A stretch of DNA of 64,000 bases from Flectonema sp. DT1601 (lineage: Eukaryota; Euglenozoa; Diplonemea; Diplonemida; Diplonemidae), in assembly GCA_964019425.1 (NCBI GenBank), contig OZ025832.1, forward strand, positions 620,001 to 684,000, in the 5' to 3' direction. Each line of letters begins with the position of its first letter. Position 1 is the first letter of the stretch. The position numbers were made by a program, and so were the translations under genes. Under the pieces are notes generated by a model. That model saw only the letters and a program-made list of their open reading frames with translations. It was not told where the DNA came from and did not search any database. Positions 1 through 64,000 of the stretch are shown here, piece by piece.

Positions 1-3000
1 ATCTTTCCTTCTGATAAAGAAGTGATGGAGGGTATTTTTTTTTTTTTTTTTTTTTTTTCTTCCTTTTTCCTAATGACATTAATTTACACGTATTGAGGTT
101 GTCTTTAAATAGTATCTCAAATACTTCAATAATTGTCAAGGAGTAAAGCTAAGACAGCAGTTCCTAGGTCTGTTGACTCAACCACTTTTATTATTTTTTC
201 CCTGGCCGAACCTTATATTATTATTACATTAGTTTTTATCCAGTTTTTTTTTTACTTATGGCATTAAGTTATCTCCACACTTTCAAGAAGCTATTCGCAG
301 TCGCAATTTACGAAAATGAGACTGTTTCTGATAAAGGGAAAAAAAAAAAAAAAAAAAAAAGGAGGTTTCTGTATCACCAGAGGTGTTATTGTATGTTCGT
401 GGTCCTTTTGCTCTCTTCTATTCCGCAAAACAATTCTTATTATCAAATTGTATCCAATAATTGAAAATTATTTTTTTTCGTTTAGTAACAAACTACGGAA
501 TACAACCAGTACGACTTGATAATATACACAAAGGGTTCATTCAGCTGAGTTGTTACACAATCGTTATCGTCCTGCTGTTTACATGAACCTGATGGAGACC
601 TGTCTTGCTTCATTGCTCTCTTCTTTTTTGACTGATATTTTTTTTTTTCTGTGGGATCGTTCCGCAAGGCAATTCTCATAATCATGGTATCCAATAATTG
701 AAAATTTTTTTTTCGTTTATTCACAAGCCAGGAAATACAACTACTACGTGACTTGATAATATACACAAAGGGTTGCTCTAGGGAAGGTGTTTTCAAGAAG
801 CCCCAGGGGCAGTGTGTCAAGTCCCAGGGGTAGTGTCTCTCGTACAGGTGTATCCGTTTAAATCCATTCAGATAAGCCTTATATTTGTTGATCGCAGCTA
901 GTTTTACTGGCGCAGGGAAATAGATAACATGACATAATAAATAACGGCTCTTAATCTGAATAGTTTCTTCTCCGACTTCGTCGGTGCAAAAAAAAAAAAA
1001 ATTTCGATCCATCGTTACCACCGATATCAACGGATGCGATTACTGGAAATATCCTCACGCGTGTTGAAGAATATATTAATCTTTCATTTACGGCATCAGA
1101 GTGGCATTTTGATAAAATATAGAGCAATTGTGAGTTGTTACACAATCGTTATCGTCCTGCTGTTTACATGAACCTGATGGAGACCTGTCTTGCTTCATTG
1201 CTCTCTTCTTTTTTGACTGATATTTTTTTTTTTCTGTGGGATCGTTCCGCAAGGCAATTCTCATAATCATGGTATCCAATAATTGAAAATTTTTTTTCGT
1301 TTATTCACGAGCCAGGAAATACAACTACTACGTGACTTGATAATATACACAAAGGGTTGCTCTAGGGAAGGTGTTTTCAAGAAGCCCCAGGGGCAGTGTG
1401 TCAAGTCCCAGGGGGTAGAGGTGTATCCGTTTTAAAAAAGAAATATTTTCGATCCATCGTTACCACCGATATCAACGGATGCGATTACTGGAAATATCCT
1501 CACGCGTGTTGAGGAATATATTAATCTTTCATTTACGGCATCAGAGTGGCATTTTGATAAAATATAGAGCAATTGTGAGTTGTTACACAATCGTTATCGT
1601 CCTGCTGTTTACATGAACCTGATGGAGACCTGTCTTGCTTCATTGCTCTCTTCTTTTTTTTGACTGATATTTTCCGCAAAAAACAATATTTATTGTAAAA
1701 ATCAGTTATTTTATTTTGTTATTATTCTTTTTTTAGTTTAGTCACAAACCAAGGAACAACCCAGCGTGACTTGATATTAAGCACAAAGGGTTCATTTACG
1801 TATCCTGTTGTGTAGATGAACCGACACCCTTTGTGGAATCTGATGTGAATTGTCTTGTTTCTATTGCTCTCTTCTTTTTAACTGATATTTTTTTTTTTCC
1901 TGCGGGGTTCGTTCACGCAAAAGTAATTATTTATTATAATTGTATCCAAGAATTTTGAAAATTTATTTCTTTTTTTTTTTTTAAAAAGAAACATTGGTAG
2001 TACCTCGCTGAAGCTAAAGAAGCGATCCTCTCAAGGATTACTCACAGGTGGTTAACCGTCCATCCTGTTGTCTATTTAACTGACAGTAGGCATTCCAATT
2101 AATACTAACTCGAAAGAAATAACCATGTTGACGTGGTTCCCTTGGCTGAGAAGGGCAAACGCGATGAGTAGGACAGGCCTGACACCGCAGTGTCCCCCTT
2201 GCTTTCTTCGGTGAAGAGGGCTGGGTAAGGGGAATGGTCCGAAGAAAGATTGTTGAATCTTAGCCCGAAACCAACCATTATTATTTGTTTGTTGTCCTAC
2301 GAACTTTTGCATTCGATTGAATTTTCCCACCCTCTCCCCTTCTTTTGACTGATAACCATTAATACTAACTCGATGAGTAGGACAGGCCTATAAGGGGAAT
2401 GATCCGAAGAATGATTAATTTGTTTGTTGTCCTACGATTTCTTTTGCATTTTGATTAAATTTTTGTTGTTTTATTAGTTGACTACTAGCTATCAATACTA
2501 ACTAATTAAGGTTTTAGTCACAAACTAAGGAAATACAACTGGTACGTGTTTTTTTAGATGACTTGATAATATACACAAAGGGTTCATTCGGCAGATGAGC
2601 TGTTACACAATCGTTATCGTCCTACTGTTTATATGAACCTGATGGGTATTCGTGTTCTTTGATTTCTCTCGTTGAGTAAGGTGGTTAAACCGTTCTAATA
2701 AACACTTTTATGGGTTATTTAGATGTTGTTATCATACTTGTGGAAAAAAAATTAATTCGCGTGGATTTTTTTTTTATATATTTTTTTAGTTTGGCTGCTG
2801 GGAAGTGTATTCGTGTCTATGACACCACATAACATGACAAAAAGATCCAAGAGAGAGAGAGAGAGATATGATTGGATCAATAGAAGTTAATTCTGCCGCT
2901 TATCAAAGCAAACCTTAGTAAAAGAACACGCGTGTTATCGTCGTATCTTTGTAGGTGTAACTTTTGGCGTCTTCACTTTCCGTCTGCAGCAGCCATGTTA

Positions 3001-3145
3001 TATCATAAGTATGAAATAATATCATAAATATTTATTTATGAAATCGATTGATACTTTTGGTTATCTAAACTATTTCCTCCCTCATATCAACTGTCTGGGA
3101 GTCCCAATCGGATAATCAAAAAACCATTTCATCACTCCCCACACA
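1..3145. repeat. Diverged tandem repeat region upstream of the Aurora gene
   Basis: No gene is supported here. A unit containing TTACACAATCGTTATCGTCC, then ATGAACCTGATGGAGACCTG, then a T tract, GGATCGTTCCGCAAGGCAAT and TGACTTGATAATATACACAA recurs at about 465-830, 1135-1430, 1576-1800 and 2510-2650. The two best copies are 587 bp apart; the third lies 441 bp after the second and lacks internal sequence. A sub-block around ATATTAATCTTTCATTTACG repeats at 1059-1145 and 1500-1585. A second short repeat (GATGAGTAGGACAGGCCT, GTTTGTTGTCCTACGA) occurs at 2160-2335 and 2370-2465. Open frames here, including a 182-codon one on the minus strand, merely translate the repeats and homopolymers. Confidence 0.75.
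845..1001 (-). repeat. Dispersed repeat D1, copy 1
   Basis: Read on the minus strand this starts after a T tract with CCGACGAAGTCGG, a small hairpin-forming palindrome, then GAGAAGAAACTATTCAGATT and CCGTTATTTATTATG. Two related copies lie on the plus strand near 54.6 kb and 60.3 kb. The copies are diverged at their far ends but keep the palindrome and the next 40 bases. Function unknown; a short retroposon or a structured RNA element are both possible. Confidence 0.6.
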
Positions 3146-3159
3146 GCTACATAGCTAAA

Positions 3160-4068
3160 ATGGAAGACATTACCAACAGACTGGCAGAGACGTTCTTGTC
3201 GCCACCAAAAAAGGCGACTGGATCATTACAGGGATCGCGTTCTGCGGGTATGAAGCCGAAGAAGATTTGGAAATTAGAAGATTTTGACATCGGTCCAAAG
3301 AAGGGAGAAGGACGTTTTGGAAAAGTTCACATCGCCAGAGTAAAAGGTTTGAATTTAGTGTTCGCTTTGAAGGTAATGACCCTAAAGGATGTCAGCCCGA
3401 CTCTACTAGAAAGGGAATTAGAAATTCATAGAAAGTTAAGACATCCCCACATTGTTAGACTACACACATGGTTTACTGATTCAGTTCATGCCTATATTGT
3501 AATGGATTGGTGTAATAAAGGAACAGTTTATGACATGTTATACAAGAACTCAAATGGTTTCAGTACTCACCTTGCCGCTAGGTACACTGCCCAACTGACT
3601 GAAGCCGTAAAGTACCTTCACGGGTTGTCACCACCAATCGTACATAGGGATATTAAACCAGAAAATACTTTCTTAGATGAGAAGGGTAACTTAAAGTTGG
3701 GTGACTTTGGGTTCTCAGCCTTTCTTCAAAAGAACCCTCGTAAGACTATTTGTGGAACACCTGATTATTTTGCTCCTGAAATCTGTAAGAGAGAAGCGTA
3801 TGGAAAATCTATTGATGTTTGGGCTATTGGAGTTTTTTGTTTTGAAATGTGCTACGGATTACCTCCGTTTGTATCACCTGAAGGAGCTCCTGAGTCCGAT
3901 TTGAACGATCGAATTCAAAACGCTGAAGTTCAATTCCCTCATGATGCGCATGATGACGAGCGTGATCTCATTACTGCCATCCTAGAGAAGCATCCAAGAG
4001 ATAGACTTTCTCTTAGCGGCATCCAAAGACATCCATTCCTCGTTAACAACTACTATGAATGTAAGTGA
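3160..4068 (+). CDS. Aurora-type serine/threonine protein kinase
   Basis: A 302-residue protein with a 40-residue basic leader and a full kinase domain. The glycine loop GEGRFG is at residues 49-54, the ATP lysine in FALKVM at 71, the catalytic HRDIKPEN loop has Asp164, DFG is at 182-184, and the activation segment RKTICGTPDYFAPE carries Thr196 at the place phosphorylated in Aurora kinases. Aurora kinases phosphorylate chromatin and spindle substrates in mitosis; in kinetoplastids AUK1 is the chromosomal passenger kinase. The start is the first ATG after a likely SL acceptor at 3145-3146 (CCCCACACAG). The gene is intronless and ends in TGA. Assignment to the Aurora family rests on length, the activation loop and the HPHIVRLHTWF-type segment; which Aurora paralogue it is cannot be told. 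Confidence 0.88.
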   Translation: MEDITNRLAETFLSPPKKATGSLQGSRSAGMKPKKIWKLEDFDIGPKKGEGRFGKVHIARVKGLNLVFALKVMTLKDVSPTLLERELEIHRKLRHPHIVRLHTWFTDSVHAYIVMDWCNKGTVYDMLYKNSNGFSTHLAARYTAQLTEAVKYLHGLSPPIVHRDIKPENTFLDEKGNLKLGDFGFSAFLQKNPRKTICGTPDYFAPEICKREAYGKSIDVWAIGVFCFEMCYGLPPFVSPEGAPESDLNDRIQNAEVQFPHDAHDDERDLITAILEKHPRDRLSLSGIQRHPFLVNNYYECK

Positions 4069-4185
4069 TTGGTTGGTAGCGGTTATTCTCTTATTTAATT
4101 AAATATCAATATATCCGGACCGAGCCGTTAGATTTTATTAAAAAAACATTAAAAAAAAAAACTTTTCTTCTTTTTTTTTCTTTTT

Positions 4186-4961
4186 AACATAGATGGAAGT
4201 GCCCTACAATTTGGAGGGCGTGTAGGGCGCTTGTAGGGCGCTTTTAATATAAATATTATTTTGGAGGGCGCTTTTTTTTACCTTTTTTATTACTATAAGA
4301 CAGCTAAATTGACGTCGACTTACACTGACGCACAAGTATTTTGACGCAGAAGCCAAAATTTTTTTTTGACATGCTTGGCAGTCTTTCGAAAAAGAGAAAA
4401 AAGGGTGTCACGGGGTTCGAACCCGAGACCTCCAGGTCATGGTTCGGAGGTCAACAATGGCAAAAACAATGGGCCACTCCTTGAGAGCTTCCGGAGCCTG
4501 CTACAATCCCTGAAGCTGAAACTCATTTCAGTGGACGATGCATCCCAGATCTACAAGGAGCTGATTAGCCCGCAGAATGCACCGAGTCGAATATAGAGGG
4601 ATTCGAGGAGGGAGAGTGCGTTCTTGCTAACCTGTTAATAGGCCGGTCTTCACGGTACCTTGTGAGAAAAAAAAGAAGTTTACTGGTGGCAAGTAAACTG
4701 ATATCCCAGAGACGCATTTGATCGGGCGAACCGGAGAAAAGTCAAATAAGATGCGATTCGACCCTCGCTGAGGGCAGGGGTGTGTCAAAATGAGCTCGGC
4801 ATTATATTAAATTTAATTAAAAAAGCGCCCTACGCGACCTCCAGCGCCCTATTTTGGCCCTACAATGGCCCTACAATGGCCCTATTTTGGCCCTACAAAT
4901 TTTTGTGGCTGATTTTCACCAGGCGCCCTCCAAATTTGGAGGGCACTTCCATCTATGTTTT
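4186..4961. mobile_element. Short terminal-inverted-repeat element (MITE-like)
   Basis: The left end (4187-4205, ACATAGATGGAAGTGCCCT) is repeated inverted at the right end (about 4941-4959). The inner parts of both ends also match: AATTTGGAGGGCG on the left, CGCCCTCCAAATTTGGAGGGC on the right. Between them lie subterminal direct repeats (TGTAGGGCGC twice on the left; GGCCCTACAAT or similar four times on the right) and a tRNA-like piece. No transposase frame is present, so it would be a non-autonomous DNA transposon. Target duplications could not be fixed because both flanks are A/T homopolymers. Confidence 0.65.
4394..4470 (-). other. tRNA-like relic inside the TIR element
   Basis: The minus strand reads GGGTTCGAACCCC, a perfect Pol III B box/T-arm, with a GACCTCC...GGAGGTC hairpin just before it and a T run after it. 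A full cloverleaf with a paired acceptor stem is not visible, so this is a relic or a tRNA-derived promoter rather than a working tRNA. Confidence 0.45.
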
Positions 4962-5424
4962 AAAAAAAAATTTAGAATTTCCTTTCCCCTTTTATATTTG
5001 CTCTCCGATGCGAATAGTTTGATGTAGGAAATCGATGGGTGTCTTTTTAATTTTCAACTCTACCTGTGAATGCCTCCCTATAAGGTTCAGAGGTTGGCCC
5101 TTGTTAGTTACAAATATTTCCTGGAGAATAGATATTCGTGTTGTGAGAGAGGTTGTTAATTTAAATATTCACCCCCACTGTTTATAGATCGTTTATTTTT
5201 CTTTCCCTTATCCCACCATTTCCCCCTTTTCTTTTGAAACTCTCCCCTTCCCATACTTTTTTTTTTTTTTTTATTTAGATATTTTTATTGTAAGCCAATT
5301 TACCGATGTTATTATTATTAAATGAGCTAAAAGAGAAAAAAAAAAATGTGTGTTTTTTTTTATTAAAAAACATCAACTATTACTAAATAAAAAAGTTCAT
5401 TTTCATTTCAGGTCTCATCATATC
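4962..5424. other. Intergenic, T-rich
   Basis: No gene seen. The stretch holds pyrimidine-rich DNA (around 5180-5275), an A tract, and just before the next gene TTTTCATTTCAG at 5400-5411, a good SL acceptor. Confidence 0.6.
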
Positions 5425-6000
5425 ATGTCAGCAGCCCGATCTCTGGCAGCAGGTTTTTTTTTGAAGATTGCGGATGATCAAATTGACGATGGAGTTTGGT
5501 TTCCCGGAATAGAAGTAATTTCTGTGGTAATCTCATTGATATTTGTTGCCTGGGAGATGCTTAGTGACGTTAGAGTTGCGGGGATGATGGCTTCTTTTAC
5601 AATAACCTGTTTAGAGACATTCGGGGTTGACTGCAAATTATTTAAAATTGGTACTTGTTTGGTATTTATTTGTCTTTCTATTGCTGTAATCAACGAACCA
5701 TTTTTCTTGACATCGTTTCACTTCCATATGACATTTCTTGGTACGGCTTATGCGGGGATTCTTGTAACCCGAATTGATGAGTTCATTGAGTATAAATTAA
5801 ATTTTTATGCGAAACTCGCTTTTCGTTTTTCAGTCGGGATCTTCATGAGCTACGTGAGGGAGTTTATACCTGAAGAGCATCTCACTCAACACGATTTCTT
5901 AGCTAATCTGACAATTGGGTATTTCGTTGCAGCTGTTTGTGGTATTAGACCTGGTAACCCACGTAAGAAAGATACAAAAGCCATTAATAAGTTATGGTAA
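5425..6000 (+). CDS. Small multi-pass membrane protein, unknown family
   Basis: A 191-residue hydrophobic protein. The chosen ATG is the first after the acceptor TTTTCATTTCAG at 5400-5411; the open frame runs further upstream but without an ATG. Four to six membrane segments are visible: VISVVISLIFVAWEML, MASFTITCLETF, LVFICLSIAVI, FHMTFLGTAYAGILV, LAFRFSVGIFM and LTIGYFVAAVCGI. An acidic DDQIDDG lies near the N-terminus, and the tail is basic (GNPRKKDTK). I do not recognise the family. It sits between Aurora kinase and a lipid-anchored protein on the same strand, which in a polycistronic genome says little about function. Confidence 0.7.
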   Translation: MSAARSLAAGFFLKIADDQIDDGVWFPGIEVISVVISLIFVAWEMLSDVRVAGMMASFTITCLETFGVDCKLFKIGTCLVFICLSIAVINEPFFLTSFHFHMTFLGTAYAGILVTRIDEFIEYKLNFYAKLAFRFSVGIFMSYVREFIPEEHLTQHDFLANLTIGYFVAAVCGIRPGNPRKKDTKAINKLW

Positions 6001-6163
6001 TACCTACCTAGAGTGGGGTGGGGTGGGGGTCTATTAAGGAGGGCATGATTATATTCAACCAACATTGACAGGTTCAGAATTTTATTTTTTGTTTTTTCGT
6101 ATTCACTTACGATGAAGATTTTACTACTGATTTTCTATAAATCCAATATTGACTTCTTTCTTT

Positions 6164-6196
<33 letters not shown>

Positions 6197-6392
6197 ATGT
6201 TTCAGCTCGTTTGCAGCTCGTTAAAAGCGCTTTCTGAAAAACACGTTAATCGAACCCAACCTGATTTGGGACATCCGAGACGCACAGTCAGATATTTAAA
6301 TTGATTGTTTACTTTATGTTCTTTCCACATCAACAGGGCAATCAAATTAAGAACTCGTTGTTAGGCAGGGCACACCCGCCTATCTGCGGGCA
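6001..6392. other. Intergenic with strong polypyrimidine tract
   Basis: A C/T tract ending in 26 or so Ts (about 6156-6192) is followed by AATTATGTTTCAG (AG at 6204-6205) and TTTGCAG (6215-6216), textbook SL acceptors for the gene at 6393. Nothing else seen. Confidence 0.6.
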
Positions 6393-6956
6393 ATGGGGTG
6401 CAGTAATTCTACCGAAAAGGAGAAAGTAAAGAAACGCCCGATAAGACCCAAACCAGATATCCCAAAGGCAGGTAGTAATAATCTAAACACGTCAGCTGAT
6501 GATGTAGAGATCACGTCAGTGACACCGAAGAAGTTAGTTGAGGATATTGATAATGACAGTAGCGTGAGTAGTAGTTCTTGTAGAGAGGTGAGTCCAAAGG
6601 AAACAGCATCTGAGCATCCAACTACTGCTGTCGCCAGTACATCGAATAGTGATGCTGTTCGTCCAGCGTCTTCGACTGAGGAATCATCGAGACAGAGTAG
6701 TATTGTATCACCGCCTCGTCATCTAACTAGAAAAATGAGATCTATTGCTCCTGTTTTTGAACTGTCGCATGTTGATACTCTTCGGATTGGTAGTTTTCTT
6801 ATGAACTCTGACACTGCTGGTCTGTTTGAATTTATTCGTATTCAATACAAGTTTGACATTGCTCGTTCTCATGCAATTCTCTCGTGGGTTCTTCAAAACA
6901 TCGGATACGACGTCTACAACTTGAATGATGATCCTTTTGATCAAATTGTATACTAA
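6393..6956 (+). CDS. Putative N-myristoylated, palmitoylated protein MGCSNS...
   Basis: A 187-residue protein. It begins MGCSNSTEKEKVKK: Gly2 with Ser6 fits N-myristoylation, Cys3 fits palmitoylation and the following lysines fit membrane-surface attachment, the dual-acylation pattern common on flagellar and plasma-membrane proteins of euglenozoans. Residues 30-120 are Ser/Thr-rich and probably disordered. The last 70 residues form a compact domain (FELSHVDTLRIGSFLMNS...FEFIRIQYKFDIARSHAILSW...) of unknown family. It ends at the natural-looking tail DDPFDQIVY. Start is the first ATG after the acceptors at 6204-6216. Confidence 0.7.
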   Translation: MGCSNSTEKEKVKKRPIRPKPDIPKAGSNNLNTSADDVEITSVTPKKLVEDIDNDSSVSSSSCREVSPKETASEHPTTAVASTSNSDAVRPASSTEESSRQSSIVSPPRHLTRKMRSIAPVFELSHVDTLRIGSFLMNSDTAGLFEFIRIQYKFDIARSHAILSWVLQNIGYDVYNLNDDPFDQIVY

Positions 6957-7015
6957 TTTAAAGTTTTACTTTTTTTATACTAATAAAAATTTACTTTTAT
7001 CTGTTCACCCGGCCT

Positions 7016-7095
7016 TCTGTTTGAGGAAACTCTAGTGGGGGTAGTCTCTTCTCGCCTGCGATAGACCAGAAGGTTGACTTCCCTAAAGTTCAATA
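7016..7095 (+). repeat. Dispersed repeat D2, copy 1
   Basis: Contains AGTCTCTTCTCGCCTGCGAT followed by AGAAGGTTGACTTCCCT and TTCAATAAATA. It lies 60 bp after the stop of the 6393-6956 gene. A longer, better copy lies near 8741-8868 and a partial one at the window's right edge. Confidence 0.5.
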
Positions 7096-8740
7096 AATAG
7101 TATAAAGAGATTCGTGATTAATATCTTCTGAGATGCCGCGTGAGTTAGGTCTCTTGAAGATATGATTTTAAAAAAAAAATAAATAAATAAATAAATAATA
7201 ACTTTCCCTGTAATGAATAAAATATTTTACCAAAAGCTGGAAATTGGTGTCTTTTTAATTTTTCAATATGATCCATTTCTGAGTCTTCGAAAACGATTAC
7301 GGATTGGTTCCTCTGTTGCTGTGAATTCTTACCACATGAACTATGATATACTCAAACCCTTTGTGATTAATGATCTGATTGTCAAACAGTTCCTCTCTCT
7401 GTGAGCATTCTCAAGAGTTCGGGATCTAACGTGGCCAATCAAAAAAAAAAAAAAAAAAAAAAATTTACACATCAGGGCTTTCTTCTCGTGATGTCTCGCG
7501 TACGAATGCATGTAAGGAATTTAATTGCTACGCTAGAGTAACTAAAGGGAAAAAAAAAAAAAAAAAAAAAGAACACCCTCACGGCATGTATGTGTCAAGA
7601 ATGTAACCACGAATGGTTGCGTTGCGAACAGGTTTCTTGTCCTTTGTCATCCCCCTTCTTTCTGTCTTTGCTTTTTTTTTTTCTTTCTGACATTTTTTAA
7701 GCTTCTTGTTTCGTTTCTTTTTGGATTTGGTAGCCTTATTCTAAGCCTGTTCCCTCTCCCTTATTATTATTATTATTTTTTGTATGTTGCGGAAAAAAGT
7801 ATTTCATTGTTTTTTTTTTTTCAAAAATTGTTAAGCATGAGGCACAGAATAATATTTACAGTCAGCTGACTTTTACTTACGTACTTTGTGACTTACAGAA
7901 GGCACTATTCAGATTTTAGTTCTTGCTTTGTATAGATGTGAACATGTTCGATAGTCTGGTTTTTTTTGTTATTTATTTATTTATTTTATTTTATTTTTTT
8001 GCACAAAATGACACACACTTTTTTTTTTTTTTTTTTTTTAAAAGATTTTTAGCTGCGACTCCTGACCGAGGTCATGGGTAGAAGAAGGGGAAAAAAAAAA
8101 AAAAAAAAAAAAAGAAAACATTGGTGTGAAGATTATCGTGTTTCAATACCCTAACTAAATTTTTACCAACTTGTTTTTTTTTTTCCTGTCAATACATACA
8201 CAGTCCCCCCTGGCCTTAGGAAGCCCAGCTACCATAACTGTAAATAACACTCTTTAAGTGATGTTTGCTACCAGTGATTAGCGCATTCGATGTAGGTTGT
8301 GCTGGTCTGAATGTCAAAGAGCCTGATACAACGTTCTGTTCTTGACTTTTTATTTATTTTTATGTTCATTACTGCTGTCTTCGTTCAAGAATAGAATTAA
8401 TTTCGGGTTTTGCTAACTAACTTATCCCTGCTATAAAAATAAATACTATCGACAACAATCTAACTTATAAGAAAGTGGAATGAAAACCCTAAAGGGGGGG
8501 GGGGAGGGTATTCCACTGTGAAATTGAACATTAGAAAATTTTGGTTTTTTATTTTTTTTTTTTGGTTTTTGTTTTTTTATTAATAATTATGTTGATTTAG
8601 TGCAAACTATTTTATAGCAAAAAACTCTTGTTAAGCAACCCGTCCTTGCCAGCCCTTTTTCGGTGCCTCACGCTAATTTTGACTATTTTTCAGTAGTGCT
8701 TTCAACACGGATTATTGTCTTACACTACCTGCTTCGTACA

Positions 8741-8868
8741 TGCGGGGTCTGGGTCCTCACTTCTGGTTAACGTACGTCTCTTCTCGCCTGTGAGACTCAC
8801 ACGGTTGGTACCGAATTACTGGTACCGTGAGCTTCCCCAGAAGTTTTGACTTCTCTGATTTCAATAAT
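8741..8868 (+). repeat. Dispersed repeat D2, copy 2, with hairpin
   Basis: Contains GTCTCTTCTCGCCTGTGAGA, then TCACACGGTTGGTACC paired across a short loop with GGTACCGTGA, then GAAGTTTTGACTTC and TTCAATAATT before a long A tract. The stem and the recurrence suggest a structured RNA or a small retroposed transcript. Confidence 0.5.
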
Positions 8869-9305
8869 TAAAAAAAAAAAAAAAAAAAAAAAAATGAACT
8901 GATGTTGATAAGCCAGCAGCGGATAGTCTGATTATCTTTTTTTTTTTTTTTTTTGAACAATCCAACAGAAACACATTAGAAAGAGAATGAGAATCTTTTT
9001 CATCATTTTATTCTTAACCAGGATATGGTGTTCCTAACGCTGTATTTCTGGTTTGCCTTGATTAATATGCTCTGTTTGTATGGAAGTAGGGGGGGGGAGT
9101 GCTTTCGTCAAGGGGAGGTGGTGGGGAAAAAAAAAAAAAAAAAAAAAAAAAAACTTTTGTTATTGTCAGAGCATATCAATAAGAGAATGAAGAGAGTTCT
9201 TAATAACATAACATCTTTTTAAAGTCACACCTCTCAAATATGCTGCAGTGAATACGAAGGACTATAACTTAAGTAGCCCCCCCTCCCAATCCCCCACCCA
9301 TAGTA

Positions 9306-10289
9306 ATGGCGGTGTTAGGCTTAGACACAACTACTAAGCAAATCGTCTTTTTAAATTACTTGGGGCTTTGGTGTGCGTTAAGGTTAGTCATCTACGGTTC
9401 TCAAAGAGGAGATGAACAAAAATACAGTCCGGCAGCGTTGTTGGTCGTAACGACGTTATTGAAATTGTTGATATCACTTCTGTGGTGTTGGTGGGATACA
9501 AAAAAGAGTATTCATGGAGTCTGGCAGCAAGTCATTACAAGTAAACAGTTAGCTATTCGATACATTGCTCCAGCAGCTAGTTACGTTATTTACGACAACG
9601 TTATGTTCTTTTGCTTATCTCAACTAGACCCGGTAACGTATGTTATCTTAATGCAGTTTAGACTTCCTATCACTGGATTTGTTTGGCAATTTGTATTCGG
9701 AAAAAGAATGGAAGCAATTCAATGGTCAGGTCTCGTCCTAGTCATGTCAGCTTGCATTCTTCAACGATCAATGGTTAAGACTACATCACCAGGTCGATCT
9801 GTTAATATTGCCTTAGGTATAGTAGGTGTCATTGTTCAAATTGCCTGTGGAGTTTTCAGTTCTGTTTACAATGAAAGTATGCTTAAAAAGGGTGACATCT
9901 CCCTCCATCTTCAGAACATATACATGTATACCCACAGTATTATTTGTAATTGTTTGTGGATTTATTTCTCTGGTCAGACCAGTTCTCTTTCTTTCTCATC
10001 GACGTGGCAGATTATTTCTTCAAGTCAACAGCTTCCAGTTGTGATACTGCTTGCCTGTATTGGCATTGCGACGTCATTATTTTTAAAGCATTTAGACTCA
10101 GTAAAAAAATCCATTGCATCAGCAATTGAGTTATTTTGTGATGCGGTACTGGCTTGGTACTTTTTTGGTATTCCGATAAGGGCAGGGACATCATTCGCGT
10201 TGTTGTTGTGCGCCTCAGGGATTATTTTATATTCGAAAGAGAAATCAGATAATCACGTTGCTACCAAGCAACAACAGGAAATAGTATAG
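9306..10289 (+). CDS. Nucleotide-sugar transporter, SLC35A family
   Basis: A 327-residue protein with about ten membrane segments. The family core is clear: an N-terminal LGLWCALRLVIYGSQR helix, YIAPAASYVIYDNVMFFCLSQLDPVTYVILMQFRLPITG near residues 95-135 (the SLC35A signature of P...Y...N...L..LDP.TY..L.Q.R), and VSSVYNESMLKK-type sequence (here FSSVYNESMLKKGD) near residue 190. These antiporters exchange UDP- or CMP-sugars for UMP/CMP across the Golgi or ER membrane. Length matches the family (320-360). The substrate cannot be told. The start is the first ATG of the frame and gives a complete first helix. It suggests active Golgi glycosylation, consistent with two other type II membrane proteins in this window. 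Confidence 0.88.
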   Translation: MAVLGLDTTTKQIVFLNYLGLWCALRLVIYGSQRGDEQKYSPAALLVVTTLLKLLISLLWCWWDTKKSIHGVWQQVITSKQLAIRYIAPAASYVIYDNVMFFCLSQLDPVTYVILMQFRLPITGFVWQFVFGKRMEAIQWSGLVLVMSACILQRSMVKTTSPGRSVNIALGIVGVIVQIACGVFSSVYNESMLKKGDISLHLQNIYMYTHSIICNCLWIYFSGQTSSLSFSSTWQIISSSQQLPVVILLACIGIATSLFLKHLDSVKKSIASAIELFCDAVLAWYFFGIPIRAGTSFALLLCASGIILYSKEKSDNHVATKQQQEIV

Positions 10290-10848
10290 AATGCAAACAT
10301 TTTTTGTTTGTTTTCTTTTTTACACTAATACAATACAATGTGACTCTTTAACAAGACTACTCGAATTTGGTGCAAAAAAACAGCTTTTTGCAAAAACAAT
10401 TCGACTTGACAGCTATAATGAGATAATTCACATTTTTCGAAAAAAAAAAAAAAAAATGAAAATGATGATTTTACAAAAAAAAAAAAAAAAATCACAAATT
10501 TTTCATCTTAACTTCATAGTACCATCCTAATCTTGTGTTGTTTAGATTGAGGTTCAGACCTGCACAACGAACGTTAAGTCGATTCTTGTGGTCTTTACTC
10601 AACTCTTTCACCACGTGTGGGGACGTCAAAATACAGGTTAACTCTTTGAATAGTGTTTTTTTGTGAAGTGAGCTTTTTTCATTTTTTCAAAAAAAAATTA
10701 TTTAAATGTGAGAACGCCGAGATAAAAAAGTCAGCAAAAAAACAAGAACGGAAACCAGAGTAAAAGGCGTTTTTTTTTTTCTTATTTTGTTTTTTTGAAA
10801 CTTTTCGTTAAGACTTTATTACTATTTTCAGATTTTAAAAATAAAATA
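10290..10848. other. Intergenic
   Basis: No gene supported. A tracts near 10441 and 10478, a T tract at 10772, and the acceptor ACTATTTTCAG at 10821-10831 for the next gene. Confidence 0.6.
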
Positions 10849-11100
10849 ATGGGAGTTCAACAATGTGTTGAAGGAAGTGTTACTGGAAGAGTACAACATG
10901 TTCACTACCGAGCATATGGTCAGGAATATGCATCTACTCTAGGTCTATCAGGATCACTTCACAATGTGTGGGATGGAAGAGTTTCGTTTCACGCGCAGGG
11001 GTCTGAGAATGCTGTTGCAAACTTTGTACATTGGCTGTGGAAGGGATCTCCTAAATCGCATGTCACTGCAGTTGAAGTCCATCGATGTGGATCTCAGTGA
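10849..11100 (+). CDS. Acylphosphatase
   Basis: An 83-residue protein, slightly short for acylphosphatase (about 90-100). The signature is present: GRVQHVHYRAYGQEYASTLGLSGSLHNVWDGRVSFHAQG, with the substrate-binding Arg in VQ.V.YR and the catalytic Asn in HNVWDG. The enzyme hydrolyses the carboxyl-phosphate bond of acyl phosphates in the cytosol. The C-terminal end FVHWLWKGSPKSHVTAVEV fits the family's last strand. The start is the first ATG after the SL acceptor at 10830-10831; the frame is open upstream but leads only into T tract. A second overlapping frame (10964-11287) is a shadow. Confidence 0.85.
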   Translation: MGVQQCVEGSVTGRVQHVHYRAYGQEYASTLGLSGSLHNVWDGRVSFHAQGSENAVANFVHWLWKGSPKSHVTAVEVHRCGSQ

Positions 11101-11376
11101 ACTCATGAACACAATCAGTACGGCTACGGGAGTCTTCCTTTACGTATTTACACACATCTTAAGAGACAAAATGCCCTTCTTACACGGCATCACTTCGATG
11201 ATAACAGGCTTCTTTTTTAAACTGTTAGTTGTTGTTTGCTTCTTACACTGCCTTTTTATTTTTATTTGTTTGTGGTCCATAAGGTAGTGCTTTTTGATTT
11301 ATTGTGAAAAATGATGCTCTTATATTTTTAAAAAAAAAAAAAAAAACTAAATTTATTTTAGAAAACCTACACACAA

Positions 11377-12036
11377 ATGGCACTCAAACTCATTTATTTT
11401 GCAATTCCGGGACGTGTTGAGCCAGCAAGGCTTTCACTCGTTATCGGTGGTGTTGAGTTCAAAGATGAAAAGATAGATGGAGAGGGATGGGGTGGTAAAT
11501 TGAAAGCAGAAGTTGCTCCCAAACAATTACCACTGATGCATGTTGGAGATAAGGTTATCTCTCAGAGTATCGCCATTCTGAGATACGCAGGAAAAGTCTC
11601 AAAATATGAGGGAAAACCTTTGTACCCAGAGTGTCCATTACTGGCACTAGAAGTTGACGAATTTGTTGACTTTATCTGCGAGATTTTTCCAGTCATTGGC
11701 GCCTCTTTCAAAATTGCTGAACAGGCAGAGAAAGAAGCTTTCCGTGCAAAGTCTGTTGCCGAAGGAGGTGACATTTACAAATGGCTTTCCTACTTAGACA
11801 CGCTAATTGGTAAGTCAAGCAGTGGGTTTGCTGTTGGTGATTACCTAACAGTTGCTGACATTGCTCTGTTTTGCTTTACTCTGCCGTTGAAGTCTGGGTG
11901 GTTAGACGGAATGCCAGCAACATGCCTCGATGATTTTACAAATTTAGCTGCCCACAAAGCCAGGATTGCTAATATTCCGGAAGTAAAAGCCTATTACGCA
12001 GAACCACAGAACCCAATTTATAAAGTCTACCAGTAA
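11377..12036 (+). CDS. Glutathione S-transferase, sigma-like
   Basis: A 219-residue protein of typical GST length. The N-terminal thioredoxin-like domain has Tyr7 in LIYFAIPGRVEPARL, the catalytic Tyr that activates glutathione, and the glutathione-binding KQLPLMHVGDKVISQSIAILRYAGK segment near residues 49-73, with the cis-Pro and the SQSIAI motif. The C-terminal helical domain includes the conserved GDYLTVADIALFCF (N-capping box) near residue 150. It conjugates glutathione to electrophiles or acts as a prostaglandin-synthase-like enzyme in the cytosol. The start is the first ATG after the acceptor TTTATTTTAG at 11352-11361. Confidence 0.9.
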   Translation: MALKLIYFAIPGRVEPARLSLVIGGVEFKDEKIDGEGWGGKLKAEVAPKQLPLMHVGDKVISQSIAILRYAGKVSKYEGKPLYPECPLLALEVDEFVDFICEIFPVIGASFKIAEQAEKEAFRAKSVAEGGDIYKWLSYLDTLIGKSSSGFAVGDYLTVADIALFCFTLPLKSGWLDGMPATCLDDFTNLAAHKARIANIPEVKAYYAEPQNPIYKVYQ

Positions 12037-12533
12037 ATTTCTTCAATAAAATTGATCGTTTTCCCCCTGCTCTTTTTCTTTTTTCTTTCCTTTCCGCTCC
12101 TTAGGGATTTCCAGTTTTTTTGTTTTTTTTTCTCCTTTTGTTCTCCGCGAACGCTTATTAAATGGTATTTCGAACAAAAAAAAAAAAAAGATAAAGATAA
12201 ATTAAATAAATCTAACCAAGGACTTGAACAAAAGCAATTTCCATAAGAGACCGCGCCATTCTTCCAAAGGTGTGACTTTCGCTTGTTTTTCCTTTTTTTT
12301 TCATGTTTCTTGTTGGTTTTTACGGTGCAATCTCACAGCACAGTTGGCTATCTAAAGTCACACTTCAGCAGTCTAACATATCAATCATTACAGGTGACCA
12401 AATATGTAGTTTCCTTTGGTGAGTAAAGTTACAGAAAAACAGTTAAAATAATATTTTTTTAAAGTTTGTTTGGTATTATCTCATCTCTCCTCAGATTTTT
12501 ATAGGAAATACCGCAACAGACGGTAAGACTGAA
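12037..12533. other. Intergenic
   Basis: No gene supported. C/T-rich DNA at 12060-12145, an A tract near 12176, and the acceptor TCTCTCCTCAG at 12484-12494 before the next gene. Confidence 0.6.
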
Positions 12534-15500
12534 ATGTCGGCTTCCGATGCGGAGATAGCTGCGATTTTACGTACGATCGATAAGATTATTTTTGATCCAT
12601 TTGTTGCTGAACCGATGACATGTTTAATGAGATGCCGAGCAGTTCTGAAACGTGGAGCCAACAAGGTTGGAACAATCTACAGAAAAGAAGGAAAAAACAC
12701 TTTGTTTGTAACTTCACTAAAAGATGACCAGGCAATTATCGAAAAAGAAATTTGTGTTGAGGGGTTAAATGTGACAGCACTAACTGACAACGTGAACCAG
12801 ACTGAAATTTTCAAGAACGTTGACTCTTTTACAGAACACCTCGCTCCTCAACTTGAAAAAGCTGGTATCAATGTATCTGAGTTTAACATCACATTGCAAG
12901 ACTCAGGTACAAGGTTTTCAACAACTAGTGAGAATGGTCAGGTAGTCATTGCGGCTTTTTCATTCTTAATGCCGACATACTTTGATCTTTGTTGTCAATA
13001 CAATGAAGGGAATCTGGTATACTACAGTAAAAGAACTGCTGGTCGTCTTCAACACTCTGGTGATGTCGTATCAAACAACAGATTACTACACACACTGACG
13101 CTAACTGGAACTGATACTAATGCTGTCATAGCTCCTTTCATTACTGGATATCAAGGAACACCACTTCGTCGATTTGAAGAACACAGACCTGTTGTTGTTG
13201 TTTTAGACTTCACTACTAAGGAGTTAATTGTTGTAAGAATTCCTCTTGATAAGGCGACTGTAGGAGAAAGTACTCTCTGTGCACCTTTAGTTGGTAGACT
13301 GGGAGATAGAGGAGTTATATACTGGGAAGTCTTAACTAACGCTTGTGTCGGTACTGGATCTGTGCCAAACTTGACAGCTGCTTCAAGACAGAGTCTGACA
13401 AGAGCAAGACTCAGTTCTCCTGATATCGCTACCTTCAAAGACTCTTTAGCTCAACGAGAGGAGGTTCACTCTGATCCGACAATTCCAATACTCGAACCTG
13501 ACACCGTTCCAACTGAAGTTGACAGCGATATTGAAAACGAAGTAGTTTGCGACAAGACACTCCTCGTCAACAGTTTGGATGTAGACGAGTTGATGATTGA
13601 TCAAATATTATCATTCGGAGGAGAGAATGTAAAAGATAAGTTTACAAACAGACTTCAATTTGGTACATCAGTCGTAATGTGTACCCCAGACGGGAATATA
13701 GATCCTAAGTACCACCCAAAGGAGGCAAAGCTTCCTTCAAGTGAAGTTATCCTTCCGTGTGTCACTGATGGACCATTTGAAGGTGGAGTTGTGTTGGCTG
13801 CTGGTACTGTAACTCCTGTGCTTAAGTCTTTCTCTCGTAATGACATCTTCAAGCAGTCCTCGACAATTGTTTCTGTCGTCGGAACAAAAGTGACCGACGC
13901 CGCTCGCGAAGCGAATCCTCACTCTCGAATTAATGGAGTCTTTATTGTGGCTGGTCCTGCTGTTGGAACTGATGTGACTGTTAATGATCATTTATTGAAA
14001 TTAAATATCAACGCTGCGACGGCACTTGCTGGTCCTCGATCATTGATATTAGCTTTCCTTCCGTGTAAACAAAAGTTTTACACGATGGATGGTGTTGGTA
14101 TCCCTGGTCTATTACAAGGTCCAATTGAACCTTTGAAGGAATGCACATCGGAGTTTATATCAAACTTTTCTAATTGGTTAGAAGGTGAAAAGGAAACTCA
14201 TTACAGTGGTGTTATTGACATCAGAACAGCTAAAGTAGTGTTCATGGAGGAAGAACACACTCGGAAATCATTACACGATCTGTTCGAGTCCGTCTCTGTT
14301 CAAGATCTTGTTGATAACAAGTCCGATGTGATGGACGCATTGGGACAGCTACGTCGCATATTCGACAACAACGACCTCAAGCAATTCGCTTCTAAACTAA
14401 TCCCTACAATCAGACAAAAGATGATTCCAAAGTACCAGCTGACTAACGACGAATCATCTCACCTCGATGATCTGTTTTCTGGTCAAATGAAGAAAACAGA
14501 CACTTACATGAAGGCCACATCAGAAAAGAATAAAAACAAAAAGGCACTGAGATGGTTCGTCGACGCTCTTGGTGCTCTTGTCTCAACAAAGAGATCCGGC
14601 ACTGTCGGGTTTTCGATTCAGAATTTAGCAAAGCAACAGAAAGTTCAGGCGAATTTACAAGCAGCTCTCAAGATGGATAGAGAAGACTTTGCTGAACTTG
14701 TTTCTGAACACTGTTCTGAATTAGGATCAATCATTATGAATGTTGACAAACAGAAACTTAACGAAGGACTGAAACACATCAAATCAGAAACTCTCACTAC
14801 CGCTAATCCACCATTCTCATTCGACGTAGATGAAGTAGAGAGAAGTCGTGTTCTTGACACGTCATCAACATTATCACTTATGGATTTAACTGAGTCTTGG
14901 AATAATCATCCACTCTCAAGAAGGCCTGGAAGTGAAGCCATCCCACTTGGGGTTCCAATCAGTAAGGAACTTCCTAATCAAAGTGCGATGACCTTCTTTC
15001 TATTGGATAAGTTTATTGATACTCAAGACCCATTCGCAACAAGTTGGTATTCACTCGCAGACTGGCAACCAGTTGCTGTACTTCGAGTACTGATGAGGGG
15101 CACAGTTACTAATTGTTGTGAGACTCGTGACTTGGGTAAGTTAGAACCTGCTTCAAAGCACACGGGATATCTTCTTATTCAACTCTACCTTCAACAGATT
15201 CGTCAATTAGCAATAATTCAGAACTCAGACGATGACGAGTTCGATTTCAACAATTCGAACTGTCAAATTCAGAGATCCCTATTCGGAAGTTTACTCTGCC
15301 TCATGTCTTCTGGTTCAGGAGAACCTCTTTGTTCTGCATTTCACTTGTTAGGAAAGGAAAAGGTTCCAGCGATACCAAAGGAACACGACTGGGGGATCTA
15401 TGCAGATATTGCGAAGTACTTTAAGTACACTGGATGGCCAGCATATCAACTGAAATATAACACTGCTTGGTTACTTGTGCATTGGTTAAATGTAAAGTTG

Positions 15501-17093
15501 GCGACATCTGTGTTGGATGCAGTCCGAGGAGAAACAAAAGGAGGAAAGGATCTCACAACTGGACAGAAGATTTTAAAAAGGGGTCAAATATTACTACTGG
15601 GTAGACCTGAAGCAAAACAACAAACTACATCAAGAAACAGACAGCGAGTTGCAATGATTTGGGGAACCGACGTATCAGAAATCAACGAGCAGCTGACTGG
15701 CAACAAGCAAACTGCAGAAGAGCAAACGCGTGGTGGCTATTGGTTCGATGAGAAGCACAATACGACCTTTTTATCATCACCACTGGCCGTGTATAAGCGA
15801 AACATTAAGAAATCGCTTCCTTTCGCGGACGCCGTTATTATCACGTGCAACGGCAAAGACGGAAACGTGTGGGATAAAAAAGACATCTGCGAGTTGCTGT
15901 ACTACACAAAAAACTTATTAGTTACCTACACTGACGGTGAATCACCAAATTCTGAGACTGAGTCTGCAATTCGAAAAGATCTGGTGGCAATTTTTAAGAA
16001 GTTTAATAAAACAAAAATGGCTGAAGAAATGCAAATTATTCACAAGTCACTACTCACAAGAGAGAGAGTCGACTCAGCCTTTGAGGAGCTAAAGACAATT
16101 CAATACAACGGGAATGACCCACTCAGAGCCGTCACGTATCGTAGCTTTAAAGTCAAAGGTGTTGGTTACGTGTTTGCTGTTAAAATTGAGTCCGGGTCAA
16201 TATCTGTTGGTCAGGAATTGTCATTCTCAAAAGCCGTGTCAAAGGGATCAGCCAACTCATCAAAGAAACAAACAGTTTGTACGGTGAAAAGTATGAAGAC
16301 GTTTCCTGGAATGAATACCACAGAGGCAATGCCTGGTGACTTTGTCAGCATTTGTGTTTCCGTAACTAATAACGTCATTCCCCTTAGAGGTGCTATCGTA
16401 GTGTCAGCAACTGCAGATACAATCTTTCGTTCTGTAGACCAGATTGATATTGTAGTTCACAGCTTAACAAAGAACTCATGGGTGAGGAAGGGAAGTAACA
16501 TTGTGTGTTACTCATCAGGGTCACTATGTACTCTTGTTGTTGAAAATGTTAAAGATACGTCAGCACCCAACTCTAAGGTATTCACGTGTTCTACGATGTA
16601 TAATGGGATAAATGCTACCTTTGAAGCTGACCAAACATCACTTTGTAAAGTGTTGCTATTAAGTGGATCTGGTCACCACTTAGTAGGTAAGGTTCAAGGT
16701 ATTCCTGGATCTGCGAAGTGCGAAACCTTTAAAGTTGAAAAGAAGCAGGAAGTTATCTCCAAAGAACACGCAAGGGTGTCCCTCCCACCGTCATTTTCTA
16801 ATCCAATCCTTGGGTCGGTATTGCAACAAGTTGTTACGACGGAACCTGTGTTGAGACTGATTGAAGATGGTATTTTCACATCAACGCACGCCTCACGAGT
16901 TGCAAAGGCAGTTGCAAGTTGCAAGCCACCACCAGTAGAGGCATTGAAAACCCTTTGCTGTGATTCAGGACTCGGCATAGAGCCTAACGAGGTATCATCG
17001 ACGATGCTTCAATTTCTTGAGGAGTTAATGAAAGTTGATTGTGCTGAAGAAGTTGAGCACAAGATATTAAAAAGACTCTTGGGGTCACCTTAA
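12534..17093 (+). CDS. 1519-aa protein ending in a GTPase-dead EF1A/HBS1-like module
   Basis: The first 1,000 residues match nothing I know. From about residue 1010 the chain can be laid along translational GTPases: RNRQRVAMIWGTDVSEINEQ and WFDEKHNTTFLSSP occupy the switch region, FADAVIITCNG stands where EF1A has the QADCAILII strand, and LLVTYTDGES stands where NKMD should be. No P-loop GxxxxGKS, no DxPG and no NKxD are present, so GTP binding looks lost. Residues about 1195-1295 fit beta-barrel domain II (DPLRAVTYRSFKVKGVGYVF, ESGSISVGQELSF, EAMPGDFVSICV) and 1300-1385 domain III. The last 90 residues are helical. I infer a ribosome- or tRNA-associated factor derived from an EF1A/eRF3/HBS1-type GTPase. 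The start ATG follows the acceptor at 12493-12494; the frame is uninterrupted. Confidence 0.75.
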   Translation: MSASDAEIAAILRTIDKIIFDPFVAEPMTCLMRCRAVLKRGANKVGTIYRKEGKNTLFVTSLKDDQAIIEKEICVEGLNVTALTDNVNQTEIFKNVDSFTEHLAPQLEKAGINVSEFNITLQDSGTRFSTTSENGQVVIAAFSFLMPTYFDLCCQYNEGNLVYYSKRTAGRLQHSGDVVSNNRLLHTLTLTGTDTNAVIAPFITGYQGTPLRRFEEHRPVVVVLDFTTKELIVVRIPLDKATVGESTLCAPLVGRLGDRGVIYWEVLTNACVGTGSVPNLTAASRQSLTRARLSSPDIATFKDSLAQREEVHSDPTIPILEPDTVPTEVDSDIENEVVCDKTLLVNSLDVDELMIDQILSFGGENVKDKFTNRLQFGTSVVMCTPDGNIDPKYHPKEAKLPSSEVILPCVTDGPFEGGVVLAAGTVTPVLKSFSRNDIFKQSSTIVSVVGTKVTDAAREANPHSRINGVFIVAGPAVGTDVTVNDHLLKLNINAATALAGPRSLILAFLPCKQKFYTMDGVGIPGLLQGPIEPLKECTSEFISNFSNWLEGEKETHYSGVIDIRTAKVVFMEEEHTRKSLHDLFESVSVQDLVDNKSDVMDALGQLRRIFDNNDLKQFASKLIPTIRQKMIPKYQLTNDESSHLDDLFSGQMKKTDTYMKATSEKNKNKKALRWFVDALGALVSTKRSGTVGFSIQNLAKQQKVQANLQAALKMDREDFAELVSEHCSELGSIIMNVDKQKLNEGLKHIKSETLTTANPPFSFDVDEVERSRVLDTSSTLSLMDLTESWNNHPLSRRPGSEAIPLGVPISKELPNQSAMTFFLLDKFIDTQDPFATSWYSLADWQPVAVLRVLMRGTVTNCCETRDLGKLEPASKHTGYLLIQLYLQQIRQLAIIQNSDDDEFDFNNSNCQIQRSLFGSLLCLMSSGSGEPLCSAFHLLGKEKVPAIPKEHDWGIYADIAKYFKYTGWPAYQLKYNTAWLLVHWLNVKLATSVLDAVRGETKGGKDLTTGQKILKRGQILLLGRPEAKQQTTSRNRQRVAMIWGTDVSEINEQLTGNKQTAEEQTRGGYWFDEKHNTTFLSSPLAVYKRNIKKSLPFADAVIITCNGKDGNVWDKKDICELLYYTKNLLVTYTDGESPNSETESAIRKDLVAIFKKFNKTKMAEEMQIIHKSLLTRERVDSAFEELKTIQYNGNDPLRAVTYRSFKVKGVGYVFAVKIESGSISVGQELSFSKAVSKGSANSSKKQTVCTVKSMKTFPGMNTTEAMPGDFVSICVSVTNNVIPLRGAIVVSATADTIFRSVDQIDIVVHSLTKNSWVRKGSNIVCYSSGSLCTLVVENVKDTSAPNSKVFTCSTMYNGINATFEADQTSLCKVLLLSGSGHHLVGKVQGIPGSAKCETFKVEKKQEVISKEHARVSLPPSFSNPILGSVLQQVVTTEPVLRLIEDGIFTSTHASRVAKAVASCKPPPVEALKTLCCDSGLGIEPNEVSSTMLQFLEELMKVDCAEEVEHKILKRLLGSP

Positions 17094-17538
17094 GTTTTGA
17101 GGCACTGCACTCTATTTTCTCTACTTTTATTTTTTTTCGTTTTTGAGGGTATTTTCAGGCGCGGCTTCAAGTAAAGCCAGCTGCCGACGATTACTACTTG
17201 TCCACTGTCAAATATTTAAAAAAAATATTTCTTATGATCGTAAATAAGCCTTTTACAAACCCTGCTGCGCTATGTATTTAAACGTTAAAACTACACGTCG
17301 AATAACTCCTAGTCTTGTTCTTGTTTTCGATTTCTTCCTCTCTCTTTTTTTTCAAATAAAAACTGCTGTCTGCTATTCTTTCCTAACCTGACTGACGGCG
17401 CTTATTTTCTCTGAGTCCCATTCAGCCGTGAGTTGCTGCAGAAGTTATTCTGCGCACTTGCGAATGTTGTGTAATCATCCACTTGTGAAACTTTCAAAAA
17501 AATATTTATTTTATAAACAAGAGATAACCCACGATAAA
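17094..17538. other. Intergenic
   Basis: No gene supported. Pyrimidine-rich stretch at 17331-17425 ends in GAGTCCCATTCAG (AG at 17424-17425), the likely SL acceptor for the next gene. Confidence 0.6.
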
Positions 17539-18660
17539 ATGGTCAGCCGAGAGAAGGTAAACCAAATAATCGTGGTATTGGTGTTATGTGTAATGTTGTA
17601 CTACGCGTACTCTCATGGTATGTTGCTTGAGAAGGATCCTGCAGTTGTTTTAAGAGGGGGAAGACCAAAGAAGGGAGTAGGATTCTTTTTATATCCAACA
17701 GAGCCTTCATTTTATGTTAGAGGTGATAACATAACAAGGATGCGAGAGGCATCTTTGAGAGACAGAGAAGGAATGGAGCTGCTTACTGCTCTGTGCAGAC
17801 ATGCATCTGAACGTACTCCATCAAACGAAAAGCCGACCATGTATGACGTTGGATCTGAGTTCAGCAGTTGGGGAACTGTTGGAGGAATGATGGGAGTCTA
17901 TAGTGTCATTATTCAACCGAAACACGACGTATTTGACTACGCTCACAAAACAACTGCTTTCATGCGAATTGGAAAATACGTTAAAATCATCAGAAGATCA
18001 CTCACAGACTACATTGTCCCTTCTAAAGGTCTATTAGTATACAATCACACTCACTCAGGTGTTGTTCTTAACGGAACAGTTAAAAACAGTGATGTACCTG
18101 CAACAATTACAATGGCAACCTTGATGGCTGAAGCTACTGACAGTGCAAAACAAATCGGAGCGGACACACCGTTCTTAGTACACATTGGAACAAACATTAG
18201 AGTGTTGCCTTCCCTTGAAAGTATTTCTGAATCGCCATCGTTTGATACATTAATCGTTGACGTGTTGTCTGGTAGATCACTTGACCACTTTCAGTCGTCA
18301 CCTGAACAACTAACCAACAGACTTGCTGAGGTATCAAGGAAATTATCAGATAACGGATACTCTCTTTTCGTCCTTCCCGGGCGTAACTGTCCCTTGATAG
18401 GTTCACCTGAAGCAGGACTGACCCAAACTACTATTGCTGGGGTTGCTATGTTTCTCTCAAAATCTTCGTTGGCTTCTCAAATTACTGCACTGAGTGACAG
18501 CAGCACTTCTTCTTTCTGCAGAATTATGTGGGCCAGGGAAGATCATTTCACTCAAGGCGGATTTTCTCTATTCTATGTGTTTATTTTTTTGAAATTTTCA
18601 TGTGTCGCATTTATGTGTTTGAGAAAAAAGAAAAGCGACAAAGGAAGAGTTACGAGATAG
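17539..18660 (+). CDS. Type II membrane protein with FkbM-like methyltransferase fold
   Basis: A 373-residue protein counted from MVSREKVNQ, the ATG chosen because a short basic tail then a single hydrophobic helix (IIVVLVLCVMLYYAYS) follows, the layout of Golgi type II enzymes; an open frame extends upstream without support. The segment MYDVGSEFSSWGTVGGMMGVYSVIIQPKHDVFDY resembles the S-adenosylmethionine-binding start of FkbM methyltransferases (D.G...G......G..V...EP), but the acidic residue of the EP motif is replaced by QP. FDTLIVDV later could be the second strand of the fold. A second hydrophobic stretch, LFYVFIFLKFSCVAFMC, lies near the C-terminus, followed by a basic tail. Sequons NHT, NGT suggest a lumenal domain. 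The methyltransferase assignment is tentative. Confidence 0.6.
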   Translation: MVSREKVNQIIVVLVLCVMLYYAYSHGMLLEKDPAVVLRGGRPKKGVGFFLYPTEPSFYVRGDNITRMREASLRDREGMELLTALCRHASERTPSNEKPTMYDVGSEFSSWGTVGGMMGVYSVIIQPKHDVFDYAHKTTAFMRIGKYVKIIRRSLTDYIVPSKGLLVYNHTHSGVVLNGTVKNSDVPATITMATLMAEATDSAKQIGADTPFLVHIGTNIRVLPSLESISESPSFDTLIVDVLSGRSLDHFQSSPEQLTNRLAEVSRKLSDNGYSLFVLPGRNCPLIGSPEAGLTQTTIAGVAMFLSKSSLASQITALSDSSTSSFCRIMWAREDHFTQGGFSLFYVFIFLKFSCVAFMCLRKKKSDKGRVTR

Positions 18661-19349
18661 CTTTCCAATGAAATACTTTCATGTGCCTCTTTCTTTTTGG
18701 GTGGCTCTGTACTATTGCGATGGTGAACTGAGTCAGAAAGCTGAGTTAAGCTTTTTTTTTTTAACGACAGGGAAAGCATTAATCAGTAATGTTCTAAACC
18801 ACTTGTAGGATCACAAATATTTCCGCTGATGGCGCTTCTTTTTTTGATTTGCTACTAAATCTGATAGTTTCCCTTGTGAGATGAAATGGGAACCAATTTT
18901 TTGTTTTTATCGACCCGACTTGAGCCTTAATCATATGCTCTATTAGAAGCGGCCTGCCTGTTATTCCCAGATGTTCGATGTTTAGGCTACTGGCCTTCTG
19001 GCATCCCACGTGCTCAGCTTCGGAGTGTGCGATGTCGTTCCGAGTCGACTCAGAAACTGATAGGGAACTTGTCACCGCAATCACTGTGTTGTTTAGCTGA
19101 AGTCAGCCACTTGTTTGTTTTTGATATATCTGTTCTTCTTTTAAAGCGAAACTTAATTATCACTTTTTACTTAACAGCGAAGATGAAATTATCAGAACCT
19201 CCAGTGGCATTAATCTCAATAGGTTGGGACTAAATTATGCAGCATGAAAAAAAGAGGTCTGTTTGAAGAAATATGTTTTACACATTCGTTAATCTCATCA
19301 TACTCCAAGCCATTCATCATCACATTTCGTAGGTTACTCAGGCGAGTTA
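18661..19349. other. Intergenic with possible LINE tail relic
   Basis: No intact gene. On the minus strand 18900-19060 reads ...SEAEHVGCQKASSLNIEHLGITGRPLLIEH..., which resembles the decayed C-terminal zinc-knuckle part of LINE proteins; it lies 1 kb downstream, in that orientation, of a clearer LINE relic at 19960-20500. Confidence 0.35.
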
Positions 19350-19764
19350 ATGCAACTCTCGGTTAGGATTTGCTGACGTTGTTTTCACAGATTCTAGAGA
19401 GTCGCTCGTGAAGGATGCATTGCAGGTTGCAGCTGATGAGTGGGGTACCGATACTGACTTTCTTGAGCTTTCTCTCGCAGGATCGCTGCTTCCAGCAGGT
19501 AGCCGACTAGTGTCGCACGGAGTGGAGGACGGTTCGCAGTTGGATGCATCGGTGGTTCGCTTGTTTGGATTGGAATGGTTCACAGATGCTGCAAAGAGAG
19601 CGAAGGCATTCCTACGAGGAGAACGGGATCAGGACAGGTTTCTCTGCCTTGACACTCCCACATTCGCTGTGGATGGCTGTCTTCGGTTCAATGGCGTAGA
19701 GTGGTTCTCGGATGATTTTATGAGCATCTCACTCCGAACCCTCAGTCACGACCGTTTCGGATGA
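19350..19764 (+). pseudogene. Ubiquitin-like / WF-repeat gene fragment
   Basis: From 19408 a 118-codon frame reads ...KDALQVAADEWGTDTDFLEL..LAGSLLPAGSRLVSHGVEDGSQLDASVVRLFG, the pattern of a ubiquitin-like beta-grasp domain. It is followed by two similar modules, GLEWFTDAAKR and GVEWFSDDFMS. The frame has no ATG of its own. A natural start, ATGCAACTCTCGGTTAGG at 19350, lies one frame off, so a frameshift separates the first strand from the rest. No further modules follow the TGA. I read it as the 5' fragment of a broken host gene from a multigene family; the family name is unknown to me. Confidence 0.45.
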
Positions 19765-19959
19765 CTTCTTAACCCAAACTTGTGAGGTTATAAAGGTCAG
19801 TCTTCCTGGTCTTTAATACGTCACATCTGTTGGTAATAATTTCCTCAAACATTGCAATTCACTGTCATCCGTAGACTTATCAGGTCTCAGCAATGTTTCA
19901 GTTGTTGGATCCTCTTTTCTAAAAAATTGTTCATCCCTCACATCTGTTGTCTTATCAAG

Positions 19960-20500
19960 CCTCAGCTATGTTTCAGTTGTTGGAGACTATTTTCATATTG
20001 GAATTGAATATTTGATCGCATTGCAGTGTTCTTATTACGTCTCTTTCCTCTAGCACATTTCCGTGACTTAGCAATGAGAGCCGCGCCTGACGCACTCGAA
20101 GAGTATGAACCGTCACAGTTGATCACCATATCCACCGGAGAGTGTCGCATTATAGGTAAGGAATTTCTCCCTGTCCACTGAGGGATCCGGGGATTTTGTA
20201 AACTGCAGCTGTTGCTGATCTGCACATTGTTCGAAGCAATCCAAGGTTTGATAGAATCACGCTTTGTCTGTTTTATGCTGATTGAGCAGCCAACCAAAGC
20301 TGTCCAGTGCATAGGAAATCCTCGCTGTCACGTACAAGTTTTTAAACAATCTTGAGGGTCTTGTAATCCAATTCGTATGGCTGGAGGCACTGCAGAAGGG
20401 AGATCCCTTTCTTCAGCTCGTCGTGTATTTTCTCTAACTGTTTATCAAACAGGAAAGCTCCCTTTGCGTTCCTTTGAGCTGAAGTTCGAAGCAGTCTTTA
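19960..20500 (-). mobile_element. Decayed ingi-type LINE fragment
   Basis: The minus strand encodes ISNSCSLQNPRIPQWTGRNSLP...PVDMVINCDGSYSSSASGAALIAKSRKC, which matches the RNase H region of the intact LINE at 42-48 kb (ISNSCGFPKSANPAVD...VDMVINCDGSYSASGAAGAAHIAKSR). The DNA at 20275-20445 also matches that LINE at 43398-43560. The copy is truncated at both ends and its frames are broken, so it is an old insertion of the same family. Confidence 0.8.
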
Positions 20501-21838
20501 GATATTGTTATTATTAGCCCGTTGGAAACAGCTGATTGAAGTTAGGTCTGAGCTGTATTCCGTAACCTTGAATTGCTGTGACATTCCCAAAGTGTCGGTC
20601 ACACTCAGACCTGCCATGCAAATGAGCTTGTCAGTAGTTGAGCTTAGGTACATATCAGAATTGGGGTAGCAGGAGCAAGACAAGTGGTAAAACGAAGAGG
20701 ATAATAAGGTCCATAAAGGAACTGTTAGACGTGATATCAGGTGGTGATTAAGTCTGCAGCAATGGGTCGGCCAACGTTACTCACTACGAGTATACCTTCA
20801 GGATTTTCAGGTTTCTTTGATAATCTTAGCTTGCCTGATAAGAGGTCACTGCTACAGGTGCTCTGTTCTCGTGGATGGGGGGAAAACAGAATTAGCAAGT
20901 GCAGGGATAACAGTTGGAAAGAGTTTGTGGAAGAATAAGGATGCTAAGGTAGATGTTGGCGGCCGTAAAGTACATAAAGGGGATTATCGAGGAAGTTAGA
21001 GAGCAGTATCAGGTATCGGAAACATACATCTGATACTGGTGACCATGTAATAATAACCCTGGATTACAAAGAGAAATGAGGAGCCCAATTCCCTATTTTA
21101 CCAACAAGGGAGGTACATTCTACTTGGGTGCGTATTACATGAGCAGCTTGGAACTGAGGTTAAACATAGTCACTGATTTCCTCCTCCCACCAGGATGCGA
21201 CAGTCACATAACATGTCCTGCAGAAGTTTTTTCAGACGTATGAGAATACGAAAAAAATGCTGGTAAGCATTTTCAAAATAAAACCATCATCAGTTCTCTG
21301 CGGAATAAGCAAATCAGTTCAGCTAACTTCCCCGGTTGAGGGTTCCAATCCTAATAGAGTTACAAGGTGGGGAATACCAAATAGGGTTGGGCAATCAAGG
21401 GAATATTTATTTATTTACGAATCCCAAAAGCCAGGAAAAGCTCATAGTAATTATATCGCTACCAACAACCGTGAGACTCACAGACGATAAGAGACATAAA
21501 ATAACCTGGAGCAAATGACTACCTAAACCCGAGCAGACAGTGTTAGAGACCTGATAACGCCAATTTTCGTCAAAGAGAGGGAGAACACATTAGATCAGAA
21601 AATAAGAAATAAATAATGATAAGAGAGAGATACTAATAAAATAAAATTAGACAATTACACATGACCAGATTAGTGCGTGCGGATTGCAGCTGACCATTTA
21701 TTTTTTCCCCTTTGTGTCTCCAGTAATACTGTCTGCAATTGACAAAATATATAAGGCTTTATCTGAAATGGTTTTTTTTTTCTCTCTCTCCCCTTCAGGC
21801 TTCACTAAGTATATAGATAGCATTCCTTTATTGACCTA
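20501..21838. other. Intergenic, no gene seen
   Basis: Moderate-complexity DNA without a long frame on either strand. It may hold further decayed retroelement sequence. Near the right end, TTTTTTTTTCTCTCTCTCCC and CTTCAG (AG at 21797-21798) form a strong SL acceptor for the next gene. Confidence 0.5.
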
Positions 21839-23080
21839 ATGAGCTCTTTCTGGTTATTTTTCTTAACAATAATCAATGCATGCATTGGTAGTACTGTAAA
21901 CATTGAGAAGTGGTTAATTGAAAGTGAAGTCATAACAAACTCAATTAACTTGAGATGGAAAGATAGCAGTGGATGGGGTTGGGTCACAACCAATAATATT
22001 CCGAAGGGGAGGGAAATAATGCTCGTCCCCTCAGATTCTATGATGTGGGCAGATGTCAAGCTTCTTGAGAACTATAAATCACTATTATCAGAAGACAGCT
22101 ATCAAACGGCGTCGATGATCATTTCGTTGCTGTCAGCTGGTGAGAAGTATCAAGATTATGTTATGTTATTACAGAACTCAACACAACGTCAAATACCCCT
22201 CCTGAGAGATGAAAACAACCCGAACTGCATGTGTGAAGAGTTGCTTGAATTCAGAGAAAACATGTTAAAGGAAATAACAACAATCTATGAAGTTCTTTCA
22301 ATGGTAGGAACCCACAGTAAAAGTGATATTGAATGGGGATACCGTGTTGTTCTTGAGAGAGCGTTTGTTTATGATCAAAGAATCGCACTCGTACCAGCAG
22401 GAGACTTCCTGAATCAGAAATTACGAAATTTAGCAACAACCTGGAGCTTTACTTCCGTTGGAATGTCTCTTAAAACTCTCCTGCCCATGAAGGAGGGTGA
22501 AGAGGTTTTCATTGACTACAGAAACGGAGTTTCTGCGATGGATGCATTCAAAAAGTATGGTTACAAAAGCAGGGGAAGTGGTAAGGTTTTAATACCTCTT
22601 GGACTCCCTCTTCAGGGCAGAGAAGATTTCATAAATCAAATACAAACAACTGATTGTATTCAGGATAAATTATTTGTAGACTCAACTTTAGGGAAGGCTT
22701 CTGGTGAACTTCTGAAATGTTCTGCCGTTGCTGTCTTGCCAAACCGTCCGGAGGCAGAGGTATTTTTTCAAAATGAGAATCAACTTCCCCAGCCAATCAA
22801 GATCTCTATTTCCATCGCTTCCCTTCAGCACGTCATTCTCATGATAGATTCAGTCATTCCGCGTTACATCACCCCCAACTGCCACAGTCACACCGAATTT
22901 ACAAAGGATGGTGAAACAGCTGCTATGTATGTTATAAAAGAGCTGAATCAGTCAAAAAAGGCACTCGAAATTCGAATTATCCCAATGACGAAGCAATGGG
23001 ATTCCCTGATGAAGGGTGAACTCGGGGTTGTTTGGAAAAAGCATCAAATCCACATTTCAGGCATGGAAGGAGAGCTTTGA
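21839..23080 (+). CDS. SET-domain protein of the SETD3/RLSMT type with an N-terminal signal-like helix
   Basis: A 413-residue protein. After MSSFWLFFLTIINACIGSTV, a hydrophobic start like a signal peptide, the chain follows the split-SET family: WGWVTTNNIPKGREIMLVPSDSMMW (N-SET), then a helical insert, then FVYDQRIALVPAGDFLNQK and MKEGEEVFIDYRNGVSAMDAFKKYGY (C-SET). The last 170 residues fit the Rubisco-LSMT substrate-binding domain. SETD3-type enzymes methylate lysine or histidine of cytosolic proteins. Odd points: the NH dipeptide that binds S-adenosylmethionine is NQ here, and the signal-like start would send the protein to the secretory pathway. The ATG is the first after the acceptor at 21797-21798. 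Confidence 0.75.
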   Translation: MSSFWLFFLTIINACIGSTVNIEKWLIESEVITNSINLRWKDSSGWGWVTTNNIPKGREIMLVPSDSMMWADVKLLENYKSLLSEDSYQTASMIISLLSAGEKYQDYVMLLQNSTQRQIPLLRDENNPNCMCEELLEFRENMLKEITTIYEVLSMVGTHSKSDIEWGYRVVLERAFVYDQRIALVPAGDFLNQKLRNLATTWSFTSVGMSLKTLLPMKEGEEVFIDYRNGVSAMDAFKKYGYKSRGSGKVLIPLGLPLQGREDFINQIQTTDCIQDKLFVDSTLGKASGELLKCSAVAVLPNRPEAEVFFQNENQLPQPIKISISIASLQHVILMIDSVIPRYITPNCHSHTEFTKDGETAAMYVIKELNQSKKALEIRIIPMTKQWDSLMKGELGVVWKKHQIHISGMEGEL

Positions 23081-23967
23081 CATTTTTTGAAAACAATTTT
23101 CGCACTGTAGAAGATCTTACAACTAGAAGCATGTCCCTTACGTCGAAGGGTAACATTTTATTGAAGCGGATAAATGTTTGTTAACAACATTCTCCTTTCG
23201 TAAGAATCTAATAACATGGCGATGTTGGGGATCGTATTTTATTAATTGTTGCCGCCTGACACTTCCAAGATATTTCCAATTATTTTAAAACTCGGCGGCA
23301 AACTGTGCTGAGTCGGGTTGTTGATAGTGTGTTGCGAGTTGGAAATGAACTGTTTGGGATATTTGGTAAAAGCTGGTTTGTTGATGATATAAAACGAGAG
23401 CTGCTGCTTTCGGATCAGTAGCCATAATTCGGTATGGACTACTATTAGAGGTTATTTCTTGAGACCGTTTCACCTGTCCAGAAATTCATTTCGATGACGA
23501 TTCAGCTGCCGAATGTGCTGAAGACGATGTATTCACTCGCCCTGATGGTACATTGAATCATTAGTCAACATTATTAATGACAAACTATAAAAACTCTTTT
23601 ACGAAATCATAACAAAGGTCAGTGTAACTGCTATTGGAGATAATTTCTTGTCTCGCCTCTTTTGACCTTTCAAGTCTTAGTATTGTAACGACCATTAGGG
23701 AAGTTATTGCATTCCTGTCACCTCTTGACCTTTCGTCGAATCATGTAACCCGAAGTTTCTGCGAAGACTCACGAACAAGATGGGGGAAAGCAGCACGCAA
23801 TCGTTGACGTCGGTGATGCTCGCGTTCATGGCGTTCGTTGAAGGCCCAACTAAACCAAACAGAAATAGTAACGGGTAAAGAGTGCAACCTTGTGTTATGC
23901 ACCAAGGTTCAATGGTGATGAAAATCCCAAAAAAAAAACACCCAAAAACTACATGACGTGTGGAAAA
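23081..23967. other. Intergenic, no gene seen
   Basis: No frame above 100 codons and no recognisable repeat. It separates the + strand host genes from the tRNA and the retroelement block. Confidence 0.5.
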
Positions 23968-24040
23968 AACCCCGTGCGGGACTCGAACCCGCAACCTTTG
24001 GATTCGAAGTCCAACGCGCTATCCATTGCGCCAACGGGGC
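23968..24040 (-). tRNA. tRNA-Arg (anticodon TCG)
   Basis: The minus strand folds as a 73-nt cloverleaf: acceptor GCCCCGT with ACGGGG, D stem GCGC/GCGC, anticodon stem TTGGA/TCCAA around loop CTTCGAA, and T arm GCGGG TTCGAGT CCCGC. The loop puts TCG at positions 34-36, reading CGA codons. Box A (TGGCGCAATGG) and box B (GGTTCGAGTCC) are intact. Six Ts follow directly on the minus strand (23963-23968), a Pol III terminator. No intron; CCA is not encoded. Confidence 0.95.
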
Positions 24041-24509
24041 CATATTTAAACACTTTCTTTTTTTTTTTTTTGGTTACACTCGTCTGTGCTACCAAACTCT
24101 TTGTTTTTGTTCTTTTCACTTCTATGTTTTGTCTTTCTTTTATACTTTCTTTTTGACTTAAGTCTGACAAATTGGAAAACACGGGAAACATAGGTAGGCT
24201 CCGCCTGAGGACGTAAGAAGAGCGGCAACGGAAAAAATAAATGGTCACGCGTCCTTGAAATTGGACACACGAAGCTAATTCGGTTACCATTCCTACCATC
24301 GATAAGGAAAACAAAGAGTCGAGCATATAACTAGAGCGGTGGTCAAAGACCACTTGAACAGCCCGAAGGCCTGCCCTCAAGAGAAATTTATAAGGAGAAT
24401 AGGAGAAGAAGGAGACAGGAGTGTTGGAAGAGACACTGCGACAACACCGAAGGTGATGTGCAGTTACCCAACCAGGAGATGATTGATAATGATGAAAATA
24501 CTAAAATAA
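24041..24509. other. Spacer between tRNA and element A
   Basis: A T tract at 24057-24072, then unremarkable sequence; no gene seen. Confidence 0.5.
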
Positions 24510-24649
24510 CACGGGGATCGCGATCGAAAAACGATGCCATGTGAGAAGCATGAAACGGAAAGTGAATGAACGGAAAAAATTAAATGTAAAGAAGTGAACT
24601 TGTAAAAAATGTAAAGAAGCAAACATGTTAAAAGAAAAATGAAAAAAAA
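24510..24649 (+). repeat. 140-bp direct repeat, left copy (3' end of element A)
   Basis: Reads identically, base for base as far as I can follow, with 27702-27841: from CACGGGGATCGCGATCGAAA through the codons for SKNDAM and the stop to AAATGAAAAAAAA. It therefore duplicates the end of the element A coding frame, its 3' UTR and the first 8 A of its tail. Confidence 0.9.
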
Positions 24650-24661
24650 GCTGATGTACAG

Positions 24662-27600
24662 ATGGAGAACTATGAGAGCCAGGAAGGGGCGAACTCCCAG
24701 GAACTAATGGAGGAAGTTACAGGGGAGATTGCCGAAACGAGCGAGCCGCTAGCGTATGGAATGGATGAAGGGGGTGATATACTCATGGAGGACTGTGAAC
24801 CGGAATCAAACCTTTTCTGCACGCGGGTAGCGCCAGCGGCCCCGTGTCTTGGTAGCAGAGGCCCGGACGTCACCGAACCGCAGAGCCAAGGGGGTGGGAC
24901 GAATATCCAGACGCGGACCACCTGGATGGAGGGCCTGACGAACCTCGGAGACTCGTGTTACCTGAACGCCACCTTGCAGGCACTACTGAAGGGGTCGCAT
25001 GTGGATTTCCAGCGGGCACGGAACACCCCTCACGTATGCGGGACGAGGTGCACAGTGTGCGCACTAGCACTGGTGCAGGGAGGTGGGTCGCAAGGAGAGA
25101 TAACGAGGATCACAAGAGAATGGATGGGAAGAGGACAACAGGACGCCCACGGAGCCCTACTACACATAGTGTCGGACCTGCAGGAAAGAGCAAGACCAGG
25201 CGACCTCTTAGCAAACGCTTTCACATGCATGGTGGCAGTAGAACGCACGTGCATATGCTGTGGCGGAGGGAGCCAATCAATCGAGCTGGACTGCGGCCTG
25301 ATACTGCGGGGATGGGACCTACAGTCGGCACTGGAGTCGACGACGATACCACAGGACTACGTGTGCGGACTGTGCGGTACGGGGTCTTTGCAGGAGCGCA
25401 GGATCTTGATGGAGGCGCCGGAAACGATGATCGTATGCATTGTGAACGAGAATGCCACGAAAATGGCGCTGGGAGAACAAGTGTCGATGCGGAACAGCAA
25501 GATACAGGCCGACTATAGGGTGTCCGCTGTGGTGGTCCATCAGGGGTGTCTGGGATCGGGTCACTACACGTCTTTCACCCTATCACCGGGCGGCTGGAGG
25601 TACCAGGACGATGAGGTGGAGCGAGCAACAAGCTGGCGAGAGGTGCTGTCGTCTGTCCCTTACGTGCTATTCCTGCGAAGACAAGCTACAAAGGAGATGT
25701 TCTGCGCAAATGAAGTTCCGATGATGCCACGACTAGCTCCACAGGTGGTCAGGGTAACGCCCCCAGAGCAGCACGGAATGGAAGGAAGGGATTATAGGCA
25801 AGTGAACAGTGAAATGCTCATACGGCCTGGAACGCAAAAGTCACGGACACAGTGTGAAGTACCACAATCAACACGGACCCAAAACCCACCGAACCTGCTA
25901 AGGACGGTGAAGACACTAGGTCGGTGCGAGAAGAAGAACGCCACGCGTGTCACAATACGAGCACACACAACGAAAGGCCAGAGGAGTCAACCGGCGACGC
26001 GAATGGAGAGCAAGTTCAAGCTCTATGCTATCTCGAAGGGAAGGGGACGCACTACCATCGTGAATAGCTGGGCAGAGGCCGAGAAACAGACGAAGGGACT
26101 CTCTTGCGCTGTTTATCAGGGCTTCAATAATGGAGAGGAGGCGGAGGCTTTCCTGAGAAGCACTGACCCGGAGTATAAGACAGCAGACAAGCCAGTAAAA
26201 GGCCCACGCAGAAATCGGCGGTACGCGGTCCCGTGTGGACGGCGTCCAGGAACGTACAGCACATGGAGTGAAGCCTCACTGCAAGTGCTACGCTGTCCAG
26301 GTGGGAAGGTGAAGAAGCTTTGCACGGACAGGAGAGCACGGGAGTACGTCGAAGAGCACAGAGCCACGAAAGGGTTAACGCAGCCAACACCACCACATCC
26401 AGCTGTGTACCTTTTCTTAGGCAAAACCGGAAGGGCGTGCCTGGTGCGGAGTGGCGGAGGACCAGTGATGAAGAAGTGGCATGAGACCACAGGAGAGGAA
26501 AAAGACCCCATGCTGGCCGCACTAGAATTGGCACTGGAATGGGTCACAGGGAAGGGCCTCCTGGAGGGACCCGTGGAAGTGCAAGCGTACGCACCCTTGG
26601 AACAGTGGACGAGAGAACGGTGGGAGAAATTCGGGGCGATAAGTAGCGTGGTAAGGGCACGAGGACTAGTGTTGAGGCTGGCGGACCTACCTGTCGAAGT
26701 AAAGCACACAGCTTACCAGTGGGTGTGCCAAGTGATGACAGGCGAAACAGAGGTAGAACAGAAACCGAAGCCAGCGGAACCAGTCGAGGAGCCGAAGGAA
26801 GGATCGGCAGATCCCCACCATGGACGTGAGCCCCGAATAGGATGGCGCCCAAGTGCGATCCATGAGCCTGAGGAGGGAGTGCGAGGACAGTCGGAACCGG
26901 AAGCGGCTTTTAGAGATTCGAAGAAGAGGGCGAAGATCGAGCTCATAGAATGGCACTCTGAAAAGCCCATCTATGAACTGTTCTACGCAGCAACACAGAG
27001 GGAGACGAGAACGTGTGTTGTAAGTGGCGGTGAAGTGATCCACATGTGGAGATTCCCCCTCAAGGAATGCTCGCCGAACCGCGAGGGTAAGGCGTTAGGG
27101 ATCGGGATGGCGCAGCTGCTAAGTTACGGAGACGCAGTGAAGGAAATAGTGGCGTACGGCTCACTCGAGCACTCAGTAGAGTCACACCGACGATACATCG
27201 AGGTCTCGCAGAGAATGGCGCATCGACTTGGATCAACGCTGAGGCTGGAGCGCCTGCCCCCCGAAGCCAGCGAAGAGGCCTACCGATGGGTGAGAGGTGA
27301 GGAAAAAGTCGGGAGGAGATTGTTAAAGTGGAAGGAGGAGAACGGTAAGGAAGTCTCACAGGCGGTAACAAGCACACACGAGAAAAATATTGTGCCTGAA
27401 ACCACCACGGAGCCTACCATGGACCATGACTCAGACAAGATGACGTCAGACTCGAGCTCGATCTGCTCCCCACCGACACAAGAAGACCGCCCCCCAGTAG
27501 GGATGTGTGGGTGCGGAAAGGAGATACCGCAAGCAGCGATCAAGAATCCGGTGAAACACCCGACGAAGGGATGGTGTGATAGGTGTGGAGAGCGGATCGC

Positions 27601-27736
27601 GAAGGGAACGCGGGTAGTCATGTGCGTGAAGTGTGACTACGCTGAATGCTGCGGATTGTTGGAGAGATCGCGGCGTGGGAAAGAGAAGAGGAAAAGGAAA
27701 TCACGGGGATCGCGATCGAAAAACGATGCCATGTGA
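24662..27736 (+). CDS. Element A protein: USP deubiquitinase with hybrid-binding and RNase H-like domains
   Basis: A 1024-residue protein. Residues about 89-330 form a ubiquitin-specific protease: Cys99 in GLTNLGDSCYLNA (the usual Asn is Asp98's neighbour, GDSC instead of GNSC), the QQDA box, CxxC pairs (CICCGG, CGLCG) as in USP zinc sites, His301 in GSGHYTSF and Asp316/317 in YQDDE. Two viroplasmin/RNase H1 hybrid-binding domains follow at about 450-497 (KLYAISKGRG...SWAEAEKQTKG..AVYQGF) and 518-566 (RRYAVPCGRRPGTYSTWSEAS). Residues about 580-690 and 766-880 look like two RNase H folds without the DEDD residues. The C-terminus (950-1000) has paired Cys (CGCGKE, CDRCGE, CVKCDYAECC), a zinc domain. 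Likely acts on ubiquitinated retroelement RNPs. Confidence 0.8.
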   Translation: MENYESQEGANSQELMEEVTGEIAETSEPLAYGMDEGGDILMEDCEPESNLFCTRVAPAAPCLGSRGPDVTEPQSQGGGTNIQTRTTWMEGLTNLGDSCYLNATLQALLKGSHVDFQRARNTPHVCGTRCTVCALALVQGGGSQGEITRITREWMGRGQQDAHGALLHIVSDLQERARPGDLLANAFTCMVAVERTCICCGGGSQSIELDCGLILRGWDLQSALESTTIPQDYVCGLCGTGSLQERRILMEAPETMIVCIVNENATKMALGEQVSMRNSKIQADYRVSAVVVHQGCLGSGHYTSFTLSPGGWRYQDDEVERATSWREVLSSVPYVLFLRRQATKEMFCANEVPMMPRLAPQVVRVTPPEQHGMEGRDYRQVNSEMLIRPGTQKSRTQCEVPQSTRTQNPPNLLRTVKTLGRCEKKNATRVTIRAHTTKGQRSQPATRMESKFKLYAISKGRGRTTIVNSWAEAEKQTKGLSCAVYQGFNNGEEAEAFLRSTDPEYKTADKPVKGPRRNRRYAVPCGRRPGTYSTWSEASLQVLRCPGGKVKKLCTDRRAREYVEEHRATKGLTQPTPPHPAVYLFLGKTGRACLVRSGGGPVMKKWHETTGEEKDPMLAALELALEWVTGKGLLEGPVEVQAYAPLEQWTRERWEKFGAISSVVRARGLVLRLADLPVEVKHTAYQWVCQVMTGETEVEQKPKPAEPVEEPKEGSADPHHGREPRIGWRPSAIHEPEEGVRGQSEPEAAFRDSKKRAKIELIEWHSEKPIYELFYAATQRETRTCVVSGGEVIHMWRFPLKECSPNREGKALGIGMAQLLSYGDAVKEIVAYGSLEHSVESHRRYIEVSQRMAHRLGSTLRLERLPPEASEEAYRWVRGEEKVGRRLLKWKEENGKEVSQAVTSTHEKNIVPETTTEPTMDHDSDKMTSDSSSICSPPTQEDRPPVGMCGCGKEIPQAAIKNPVKHPTKGWCDRCGERIAKGTRVVMCVKCDYAECCGLLERSRRGKEKRKRKSRGSRSKNDAM

Positions 27737-27841
27737 GAAGCATGAAACGGAAAGTGAATGAACGGAAAAAATTAAATGTAAAGAAGTGAACTTGTAAAAA
27801 ATGTAAAGAAGCAAACATGTTAAAAGAAAAATGAAAAAAAA
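27702..27841 (+). repeat. 140-bp direct repeat, right copy
   Basis: The partner of 24510-24649; here it holds the last 11 codons and stop of the element A gene, its 105-nt 3' UTR and the start of the A tail. Confidence 0.9.
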
Positions 27842-27850
27842 AAAAAAAAA

Positions 27851-28141
27851 GAAGAGTGAAAAGGAAGACAGAGTTGTATGTAAACTGTATGTAAATGTAA
27901 GAAGAAAGAAAAAACACGCTGGAAGTGGGAGTGCAACCATCAGCGCAAACACAACCACAAATATTGTTTTTTTTTCCTTTTTCTTTTCTTCGCTTCGGCG
28001 ACAGATATGGTAGGACCTAGAAAACCGGCCCAAAACTTGTGTTGCAGTTTATCTTTTTAGCGCACACTCATGTAACATAAGGATCGCTGGTTCCGAGGGT
28101 TTGCTCTCCTGCCATACTTGCCTCTCACCTCCCTCAAAAAA
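27851..28141 (+). repeat. 285-bp direct repeat, left copy, flanking element B
   Basis: From GAAGAGTGAAAAGGAAGACA to CTCACCTCCCTC (27851-28135) plus As, this reads the same as 41750-42034, with equal length and no difference that I found. Left copy: immediately before the SL that starts element B. Right copy: immediately after the B poly(A). This is the arrangement of a target-site duplication. It contains no frame of note. Confidence 0.85.
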
Positions 28142-28180
28142 AACCAACGATTCTAAAGCTACAGTTTCTGTACTTTATTG
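28142..28180 (+). other. Spliced leader exon sequence at the 5' end of element B
   Basis: Thirty-nine bases from AACCAACG to ACAGTTTCTGTACTTTATTG, exactly the length of kinetoplastid and diplonemid SL exons. It is followed by TTTTTTCCCTCCC and not by a GT donor, and no snRNA-like downstream part exists, so it is not an SL RNA gene. In every later array unit the same TTTTTTCCCTCCC follows CTTCTTCACAG, an acceptor AG. The junction is thus that of a trans-spliced mRNA copied into DNA. Confidence 0.92.
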
Positions 28181-31138
28181 TTTTTTCCCTCCCTCGCCCC
28201 ATCCCCGTCAGCGAGTAGGAAAGCGCAGCTAGGAATTTTTCCACGCAAGCGGATCCCACAACCCGACCACCCTTCCCCACGCTCACCCCATCCACCCTCC
28301 CCCACCCCAACAAAAGAAGAAAACGGCGGCAGCCACGTGACACACTCGTGTTCGTGTAGCGAAGCGTTTCGGCGACTTCGAAGACGACGACGACGACGAC
28401 GTAGAAGAGACGGTGTATGTGACTGACCTTCTTCTTCCTTATTTCTTTGTTTACTTTTGTTAATTACTTCCTCTTAATTTCATTCCTCTCTTAGATTGTT
28501 GTTTATTTGCTTATTTATTTGTTTGTTTATTTGTCTGTTTATCTGTCTGTATATTCTGTTACTATCTGTTATTTTGTTACATTTATCTGTCTACATTAGA
28601 GTACATTTTTGTTATTGTTAAATTAAAACATCTTCTTCACAGTTTTTTCCCTCCCTCGCCCCATCCCCGTCAGCGAGTAGGAAAGCGCAGCTAGGAATTT
28701 TTCCACGCAAGCGGATCCCACAACCCGACCACCCTTCCCCACGCTCACCCCATCCACCCTCCCCCACCCCAACAAAAGAAGAAAACGGCGGCAGCCACGT
28801 GACACACTCGTGTTCGTGTAGCGAAGCGTTTCGGCGACTTCGAAGACGACGACGACGACGACGTAGAAGAGACGGTGTATGTGACTGACCTTCTTCTTCC
28901 TTATTTCTTTGTTTACTTTTGTTAATTACTTCCTCTTAATTTCATTCCTCTCTTAGATTGTTGTTTATTTGCTTATTTATTTGTTTGTTTATTTGTCTGT
29001 TTATCTGTCTGTATATTCTGTTACTATCTGTTATTTTGTTACATTTATCTGTCTACATTAGAGTACATTTTTGTTATTGTTAAATTAAAACATCTTCTTC
29101 ACAGTTTTTTCCCTCCCTCGCCCCATCCCCGTCAGCGAGTAGGAAAGCGCAGCTAGGAATTTTTCCACGCAAGCGGATCCCACAACCCGACCACCCTTCC
29201 CCACGCTCACCCCATCCACCCTCCCCCACCCCAACAAAAGAAGAAAACGGCGGCAGCCACGTGACACACTCGTGTTCGTGTAGCGAAGCGTTTCGGCGAC
29301 TTCGAAGACGACGACGACGACGACGTAGAAGAGACGGTGTATGTGACTGACCTTCTTCTTCCTTATTTCTTTGTTTACTTTTGTTAATTACTTCCTCTTA
29401 ATTTCATTCCTCTCTTAGATTGTTGTTTATTTGCTTATTTATTTGTTTGTTTATTTGTCTGTTTATCTGTCTGTATATTCTGTTACTATCTGTTATTTTG
29501 TTACATTTATCTGTCTACATTAGAGTACATTTTTGTTATTGTTAAATTAAAACATCTTCTTCACAGTTTTTTCCCTCCCTCGCCCCATCCCCGTCAGCGA
29601 GTAGGAAAGCGCAGCTAGGAATTTTTCCACGCAAGCGGATCCCACAACCCGACCACCCTTCCCCACGCTCACCCCATCCACCCTCCCCCACCCCAACAAA
29701 AGAAGAAAACGGCGGCAGCCACGTGACACACTCGTGTTCGTGTAGCGAAGCGTTTCGGCGACTTCGAAGACGACGACGACGACGACGTAGAAGAGACGGT
29801 GTATGTGACTGACCTTCTTCTTCCTTATTTCTTTGTTTACTTTTGTTAATTACTTCCTCTTAATTTCATTCCTCTCTTAGATTGTTGTTTATTTGCTTAT
29901 TTATTTGTTTGTTTATTTGTCTGTTTATCTGTCTGTATATTCTGTTACTATCTGTTATTTTGTTACATTTATCTGTCTACATTAGAGTACATTTTTGTTA
30001 TTGTTAAATTAAAACATCTTCTTCACAGTTTTTTCCCTCCCTCGCCCCATCCCCGTCAGCGAGTAGGAAAGCGCAGCTAGGAATTTTTCCACGCAAGCGG
30101 ATCCCACAACCCGACCACCCTTCCCCACGCTCACCCCATCCACCCTCCCCCACCCCAACAAAAGAAGAAAACGGCGGCAGCCACGTGACACACTCGTGTT
30201 CGTGTAGCGAAGCGTTTCGGCGACTTCGAAGACGACGACGACGACGACGTAGAAGAGACGGTGTATGTGACTGACCTTCTTCTTCCTTATTTCTTTGTTT
30301 ACTTTTGTTAATTACTTCCTCTTAATTTCATTCCTCTCTTAGATTGTTGTTTATTTGCTTATTTATTTGTTTGTTTATTTGTCTGTTTATCTGTCTGTAT
30401 ATTCTGTTACTATCTGTTATTTTGTTACATTTATCTGTCTACATTAGAGTACATTTTTGTTATTGTTAAATTAAAACATCTTCTTCACAGTTTTTTCCCT
30501 CCCTCGCCCCATCCCCGTCAGCGAGTAGGAAAGCGCAGCTAGGAATTTTTCCACGCAAGCGGATCCCACAACCCGACCACCCTTCCCCACGCTCACCCCA
30601 TCCACCCTCCCCCACCCCAACAAAAGAAGAAAACGGCGGCAGCCACGTGACACACTCGTGTTCGTGTAGCGAAGCGTTTCGGCGACTTCGAAGACGACGA
30701 CGACGACGACGTAGAAGAGACGGTGTATGTGACTGACCTTCTTCTTCCTTATTTCTTTGTTTACTTTTGTTAATTACTTCCTCTTAATTTCATTCCTCTC
30801 TTAGATTGTTGTTTATTTGCTTATTTATTTGTTTGTTTATTTGTCTGTTTATCTGTCTGTATATTCTGTTACTATCTGTTATTTTGTTACATTTATCTGT
30901 CTACATTAGAGTACATTTTTGTTATTGTTAAATTAAAACATCTTCTTCACAGTTTTTTCCCTCCCTCGCCCCATCCCCGTCAGCGAGTAGGAAAGCGCAG
31001 CTAGGAATTTTTCCACGCAAGCGGATCCCACAACCCGACCACCCTTCCCCACGCTCACCCCATCCACCCTCCCCCACCCCAACAAAAGAAGAAAACGGCG
31101 GCAGCCACGTGACACACTCGTGTTCGTGTAGCGAAGCG
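28181..31138 (+). repeat. 462-bp tandem array, 6.4 units, each beginning after an SL acceptor
   Basis: Units start at 28181, 28643, 29105, 29567, 30029, 30491 and 30953; the last stops after 186 bp. They look identical throughout. Each has a GC-rich first half (CCCTCCCTCGCCCC..., an E-box-like CCACGTGAC, then a run of CGA triplets) and a T-rich second half (TTTATTTGTCTGTTTATCTG) ending in CATCTTCTTCACAG, a polypyrimidine tract plus AG. Sixty-codon frames recurring on the minus strand are by-products of the repeat. Possible roles: promoter/acceptor modules that replenish the 5' end at each cycle. Confidence 0.93.
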
Positions 31139-31194
31139 CTTAGCGCTTTAAAGTCTTTTAAGTCGCAGAAGTCGCCCCCGTCGCCCCCCGACCC

Positions 31195-31260
31195 CCACAG
31201 GGTATTGAACCCAGGTGGACCAGAAGACAGACGGTGACAAAAACCACTGCGCCAAAGTAT
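31195..31260 (-). other. tRNA-derived box A/box B sequence
   Basis: On the minus strand TGGCGCAGTGG (box A, 31244-31254) and GGGTTCAATACCC (box B, 31200-31212) stand 32 bases apart, the spacing of a tRNA-type Pol III promoter. The anticodon and acceptor stems do not pair well, so this is a pseudo-tRNA or SINE head. Confidence 0.5.
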
Positions 31261-31489
31261 ATTGTTGAAAAAAAAATTTTTTATTGTTTATTATATATAT
31301 TAATTAGGTCATATTTATTTAGAAGAATTTGGTATTACTTGTCGTTGTTTATTTAGAAAATACTAAGGAAGAAAGAGGAAGAAAAAAAAAAAAAAAAAAA
31401 AAAAGAAATTAGATTTTGCATAGGCATACTTGCAGAGGAGGAGATAAACGCGGGTCCTTCAGTAAGCTCTAGTACATCGGCGGGGTAGG

Positions 31490-31534
<45 letters not shown>

Positions 31535-31784
31535 CATCTATCTTCGGTCTACGAACGCTTTGAGTCGGCCAGCAGTCACAAACGGACATTGAAGGCGCGG
31601 ATAATTGTTGTTGCTGTGGAAACCTTGCTCTGCTGAAGAAGGAGTTGAAATTTTCCCCACCTGCATTCTGATTCGAGTTGTCTTCGAGAGTACTTTGCTT
31701 TGGTCAAAAAAAAGTTACTTATTCATCCAGCTCATACGTCCTTCTCATCTTTTCTGGAGACTGGACCGCTGGTGAACGCGCAAA

Positions 31785-32085
31785 CAGAACAAATTTTTTC
31801 TTTTGTTCTTCATTAAAACTACACTGAGACACGGTCTTCCGCAATACATCGCACGAACAGAACATATCCTTTCTTGTTCTCGTTTAAACACCGCTTTAAG
31901 ACAGCGAAAAGAACATATCCTTTTTTTTGTTCTTGTTTAAACTCTGCTTTGATACACGGTCTTCCGCTAGTCAGCGCGCGAGAAGAACATATCTTTTCTT
32001 GTTCTCGTTTAAACTTTGCTTTTAAGACCTGCAAACAGAGCATATCTTTTTTTTGTTCCTGTTAAAACTCTTTTTTAAGACAAAG
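31785..32085 (+). repeat. Degenerate 50-75-bp repeats
   Basis: Five related units share AGAACATATCCTTTCTTGTT, CTCGTTTAAACTCTGCTTT and, in three cases, ACACGGTCTTCCGC. Unit starts lie near 31787, 31857, 31908, 31982 and 32036. Length varies by loss of the second part. Confidence 0.7.
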
Positions 32086-32235
32086 CGTTACGAATCAGCC
32101 TGCGGGAGGAGAAGGAAGAACTCTCTCACTAGCTTTGTTTGGTGCCCGTGGTGGTGACTACCATTCTGCGTCGGAACTGTACGGGGGTGACCGCATAGAC
32201 AGAAGAGTTCGGAAAGCGGAGGATACGCGAGCCAG

Positions 32236-32279
<44 letters not shown>

Positions 32280-32390
32280 ACTCCACACACACGTACAGGG
32301 CTAACAAGGAGAAGAGCAGGTAAGTCGATTGTCTTTTTTCGGGTTCCATACACAAATCATCCACAGCGAAGAGAACGGAAAAGGAAGAGT

Positions 32391-32436
<46 letters not shown>

Positions 32437-32439
32437 AGA

Positions 32440-35400
32440 ATGGAGAAAACAATGTTACTGTGTGGGTACGTGCTGCTGTGGGCACTACTAAGTGGAACGA
32501 GGGCGCAACAGACGTCCGGAGTGGGTAAGCAGAGGTTAGCCCCAGTGCCAGGCGGATGGCACACCCCTCTTTTCACAACGCTGGACAAAGGCCCACTGTT
32601 TTCATCGCGCATCAGCCGACGCGTAACACGCCCGATCCCCCCGCACCCATTTATAACCCCCAACAGCTCAAACAGCCCCAACAATACGGCAAGCGGACGC
32701 GCTTTCCAACATGGACGAGAGGGGGTGTGGGTCCCGCGGAGGGGAACGGAAACGGCCGGGAACCGGGTGAGGCGAGACCACCCAAAGCCACCTCCAGACA
32801 AGGGAGGAAGGGAGCTCCTGAAGAGGGCGTCCCCGAAAGTGGCGTCCAAGGCGGCAAGGCGGCTGGAAAGGAGGAGGAGGAAGCTGCTGAAGGAACGGCA
32901 GGAGAGGTGGGAGCGGTGGGCGGGAGAGTTGGAGAAGTTCCACGCCAGGCGAGAGAGGTTCCGCGCGGAGACAGAGAGGCCAAGGAAGAACAAGGCGGAG
33001 ACACCGAGGAAGCGACGGGCAGGGCCCGAAAGGGACTGGACAAAGCCAGGAGGGCACAAGGCGGAGCCCAGACCATGGTATGCGAGGCCGTCAGACCTGG
33101 CAGGAGGAGGGCAAAGCAAGGAGAGGACGAAGTGCCCGGTGGTGGGGTGCAGCGTCTGGGTGAGGGGTGACCTAGAGTACCACTTCAAACAACACCTGAA
33201 GGGAGTGGTACCGGGGGAGGTAACGGCCCAGATGGCATCCGACAGACTCGGAAAGCAGATCTGCAAGGCCTGCGGGGAGCTGAGTACCGGATTGGTGCAC
33301 CAGACAGTGAGGTGTCGGGAGATGTTGGACCTCAAGGGACGGCTGGGGGTAGCGACGGGACCCACGCCGGAACTGGCAAGCCTGAAGTGCGAGGGAGCAA
33401 AAGTATTCCGGGTGATTGGGGATGGGAATTGCCTGTTCAGGAGTGTGTGCCAACTCCTAGAGACGCCAGAGGGGTGGAAGGGCAGACATGGAGAGCTCCG
33501 CAGGAGAACGGCAGGATACCTGACCAAGAACAGGGAAAGGTTCGAGGTCTTCTTCCAGGACGCGGACGCATTCGGAGTATATGCGAGGGCGTTGGAAGAG
33601 GATGGATGCTGGGGCGATGCATTGGCCCTACAGGTCATGGCAGAGGACCTACAGTGCCGCTTCGTCGTCGTGGTGAGGACGGAAACGCTGGTGGTGGAAG
33701 GGCCATCGGACCCGAAGCGGACGCTGGTCTTGACCCTGCAAAACGGGTGCCACTACGACCCAGTGGAGGCATCCGAGGACTGCGTCGCGCGGCTGCTACA
33801 GAGCGCCCGGAGGTTGGAGTTAGTGTCGCCAGGCCCGCTGTCGCAAGCAGCAGGAGGCGAGCCGGCAGTGCTGCAGACAGCCTCCCGACAGGCCCAGCTG
33901 CACGAGTGCCCCCAAGCGGAGTGCCCGAAACACAAGGGAGGCTTCGAGGAGTGGGCGGAGCTCCTAAGACACGTGGACGAGCACGCATTCAGTGGCAACC
34001 CGCTGACGCATGGACAGTTGGCGAGGCTAGGCCTCCGGGAATGTCCGGTGTGCTGTGGGATCATCGGGCAGGACCAGCCGATGCATCCGGGGTGCAGTGA
34101 GAAACTGCAGAAGGTCCAACTGGGGGACGTGTACACGGCGTTCCGGAAGCGGGTGCTGGAGAGCCAGAGCTTCCCCTCTTTGGAGGAAATAGCCAGCAGG
34201 AGGAGGCCGATAGCGAAGAAGCTGCCGGTGCCCCTGTTGCACCATTTGGGGCGAGCACTCAAGCTGGCGCTTGATCTAGTCGTGGAGCGGAACGATGAGT
34301 GGGCATGGAAGCTGCTCTTGATGCTCCCGACTTGTACACTGCGGAGGATACGGAGGGGGGGTAGGAGGTTGTCGACCAGCAATCTGACAGGGGCTGTCGA
34401 CGACCTGCAGGCATGGATTCGGGGGGATTTTGAGGGACTGTGGAAAGCGGCGGCCCCCCGCAAGGCGACGGGAAGGCCAGCAGTGAAAGAGGCGGGGCAA
34501 AAAGGAAGGAACGACAGGGCCACGTCGCTAGCGAGGGAGGGTTGCCTGTCACAGGCGATCTCGGCCCTAGACGCGCCGCCGCCAGCAGAACGAACCGAGA
34601 AGGTGCTGGAGCAGATGCGCACCCTACACCCGAGGGCGAGCGGACCCCCATCGGCCACGGCAGGGCAGGAGGTGCAGATAGCAGAGGTGGAGCTGCTAGC
34701 ATGCCTACGCTCCTTCCACAGGGGGTCGAGTGGAGGGCCTTCGGGCCTCGCGCCGCAACACCTGAAGGACGTGGTGGAGCGGGGTGAGGTGCCGGGGCTG
34801 GTAGCCTCGATCACGGAGGTGGTGAGGATTCTGGCGAACGGGAGGGCGCCGCGGGAAGTAGCGCCGCTGCTGGCGGGGGCGAACCTGACGGCGCTGGAGA
34901 AAGAAGGGAAGCCGGGGGAGCACCGGCCAGTCGCGGTGGGGGAAACATGGAGGCGGCTGGTGGCGAAGATCCTGTGCGGGGCATACAGGTCCCAGGCGAG
35001 GAGCTCGTTGCTAGAAGTGAGACAACTGGGAGTAGCGGTGTCGGGGGGAGTGGAGGCGGCGGTGCACACCCTGCATGAGTTCCGCGCGGAGCACGCGCTC
35101 TCGTCACAGAAAGTGTTCGTGAAGATAGACTTCTCGAACGCCTTCAACTGCGTGAAGAGGGGGGCGTTCCTGGATTCGACGAGGGATACCCTGCTGGAGA
35201 GCTGGGTCAGCTGGTGTTACGGAGCGCCGACGTGGTTGCTGTTTGGGGACGAGAGGCTGAGCTCGGAGGAGGGCGCTCAGCAGGGGGATCCGTTGGGTCC
35301 CTTGCTGTTCTCGCTGGCAATCAAGCCGGCGCTGCAGAAGGTGTTGGAGGCGAAGCCGGAGTTGGCGTGCTTCTACCTGGACGATGGGCTGGTGGCGGGC

Positions 35401-38400
35401 ACCCTGGAACAGGTAGACAAGGCCCTCCAAATCCTGCAGAAGGAGACGGCGGAGCTGGGGCTGACGCTGAGGCCGGACAAGTGCCAGACGCACGTGCTCG
35501 ACTCAGCCCAGAACACCCTGCCCTTGGGGTGGGGGTTGGAAGGGATGAGACCCCCACTGTACAACGGGGACTTCCTGGGGGCACCGTTCGGGACGGAGGA
35601 ACACTGCCAGGAGTTCGTCGACAGGAAGGTGGCGCAGCTGGAGAAGAAAGCGGAGCTGCTAGCAGACCTGCAGGACCGGCAGGTGGCCATGGTGCTCCTA
35701 AGGCAATGCATGGGCTTCTGCAAGGTGACCCACCTGATGCGATGCTGCACGCATGGGAAAATGGACACCTCGATGCGGAAGGTGGACGAGCTGATGAGGT
35801 CCACGGCGAGCCGAGTGTTGGGCCTGACACTGGAGGGGCCAAAGTGGATGCAAGCACAACTGCCGACCCGGATGGGGGGATTGGGGCTGCGGTCATGTGC
35901 AGAGCACAGGGGAGCAGCACTATTGGGATCCCTGGAATTAGTCCAAGGGGTGAGCAAGTCACTGTGGGAGGGGTTCAAGGGGGTGCTGATGCCAGCACTG
36001 AAGAAGGGGTTGAACCTCGCCCTCCCGGAGGAGCTAAGGATAGAAGAAGACGGGCCGGGGCCGAACCCCCAGAGGCTGTCCTCGGCGAAACTGGACCAGG
36101 TCAAGAGAGACTGCCTGCTGGCGGGGGCGAATGACCCGCGCGATAAAGGGAGGCTGCTCTCCCTGCGCATGGATAAGGCGAGCGCATGGCTGCAACAAGC
36201 AGATGAAGAGTGCGCGATGGACCCAGAGACGTTCAGGATCGCATGTGGGATGCGATTGGGCGCAGCGCTGTTCGCGGAAGGGGCAGTATGCAGGATATGC
36301 TCAGGCCCACAGGATAGGCAGGGATACCATGCCTCAATCTGTATCAAAAACGGCCACGTGCACCAGCGACACGAGAGGGTGAAGGAGGAGTTCATCTCCA
36401 TCTTTAAGCAGGCGGGATTGCCGCTGCTGAGAGAACCCAGCCACCTACTGGGACCCAACAAGCAGAGACCGGGGGACTGGTACTGCCAAGAGGGGCTGAG
36501 GGAGGGGAGAGGCAGAGCCTTCGACATCACAGTGGTAAACCCGGGGAAAATTAAATTGTATAAAACCCCGGGGCAAGCCGCGAGAGAAGCAGAGTCCCTG
36601 AAAGGGAACAAGTACGCGGAGCAGTGCACGAAACACGGGATTAATTTCTCGACAATTGCGCTGGAAGCGTACGGAGGGATGGGACGGGAAGCAGTGGGAA
36701 CCCTGAAGAAGTTGGTGCAGATCTGCGCAACGAACTCGACGGTGCCACACCGGGAGATCGCGGGGGAGATGGCGAGGAGGATCTCGACATCGGTGGTAGT
36801 GGCGACGGCGGAAGCACTGAGAGCGAGGGAGGCGTCGGTGGCGATGGACTCAGTGAACCCATTGCCAAGGACGAAACCGCCGCCCGAGATGACGGAGAAG
36901 CCGACATCACAAGAGAGAGAACCAAGACCGAGAGCGGAAACGGAAGAGATCCAGCAGCCGGAAGTAATGCGACAGTCGGCAGGACCGCCCCCGACGATGA
37001 GAGGTTTGCCGAACATCGGGAACTCCTGCTACCTCAACGCGTCCGTACAGTGCCTGCTGAAGGGCACGGCACTGACACAAGTGCTGACGGGGAAGGAGGA
37101 AGTGGGGATGTCGGGCCTCCTGAGTGGAGTGGTCAAAGGGAGTGGGGAGTGCCTGGAGAAGCTGTCCGAGATGTTCGACCCGCTACAAGACAGGCGGCAG
37201 GGGGAGGTAGTAGGAACCCTGACGTCCATAGTAGACGCCCTGTTGGAGGAGAAGAAAGAGGTGTGCGAACCGTTGTTCTCGGCAGTACAGCTGAAACAGC
37301 TGGTCTGCACGGGATGTGCGGACGCCTCCGGATCGACGGATGAGTTGACGCTGATCCCACTGTGTGGCCGTACACCACAAGTGAGGCTTCAGCCGACGAA
37401 GGAGAGAGTCGAGCGGTCCTGCGAGAAGCTGTGCGGCAGCAATGAGGCCACGCTGGAAGAGAGTTTCGCCTCGCTCCCAAGCTCCTTGATCTTCCAGAGA
37501 GACAAGCAGGACACGCAAGGGTCCTTGGGATGGGAAGAGCGCTTCCAGGTGCAGGTCGGGGAGAGGGTGATGACGTACCAGCAAACGGGAGCGATCGCAC
37601 ACCTCGGGAGTGACAACGCGGGGCATTACGTGTCATACACGTGGGACGGAGTAGGCTGGCAGAAGCAAGACGACAAGGCAATAAGCCAAGTGTCGACAGA
37701 GGAGATCCACGGGACGAAACCAGTAGTAGTGGTCTACTCGAGGGTGGAGGGATCGACCCAAGAGGACGTCGGGGTGCCGGTGAGATGGATTCCGGTGGCG
37801 AACAAGGACCGGATGGAGGTACGCGAGGCACCGCCGTCGGAGGAGGACACCGCGGGGTACACGTCCAGGGAAGAGGCGGAGTGTGTCCTCCGGACGCGAG
37901 TAGTAGGGGGGCAGACGCAGCGCAAGCTGCTCTTACTGGTATCGAGCGTCTGGAACGCGGAGATGGAGAAGCTGGGGGCGGCAGCATGCCTGATACACAT
38001 GGGAACGCTCGACAGGAGGTTCACGTGGTCGGGCTGCCTACCGACATGGGACGAAGCGACTGCGGAGTACGTGGCAGCGCTGCTAGGGCTCAACGCGATC
38101 AGGGAGAGATCGCAACTGCTGGGGGGTGAGACACAGATCGAGGTGGTCACACCGCAGCAGGGGTGGGGAGTCGAGCAGCAGGAGGCGCTGAAGTTGGTAG
38201 CGCTCCCGTCGGTGATAGAACACCAGGTGACGGAAAGCTCACGAGGGGTGGAGAACCTGGCCCTCTGGGAAGCGGAATCGGCGGCATGGGACGAGCCGGT
38301 GGAACTCTCGGAGGACGGGCTCGACTACTTGGTGATCGAGCTGGAGATGAATCTGGGGCTGTCCCAATTGAGGGGAAAGGCGGTGGAACCGGATGAATCC

Positions 38401-40962
38401 CAGTCGCTCCCAGGAGGGTCGACGGCATCAGGCGAAGACAGACCACGAGCCGAAGCGCCAGCCCAGGTGGAAGCGCAGACGACGGAAGCACAAGGAGCGG
38501 AAGCAGTAGGGCTGAGAGACGAGCCAGCACAGGAAGTGGGACAACCCGAGGAAAAAGAGCCCCCATCCCCCGACCCCCCGTCGAAGGAGGAGAAGCTGTA
38601 TGCGGTGGCGGTGGGATGGAAACCGGGAGTGTATGCATCGTGGGAGGAGGCGAAGGCACAGACGGAAGGGTGCCCGAATGCGACACACCAGAGTTTCTCC
38701 TCCAGGAAGGAGGCGGACAGGTTCGTAGAGAGGTGGCAGCCGGAGACCAGGGAACCGACCCGGGCCACGGAGGGTGTCAGCCCACGTAAGTGGTACGCAG
38801 TGGCGAGGGGCAGGGCGGTAGGCCTGTTCCAATGCTGGAACGAGGCGAACTCGATGGTGTCAGGCTACGCGGCGGCGAGACACAAGAGTTTCGCAAGCAA
38901 GGGGGAGGCGGAGGGATACCTCCGAACCCACCTGCTGGGGGAGGTGGTTGGCGAAGTAGGGACGAGGTACACCTTGGTGTACGCATGCGAGGAAGACCCG
39001 GTAACGGGCCGTCTGGGGGCGGCGGCGAGCTGGTTGGACACACACCGTTTCGAGGTGTTGGGCACATGGTCAGCTGGCCTGCCAGCGGGAGACACACACT
39101 GGGGGCGATACTTCGCAGCCCTGGTGGGGCTGGTAGCGGCCAAGGCGTGTGGAGGCCCCGTCCCAGCGGAGGCATCCCTGCTGCTGCGAGGAAGCACGAC
39201 ACACTGGTCGACGGACCAGAGAGAGGTGCTGGAGGAGGCGGAGTTGATGGGGAGGCGTACGACGCTGGTGGAGATGCCAGAGAGGATGAGAACACACGCG
39301 ACGGAGGAGGCTGAAAAAGCGGCGAAGGAGGGCTCGACCTCAGTGACGGAAGCCGTGATGAAGGTTTTCACAGAGGGGGCAAAGAACTGCCTGGGACACG
39401 GGACACAGACGGGTCCCTTCACGGTGCGGTGGGAGGGAAGACAACTGCGTCTGGAACCCCAGTACACAGAAGAGGGGACGGGATCGTCAGGCGGCCGAGA
39501 GTCGGTGGAAGGAGAAGACGCGAGGGTAGAGGGCCGAGACGAGCAGAGCCCGGTCCCAACCCCGAAGGGGGCCGTGCAAAGGGTAGAGGCGGGAGTCCTG
39601 GAGTTGAGCTCGGAAGGGTCGGAGGGAGATGACGATAGATCATCCTCCCCAGCGACAGGGCAGGACGAAGGGAACGGTTCCATGTCGGGAGGCTCCTTGG
39701 GGAGTCCAGGGACGTCGGACATGGAAGTAGAAGAACAGACGGACGAAAGGGACCAGTCGGTAGACCCGTCGGCAGCAGAGACCTCAGGCGAAAACCATCA
39801 CCTGGCCGAGGACCTGCAAGCCGAGAAGGGGGACGAGCTGGACGAGACGTCCCACCACTCAGGAGAGCCACCGTCGTCAGACGGCATGGACGGAGTGGAG
39901 GGGTTGGAGGACCTGGAAGACTCACAGTCGGAGATGGAAGTCGACGGAGAAAATGTGACGGAAGGGTCAGTAGTCCAGTACGTCGAGGAGACGTCAGAGG
40001 ACGTGGTCCAGGTGGCAGAGTCGGACACAGAGGAGGAGGGATCGTCAGACTCCCAAATGACCATGACGGTCGATGAACAGGAATGGGAAGAGGGAGCGGC
40101 GCCCGAGGGGAACGCAGGTCAGATGGCCTGGATGCTGGGACTACACCCAGAAGGGGGGAACGCGGAAACACGACGGGAGGGCCAATCGGAGCCCCTTTCA
40201 AAGCTGGTGAACTCAGGCGAAACAAAACCAATGGCCGAGAGATCCAGTTTGGGGGCGAAGATGGGACCACGCGCAGTGGGTAGTGACGGGAGCGGGGAAG
40301 ACGCAGAGAGATCGCCGGGCACGGTGTCGACACCGAGCACGAGAGGGAGGACGAAGTACAGAAAGGGAATGGAGGAGGAGAGGGAGGAGTGTGTGTCGCC
40401 GAAGACAAATACGGGAAGGGGACGCACGAGAGGCCGGAAGGCAAAGACGGGGGCAAAGGGGGCCGGAAAGGAGGACCCAAGTCCGCAGGTGTTGCAGGCG
40501 GAAATGGGAGAGTCCACCCCGAGCTCAGGTGAACGGCAGGCGAGGAGGAGGTACAGGAAGGGAGAAGAGAGGGAGAGGATAGAGGTTCTCTCCCCAGACC
40601 CGAGCAGGAAAGCGAAGAGGAAGAGACGCAAGCAGAAGGAACCGGAGCCAGTGGAGGGCACCACGAGGGAACAGGCGCCGCGGAGTTACAACAGGAAACC
40701 CACACTGCGTCGGGTAGGTAAGGGAGACACACCCGACACAATGGGGTACGCACACGGGCCCCCGGGCTCCCTGACCTCGTTCACGGACGCGGGCGTACGC
40801 CCGGAGCCGGCGGAGCGAGACGGACAAGGTGTGGCAGGAGTAGAGTTGGTCACAAGGTCGTCGTCACAGAGTGAGAAAAGCACCCAAGGAGAGATGAGGG
40901 AGAGAGAAGGGGATCCAACACGAAGGGTCCTGGACTTCTCGTCGAAAGGGGGAAGGTGCTAG
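32440..40962 (+). CDS. Element B polyprotein: zinc fingers-OTU-RT-RLE-USP-HBD-RNase H-like
   Basis: A 2840-residue protein; ATG at 32440 is the first in frame after the A tract. In order: a hydrophobic start (MLLCGYVLLWALLSGTRA) like a signal peptide; C2H2 finger (231-253); OTU cysteine protease (323-445, Asp328-G-N-Cys331, His438 in HYDPV); a second C2H2-like finger (490-515); reverse transcriptase (about 750-1090: Asp897 in KIDFSNAF, QQGDPLGPLL, YLDD at 979-982); CCHC knuckle (about 1285-1310) and restriction-like endonuclease (Asp1346 in RPGDW, Asp1362 in GRAFDI); USP (1520-1765, Cys1530 in IGNSCYLNA, His1729 in GHYVSY, Asp1744/1745); RNase H-like fold (1829-1960); two hybrid-binding domains (2052-2098, 2117-2163); a second RNase H-like fold (2176-2300); a 500-residue acidic then basic tail. 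Both RNase H-like folds lack DEDD. GC-rich compared with host genes. Confidence 0.88.
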   Translation: MEKTMLLCGYVLLWALLSGTRAQQTSGVGKQRLAPVPGGWHTPLFTTLDKGPLFSSRISRRVTRPIPPHPFITPNSSNSPNNTASGRAFQHGREGVWVPRRGTETAGNRVRRDHPKPPPDKGGRELLKRASPKVASKAARRLERRRRKLLKERQERWERWAGELEKFHARRERFRAETERPRKNKAETPRKRRAGPERDWTKPGGHKAEPRPWYARPSDLAGGGQSKERTKCPVVGCSVWVRGDLEYHFKQHLKGVVPGEVTAQMASDRLGKQICKACGELSTGLVHQTVRCREMLDLKGRLGVATGPTPELASLKCEGAKVFRVIGDGNCLFRSVCQLLETPEGWKGRHGELRRRTAGYLTKNRERFEVFFQDADAFGVYARALEEDGCWGDALALQVMAEDLQCRFVVVVRTETLVVEGPSDPKRTLVLTLQNGCHYDPVEASEDCVARLLQSARRLELVSPGPLSQAAGGEPAVLQTASRQAQLHECPQAECPKHKGGFEEWAELLRHVDEHAFSGNPLTHGQLARLGLRECPVCCGIIGQDQPMHPGCSEKLQKVQLGDVYTAFRKRVLESQSFPSLEEIASRRRPIAKKLPVPLLHHLGRALKLALDLVVERNDEWAWKLLLMLPTCTLRRIRRGGRRLSTSNLTGAVDDLQAWIRGDFEGLWKAAAPRKATGRPAVKEAGQKGRNDRATSLAREGCLSQAISALDAPPPAERTEKVLEQMRTLHPRASGPPSATAGQEVQIAEVELLACLRSFHRGSSGGPSGLAPQHLKDVVERGEVPGLVASITEVVRILANGRAPREVAPLLAGANLTALEKEGKPGEHRPVAVGETWRRLVAKILCGAYRSQARSSLLEVRQLGVAVSGGVEAAVHTLHEFRAEHALSSQKVFVKIDFSNAFNCVKRGAFLDSTRDTLLESWVSWCYGAPTWLLFGDERLSSEEGAQQGDPLGPLLFSLAIKPALQKVLEAKPELACFYLDDGLVAGTLEQVDKALQILQKETAELGLTLRPDKCQTHVLDSAQNTLPLGWGLEGMRPPLYNGDFLGAPFGTEEHCQEFVDRKVAQLEKKAELLADLQDRQVAMVLLRQCMGFCKVTHLMRCCTHGKMDTSMRKVDELMRSTASRVLGLTLEGPKWMQAQLPTRMGGLGLRSCAEHRGAALLGSLELVQGVSKSLWEGFKGVLMPALKKGLNLALPEELRIEEDGPGPNPQRLSSAKLDQVKRDCLLAGANDPRDKGRLLSLRMDKASAWLQQADEECAMDPETFRIACGMRLGAALFAEGAVCRICSGPQDRQGYHASICIKNGHVHQRHERVKEEFISIFKQAGLPLLREPSHLLGPNKQRPGDWYCQEGLREGRGRAFDITVVNPGKIKLYKTPGQAAREAESLKGNKYAEQCTKHGINFSTIALEAYGGMGREAVGTLKKLVQICATNSTVPHREIAGEMARRISTSVVVATAEALRAREASVAMDSVNPLPRTKPPPEMTEKPTSQEREPRPRAETEEIQQPEVMRQSAGPPPTMRGLPNIGNSCYLNASVQCLLKGTALTQVLTGKEEVGMSGLLSGVVKGSGECLEKLSEMFDPLQDRRQGEVVGTLTSIVDALLEEKKEVCEPLFSAVQLKQLVCTGCADASGSTDELTLIPLCGRTPQVRLQPTKERVERSCEKLCGSNEATLEESFASLPSSLIFQRDKQDTQGSLGWEERFQVQVGERVMTYQQTGAIAHLGSDNAGHYVSYTWDGVGWQKQDDKAISQVSTEEIHGTKPVVVVYSRVEGSTQEDVGVPVRWIPVANKDRMEVREAPPSEEDTAGYTSREEAECVLRTRVVGGQTQRKLLLLVSSVWNAEMEKLGAAACLIHMGTLDRRFTWSGCLPTWDEATAEYVAALLGLNAIRERSQLLGGETQIEVVTPQQGWGVEQQEALKLVALPSVIEHQVTESSRGVENLALWEAESAAWDEPVELSEDGLDYLVIELEMNLGLSQLRGKAVEPDESQSLPGGSTASGEDRPRAEAPAQVEAQTTEAQGAEAVGLRDEPAQEVGQPEEKEPPSPDPPSKEEKLYAVAVGWKPGVYASWEEAKAQTEGCPNATHQSFSSRKEADRFVERWQPETREPTRATEGVSPRKWYAVARGRAVGLFQCWNEANSMVSGYAAARHKSFASKGEAEGYLRTHLLGEVVGEVGTRYTLVYACEEDPVTGRLGAAASWLDTHRFEVLGTWSAGLPAGDTHWGRYFAALVGLVAAKACGGPVPAEASLLLRGSTTHWSTDQREVLEEAELMGRRTTLVEMPERMRTHATEEAEKAAKEGSTSVTEAVMKVFTEGAKNCLGHGTQTGPFTVRWEGRQLRLEPQYTEEGTGSSGGRESVEGEDARVEGRDEQSPVPTPKGAVQRVEAGVLELSSEGSEGDDDRSSSPATGQDEGNGSMSGGSLGSPGTSDMEVEEQTDERDQSVDPSAAETSGENHHLAEDLQAEKGDELDETSHHSGEPPSSDGMDGVEGLEDLEDSQSEMEVDGENVTEGSVVQYVEETSEDVVQVAESDTEEEGSSDSQMTMTVDEQEWEEGAAPEGNAGQMAWMLGLHPEGGNAETRREGQSEPLSKLVNSGETKPMAERSSLGAKMGPRAVGSDGSGEDAERSPGTVSTPSTRGRTKYRKGMEEEREECVSPKTNTGRGRTRGRKAKTGAKGAGKEDPSPQVLQAEMGESTPSSGERQARRRYRKGEERERIEVLSPDPSRKAKRKRRKQKEPEPVEGTTREQAPRSYNRKPTLRRVGKGDTPDTMGYAHGPPGSLTSFTDAGVRPEPAERDGQGVAGVELVTRSSSQSEKSTQGEMREREGDPTRRVLDFSSKGGRC

Positions 40963-41693
40963 GGACTCCACGAAGGAGGTCTCAAGAGTCGAGGAAAAAA
41001 CAGAGCCAAGACCCCAGAGCCAACCCAAAACACATGGTAGAGGACGAGGGAGAACAAGAGCGGGAGCGAGGTTAGAAACGTGACCAAAGCCCCCGCGAAG
41101 CAGGAGACACAACCTGCAACCAGACCCCCCCCAAAAAAAAAAACCCCGGTCAACGAGGCAAACTCGGACCAAAACATGCTTTTCACCCCCCCCCCAGGAA
41201 ACACCGACCAGTGGAGCCAAAGGCCACACACATATTATAAAAATCAAAGGCCGCCCCCCAACCCAAGAAAAGGATGAAAAACTTTCAAGCGAAAAAACTT
41301 GACGTCCGTGCGCCCCAGAGATCAAAGGACGGACGACTCACACCCCCTTCTTTCGCCCCATTTTATTTACTGGTACAGCGACAAATGTAAAGCTGGGTAG
41401 ACGACGAATTATTCTTTGTGCACAGAGACAAGGGATCCATGAGAACAAAGGATCAAGAGAAGAAGTGCACATTCCCCCTTCCCAAACCCAGAAACATGAG
41501 AACTCATTAAATTGAAGGGTCATGTCTTTTCAAGTCGAAAAATGCTTAAATGCAAAAGAAGACTGTCGTCCCCAGCTCGCGGGTTTTCCCTGTCGCTGTA
41601 TGTCGAGACAACGATCAGAGTCAGAAGAAGGATTGTACTATTAACAGTATAATGAAAAAGGACAAAGAGAGTAGTTTCCATTTTATCTTCCCG

Positions 41694-41749
<56 letters not shown>
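40963..41749 (+). other. Element B 3' UTR and poly(A) tail
   Basis: After the TAG stop, 731 nt of non-coding sequence with C and A runs near 41126-41145 and 41190, then 56 As (41694-41749). The tail length and its position directly before the right 285-bp repeat mark the 3' end of the inserted RNA copy. Confidence 0.75.
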
Positions 41750-41751
<2 letters not shown>

Positions 41752-42029
41752 AGAGTGAAAAGGAAGACAGAGTTGTATGTAAACTGTATGTAAATGTAAG
41801 AAGAAAGAAAAAACACGCTGGAAGTGGGAGTGCAACCATCAGCGCAAACACAACCACAAATATTGTTTTTTTTTCCTTTTTCTTTTCTTCGCTTCGGCGA
41901 CAGATATGGTAGGACCTAGAAAACCGGCCCAAAACTTGTGTTGCAGTTTATCTTTTTAGCGCACACTCATGTAACATAAGGATCGCTGGTTCCGAGGGTT
42001 TGCTCTCCTGCCATACTTGCCTCTCACCT

Positions 42030-42064
<35 letters not shown>
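41750..42064 (+). repeat. 285-bp direct repeat, right copy, with A30
   Basis: Same sequence as 27851-28135, here running on into 30 As (42035-42064) that abut the 3' end of element C. The A run shows what the uninterrupted target looked like: the left copy keeps only about six to eight of these As before the SL. Confidence 0.85.
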
Positions 42065-42066
<2 letters not shown>

Positions 42067-42103
42067 ATAACAAATTGATATTGGCGACTACATGTCACCT
42101 ACT

Positions 42104-45100
42104 TTACTTCCAAAGTCTAAGGTTAGATGTCTGTTCCATCCACCTTATGATCAACGCGAGTGATGGAAGCCACGCCAAAGTGAAGAGAGCTTCAAGGTTA
42201 GGAATTTCGTTGGCAATAATAAGTTCTCGATCGCGATCCCACTTGCCGGTCAGTGTTGAGAAGCCCAGGATTTTGAACCTGGCCGAGTCGAGTTTGGGAG
42301 ATTGACATCCCTGCAGCAGGTGAACCTGTGAGGACGGTTCGCCACAAAATGGGCAGTCGATCGTCTTGCGCCAGTTCTGAATTAGCGGGTGACATCCTGT
42401 CCGGAAGTTCGCTATCCGTATCTCGTCGGCTCTTTCCATCCCAGGAGGGTATTTAACGGAACGGCCTCTGATGAGGTGTTTGTAGCAGGTGTAACCACTC
42501 ACGTTAAGCAGATCCTTTTTGATGCAGCGCTTAACATGTGATGATCGCGAGAAGTAAGTGCCTTTGACTAGCACAGGTCGGATGTTCTTGTTGTGCGCTG
42601 CTTCCTTTGCAAGCGCGTCAACTTCATCGTGAAACTCGATTCCAATGTGCGAGGGGATGAATTGCAAATGCACTTTCATTTCACACATGCGCAGGTATTC
42701 CAGTATCTTCAAGGACTCAGTATTCTTCTGTCTGCACCTTCCACCCAGCAGTTCATCCAGAAGGGATTTTGAGTCCGTGAATATCCTCACAGATTTCATT
42801 GAAGTATCTTTGCTAAACACCGTTTTCAGATGTCTAGCCGCGTTCTTCAGAGCATGTTGTTCAGTCCTATAGCTGCAGTCAGCTTGATAAAGCCTAGACG
42901 CGTATGCAGATCGAAGGCCGCTACGTGACTTGGCAATATGAGCCGCACCGGCCGCGCCGGAAGCAGAGTAAGAACCATCGCAGTTGATTACCATGTCGAC
43001 AGGAGGTAACGTTCCAATGTACGACATGAATTTTTCTTTGTCCACCGCAGGGTTCGCGGACTTCGGAAATCCGCAGCTGTTGCTAATCCTAAGGTTCGTC
43101 GGAGATACCCAGGGTTCCATCGAGTCAGGCTGCACTAAGCACTGGCTTTCACGCTGACTATCAGTGCCAGGGATTAGGCCAGCCCAGTAGCTTTGTGTTG
43201 AGGCGAGTCTGTTTGTATTAGGTATCCAAGTCATGGCTTTATACCTGTAGTACGCAATTTTTGTCTGCTTTTCAATCTGACGTTTAAAAGGATACATGTC
43301 AGACTCCCACAACAGTAACTCTCTTGGCGTACACTTGCTGCATCCAGTAACCAGTCTGGCGACCTTCCTCAGTTCGAAGTCGATGCTGTCAACGCTGCTG
43401 CTTATCAGCCAACCAAAACTGTCAAGCGCATACGAGATTCTCGCGGTTATATAAAGGTTCTTAACCATGTTAAGAGTCTTGTAGTCCAGTTCGTACGGCT
43501 GGAGGCACTGCAGAAGTGATATCCCCCTCTTTAATTCTTCGTGAATCTTGCCTACTTGTTTGTGGAAGGTGAGCCTGTCGTCGATGTGAACTCCGAGGTA
43601 TTTTACTGAGTCGACTATCGGTAACAGAAAGGCAGTTTTGAATATTGCTCTCACAACCATAATGCTGTCCTCACGAACGACGTATTGCAGCATCAAGTTG
43701 TCGAGTTCTTCTTGTGTCTTGATTGGGATTCCTCCAATTTCAAGAATCGTTTCGCCACTTTGAAGCATGGGTCTGGGTGATTTGAGATTGATATGATTCT
43801 CGATGTCACCATAGTCAAGTTTAAGCATGCGTTCCTCAACAGATCTAGAGAAAAGCAGTTCGCGATTACACGTATCGTTTAGTACTATGCCCTTCGAGCG
43901 AACATTCATCTTAAGCGCACAGGTTTTGGAGACCGATAAGGCCATGTCGTTTTCAAAACACCATTGATCCACTTTGTCGAGTACTAATTGAGCATTCGAA
44001 AGAGCTTCTTCCATGTTTGATCCTGACACTACACAGGCTGTGTCATCAGCATACAGAGCAGACGTCGTTGTTTCCTTCTCCAGTTCCAAAATCTTGCAGA
44101 GGTCATCAACGTAGATAAGATAGAGAAGAGGACCCAGGATCGATCCCTGGGGAACCCCCTTAGCCAGAGTACGGAATTCGCTAAAATGACCATTTGCTTC
44201 AACTCTAACCTTCCTGTTTGTAAGAAAGTCTGTGATCCATCTGATAATAACATTCGGAACACCCATCTTTACTAATTTTAATATAAGTATCTTATGGTTG
44301 ATCCTGTCAAACGCAGCAGTAAAGTCGAATGACAAGAACACTGATCTCTTTTCTTCCATGTGGCTCCTTACGATAGCATCCACTAGAACGGTGATCTGCT
44401 CGCAGGTATTTCTCCCCTTTCTGAATCCAGCCTGTAGTGGGCTGAGCGACGAATGTTTTGTGAGCCAGTGCATGAGTCGGTCATACACGAGCCTCTCCGC
44501 AAGTTTCCCAACAACCGAGGTGAGCGTAATGGGTCTGAAACTCTTCAGCTCATTTCGAGGTTTTCCAGCCTTGAACATAGGCTTGATTAAACCTTGTTTC
44601 CACTGGTACGGTACTTTTGAAGTCTTCCAGGAAGTGTTAATAATTCTCAAGAGGTATTCCACTGTTGCCGGAGTGAAGTTTTTGATCATCTCATTGTGAA
44701 CTCCATCAGGTCCTGCAGCCTTGCGGGTCTTCAGGTTCTTAATCGCAGCTTTAATTTCAGCCATTGTGAAATCACAGCAAATATCTATTTCATTATCACC
44801 TTCTGAGAGTGCAGGGGCCTCTAGCGATAATATTTCCGATTTCGAGACAAACAGGTCCAAGAATGCTGATGGGAGATCGCAGTCAGAGATATTGTTGACA
44901 CCGATATCCTTACCAGCATCTTGCTGCAGTTCTTTGATCTTCTTAAACGCAAAGGCAAAGTTGTTACCCTTGTCAAGTTGATCACGTAGGTGGACACCCT
45001 TCGATTTGGTAGAATCGGGAGTTGACGTCTTCCACTTTCGTCTCCGTTTTCCTTTGAAAAGGAGACGTCGACGAATGAATTTAGCCGCCACTTCATGCAG

Positions 45101-46015
45101 TATGTTGTTAAAGAGCTTGGCATTCGCAGTTGCATCATCGGAGAGTCTTGATTTTCTAATTCTCTTTTCGAGCATGGTCCCAAAGCAGTTCCAGTCCGTA
45201 GACTTGAAGTCCCATACAACGCGTTTCTTCGAACCTATCGTGGCCCGTGCAAGTTGGCACATGGGATCCAGTACGGTGTAGAGAGGTCGATGATCTGACC
45301 CATGTTTATTATCTTCTTCAATTGCACTAAATTCTTCAAGAACCATCGAGTTTGAAAAGAATACTACATCTGGCGAGGTACCACCCCCCGGGACGTCAGG
45401 AAAAGGCCTTGTGATTGACCCCATCTTGTTAGCAACCAGTAGATCATTTTGAGCTGCCCATTCATGTAAAGTTGAACCTGCTCTCGTCGATTTAAGTGAC
45501 CACACCGGATGATGGGCATTAAAGTCACCCGCGACGATTGCTTTCGTTGAGACTGGAAGATCTGACTCTCTGATCATGCATCCCGGGGGAGCATAAACAT
45601 TGATGATGTCAATCTTTCCACCTATGTTGACCTTCACGACCTCGACATCATTTAAGTGTGGCGGAAGCTCCATGTTCAAACGCTGCTGAGTGTGGCATTT
45701 TTTCACCATAGAAATAACCCCTCCACCTCGTGTTGCCCTATCATTCCGATAGGTGAAATAGTCCGTGTGCGAAATTACATCATTCGTCCAAGTCTCCTGT
45801 AGGCACAGTACGTCAGGCGCATAGGCATTTAGCAGCTTGTGAATATAAGCGCCTTTGTTCCCCATCGATCGACAGTTCCAGCTCAGTAGAGATATGAGAG
45901 GGTTGTCAGGGCCAGGGTTGCGTTCGACGTCGCCTGCCTTTAGCAGCAGTTCACGAGCCGTATCCTTTTCCACAAGTGAGTTGGTCGGATTGAGTTCATC
46001 CTCATCGTCATCTAG
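42104..46015 (-). CDS. Element C ORF2: 2A peptide, APE endonuclease, reverse transcriptase, RNase H
   Basis: The frame continues ORF1's own frame directly after its UGA and runs 1,303 codons (LDDDEDELNPTNS...). No Met occurs before the endonuclease motif LSWNCRS, so no AUG can start a complete ORF2. Residues below count from Val at 45973. The 2A motif LLLKAGDVERNPGP is at 9-22, where ribosomes would skip between Gly and Pro. APE endonuclease: NCRS, LQETW, AGDFNAHHPVW, SPDVVF and GSDHRPL. RT: FDFTAAFDR, PQGSILGPLL and YADD near 643. RNase H: Asp near 999 in CDGSYS, EQHALK, FTDSKS and HDEVDALAKEA, all four catalytic residues apparently kept. The C-terminal CPFCGEP...VHLLQGC is a CCHC knuckle. 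Confidence 0.9.
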   Translation of the reverse strand, partial: LDDDEDELNPTNSLVEKDTARELLLKAGDVERNPGPDNPLISLLSWNCRSMGNKGAYIHKLLNAYAPDVLCLQETWTNDVISHTDYFTYRNDRATRGGGVISMVKKCHTQQRLNMELPPHLNDVEVVKVNIGGKIDIINVYAPPGCMIRESDLPVSTKAIVAGDFNAHHPVWSLKSTRAGSTLHEWAAQNDLLVANKMGSITRPFPDVPGGGTSPDVVFFSNSMVLEEFSAIEEDNKHGSDHRPLYTVLDPMCQLARATIGSKKRVVWDFKSTDWNCFGTMLEKRIRKSRLSDDATANAKLFNNILHEVAAKFIRRRLLFKGKRRRKWKTSTPDSTKSKGVHLRDQLDKGNNFAFAFKKIKELQQDAGKDIGVNNISDCDLPSAFLDLFVSKSEILSLEAPALSEGDNEIDICCDFTMAEIKAAIKNLKTRKAAGPDGVHNEMIKNFTPATVEYLLRIINTSWKTSKVPYQWKQGLIKPMFKAGKPRNELKSFRPITLTSVVGKLAERLVYDRLMHWLTKHSSLSPLQAGFRKGRNTCEQITVLVDAIVRSHMEEKRSVFLSFDFTAAFDRINHKILILKLVKMGVPNVIIRWITDFLTNRKVRVEANGHFSEFRTLAKGVPQGSILGPLLYLIYVDDLCKILELEKETTTSALYADDTACVVSGSNMEEALSNAQLVLDKVDQWCFENDMALSVSKTCALKMNVRSKGIVLNDTCNRELLFSRSVEERMLKLDYGDIENHINLKSPRPMLQSGETILEIGGIPIKTQEELDNLMLQYVVREDSIMVVRAIFKTAFLLPIVDSVKYLGVHIDDRLTFHKQVGKIHEELKRGISLLQCLQPYELDYKTLNMVKNLYITARISYALDSFGWLISSSVDSIDFELRKVARLVTGCSKCTPRELLLWESDMYPFKRQIEKQTKIAYYRYKAMTWIPNTNRLASTQSYWAGLIPGTDSQRESQCLVQPDSMEPWVSPTNLRISNSCGFPKSANPAVDKEKFMSYIGTLPPVDMVINCDGSYSASGAAGAAHIAKSRSGLRSAYASRLYQADCSYRTEQHALKNAARHLKTVFSKDTSMKSVRIFTDSKSLLDELLGGRCRQKNTESLKILEYLRMCEMKVHLQFIPSHIGIEFHDEVDALAKEAAHNKNIRPVLVKGTYFSRSSHVKRCIKKDLLNVSGYTCYKHLIRGRSVKYPPGMERADEIRIANFRTGCHPLIQNWRKTIDCPFCGEPSSQVHLLQGCQSPKLDSARFKILGFSTLTGKWDRDRELIIANEIPNLEALFTLAWLPSLALIIRWMEQTSNLRLWK
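45908..45949 (-). other. 2A ribosome-skipping sequence
   Basis: Encodes LLLKAGDVERNPGP, matching the D-x-E-x-N-P-G-P consensus with the usual hydrophobic stretch before it. It would release ORF1 plus a short tail from ORF2 during translation of a readthrough product. 2A at the head of LINE proteins is established for trypanosome L1Tc and for several animal LINEs. Confidence 0.88.
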
Positions 46016-46018
46016 TCA
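46010..46018 (-). promoter_or_regulatory. Leaky stop codon UGA-CUA-G between ORF1 and ORF2
   Basis: The minus strand reads AAC TGA CTA GAT. UGA followed by CUAG is the best-known readthrough context (alphavirus-type and mammalian programmed readthrough). The acidic codons on both sides (SNDSDFDLN before, LDDDEDE after) continue as if one protein, and ORF2 has no AUG of its own. Confidence 0.75.
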
Positions 46019-47668
46019 GTTGAGATCAAAGTCCGAATCGTTACTTTCCATTTCTACGTCACGGTTTTTATCACTATCCTGCTTAGCAGCAGATTCGGTG
46101 GGCGGTGTTGTCGCTTGTGCTGTTGCTGGTGCTGGCGTTGGTGCTGATGGTGCTGGCGCTGGTGTTGGTGCTGATGTCGGCTGCTGAGTTGGTTGTTGTG
46201 GTTGAGGAGTTGTTTTTTGTCTCTTCAGGGTTCCCGTTAGTTTTTGAGCCGCGTCGCCTGGGATGTAGGTTGGGCCTAGCGGTTTTCTGTCAGTTCGTTT
46301 AACTTCTTTGTTTATCACAAGGTATTCATTAGTACCTATGCTTACGAAGTTGGGCGGTTGAGATTTCGCAATTGCAACAATAGTAGTACTCCCTCCTTTA
46401 TGGAAAGAAGCAACAACTGTGTGTTCCCAGTTGTGTGAGGACTTCAAGAAGTCGCTGATCTGCGCTGTCGAGTACTTACGAATCGCCATCGAATTTATAA
46501 CAAACCTGTCGCCCGAGGGCAGTGCAGGCTTGATTGCCGCGTTGAGCTTGATGCTGACTCTGATATTACAGTCAGGGTGGACTCGGAGTCCAAAACAGCT
46601 CTTGAACCTGCACATGTAGAACTTTCCTTTGAATTCATCAAGTGCAGAAGTCTTGGACTTCGCTGCCAGGAAGCCAAGGTCGTTTTTGAATTGCAAAGTC
46701 GGCCAAACGTCACTTCCGTTCGACCAACTCGGGTTTCTGATAAAGACATTCTTGGGTTTGTCAGTTTCAGGTTCGCTGTTGTTGTATTCCAGAACCTCGT
46801 GTACTTGGTTTCTGGGGACTCTGAAAGCCATCGAGGTGTGGGACTCGTTCTTCCTGTAGCTAAAGGGGTCCGCCTTTATCTTCAATTTCTTTAGAATATC
46901 GGTCGTTTTGACGGTCAATTCTTTCTCAGCTGATTTTCCCCAGTCTTGGATGAATAGAACTGGGTTGGGAGTTGGAATCTGGTGGCTAGTTGCTGCTTTA
47001 GAAAAGTCGTCACCAAATACGTGCGTGTAAAATACGCGCCTGATCTCGCAGACGCCACCCTTTTTTATCACCGGTAATGCTACTGGAACGGTGCTCTTTG
47101 TGAGCGGGATTTTGCTGATAGCAGCCCAACGGCCGCTCTTCTTTGTTTGGCGGAGTGCTTCTAAGTCTAGCTTCGAACGAACTAAAACAAGACCAGAGGT
47201 AAGGTTGTTTGTAGCATTAGCTGCTACGTCGTAACTGATGGTGGCCACAGCGCCTGCCCATGCACCGTGAATGTGCCACTCCGGGTAGCTTGCTTTTGCT
47301 TTTCCCTTCGTGGTTTGATTGTCCTTCATTGCTGTCGGTATCGGCAATGAGAACGGCTTCGTACTCGTTTGTTGATTAGAAGCTGTAGATGCTCCTGTAG
47401 TTGGTTGGTTGACACCTGTGGTTGAGGGTGTCGTCGCTTCTGCTGCCGTCGTCGCGGTCGCTTCCGTCCCACCACTCCCATCGAGTGTGTCCGGTGTCCT
47501 CCTCTTCATCTCCGGGTTCCCACCTTCTGACCCAGCTACGAATTGAACGATCTCCATTAGGAGATTTGCCACCCTTCTTTCCTTCTCTTGCTCCGGGATC
47601 CCGTCTTCTCCCACTATCTTCAGGAGGTTTATTGCCTCCGATACCAACCTCCTCAGGTTGTCTCTCAT
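46016..47668 (-). CDS. Element C ORF1: putative RNA-binding (gag-like) LINE protein
   Basis: A 550-residue protein starting at the first ATG after the SL remnant (MRDNLRRLVSEAINLLK). The first 60 residues look helical and may form a coiled coil. A Thr/Ala-rich linker follows (TEATATTAAEATTPSTTG), then a 320-residue globular region (YPEWHIHGAWAGAVATISYDVAANATNNLTSG...) that I do not recognise; no CCHC knuckles are visible. A Pro/Ala/Gln-rich low-complexity segment (PQPQQPTQQPTSAPTPAPAP) and an acidic tail end it at UGA. By position and analogy it should coat the LINE RNA. It is probably made alone most of the time and as an ORF1-ORF2 readthrough product some of the time. Confidence 0.8.
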   Translation of the reverse strand: MRDNLRRLVSEAINLLKIVGEDGIPEQEKERRVANLLMEIVQFVAGSEGGNPEMKRRTPDTLDGSGGTEATATTAAEATTPSTTGVNQPTTGASTASNQQTSTKPFSLPIPTAMKDNQTTKGKAKASYPEWHIHGAWAGAVATISYDVAANATNNLTSGLVLVRSKLDLEALRQTKKSGRWAAISKIPLTKSTVPVALPVIKKGGVCEIRRVFYTHVFGDDFSKAATSHQIPTPNPVLFIQDWGKSAEKELTVKTTDILKKLKIKADPFSYRKNESHTSMAFRVPRNQVHEVLEYNNSEPETDKPKNVFIRNPSWSNGSDVWPTLQFKNDLGFLAAKSKTSALDEFKGKFYMCRFKSCFGLRVHPDCNIRVSIKLNAAIKPALPSGDRFVINSMAIRKYSTAQISDFLKSSHNWEHTVVASFHKGGSTTIVAIAKSQPPNFVSIGTNEYLVINKEVKRTDRKPLGPTYIPGDAAQKLTGTLKRQKTTPQPQQPTQQPTSAPTPAPAPSAPTPAPATAQATTPPTESAAKQDSDKNRDVEMESNDSDFDLN

Positions 47669-47726
47669 AATTGCTTTTTCCTGTGAAACGTACCCACTGA
47701 TTCTTACCAATATTAGGTTGCGAAAT

Positions 47727-47741
47727 CAATAAAGTACAGAA
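47727..47741 (-). other. 5'-truncated spliced leader at the head of element C
   Basis: The minus strand reads TTCTGTACTTTATTG, the last 15 nt of the SL seen whole at 28142-28180, followed by ATTTCGCAACC of the LINE leader. Just upstream (47742-47750) GTTCTGTAC repeats part of it, as if reverse transcription slipped or restarted within the SL. Element C was thus also copied from a trans-spliced mRNA. Confidence 0.85.
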
Positions 47742-49485
47742 GTACAGAACTTTGTATGTGAATGCCCTGCATTCTATAAGGAAAGAAAAACAAACTTCGA
47801 ATCTCTTATACTAACGGAACAAGAGTTAGAAGGACACGTGAATGAATTCGATGGTATGAAAATACTGTTGAAATATATATGTGAAGTGGGAAAAGGGCTT
47901 ATCCAAAGGGTGAGGCTCATAAGAGAATAAAGAAACGATGCTTTTGCCCCACTCTTTTGTGAAGGTAGATGCCTTGTGGTGCCGAAGGAAAGCAGACAGG
48001 GGAACAGATGATGAAGAGGATTCTGATGTATGAAGAAGGTGATTCTGATGTCATTTAAAAGATGAAGATTATGTAGTTACGAAAATGATGAGGATACTGC
48101 AGTAAGTTAAATGAACAGAAGAGATCATCCTACTCCTTGAGAACAAGAAGGGTTCATTGAGAAGCCTGTCATTTTGCTGTTTAATTATGCTGATAATAAC
48201 AATTATGCTGATAACATTTATTACGTAACTCTTGCTTAACATTAGACAAATCTAACTAAGTCTTTTGTTCATCTTGCTCTTCTTAACTTCCATTATGCGA
48301 AAAACTTCTTAAGCAAGAGGGAAAGCTGATTGCTGGAAGGAGGGCTGACAGTTTTAAGATGTGGAGAACACTTATTTAGATGAAGACGTAAAGTAAATTA
48401 GATGTACTCACATGAGGATTATAAACATGTCAACAACTCAAAGAATAAGGGTTAATCGTGTAACCCGTCAAACCATGCTGTTGTAACTATTATGCTGATT
48501 AATTTTATTTTTACGTAACTCTTGCTGCACATTAGACTAAACTAGCTCAGTCTTCTGTTTCTCTATTGTATTCCTTTCTATTTATGAACGAACCTTTTGG
48601 GGTCAACTTACCCCGCTCATAAACAGGATATCAAGTGAACAGAGAATTAACCTTCTCTGTATCACAACATATCCAGTATCAAAAAAAAAAAAAAAAAAAA
48701 AAAAATATTTACAATTCCGGGTTTTTACTCTCGAGTAAAATGATATTCTTTTTTTACTAACTTTTTTCTTCTTTTGATGCACAAAAAATCAAAGTGGGAA
48801 GAAAGCCTAATCGTCGGCGAGTAGTATGAAAGGAGCCTCCCTTCTGCCTCTGAATTGTCAGGTTAACAGTAAAAAACTTCGAGTTAGTTCTCGGTTTGAT
48901 CGTCGGACAGTTATCAAGAAGCTGACATGGCGGAAGATATGCCACGCAGGCACTGGAAAAATTCAACGTCGATAAAGATCACCGCGTACATCAAGAAGGA
49001 GTTGACAAGAACTTAAGTACTAAATAGAAGTCCCCCCCGGGCGTATGATTTTTGGTCATTAAAACTAATACCGAAGAAAAGTACAACGCTTGTGCAGCTT
49101 TCAAAGTGGGGTCCACTTGACACCTTTATATTTTTTAGTAGCCATGCTGTTGCATTCAAAATAGTGAGGAACTGCATTAGAAGCCAATCTTGGCATTTTC
49201 TCCTTTTATATCTCTGAGAAAACAGGTGAAAAAGAAGTAGTTTGTCTTTCATGCTGTTAAGTATGTTCTCCCTCGTTTCAAGTTTTCTTTTTGTTGATTT
49301 GAAAAGGCGGAGCATAGATGTAGTAGCCGCCTTAATCTACAGCTACCTATAAAATTCGTTCATTCCTGCAGGATACACAGAGGATACGAGTGATTGAGGG
49401 ATGCAAGGATACAAGATACAGTGGGATTTACGAACTTAAATATCTGAATTGCTCTTCAAGCAGTACTTCTCTTTTAGGTGCACAG
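47742..49485. other. Intergenic with an imperfect direct repeat
   Basis: No gene supported. TTACGTAACTCTTGCT, then ACATTAGAC, CTAACT/CTAGCT and AGTCTT recur at about 48189-48270 and 48478-48562, some 290 bp apart. An A tract lies near 48680. Before the next gene, CTTCTCTTTTAG (AG at 49476-49477) is a good SL acceptor. Confidence 0.55.
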
Positions 49486-50257
49486 ATGGAAAGCGAATTA
49501 CCTGACAGCCTAATAACATGGGCCCTTCCTGTTGCTCCGAATGACCCCAAGAAGACTCGTAAATTGAGACAGAAATGTGGAGCACCACTAGAAGATGAGC
49601 CGAAACCACAAGTGTCAGATGTTCTGACCAGGTTTATTGACAACAGAGAATGGGTCGATGCGAGTGGTACTGCTTGGGTTCAAGAGGCTTCTCCTGAACC
49701 CGCATCCAGACTGGATGCGGTTATCTTGGAAGAAAAGTTAGATAAAAAACTCCGAGAATCGGGAGCCCACCCGACAGGAATTTGCCCAACTCGCAGAGAA
49801 CACTTCCAGGAGTGTTTTAGTGAAGTGATTCGACAGATAACTGCAGACAGTGTTGAACGGGGTATCTTACTTCACAAGGTACGGGAAGAGCGTGAAGCAA
49901 CTATTCGAGGCTATGAAGAACTTCTAGAAAGCCGTGCGGGGTATGTGTTACTTAGCTAATTGCTCAACATATAAAAAAATAATGAAATTACACAGGTATG
50001 CCTTTAGAATAGCTTTAAAGGGGGAGAAGGATCATTTTCGTGTGCGAACTCGAATTCAAGAATTAAAGGCATTGAAGGCTGAATTACTCGAAGAAGAAGA
50101 ACGATTAAAAGCAGAAGAACAACGAGCGAGACAAGAGGGGGAAGAAATGCTAAAAGAAGAAGATAAGAGGAGACGAGAAGAACTTGGAATGCTGGGCAAG
50201 GAGTCACATCTCAAAAAGACACAGTTAGAAGCAATTACTGTTTTGCCTCGGAAGTAA
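49486..50257 (+). CDS. Axonemal dynein light intermediate chain p28 (DNALI1 type), one intron
   Basis: Exons 49486-49940 and 49996-50257 join to 717 nt, an exact 238-codon frame. The product has the p28 hallmarks: REWVDASGTAWVQEASPEPASRLDAVILEEKLDKKLRE, TGICPTRREHFQECFSEVIRQIT, ERGILLHKVREE, and after the splice ESRAGYAFRIALKGE, where p28 has VAFGMRKAL. A Glu/Arg-rich coiled coil follows (ELLEEEERLKAEEQRARQEGEE). p28 binds inner-arm dynein heavy chains in the flagellar axoneme. Family length is about 250. Read without splicing, the first exon stops early with YVLLS and the second has no proper start. Start: MESELPD, the ATG just after the acceptor at 49476-49477. Confidence 0.9.
49941..49995 (+). 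other. 55-nt cis-spliced intron in the p28 gene
   Basis: Donor GTATGT at 49941, acceptor ATTACACAG ending at 49995. It contains two in-frame stops, and its removal restores both the frame and the family alignment across the junction. Confidence 0.85.
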
Positions 50258-50546
50258 ATTATTGCTTTTCTAATGACATGGTTATAGGTTATCCAGCCTC
50301 GAAAAAGGCCGGCAAATGACTTTATCTGGTGTATTACTACACTTTATGATATATATATTATTGCTAACTTCTGTTCTGTTCATCCAAACTATTTCTTGCA
50401 ACCACCGTACTAATTCTTTACTTATTGTTTTCTTCAGGTACATCGATATGTATATTCATTTGTAATTAGACTGTCACTTCTCACTTATACTAACTTTTGG
50501 ATAGAGGTGATAGACCCTCTGGTTTACCACAGGGACTGTAATTTAT

Positions 50547-51641
50547 ATGCCGCGCACGTTGAGCCAAAATAACACGAAGTTGGGAGCAATCTTGCTTTTC
50601 TCTATCGTGATCGTGTTTTGGAATTTAACTGCCCTCACTGGAAGGACTATTACGAGGCCTTTGAAACGTAGTGCAGGTCGCGTGAAGGCAACTGAGCAGG
50701 TTAATATCAACTTTGATAATAAAGATGAGCCTTTGTACTATGCGAATGGTCTTAGAGTCGATTTAGAAGACGAGATGGCGTGGAAGCAAAAAGATATAAC
50801 TTGGTTTACTGTTTTGAACGGACCTAGGTACTATTGGTGTGATACAATAGCATCAGCGTGGCATAACGGAATAACTATGAATATATGGGGATGGGGTAAT
50901 ACTGAGTTCAATGATTGGCTAATGACGTGGATGAAAATCCCATTAGCGATTGAATTCTCAATCGGATTGGGTGATGATGATATGATGGGGTTTGTTGATG
51001 GGGCGGATTCACTGTTTCAAAAAAACAACAAAGAACTTCTTGATTTATATGACTTTGCGAAGTCTCCAAGTCATGACTTTATATTCAGCACTGAAATAAA
51101 CTGCGCAGTTCAATCCCTTCCCCTTCACGGATGTAATAACTCTCAGTTCCCAATGACTCCTTGGGGAATGAGATACCTGAACTCAGGATTGTACTTGGGT
51201 CCCAGTAATAAATTGAGATACTTCTTACAATGGGCAGAAAAAGTATACTTACCGAGATATCGTAATGGAACTGTTCAGAGAAATGACCAGTCAGTGATTG
51301 GAAAAGCCTATCACGATGGGTGGAATCAGAATATCTCACTCGATTCTTCAAATATTCTTTTTCAATCAGTTAGAATGGCTGAAGGATTGTATTGTCAAGA
51401 AGGAGATAATCCGTCAAAGAAATTACCAGTTCCAGATCCTGTTACCAATCGATTAAAGAACTGTCAAACAGGAACATCACCCGGTATATTTCATTTTAAC
51501 GGAAAAGCAAAACCATTTTTAGCAAAATGGATTACAAAATACTGGTGGTTTGGCAAATCCATTAATCCCAACGCTGTTGTATTCGTTAACAAGAAACCCA
51601 TCTCTCTAAAGGCTATCTGTCCAAAGTTAAGATTCGGATAA
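50547..51641 (+). CDS. Type II membrane glycosyltransferase, PLOD/procollagen galactosyltransferase-like
   Basis: A 364-residue protein: short cytosolic start, one membrane helix (LGAILLFSIVIVFWNLTAL, residues 11-29), then a lumenal domain. The core follows the glycosyltransferase part of PLOD and GLT25-type enzymes: IGLGDDDMMGFVDGADSLFQ with a D.D-type metal site, FIFSTEINCAVQSLPLHGC, MRYLNSGLYLGPSNKLRYFLQ, RNDQSVIGKAYHDG (the DQ box), ISLDSSNILFQS and PGIFHFNGKAK (the H.NG box). Such enzymes add galactose or glucose to hydroxylysine; here the substrate is unknown. The start is the first ATG after TTTACCACAG (AG at 50531-50532). With the SLC35A transporter it points to Golgi or ER glycosylation. 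Confidence 0.8.
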   Translation: MPRTLSQNNTKLGAILLFSIVIVFWNLTALTGRTITRPLKRSAGRVKATEQVNINFDNKDEPLYYANGLRVDLEDEMAWKQKDITWFTVLNGPRYYWCDTIASAWHNGITMNIWGWGNTEFNDWLMTWMKIPLAIEFSIGLGDDDMMGFVDGADSLFQKNNKELLDLYDFAKSPSHDFIFSTEINCAVQSLPLHGCNNSQFPMTPWGMRYLNSGLYLGPSNKLRYFLQWAEKVYLPRYRNGTVQRNDQSVIGKAYHDGWNQNISLDSSNILFQSVRMAEGLYCQEGDNPSKKLPVPDPVTNRLKNCQTGTSPGIFHFNGKAKPFLAKWITKYWWFGKSINPNAVVFVNKKPISLKAICPKLRFG

Positions 51642-51926
51642 TATACATCGCACACTAAGATACGTGTTATATAGCATTTAGTCCCTGCGGTAGATCCTTT
51701 GATAATTATTTAATGTTTGGCAGTGTTTGCCATGTACTTTACGCTTCACGATCTCGAAGTAGGTTTCGATGTCAATATCATGAAATAATTAACAGTTTCT
51801 TCTCTTTAACAGTGATTAATGTTATTGTTGGTTTTTTTTATATTTTAATTTCATTAGGAAGACTCTGTTTTAAGTTATCTACTTTCCCAAACAGTAATGA
51901 GTCGATTTACGCATCTGCAAGAATAG
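51642..51926. other. Intergenic
   Basis: No gene supported; TTATATTTTAATTTCATTAG (AG at 51856-51857) is the likely acceptor for the next gene. Confidence 0.5.
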
Positions 51927-53803
51927 ATGCCAAATTATTTGACTGATGAACAGTCAGGGGCTCTTCGAGGGAGTTTGAATACAGCACCTGGATCGAGCCC
52001 TTCAGATGTAAGTGATGGACTGTCTCGGAGTTGGAGATTAGACCTTGAGAATGTTAGTAGCAGGTTGGGGATTCGAATGTCTCATCTGGTAGAAGGAATG
52101 CGGAACTCAACTGGTAACTTTGAAGTTATATCAAACGCACAACCTCAGCAGTCTTGTTCTCGTGATATTCGCATACCTGCAAATCAAACAACCCAATCTC
52201 ATTCCTTACCAACAAGCGCACTCATGATGAGCAGAGGTGAAAGCAACTCTACACAAGATATTCATGTTGTTAGACCTAATAGGGGAAGGTCAGCTGATCA
52301 TTTATCGTCAATGACTCCTCCCGTTACTATTAATGAAGAAGGTGCTCCTCTTCTACACAATAAAAAACCTTATAAAACAATAAATATACCTGCTTCCCTG
52401 AGCCCAGAATTGCATCCGACACTAGTACCGTTACGTGCAGCGAGTAGCAGTTTACAGAGGTCAGCTGATACCTTAGAATCTGGTGCTCTTCCTGCGTGTA
52501 GTGAGATTAGTAACGGATCTTTTATTAGGGATGCTCTCATTCAATGTGATCCACCTACACTTCGATTGCCGACCCTGGAAGGAAGTTCTTCGCCTCCCCC
52601 TGAGAGTCGCAATTATGGAACTCAAGAGTGCCTTCAGGTCGATGGGCCTGTCGAACTCAAGAAAGATAGACGAGTAAACTTTTTATCATTTGATGGATCA
52701 CCGATTAGCACTGTTCATATTTATGAAGCGATTCATCAAGAGGCTATTGTTATGGATGTTAAGTACGTGAGGCCCAAGTGGGTGTGGCTTTGCTTAGTTG
52801 TTATCAATGCAGGTATGTCAGTCTGTGAGTATTTCAAATAGATCTCTTTACTTTTCAGCACAAGACTCCAATTACTAAAACAGGAATGGCTTTTTCAGCA
52901 GCAGAACTGCAGAGAATGGAAAATGACAGTACACTAGAAGATAGTGTCGCTGCACCTATTTTAGCTTGGTGGATGTCTGTGGGGCAGTCAGTGTTGTTAG
53001 CGCTGGTGTTTCCATGTTTATGGATGCCAACTAAGGAAGAAAAGGCATTCTTAGGTAGCAAGTCAGGAAGGATATCATTCTTAACATTGTGTTTTGTTAT
53101 GACAATAGAAAGATCACTGACACAAGTTAGTTTGAATTGGTGTCATTCAGGAGGTAAAGTACCTGCCCACATTGCTGTTACACAATACCCACTTGTACTT
53201 CTCATAGGAAGAGCATTCTTATTAAAAAGAACGATTCCAACAGAAGCGATCTCAATGTTATTTATAGTCATGGGAATGGGTCTAATGATGGGTAATGCTA
53301 TGCACAGTAACTCTGATTATGATCCGAAGAGGATGCTTACAGGAATTCTTATTGGTTTACTTGCTTCTTGTTTTGCAACTTTGGAGCTCGTTCTGGCTCA
53401 CAAACTGCGAAACAGTGTTACTCTAATACTACTGTTGACTGTGGGACAATTGATATCTACGGCTTTTCACCTACCGATGGCTTTTTTGTGGGGTGCAACT
53501 GGCTCCGATATTGTAAGTGAAATCAGTGCTTATGTTCACTGGAGATACGCAACAGTAGTGCTGGCACTGACGGTCTCTAATGCATTTATGTTCCATATTT
53601 TATCATTTCTGCATCCTGTGACTGTAGCATTAGCGTTGTCTGCTCAAGTCGCACTTGTACTTCCGTTTGTTGAAACTAATTCAAACCTCCTTGGAGCTGG
53701 TTACTTAATTGGAATTATAAATCTCCTTTTTGGTGCTGGATGGGGATGCTATCTGTCTGCGAGGATTAGAAGAAACGTTTCAGTTGAGGTTCCGCTCAGT
53801 TAA
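51927..53803 (+). CDS. EamA/DMT-like ten-helix transporter with long N-terminal tail, one intron
   Basis: Exons 51927-52812 and 52884-53803 join to 1806 nt, 601 codons. The first 280 residues are Ser/Pro-rich and hydrophilic, probably cytosolic and disordered. The first membrane helix (KWVWLCLVVINAGMAFSAAEL) spans the splice junction, which argues for the intron. Nine or so helices follow, including WMSVGQSVLLALVFPCLW, MLFIVMGMGLMMG, ILIGLLASCFATLELVLAHKLR and YATVVLALTVSNAFMFHILSFLHPVTVALALSAQ, in the two-times-five pattern of drug/metabolite and triose-phosphate/nucleotide-sugar transporters. Substrate unknown. If the intron is not spliced, two separate genes with SL acceptor TTACTTTTCAG at 52848-52858 are the alternative. 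Confidence 0.72.
52813..52883 (+). other. 71-nt probable cis-intron in the DMT-like gene
   Basis: Donor CAG|GTATGT at 52813, end TACTAAAACAG at 52883 with an ACTAA branch-like motif. Removal turns two abutting frames into one that is continuous through a membrane helix. A stronger polypyrimidine acceptor, TTACTTTTCAG, lies 25 nt upstream inside the intron. Confidence 0.7.
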
Positions 53804-55795
53804 CTACTTACACTTCTCCAATTCTTATTATAACTCTGTTTTACATACTGTGGGGTGTCCTCTGTTATAAGTTGTAGCAATAGCTACTATTACATCGTGT
53901 CTGATGAACGAAAGTGAAGAGGCTTTATGTAAAGTAGCTGCTGTTCGCCGCTTATCGGGTGCTCTCCAAGTCTTTCTCAATTGCAGTTGTTGAAATATAA
54001 TTTTCGCTGCCTATTTCCCGATCGTAACAAAGCAACATAACTAATCCTGATCGGTGTTGTTGTAGTTCCCTTCCCATAATAAAGGTTTATAGTAACCTCA
54101 TGCTCTTTATCAACCCTCTGCGGTAAGTTCAACTACGCAATTTTTTCCCCCCTCATTCTGCATTTCGATGTTTTGTTTCTTGTCAGGTTCGTAGATCTCC
54201 CATTTTGAATTCTTGCCAGTTTTTTTTTTTTTGCTCCAAAAAAAGTTCGCTCTCGTTCAGGTTCAATACCTGCGAGCTTCTTTTTTTCACCGGGGCTCCG
54301 AAAATTCTGAAATTTTTCCCGTCATGTTGGGTTGTTTCGAGCGGTTAAAATTTTTGTGATGAGTTGGCGATTTCGCAAACTATTTTTGTGGAATTAGGGG
54401 TTTTCCCTTTTCTTTTTTATCGTGACCTGACCAATAGCATCTACAAACGAGCCTTCTAGAAGACATGATTGCCTATAGCCTTAAATTTCTGGTTTTTTTT
54501 TTCTGTGTTCGTCAAGAAATCATCATTGCTATGATCTTTATGTTTTTCTGTTTTTTGTTTTTTTTTATATCGACGTAGTCGGAGAAGAAACTATTCAGAT
54601 TGAAAAGCCGTTATTTCTTATGGTCATGGTTTATTTTCCCCCGCGTGACATCCTATGATGCTGTAGCGTTGGATTAAATAACATTAGCAAACTACTGCTA
54701 TTGAGTACTGTAGATAAATTTATTTATCAAAAAAAAAAAAAAAAAAAATTAAGGAACCTAAGAAAGGATAAAAAGTATAAGATCATGGCTATTAAAACTA
54801 CGTGTTGCACCACTAGTGTTGTATCGGTAGCAGGACAATGTGTGTGTTTTTTTTTGTTTTTTTTTATTTTTTAATGCAACTATTTTTATAATCAAGAACC
54901 TAATGTTCTAACTACTCAACTCGAAACCAAACAATTAATTGTTTACTGTCTTTACGATTGTTGATTTAATTCAAATTATGTCATTTGATGACCTGCTTAA
55001 TACTAACTAACCAATGAACCCAATCAAGGGTTCTGTGTGGTCCATATAGAAGTCTTGCAAGTATCGACTGGTTCTTTGACTTCAACGGACTCAGCAGTGT
55101 GATGTTTTTGTTTGTGCATGAAACCAAAAAAAAAAAAAAAAAAATCTGTTTCTGCTCCAACCTGTCGGTATTTTTTTTAAAAAAGGTTGCAAGATATAAA
55201 AGTGTTGTGTTGTGTCGTGTTACCATTTGTTGTTTGTTAATAAATGCAATATTTGTGACCACCCTCCTCCTCCCCCGACTAGTAGCTGTGTTCGGTATTT
55301 TTTATGATTGCTATTTGGTTAAAAAGGTATTGATTGTCTCGGTTCAGGATCCGTTTCTTGTATACCCGTAGATTTAATACATCTTTCCTTCTTAGCTTCA
55401 ATGGCTTCGTACAGAATTTTCGAAAAAAAAAAAAATTATTTTCTTTCGTGAGTAGCTTTATTGCGTTGAGATTTTTTTTTTTTTTTTTTTTAATATTATC
55501 ATCCTAGTTCTTTCTGGTAATCACCTACTGCCTGAAATCATTTAAATCAGCAAATAAGTTCGTCGTCTTGCTCTATCGAGAAGTACATTTGCAGAGTGAA
55601 AGAACCCACTAGTGCCTCTGCTTCTGTTATTTTTATTTATTGTTTTCAACAAATTAACTGCATATTGAAATGTTGTATAAGGAGGTATCGCATTCCCCTG
55701 ATCCCACTACGACATCAGTATTCGTTACGTGTATTACATCCCAGGTGGGGTAGAACCACCTGCTAACCTTTTTTTTTTTTTTTTTTTAATTTTTT
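53804..55795. other. Long intergenic region
   Basis: No gene supported over 2 kb. It holds T or A tracts near 54215, 54728, 55124, 55427 and 55471 and one copy of repeat D1. Two weak frames (55099-55371, 54981-55262) contain no recognisable feature. Confidence 0.55.
54551..54660 (+). repeat. Dispersed repeat D1, copy 2
   Basis: After a T tract: ATCGACGTAGTCGG, GAGAAGAAACTATTCAGATT, AAAAGCCGTTATTTCTTATG, then GTCATGGTTTATTTTCCCCC. It matches copy 1 nearly base for base through the first 60 positions. Confidence 0.6.
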
Positions 55796-55915
55796 TTATA
55801 AATTTCATTTATAACTTTAATCAGAACTATAAAAATGGCTGGGATCGAACTCCTTACTGTTGCTGGGTTCATCGCTGCGTTGTACGCTTCAGGATGGATA
55901 TTTATGTGTTCGTAA
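55796..55915 (+). repeat. Partial duplication of the antiporter gene start, with a 26-codon mini-frame
   Basis: TTATAAATTTCATTTATAAC, CTTTAATCAGAAC and then ATGGCTGGGATCGAACTCCT... repeat the leader and first 30 codons of the gene at 56094, about 258 bp further on. The copy drops six bases and leaves the duplicated sequence after TGGATATTT. Its frame, ATG at 55835 to TAA at 55913-55915, would make MAGIELLTVAGFIAALYASG plus six residues. Few differences exist, so it is recent. Confidence 0.85.
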
Positions 55916-56093
55916 ACGGTTTTCTGATTTCTGACGAGCAGCGCCAAGCCCCATGCAAGTGATTCTTTTATCCCATTATACTTCACTCAGAAATTACAGA
56001 ACAAGATCAAAAGGCTCAATTCTATATATTCTTTTGATTTCTTTGATTTCTTTTTATAAATTTCATTTATAACTTTAATCAGAACCACAAAAA

Positions 56094-59000
56094 ATGGCTG
56101 GGATTGACGTTATTGAACTCCTTACTGTTGCTGGGTTCATCGCTGCGTTGTACGCTTCAGGATGGATATTTGAAAACGTATTCAGATTATCTCCGATACT
56201 GGGTGAGATTCTAATCGGAGTAATATTAGGAAGAGAGGTATCAGGGCTGCTATCCAGAAGTAATGAAGAATTCTTAGAAGTGTTGGGATACATGGGTGTC
56301 ACACTAATGATATTTGAAAATGGAATGCACATGTCCGTTGATAAACTAAAACTAGTTTGGAAGCGATCGATTGTAATTGCTATTTTAGGAACAGCGTTAC
56401 CAATTCTGGCGGGATTGTTATTTGTGTATGCGGCGTATGGAAGTGACGCTCCATCATTACAGTCTTACAAAGTTCACATTTCGTCGATTACAACAACAAT
56501 ATCTCAAACCTTATCACTACCAAATGATCAGCCGATAATTAACAACGTCGGAACCAAAGCTGTTGATGTCATCTGTGATGATTGCATTGATGACAGAACT
56601 CAACAACTATACCCTGATGGGTTCTCTTTAGGATGTGCTCTCGCACCCACCTCAGTCGGAATCGCATTAAAAATGCTAACTGAAACCAAGCAGCTTGACT
56701 CTATATTCGGTCAAACAATCATAACCGCAGCATTCGTTGATGATATATTTTCTGTGATTGCTTTAATTATTTTGGGAGAGCTTGCTGGAGGTGATTCAGG
56801 ACCTTGGGTAGTTTTAAAACCACTCCTGTTGTCTTTGGCGTTCTTAGTCGTAGGCGGCTACATTGGATTTAAGTACTTTCCAGTGGTAATTCGAAAGATT
56901 ACACTCAGTTTTCCAGATTCTGATAGAAGTTTTCATCCTGCTCATCAAACATTATTAGTTATAATGTTTGGTGTGCTTACGCTTTATGCTTGGGTTACTA
57001 GTTTAATTGGATCTCATTTGTTGGGAGCGTTTGTTGCTGGAATGTCGTTTAGTACCGTCCCGAGATCCCATCAAGTTTGGGGACGTCAAATGAAAAGAAT
57101 AAATAAATGGTTAATAAGAATGTTCTTTGGATCAGTAATTGCATTCTCTATCCCCGTTGATGACATGTTGTCTGCCAAAGTATTCTATCTCGGATTGCTA
57201 TGTGGTATCGGTCCATGTATAATGTCAAAAATGATAAGTGGATTCCCAGCAGAATACGGCTATCGCACAGTCGTCGGAGTCGCAATGGTCGGGAGAGGTG
57301 AGTTTGCATTTTACTTCGCGAGAACAGCAAAAGCTGAAAACTACATTACTGGTCCTGTAGGTCCTTACGGAAAGATGATGTCCAGTGAGGTGTATTCTAT
57401 AGCCATTTGGGCACTTATATGGGCCACTGTCTGCGCTCCATTTTCTTTTCAATACTTCTTAGGACAGTTAGCCGCTGAAAAGGCAAGAGAGAGGGCAAAA
57501 TCAGGAAAATCACAAGTTTTCTCTTTCCGATTGAAGGTTAAAGGACAATACGTTCCCTTCATCGTTCACGATGTTTTATCAGCTTTGAAGGAGATGAATC
57601 TCGTCGCAGACAACAGCAACGTAGAAACAGACGGATCTGTTTTTATAATGACGACTACAGTCCAGACTAAGACACAAACACCAAATGATGATCTTGATGA
57701 TGAAGCGTTTCACACAATTAAACATCACCTCTATGAAGTACTTAACGATGAAGATGGTCAGGTTATGATGGTTCCGATCATTATGAAAAGAGCTGTTCAG
57801 TTAGGAGAACTAAAGCTGTATGGTGCTGAGGGAGACCTGATTGACTTGTCAAGATGCACTGCATCTAATCCAGGGGGAGATAATCCAAGTGCTGCTCAAG
57901 GACCTGAAGGTGCATTGAAATCATCACCAGAAAACCGATGGGTTGATAGAAACAGCCAACCACTCATAGTCGAATTCCAAGCACCCACAAAGGTTGGAAT
58001 GTATACTTTTAAAACAGCAAAAGATTTCGCAGACGCAGCAGTAGAACCCGTTTCATGGACACTCGAAGGATTACCAGATGCTAATGCTGAATGGTTGACA
58101 CTTGATATTCAAGAGTTAGTTAAAATTCCTTCAGAGAGAAACACAGACTTTCCTTTAATCACTCTTGACGAGGCTCTTGCTTGGCATTCAATTAGATTTG
58201 TACCAAAATTACTTCCTGACGAAGGAGGTGAAATATCAGACGTCACTCATGTATCAGGTCAGAGGTTTAGACCGGGAATTCACTACACCCAAGACTTTGA
58301 AGATGAAGCCCATTACGTAGTAATTAAAGTAATGGGTGAACACAAAATGGAATTCATTGTACAAATGTACAGCATTCTTCAACTACTAAAACTTGATATC
58401 CACAAAGCTAAAATGTATCAAACCTACTCAGCAGGAAGTGAAGAACCAATGTCTATTAAGGTTCTTTACTGTAAGGATATAATGAGTTCTGGTAGACCTG
58501 CTCAGGAACGTTTATCAGAAATAAGAAGTAAATTGAATGGTCAATTCGCAAGCCACGGAATCAAGGGAAAGGCAATGGTTAAGACTTTACGATGTGAAAA
58601 CGCTCCTATGATTTATGGTTTCACTCCTTCTGTTCAAGAAGGAGAGCATGTGGGTGAATTTGTATTCGTGTATAAACACCCTAGAACAACAAAGAGTAAC
58701 GTATGGTGTCCTCTTACTGCTGTTCTTGCTTGGATGCATACTGAATTACATTTTGATATTATAAACTTAGCGATGGACATCGAAATTGGTTCTAAGAACG
58801 ATCACGTGACGATATTCGTCAAGGATCCGGAATTCTCAAAACACAGCAGTCAGGAGAATATTGTCAGCGATTTAATCGATATTTTTAAAGAAAAAGGTGT
58901 GCCAGCTCATGTAAGTGCTCATCTTCATGAGTGGCATGTTGACCAAGACAGAGTAACGACTAATCTGGGAGAGGCGAAGGATGGAACTACTTTTGCGAAA

Positions 59001-59216
59001 ATCACGAATCAATTGACGTATGCGTCATTTCAAGGAGAAGCCATCGACTTGAGTTCTCAAAATGCGAGTCAAACACTTGCTGATGATCGGTTCAACACGA
59101 TATCACAAACACTCGAACAGCTTCGTGCAAAAGTAAACAAAGACGTCGACGCCGCAGTGACTGACCTACTCCGACCTATGGACGCTGCGACTAGAGGTGC
59201 TGCTAGGCCGTACTAA
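56094..59216 (+). CDS. CPA-type Na+(K+)/H+ antiporter with long cytosolic C-terminal region
   Basis: A 1040-residue protein. Residues 1-460 carry about twelve membrane helices of the CPA2/NapA/KefB type: SPILGEILIGVILGREVSG near 33-51, FSLGCALAPTSVGIALKML near 180-198, Asp216-Asp217 in AAFVDDIFSVIALIILGE (the ion-binding DD pair of electrogenic antiporters), GSHLLGAFVAGMSFS near 305, and GVAMVGRGEFAFYFA near 395. The long C-terminus contains VPFIVHDVLSALKEMNLVAD-type and VIKVMGEHKMEFIVQMYSILQLLKLDI-type segments, which look like two or three ACT-like regulatory folds by inference. It would exchange cations for protons across a plasma or organelle membrane. Start: ATG after the acceptor CTTTAATCAG at 56073-56082; a partial copy of this start lies upstream. 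Confidence 0.85.
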   Translation: MAGIDVIELLTVAGFIAALYASGWIFENVFRLSPILGEILIGVILGREVSGLLSRSNEEFLEVLGYMGVTLMIFENGMHMSVDKLKLVWKRSIVIAILGTALPILAGLLFVYAAYGSDAPSLQSYKVHISSITTTISQTLSLPNDQPIINNVGTKAVDVICDDCIDDRTQQLYPDGFSLGCALAPTSVGIALKMLTETKQLDSIFGQTIITAAFVDDIFSVIALIILGELAGGDSGPWVVLKPLLLSLAFLVVGGYIGFKYFPVVIRKITLSFPDSDRSFHPAHQTLLVIMFGVLTLYAWVTSLIGSHLLGAFVAGMSFSTVPRSHQVWGRQMKRINKWLIRMFFGSVIAFSIPVDDMLSAKVFYLGLLCGIGPCIMSKMISGFPAEYGYRTVVGVAMVGRGEFAFYFARTAKAENYITGPVGPYGKMMSSEVYSIAIWALIWATVCAPFSFQYFLGQLAAEKARERAKSGKSQVFSFRLKVKGQYVPFIVHDVLSALKEMNLVADNSNVETDGSVFIMTTTVQTKTQTPNDDLDDEAFHTIKHHLYEVLNDEDGQVMMVPIIMKRAVQLGELKLYGAEGDLIDLSRCTASNPGGDNPSAAQGPEGALKSSPENRWVDRNSQPLIVEFQAPTKVGMYTFKTAKDFADAAVEPVSWTLEGLPDANAEWLTLDIQELVKIPSERNTDFPLITLDEALAWHSIRFVPKLLPDEGGEISDVTHVSGQRFRPGIHYTQDFEDEAHYVVIKVMGEHKMEFIVQMYSILQLLKLDIHKAKMYQTYSAGSEEPMSIKVLYCKDIMSSGRPAQERLSEIRSKLNGQFASHGIKGKAMVKTLRCENAPMIYGFTPSVQEGEHVGEFVFVYKHPRTTKSNVWCPLTAVLAWMHTELHFDIINLAMDIEIGSKNDHVTIFVKDPEFSKHSSQENIVSDLIDIFKEKGVPAHVSAHLHEWHVDQDRVTTNLGEAKDGTTFAKITNQLTYASFQGEAIDLSSQNASQTLADDRFNTISQTLEQLRAKVNKDVDAAVTDLLRPMDAATRGAARPY

Positions 59217-60241
59217 TTAAATGATCCTTTGAATATAAAATATTTTAAATGTAATCCCAAAGAACATTAAGTGGCTGTCCCCCTTGAATGTTAAAACAGT
59301 AAACTGTTTATTATTTAATGTACGTAGTGGGTTTTATGTTTGTGGGTTTTATGTTTGACTTGAATCTGGGCAATCTGTTGCTTCTGTTTTTTTTTTTTTT
59401 TTAATGTAATCTGTTTATTCCCACTTTTTGAAAAAAATATAAAAAAAAAATAAAATTAAAAAGAAACTGTCTGAATCACGTTCACTAATGATATGGTTTT
59501 GTTATGGTTCTAAATGTGAAGGGAACACAGCTGTTGTGTTGAGAGGTTGTGTTTTTTGTTTGTATTTATCGTCTGGCTACGATTTACTTTTTTCTCTTTT
59601 GTATGACATTTCAAATGGTTGAGTGATTACTTGCAATTACAAAAAAAAATAAAAAAAAAAATTATTGCATTTATCAGATAAACACTTTTTTCGCACTAAA
59701 AACAACAACAGCAAATACAGGTTAGCAAAATTACACACAAAAAAAAAAAAAAAAAAAAGAAAATTTTGTGTGATCTTCTTTTTTTTTTTTTTTTTGTATT
59801 TTTAGAATTTGGTTTTATTTTTTTTATTTTTTTGTCAGGTCAGTGTTGACAGACACGCTCCTTTATTTGTTTTGAATTGTTGAGCTGGAAAAAGTGATCC
59901 TGTTCCTTCAACATGATCGCTTGGTCAGATCCACACTGATAGTCAACTATCACATCAGCAATTTGTGGTGGCAAGCTGTTCCAATTAAAGCGCCTGTTGA
60001 TGTAGGTTGCTTTAGACGGTGGAGTCACCCCTTTTTGTAATATAAGCTCGTGTTTTTTGATTTCATTGTGAGAGTTCTCTCTTTCTGTGGCTATAATCCT
60101 CCCGGTGGATTGAAACTGAGTGTAAGTCTCTCTCTCTCTCTCTTTTTCTTTTTCTTTTTTTTTTTTACAATAAAAAACTGACTCAAGTCTGGTAGAATCT
60201 GAGGAATGTTCACTCATGTTTATTATGTGTTCTGTCACGTC

Positions 60242-60286
<45 letters not shown>

Positions 60287-60995
60287 TACCGACATAGTCG
60301 GTAAGAAGGAACTGTTTAGATTGAAGGCCGTTATTTCTAATAGTCACCCCCCCCGTGCGACGGGATTCAATCTGCGTTCAACGAAGTATAAGGCTAGTCT
60401 GAATGGTTTTGAGTTCGTGTTGTGCAGTATCTTTTTCTGACTCACTGCTGTTACGGCAATTCTTGTTGTAAAAAAGTACTTTATCGAAAAATTTTTTTGT
60501 TTCAAAGGAGAGATTATCTACTAATGCATTGTTTTTCATCAATATCCCTCGATTAACATTGGTAGATGAATAGAAAAAAAAGTGATAGTACCAGAGATGG
60601 AAAAAAAAATAAACAACAAGAAGTTTCTTAGTTTTTCTATCCACCCCGTTATTTATTCCAATTAGTATTTTGGTTTGGTTTTTTTTTTTTTTTTCATAGC
60701 GCAGGATAATGTCACAGCGCGTTTAGTCTCCCTGATGAGAATATGTTTTTCTTAATAATAATAATAATTGTAAATTTTTAAAAAAAAAAAAAAAAAAAAA
60801 ACATATCACACCACCACCATCTCCCCAATATTTTTATTTTTTCTTTTCTTAGTAAGATAAGTCATATAATCGCAGAGTTGACCTCTAGCTGCAGTTATAA
60901 TTTTTTTTTTTTTGTTTTGAAATCAAACTAATTATTTCTATTAACAGATAGTCTACCATGATGACAAGACAACAACTATAATTAAATAGCCTTTG
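59217..60995. other. Long intergenic region
   Basis: No gene supported. Many A/T homopolymers (59391, 59741, 59781, 60245-60285 with 41 Ts, 60681, 60781, 60901), a CT microsatellite near 60127, and one copy of repeat D1. CTATTAACAG (AG at 60946-60947) is the acceptor for the next gene. A 151-codon minus-strand frame at 59840-60295 is dominated by the poly(T) tract and is not credible. Confidence 0.6.
60286..60435 (+). repeat. Dispersed repeat D1, copy 3
   Basis: Directly after 41 Ts: GTACCGACATAGTCGGTAAG, AAGGAACTGTTTAGATTGAA, GGCCGTTATTTCTAATAGTC; further on AAGTATAAGGCTAGTCTGAATGG matches copy 1 (AATATAAGGCTTATCTGAATGG on its strand), so the family extends to about 145 bp. Confidence 0.6.
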
Positions 60996-62822
60996 ATGAT
61001 ATTGTTAGTGGTGGGATGGCTTGCTGTAGTAGTGGGAGTCAGCTACCAAGAAGAACAGATGGACTCGATTTCCATTAGAGGATCTGGAGGAACCATATCA
61101 ATAGCATTACCACATCCGGACTGGGCGGAACTTGACACTTACAGCGTTGGAATTTGTCATGTTCCAAGGCTACTGGATGGTGAAGCAGTTCACGATAAGA
61201 TTGAGGATGCTTCAGGTTGTTCCGGAAATATTGTAATCCTGTCAGACATATCAGAAGATGCTGCAGCTCACGGTGTTGTAGCAGTTGGTTCCGATCTTGT
61301 AAAAGTAGAAGCTAATAACACTTCATTGGTTATTAATTTCTTTCATAAAAAGTTTTACGCTTTTCAAAGCGAAAAACTAACAATTGTTCTCCGAGAAGAG
61401 TTATTCGCTGATCATAAATTCAATTCAATATGCAATGGAGATTCTCATGCCAGTTCAGATACTCATGCTGCACCTGTTCCCTCGAAATGCGCGTTTGAAG
61501 GTTTTGTATTGGGAGAGAGGAGAAGACTTCCTGGTGATAACATATGGGATAAAATCAGAATACCAGTTGCTCTTTGTTTCTTAATTATTGGTACTACCCT
61601 TACGCTATGGAGACCACACTTAGCAGCGTTACGAGCCGGACATGCATTTGCGAGAGTTTCACTACTTCATCATACGTTGTCTTGTCCAAGAGATAGATTA
61701 ATCTCTGAGGAGTTTGATACTATATTATCACCTTTACAACTAACTATTGGAGATTCCGTTTACAAGTCATTCATTGGAATGCTGTTGGGTAACATAACAA
61801 TCATAATCTCAGTAGTAATCATTTCAGCTATCATCACTACGGTAGTTTATCGACTAAAGCGAATATCTATTCTTGGAGCAATGTGCACCACAAAAGTAAG
61901 TTGGGTATTAGTTCCCATTAATATTTTTAGCGGCGGTATGATGTACAGTGCTGTAGCATGTTTCTTATATGCATCTCCAGGCTGGAGAAGTTTAGGCGCA
62001 TTCGTATGCGTGCTATGCCTTATTTTCGTAGCAGTAATGCATACGATGACTAAGAGGCTTGGGTTTGGGAGAGACATCATTGTTATGGAATGCGTTGAAA
62101 AGGAAGATAAAAATAATAATTTTTTCACTGGAAAATACACTTGGAAAACCTTAGACGAAGAATCAGCACATGAATTTAATCATTTATTCGGATTTCTAGT
62201 TCGACCTATGAAGCACCGTTATCGGTATTTTCCGTTTTTCGATTTGGCATACACTTTATTTATTGCTGTTCTTATCGGGTGGAGTCCATCGCTGATGGAA
62301 AGGTGTGTTGTGAGAACTGCTTTTTTAACTGTCGCGCCTGTAATATGGGGGTTGTTAGTGTTTTGGCATTTTCCTTTTATATGCATGTTTGATAATGTGG
62401 TTGAGGTGGTGTTGTCGTTGTTGATTTCTGTGATGATGATATGTAGTTTTGTAACTCATCTCATTGATCCAGATCCTTACTCTTGGGGTAGTAACTTGAA
62501 CCCTCCAACATTCGCTGGTTGGGCAGCTGTTGTCGCGGAAATTTTAATATTTCTAAAACTACTATTTGATGAAATAATTTTTATAAAAAGTAGGTATGAT
62601 GATGCTGGTTATCATGTAAACGATCTGACATTATTATCTCTGTTTTCAGCACCGGAACATACCTGTCCTTCACTTTGTTGGGACTGTGCTCACTTATACA
62701 CACCATCTCCAAAGGATACTGCGTTCCAATCTCAAATGACTATGATACCAAATATTCTTAAGGACATTCCGAGAATGAGTAGCGTTCACTTTGCTGATGA
62801 CGCTAGTGATCCATTGTTATAA
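60996..62822 (+). CDS. Polytopic membrane protein with N-terminal ectodomain, unknown family
   Basis: A 608-residue protein. MILLVVGWLAVVVGVSYQEE is a likely signal peptide. Residues 20-185 form a lumenal or extracellular domain with Cys at spaced positions (GICHV, SGCSGN, SICNG, SKCAF) and a sequon (NNTS). About eight membrane segments follow (IPVALCFLIIGTTLTLW, FIGMLLGNITIIISVVIISAIITTVVY, VLVPINIFSGGMMYSAVACFL, LGAFVCVLCLIFVAVM, and four more). The C-terminal tail is cytosolic with CPSLCWDC. The layout, an ectodomain followed by a TRP- or polycystin-like helix bundle, recalls euglenozoan surface protein families, but I do not recognise it. Start: the ATG at 60996 right after TTG; the SL acceptor is at 60946-60947. 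Confidence 0.72.
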   Translation: MILLVVGWLAVVVGVSYQEEQMDSISIRGSGGTISIALPHPDWAELDTYSVGICHVPRLLDGEAVHDKIEDASGCSGNIVILSDISEDAAAHGVVAVGSDLVKVEANNTSLVINFFHKKFYAFQSEKLTIVLREELFADHKFNSICNGDSHASSDTHAAPVPSKCAFEGFVLGERRRLPGDNIWDKIRIPVALCFLIIGTTLTLWRPHLAALRAGHAFARVSLLHHTLSCPRDRLISEEFDTILSPLQLTIGDSVYKSFIGMLLGNITIIISVVIISAIITTVVYRLKRISILGAMCTTKVSWVLVPINIFSGGMMYSAVACFLYASPGWRSLGAFVCVLCLIFVAVMHTMTKRLGFGRDIIVMECVEKEDKNNNFFTGKYTWKTLDEESAHEFNHLFGFLVRPMKHRYRYFPFFDLAYTLFIAVLIGWSPSLMERCVVRTAFLTVAPVIWGLLVFWHFPFICMFDNVVEVVLSLLISVMMICSFVTHLIDPDPYSWGSNLNPPTFAGWAAVVAEILIFLKLLFDEIIFIKSRYDDAGYHVNDLTLLSLFSAPEHTCPSLCWDCAHLYTPSPKDTAFQSQMTMIPNILKDIPRMSSVHFADDASDPLL

Positions 62823-64000
62823 GACAGAACTCTTGTTGAAAACTGATTGATACCCGTGAGCATCACTCGCTTCGACTTCCGAAATTTTTAAGACAAGCAG
62901 AAATATGAAAAAAACGTGTATTTTTTGAATATGGCATATTGTGTATTAGTCCTCCACGAAATGAGTGTTTAAAATTCTCTCTTTTTTCTGTTTGTTAAGT
63001 ACAGTAATATACTTGACCTACTCCCCTTTTGTCGGGGAGGTCTCATGTAGGATCGGATTTGAGGAGGACCAGACTTCGAATGTGAGTTGCTTTTCGTTTT
63101 TTTTTTAAACTTTTTTTATTTGTTTCGTTTTATAGTACTCCGATTTTTTTTAAAATTTTTTTTTTTTTTTTTTATAAGTTATAGTTTTTTTTTTTTTTGG
63201 ACAGAAAATGCAACTGGGCACAATGAAAAATTTCTTTTTGCGACATTTTATTCTTTTTGACAGAACCCTTCATTATCTATCTATAAACAGAATTACCGAA
63301 TGTCTCTACGATCGTTCTCAGTCTGATTTTATAACAAATCGATGAGTTTGTTTCATGTGTTTCGGAGGGTACTGTTTTCCCGATTACGTGTTTTTTTTTT
63401 TTTTTTTTTTTTTCTGTTTGGGAAAAATTACTTGTTGCGTAAAAAACATATGTTTAAAAGAAACCACACACCAATTGATGTTTTCGTTCGTGTTTGGTTG
63501 AATTCTAAAATGAGAAACATAAAAATTGAAAAACTGTCGTTCCAATTTTTTTTTTTTTTTTTTTGCAATCAAAACAATAATGCTGATTGGATTCGAATAG
63601 TTTTCTTTCTCATTTGTGAGAGTTGTACAAATAGGCATTGTTGTTATCTTGGTTATCGGATCTCAGCCACATTGGGTATAGATCTTCCTTTTTTTTCCTT
63701 TTTTTTTTTTTCCTTTTGTACCTACAAACCCGTTGTTAGGTAGAAAAAGAATTGTAGCAGCGTAACTAACCTATTCCTTTATTAGGATTTTGTACCTGGT
63801 TGCGCACAAACAAAAGCAAACGTGCGAAGTAAAAAAGTATTACCGATTTATTTTATTTTTAGTAGTAGTAGTATCTCGTTGTGCATCGATGTCCTAGCTA
63901 CATTTGTAGTGGGTGAGCACGCTTTCGTTTTTTTTTTTTTATTACGTCTCTTATCGTCTGTGAAATGTCTCACGGTTGGCTGGTAGCGATGTAACTATTA
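62823..64000. other. Intergenic to window edge
   Basis: No gene supported. T tracts near 63150, 63191, 63392 and 63547, a small GC hairpin (CTCCCCTTTTGTCGGGGAG) at 63021-63039, and a partial D2 repeat at the edge. A 133-codon frame at 63342-63743 consists mostly of poly-Phe from T tracts and is rejected. Confidence 0.5.
63943..64000 (+). repeat. Dispersed repeat D2, copy 3 (cut by the window edge)
   Basis: ACGTCTCTTATCGTCTGTGA, then CTCACGGTTGGCTGGTA, matching copy 2 (ACGTCTCTTCTCGCCTGTGA, CACACGGTTGGTACC). It follows a T tract and continues past the window. Confidence 0.5.

Follow-up and report, generated by a model that had tools for sequence, protein, structure and literature searches.

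The window analysed here, a stretch of 64,000 nucleotides of Flectonema sp. DT1601 DNA, contains a mobile element whose single predicted protein combines two different deubiquitinase-type domains, an OTU and a USP. Single Ulp1 or OTU proteases were known before in mobile elements; here, as far as sequence can tell, an OTU and a USP would be joined in one protein of an element with a restriction-like endonuclease (RLE). Our overall reading, which we consider reasonably probable, is that of a recently active, R2-group-like non-LTR retrotransposon that uses a trans-spliced, polyadenylated template and encodes two probably active deubiquitinases, which would protect the element's ribonucleoprotein (RNP) or clear ubiquitin at the target.

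The protein is encoded by a single open frame of 2840 codons with zero internal stops (32440..40962, + strand, as are all features described here), which translation of the window confirmed as claimed in a first-pass annotation of the sequence; upstream, the frame is still open to a TTG at 32329. That annotation took 32440..40962 as the element, which is correct as an ORF, but the element itself spans about 28144 to 41749. Its ends, tandem units and poly(A), the other families in the genome and the exchange of a USP or OTU at the C-terminus were absent from that account. A Pfam scan of the 2840-aa protein (E ≤ 1) gave matches to four families, each exceeding its cut-off: Cauli_VI (2.5e-27, two stretches), RVT_1 (7.5e-17), OTU (1.9e-12, residues 327–413) and UCH, the USP family (2.7e-11, residues 1521–1766). 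These are the four profiles that had been proposed as a check, and they bear out the OTU, reverse transcriptase (RT), USP and two viroplasmin-type hybrid-binding domains named in the annotation, whose motifs (DGNC, HYDPV, YLDD, GNSC, GHYVSY and DD) were all located by pattern search of the protein. Ulp1 was absent among the Pfam matches at E ≤ 1. The two RNase H1-type hybrid-binding domains (38593..38724 and 38788..38919) were placed by Pfam, the second also by a match to RNase H1 in the PDB, which the element protein matches by sequence at 2.9e-06. A catalytic RNase H domain gave no Pfam match at E ≤ 1, and degenerate RNase H folds around the hybrid-binding domains, considered as a candidate, are unsupported by a model that is mostly under pLDDT 50 in the flanking regions.

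The RT (residues 821–1019, 34900..35496, with D897 and YLDD at 979–982) has the R2 fold in an AlphaFold2 model of residues 741–1453 (mean pLDDT 89.8), for which the seven best PDB matches are all R2 retrotransposon proteins; comparison with PDB sequences likewise returned R2 proteins (2.3e-06). It is followed within the ORF by a CCHC knuckle and a PD-(D/E)XK-like endonuclease core (residues 1284–1391, 36289..36612), the arrangement by which RLE-type elements are recognized. The endonuclease region gave no Pfam match at E ≤ 1. Among 20 aligned proteins, the knuckle residues C1284, C1287, H1297 and C1301 are invariant, as are H1311 and D1362, while D1346 and K1388 reach at least 90% conservation, and this conservation together with the match of the model to R2 proteins supports the restriction-like endonuclease that the annotation had claimed. 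The best reading is an R2-group-like non-LTR retrotransposon, placed by architecture and model, with a tree built without reference CRE, R2, R4, NeSL or HERO sequences.

The OTU domain (residues 322–445, 33403..33774) is recognized by its sequence profile and by its catalytic Cys and His, C331 within DGNC and H438 within HYDPV, and aligns with OTUD3, the PDB sequence matched at 1.8e-10. It lies between a CCHC-type cysteine/histidine motif (residues 275–292, 33262..33315) and a C2H2-type zinc-finger motif (residues 490–515, 33907..33984), both found by pattern and without a Pfam match. The USP domain (residues 1521–1766, 37000..37737) has a Cys box (GNSC, with C1530), a His box (GHYVSY, with H1729) and the subsequent D1744/D1745, and matches USPs among PDB sequences (best 8.3e-07). 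A model of the C-terminal part, poor overall (pLDDT 48.9) and fair only over the USP, found USP46 as its best Foldseek match (4.8e-15), with USP35, USP21, USP12, USP1 and others scoring similarly. The catalytic positions checked in both domains are unchanged in all 16 copies found in the genome. The USP retains its catalytic Cys and His in three further families of the same genome (B, D and E, below) and in the Diplonema papillatum protein P0005, and the OTU does so in families B and D, the family E OTU being a profile match only. Pfam and the kept catalytic residues thus support the earlier claim of two different deubiquitinase-type domains in one non-LTR retrotransposon protein.

Selection was judged from distinct changes in the 15 other copies versus the window copy (L024 beyond residue 2205 left out), and within the window family only, between-family dN/dS having been dropped with synonymous sites near saturation. 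The OTU carries 4 non-synonymous and 8 synonymous changes (pN/pS 0.15, p 0.0018) and the USP 8 and 11 (pN/pS 0.23, p 0.0015), p values that are rough, with mutation bias unmodelled and ancestry shared among the copies. The corresponding counts are 3 and 11 for the RT (pN/pS 0.09), 2 and 23 for the thumb-endonuclease region (residues 1061–1440; 0.03), 6 and 10 for the zinc-finger link (0.20), 45 and 46 for the C-terminal part with the hybrid-binding domains (0.31), 17 and 10 for the N-terminus (0.56) and 4 and 1 for one linker (1.3). By these counts the OTU and USP domains look to be under purifying selection, and because their catalytic residues are also intact, both proteases are likely active deubiquitinases.

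In their most likely role, the OTU and USP would strip ubiquitin from the element's own RNP, allowing it to escape ubiquitin-dependent turnover. RNP protection is ranked first on plausibility alone, because the proteases share a protein with the RT and a large RNP would be an easy ubiquitin target; action at the target site is a serious rival. There the deubiquitinases would remove ubiquitin from chromatin, acting on histones or on repair and replication factors, and let target-primed reverse transcription finish. The fusion of the proteases to RT and nuclease in one protein also suits such a role, and a repair function for transposon OTU/Ulp1 domains is proposed by Bao et al. (PMC2836005), but no sequence feature picks a substrate, the USP matching many USPs with similar scores, and we regard action at the insertion site as possible but rather unlikely. 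One or both domains might instead process the giant protein by cutting it into pieces, or merely bind ubiquitin, which we hold to be improbable. A single 2840-aa frame with several enzymatic parts would suit a processing protease, as would the viral polymerase-linked OTUs among the weak sequence matches, but R2 acts as one protein. The kept catalytic residues and the apparent selection on the domains speak against mere ubiquitin binding, and supply no argument against self-cleavage.

The 5′ end of the element is an exact spliced-leader (SL) exon, identified by its match to the exon of the SL RNA gene (28144..28180, possibly starting one base earlier with the A at 28143). It is followed by six mutually identical tandem units of 462 bp, each ending in a pyrimidine-rich tract and AG, a putative trans-splice acceptor (28181..30952), by a partial seventh unit (30953..31140), and by a 5′ untranslated region with A tracts at 31382, 31490, 32236 and 32394 (31141..32439). 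The SL exon is directly joined to TTTTTTCCCTCC, the start of the 462-bp unit, whereas in the later units CTTCTTCACAG precedes the identical unit start; genome-wide, there are 236 AG|unit boundaries versus 15 exact SL|unit boundaries. Because the SL exon meets the unit start at the very position that AG occupies in later units, we strongly infer a template trans-spliced at a unit AG, and the element is probably a DNA copy made from trans-spliced mRNA. All 27 dispersed SLs that were read (the first listed and those sought at the window family, a non-random sample) have an A before CCAACG, and the preceding base is variable outside A tracts. Because this A is constant and the base before it varies, the leader probably begins A-CCAACG and the cDNA probably reached the leader's first base.

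Reading upstream of the ORF revealed an SL attached to the window-family unit start in 11 of the 16 copies (those of the window, C6, C17, C27, C54 near 310 kb and C1, both in C52, both in C23, and C54 near 540 kb), at 1.9–13.5 kb from the ORF, with an unbroken reading from SL to ORF in the window and C6 only. Six copies have a distance of 1.9–2.0 kb, two others 2.2 and 2.7 kb, a further two 4.3 kb, and one 13.5 kb. One unit accounts for six of the distances, with five units added for C17 and the window and twenty-five for C27; whole units do not account for C23b and C54b. No SL was read for the other five copies: C22 and C71 are 5′-truncated at the A tract at about 32236–32242 (window coordinates), N masks the expected SL region in C25, the copy at C30:1070461 lacks its first 274 residues, and the copy at C30:1096134 has an SL 17.2 kb upstream that is attributed to it by distance only and fits 33 extra units. 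Since units vary in length from locus to locus (462 bp in the window, 463 in C2 and 456 in most of C24), the unit arrays probably grow after insertion. At L039 a leader is followed, after the AG of AAAG, by a partial leader starting CTACAG, the pattern expected from repeated cycles; a second case of a leader plus partial leader, at L030, is joined without AG. A 5′ HDV-like ribozyme, as described for L1Tc (PMC4035085), gave no Rfam match at E ≤ 1 in 28100–32500.

At its other end, the element has a 3′ untranslated region (40963..41693) that ends in TTTATCTTCCCG, an end common to 8 of the 9 other copies read (C52a has CTTCCTT), and a poly(A) tract (41694..41749) found in the window and at other copy ends. 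A long poly(A) follows the UTR in 8/9 other copies, seven after TTTATCTTCCCG and C52a after CTTCCTT, and the flanks beyond differ; C23a has only a run of eight A, directly before the SL of the next element. This 3′ poly(A), with the 5′ truncation of two copies, is the integration pattern of RLE-type non-LTR elements. The element appears to insert mostly into A-rich DNA, because an A run precedes the SL in 9/11 copies (C1 and C54b being without one) and the DNA before the SL is often the tail of another element. The window insertion itself sits in the tail of a related, apparently 5′-truncated element of family D, whose ORF (24662..27736) contains a USP and two hybrid-binding domains and has a C-terminus as in the protein P0012.

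A repeat search within 28000–46000 of the window bears out the tandem units. The insertion is also bordered by an identical 293-bp flank on the left (27851..28143, the 3′ end of an older element) and right (41750..42042). As a normal target-site duplication this flank is rejected in general, since 0/9 other copies compared show it, in a comparison in which left flanks spanned 130–148 bases in 6/9 and the right side of C23a was another element, so that a long duplication could escape there. The one long local match, at C23b, arises where the copy's 3′ end meets that of a neighbour. The 293-bp flank could reflect either a long duplication confined to this site or a pair of adjacent 3′ ends.

Rather than a trans-spliced template, the 5′ SL might mark site-specific insertion into SL RNA genes, in the manner of SLACS, CRE and CZAR, a reading suggested by a close named relative in D. 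papillatum annotated "Retrotransposable element SLACS". The genome holds 702 exact copies of the SL exon, 620 of them in the SL-gene form TTAA-exon-GTACAG. SL RNA genes repeat about every 610 bp in one array and about every 623 bp in another, the latter carrying 5S rRNA by an Rfam scan of that array. In the 11 SL-bearing copies, by contrast, an A tract or unrelated DNA lies upstream, the exon is complete and abuts a repeat unit at its AG boundary, and none of the SL junctions (0/11) has SL-gene sequence around it; no SL exon occurred in 22 downstream stretches from 14 copies. CRE/SLACS-like insertion is rejected for the copies read, and we consider it very unlikely as the origin of the leader.

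With a trans-spliced template, the cycle would start with transcription by read-through or from the 5′ units, after which the host would trans-splice its leader onto one of the unit AG sites. The capped, polyadenylated mRNA would be translated and then bound by its own product, and the RNP would nick A-rich DNA, often the poly(A) tails of other elements, prime on the poly(A) and copy through to the leader's first base, while the hybrid-binding domains may hold the RNA–cDNA duplex.

A search of the genome (89.5 Mb in 92 contigs) found at least 16 matches to the element protein, 14 of them full length (that of the window and 13 elsewhere) and two partial; the full-length copies are 99–100% identical over the whole protein, with no stops, and a search with the RT-endonuclease revealed further partial copies beyond the 16. 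Judged from these young copies, the element is recently active and mobile. Profile searches located 13 loci outside the window family at which OTU, RT-RLE, UCH and Cauli_VI share one open frame and follow the same order: five of family B (C29, C17 near 960–966 kb, C67, C45 and C46), with an RT-RLE 63% identical to that of the window family, six of family D (C17 near 653 kb, C18, C21, C24, C25 near 736 kb and C28; 34%) and two of family E (C25 near 490 kb and C63; 34%). The search for this domain order that the annotation had suggested therefore succeeded within the host genome, where many remaining copies of the other families are fragments carrying only some of the four domains. An assembly error, or an accidental fusion of an RT gene with host USP or OTU genes, which the annotation had raised for the USP half, is ruled out for practical purposes by the 14 full-length copies, the same order in three further families (four families in all) and the C-terminal USP or OTU in relatives elsewhere.

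Among public proteins, P0002 (ENA) is 99% identical to the element protein and starts later, and so lacks the OTU. Residues 760–1430 found 37 related proteins at E ≤ 1e-5. In searches limited to about 8000 candidates each, residues 1500–2340 matched the same family only, and P0002 and the distant P0003 were the sole matches of the full-length protein. With our own profiles (E ≤ 1), an N-terminal OTU-like domain was seen in P0001, P0007, P0009, P0010, P0012 and P0014, and a C-terminal one in P0007, P0008, P0009, P0010, P0014 and P0016; in a scan of P0001, P0009, P0010, P0012 and P0014, Pfam's own OTU model was passed only by P0001, P0012 and the N-terminal OTU of P0009. A C-terminal USP is present in P0001, P0002, P0005, P0012 and P0013; in P0012 a second stretch weakly resembles a USP (E 0.049 and 0.26), and in P0033 a USP precedes the RT. 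P0009 is at most 34% identical to the host genome, which places it in another genome. In a midpoint-rooted RT-RLE tree of 36 rows, with six long end branches and with 3/39 proteins dropped for segment length, the OTU- or USP-bearing relatives except P0033 form one group of 11 (SH-aLRT 99; bootstrap 89, below the usual 95), and the window family stands beside D. papillatum proteins (96/90). Seen across these proteins, having a second deubiquitinase looks characteristic of the lineage, with its type exchangeable, and no single-copy accident.

R2 inserts in 28S genes and, to our knowledge, has no OTU, USP or hybrid-binding domain. The element differs from it also in its A-tract insertion in most copies read, its poly(A) tail and its SL 5′ end; like the element, R2 (8gh6, 9dou, 9nl2, 9nl3, 8ibw) has RT, CCHC and restriction-like endonuclease in one ORF. 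The CRE clade of trypanosomatids (SLACS, CZAR, CRE1/2) shares with the element an RT and RLE, zinc fingers, poly(A), internal repeats and a host in the Euglenozoa (PMC12278014), but CRE elements insert in SL RNA genes, whereas the element carries the leader as its own 5′ end; a text search of that paper found no mention of protease, OTU or ubiquitin. NeSL and Utopia-1_TSP are likewise RLE-type with an N-terminal cysteine protease of ubiquitin-family type, but have one Ulp1-like domain, which nematode NeSL has, if not in every member (PMC4640811), where the element has OTU and USP. Ginger1 and OTU-bearing Helitrons/Helentrons are also mobile with an OTU or Ulp1 domain (PMC2836005 and PMC4067079), the OTU of Helentrons being described in PMC4067079. 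These are DNA transposons, however, and according to PMC2836005 a Ginger1 transposase has OTU or Ulp1 but not both; the same source describes a Trichomonas protein with a peptidase C19 domain alongside a transposase domain.

Another likeness is in D. papillatum, whose P0005 (2324 aa, annotated SLACS) has an RT and a C-terminal USP and neighbours the element in the tree, but gave no OTU or hybrid-binding match in a record that starts only 126 residues before the RT match. The sequence of the SL, its arrays with 5S and the named proteins nearest to the element all suggest a diplonemid host. The SL-5S unit of D. papillatum also holds U2 (PMC10161547), whereas the Flectonema unit scanned gave only 5S in Rfam, which makes a species other than D. 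papillatum probable. SL-tagged retrogenes of dinoflagellates, in which integrated cDNA retains the leader and sometimes stacked truncated leaders, resemble the element in this respect but are retrocopies of host genes (PMC12014239); in the element the leader caps a unit with its own RT. A literature search with subscription papers largely outside it found no RLE element with OTU and USP, in keeping with the annotation, which knew of none described, and no SL-capped non-LTR element.

With somewhat less than even confidence, we propose a clade of R2-group-like elements in the host, D. papillatum and at least one other genome that would have an ancestral N-terminal OTU and an exchangeable C-terminal USP or OTU, both needed for transposition, with the host leader renewing the 5′ end in each cycle and the tandem units serving as reserve trans-splice acceptors. 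If the element's proteases are what they appear to be, the carriage of several deubiquitinases extends from viruses and bacterial pathogens to selfish elements, and ubiquitin would control retrotransposition strongly enough to select two erasers per protein. The SL at the 5′ end would be a genomic record of the template, an integrated cDNA copied from trans-spliced mRNA as far as the first base, by which full-length reverse transcription and the renewal of the 5′ end would become testable in a trans-splicing host.

The first 22 residues of the element's open reading frame (window 32440-32505), counted from a putative start codon, look hydrophobic and signal-peptide-like by eye. Adjoining the element is a different non-LTR retrotransposon on the minus strand (window 42104-47710), which carries a 1289-aa frame with an APE-type endonuclease and a reverse transcriptase (RT), as well as a neighboring 564-aa frame with no Pfam match.

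Among the related public proteins, the JGI relatives P0020 and P0033 both combine an MLLE domain with the RT, and one of the two additionally contains a USP. Within family B, a related Flectonema family that holds OTU, RT, USP and a hybrid-binding domain in one frame, the loci on contigs C45 and C46 differ from those on C29, C17 and C67 in USP score at a nearly equal RT score, a pattern that resembles a swap between the front and back halves of the element.

Tandem arrays of the AG-ending units differ between loci and are uniform or nearly so within one locus. At C2:1787030-1810699, a single spliced-leader (SL) exon is followed by 51 AG-unit boundaries at exactly 463-bp spacing. In the SL gene array at C20:1257188-1291365, a spacing of 1695 bp recurs in place of 610 bp, with a 1085-bp additional segment at several places.

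At a further locus (L035, C6 near 114949, minus strand), the SL exon is preceded by SL-gene sequence, TTTTTAAGGTTAA, and its GTACAG intron is replaced by foreign sequence; this is possibly a CRE-like insertion placed exactly at the exon/intron border of an SL gene. At two loci of other repeats, L039 and L030, a complete SL comes before a partial one, an arrangement that resembles the stacked products of two cycles of trans-splicing and integration.

The SL also forms the start of several other sequences, at loci L026-L034 and L037. Some of the junctions are fixed and common to two loci: SL|ATCTCGATCC at L027 and L037, SL|GGACCACACA at L028 and L032, and SL|TTCTCACACC at L033 and L034. SL-capped 5′ ends therefore look general among the repeats of the Flectonema genome.
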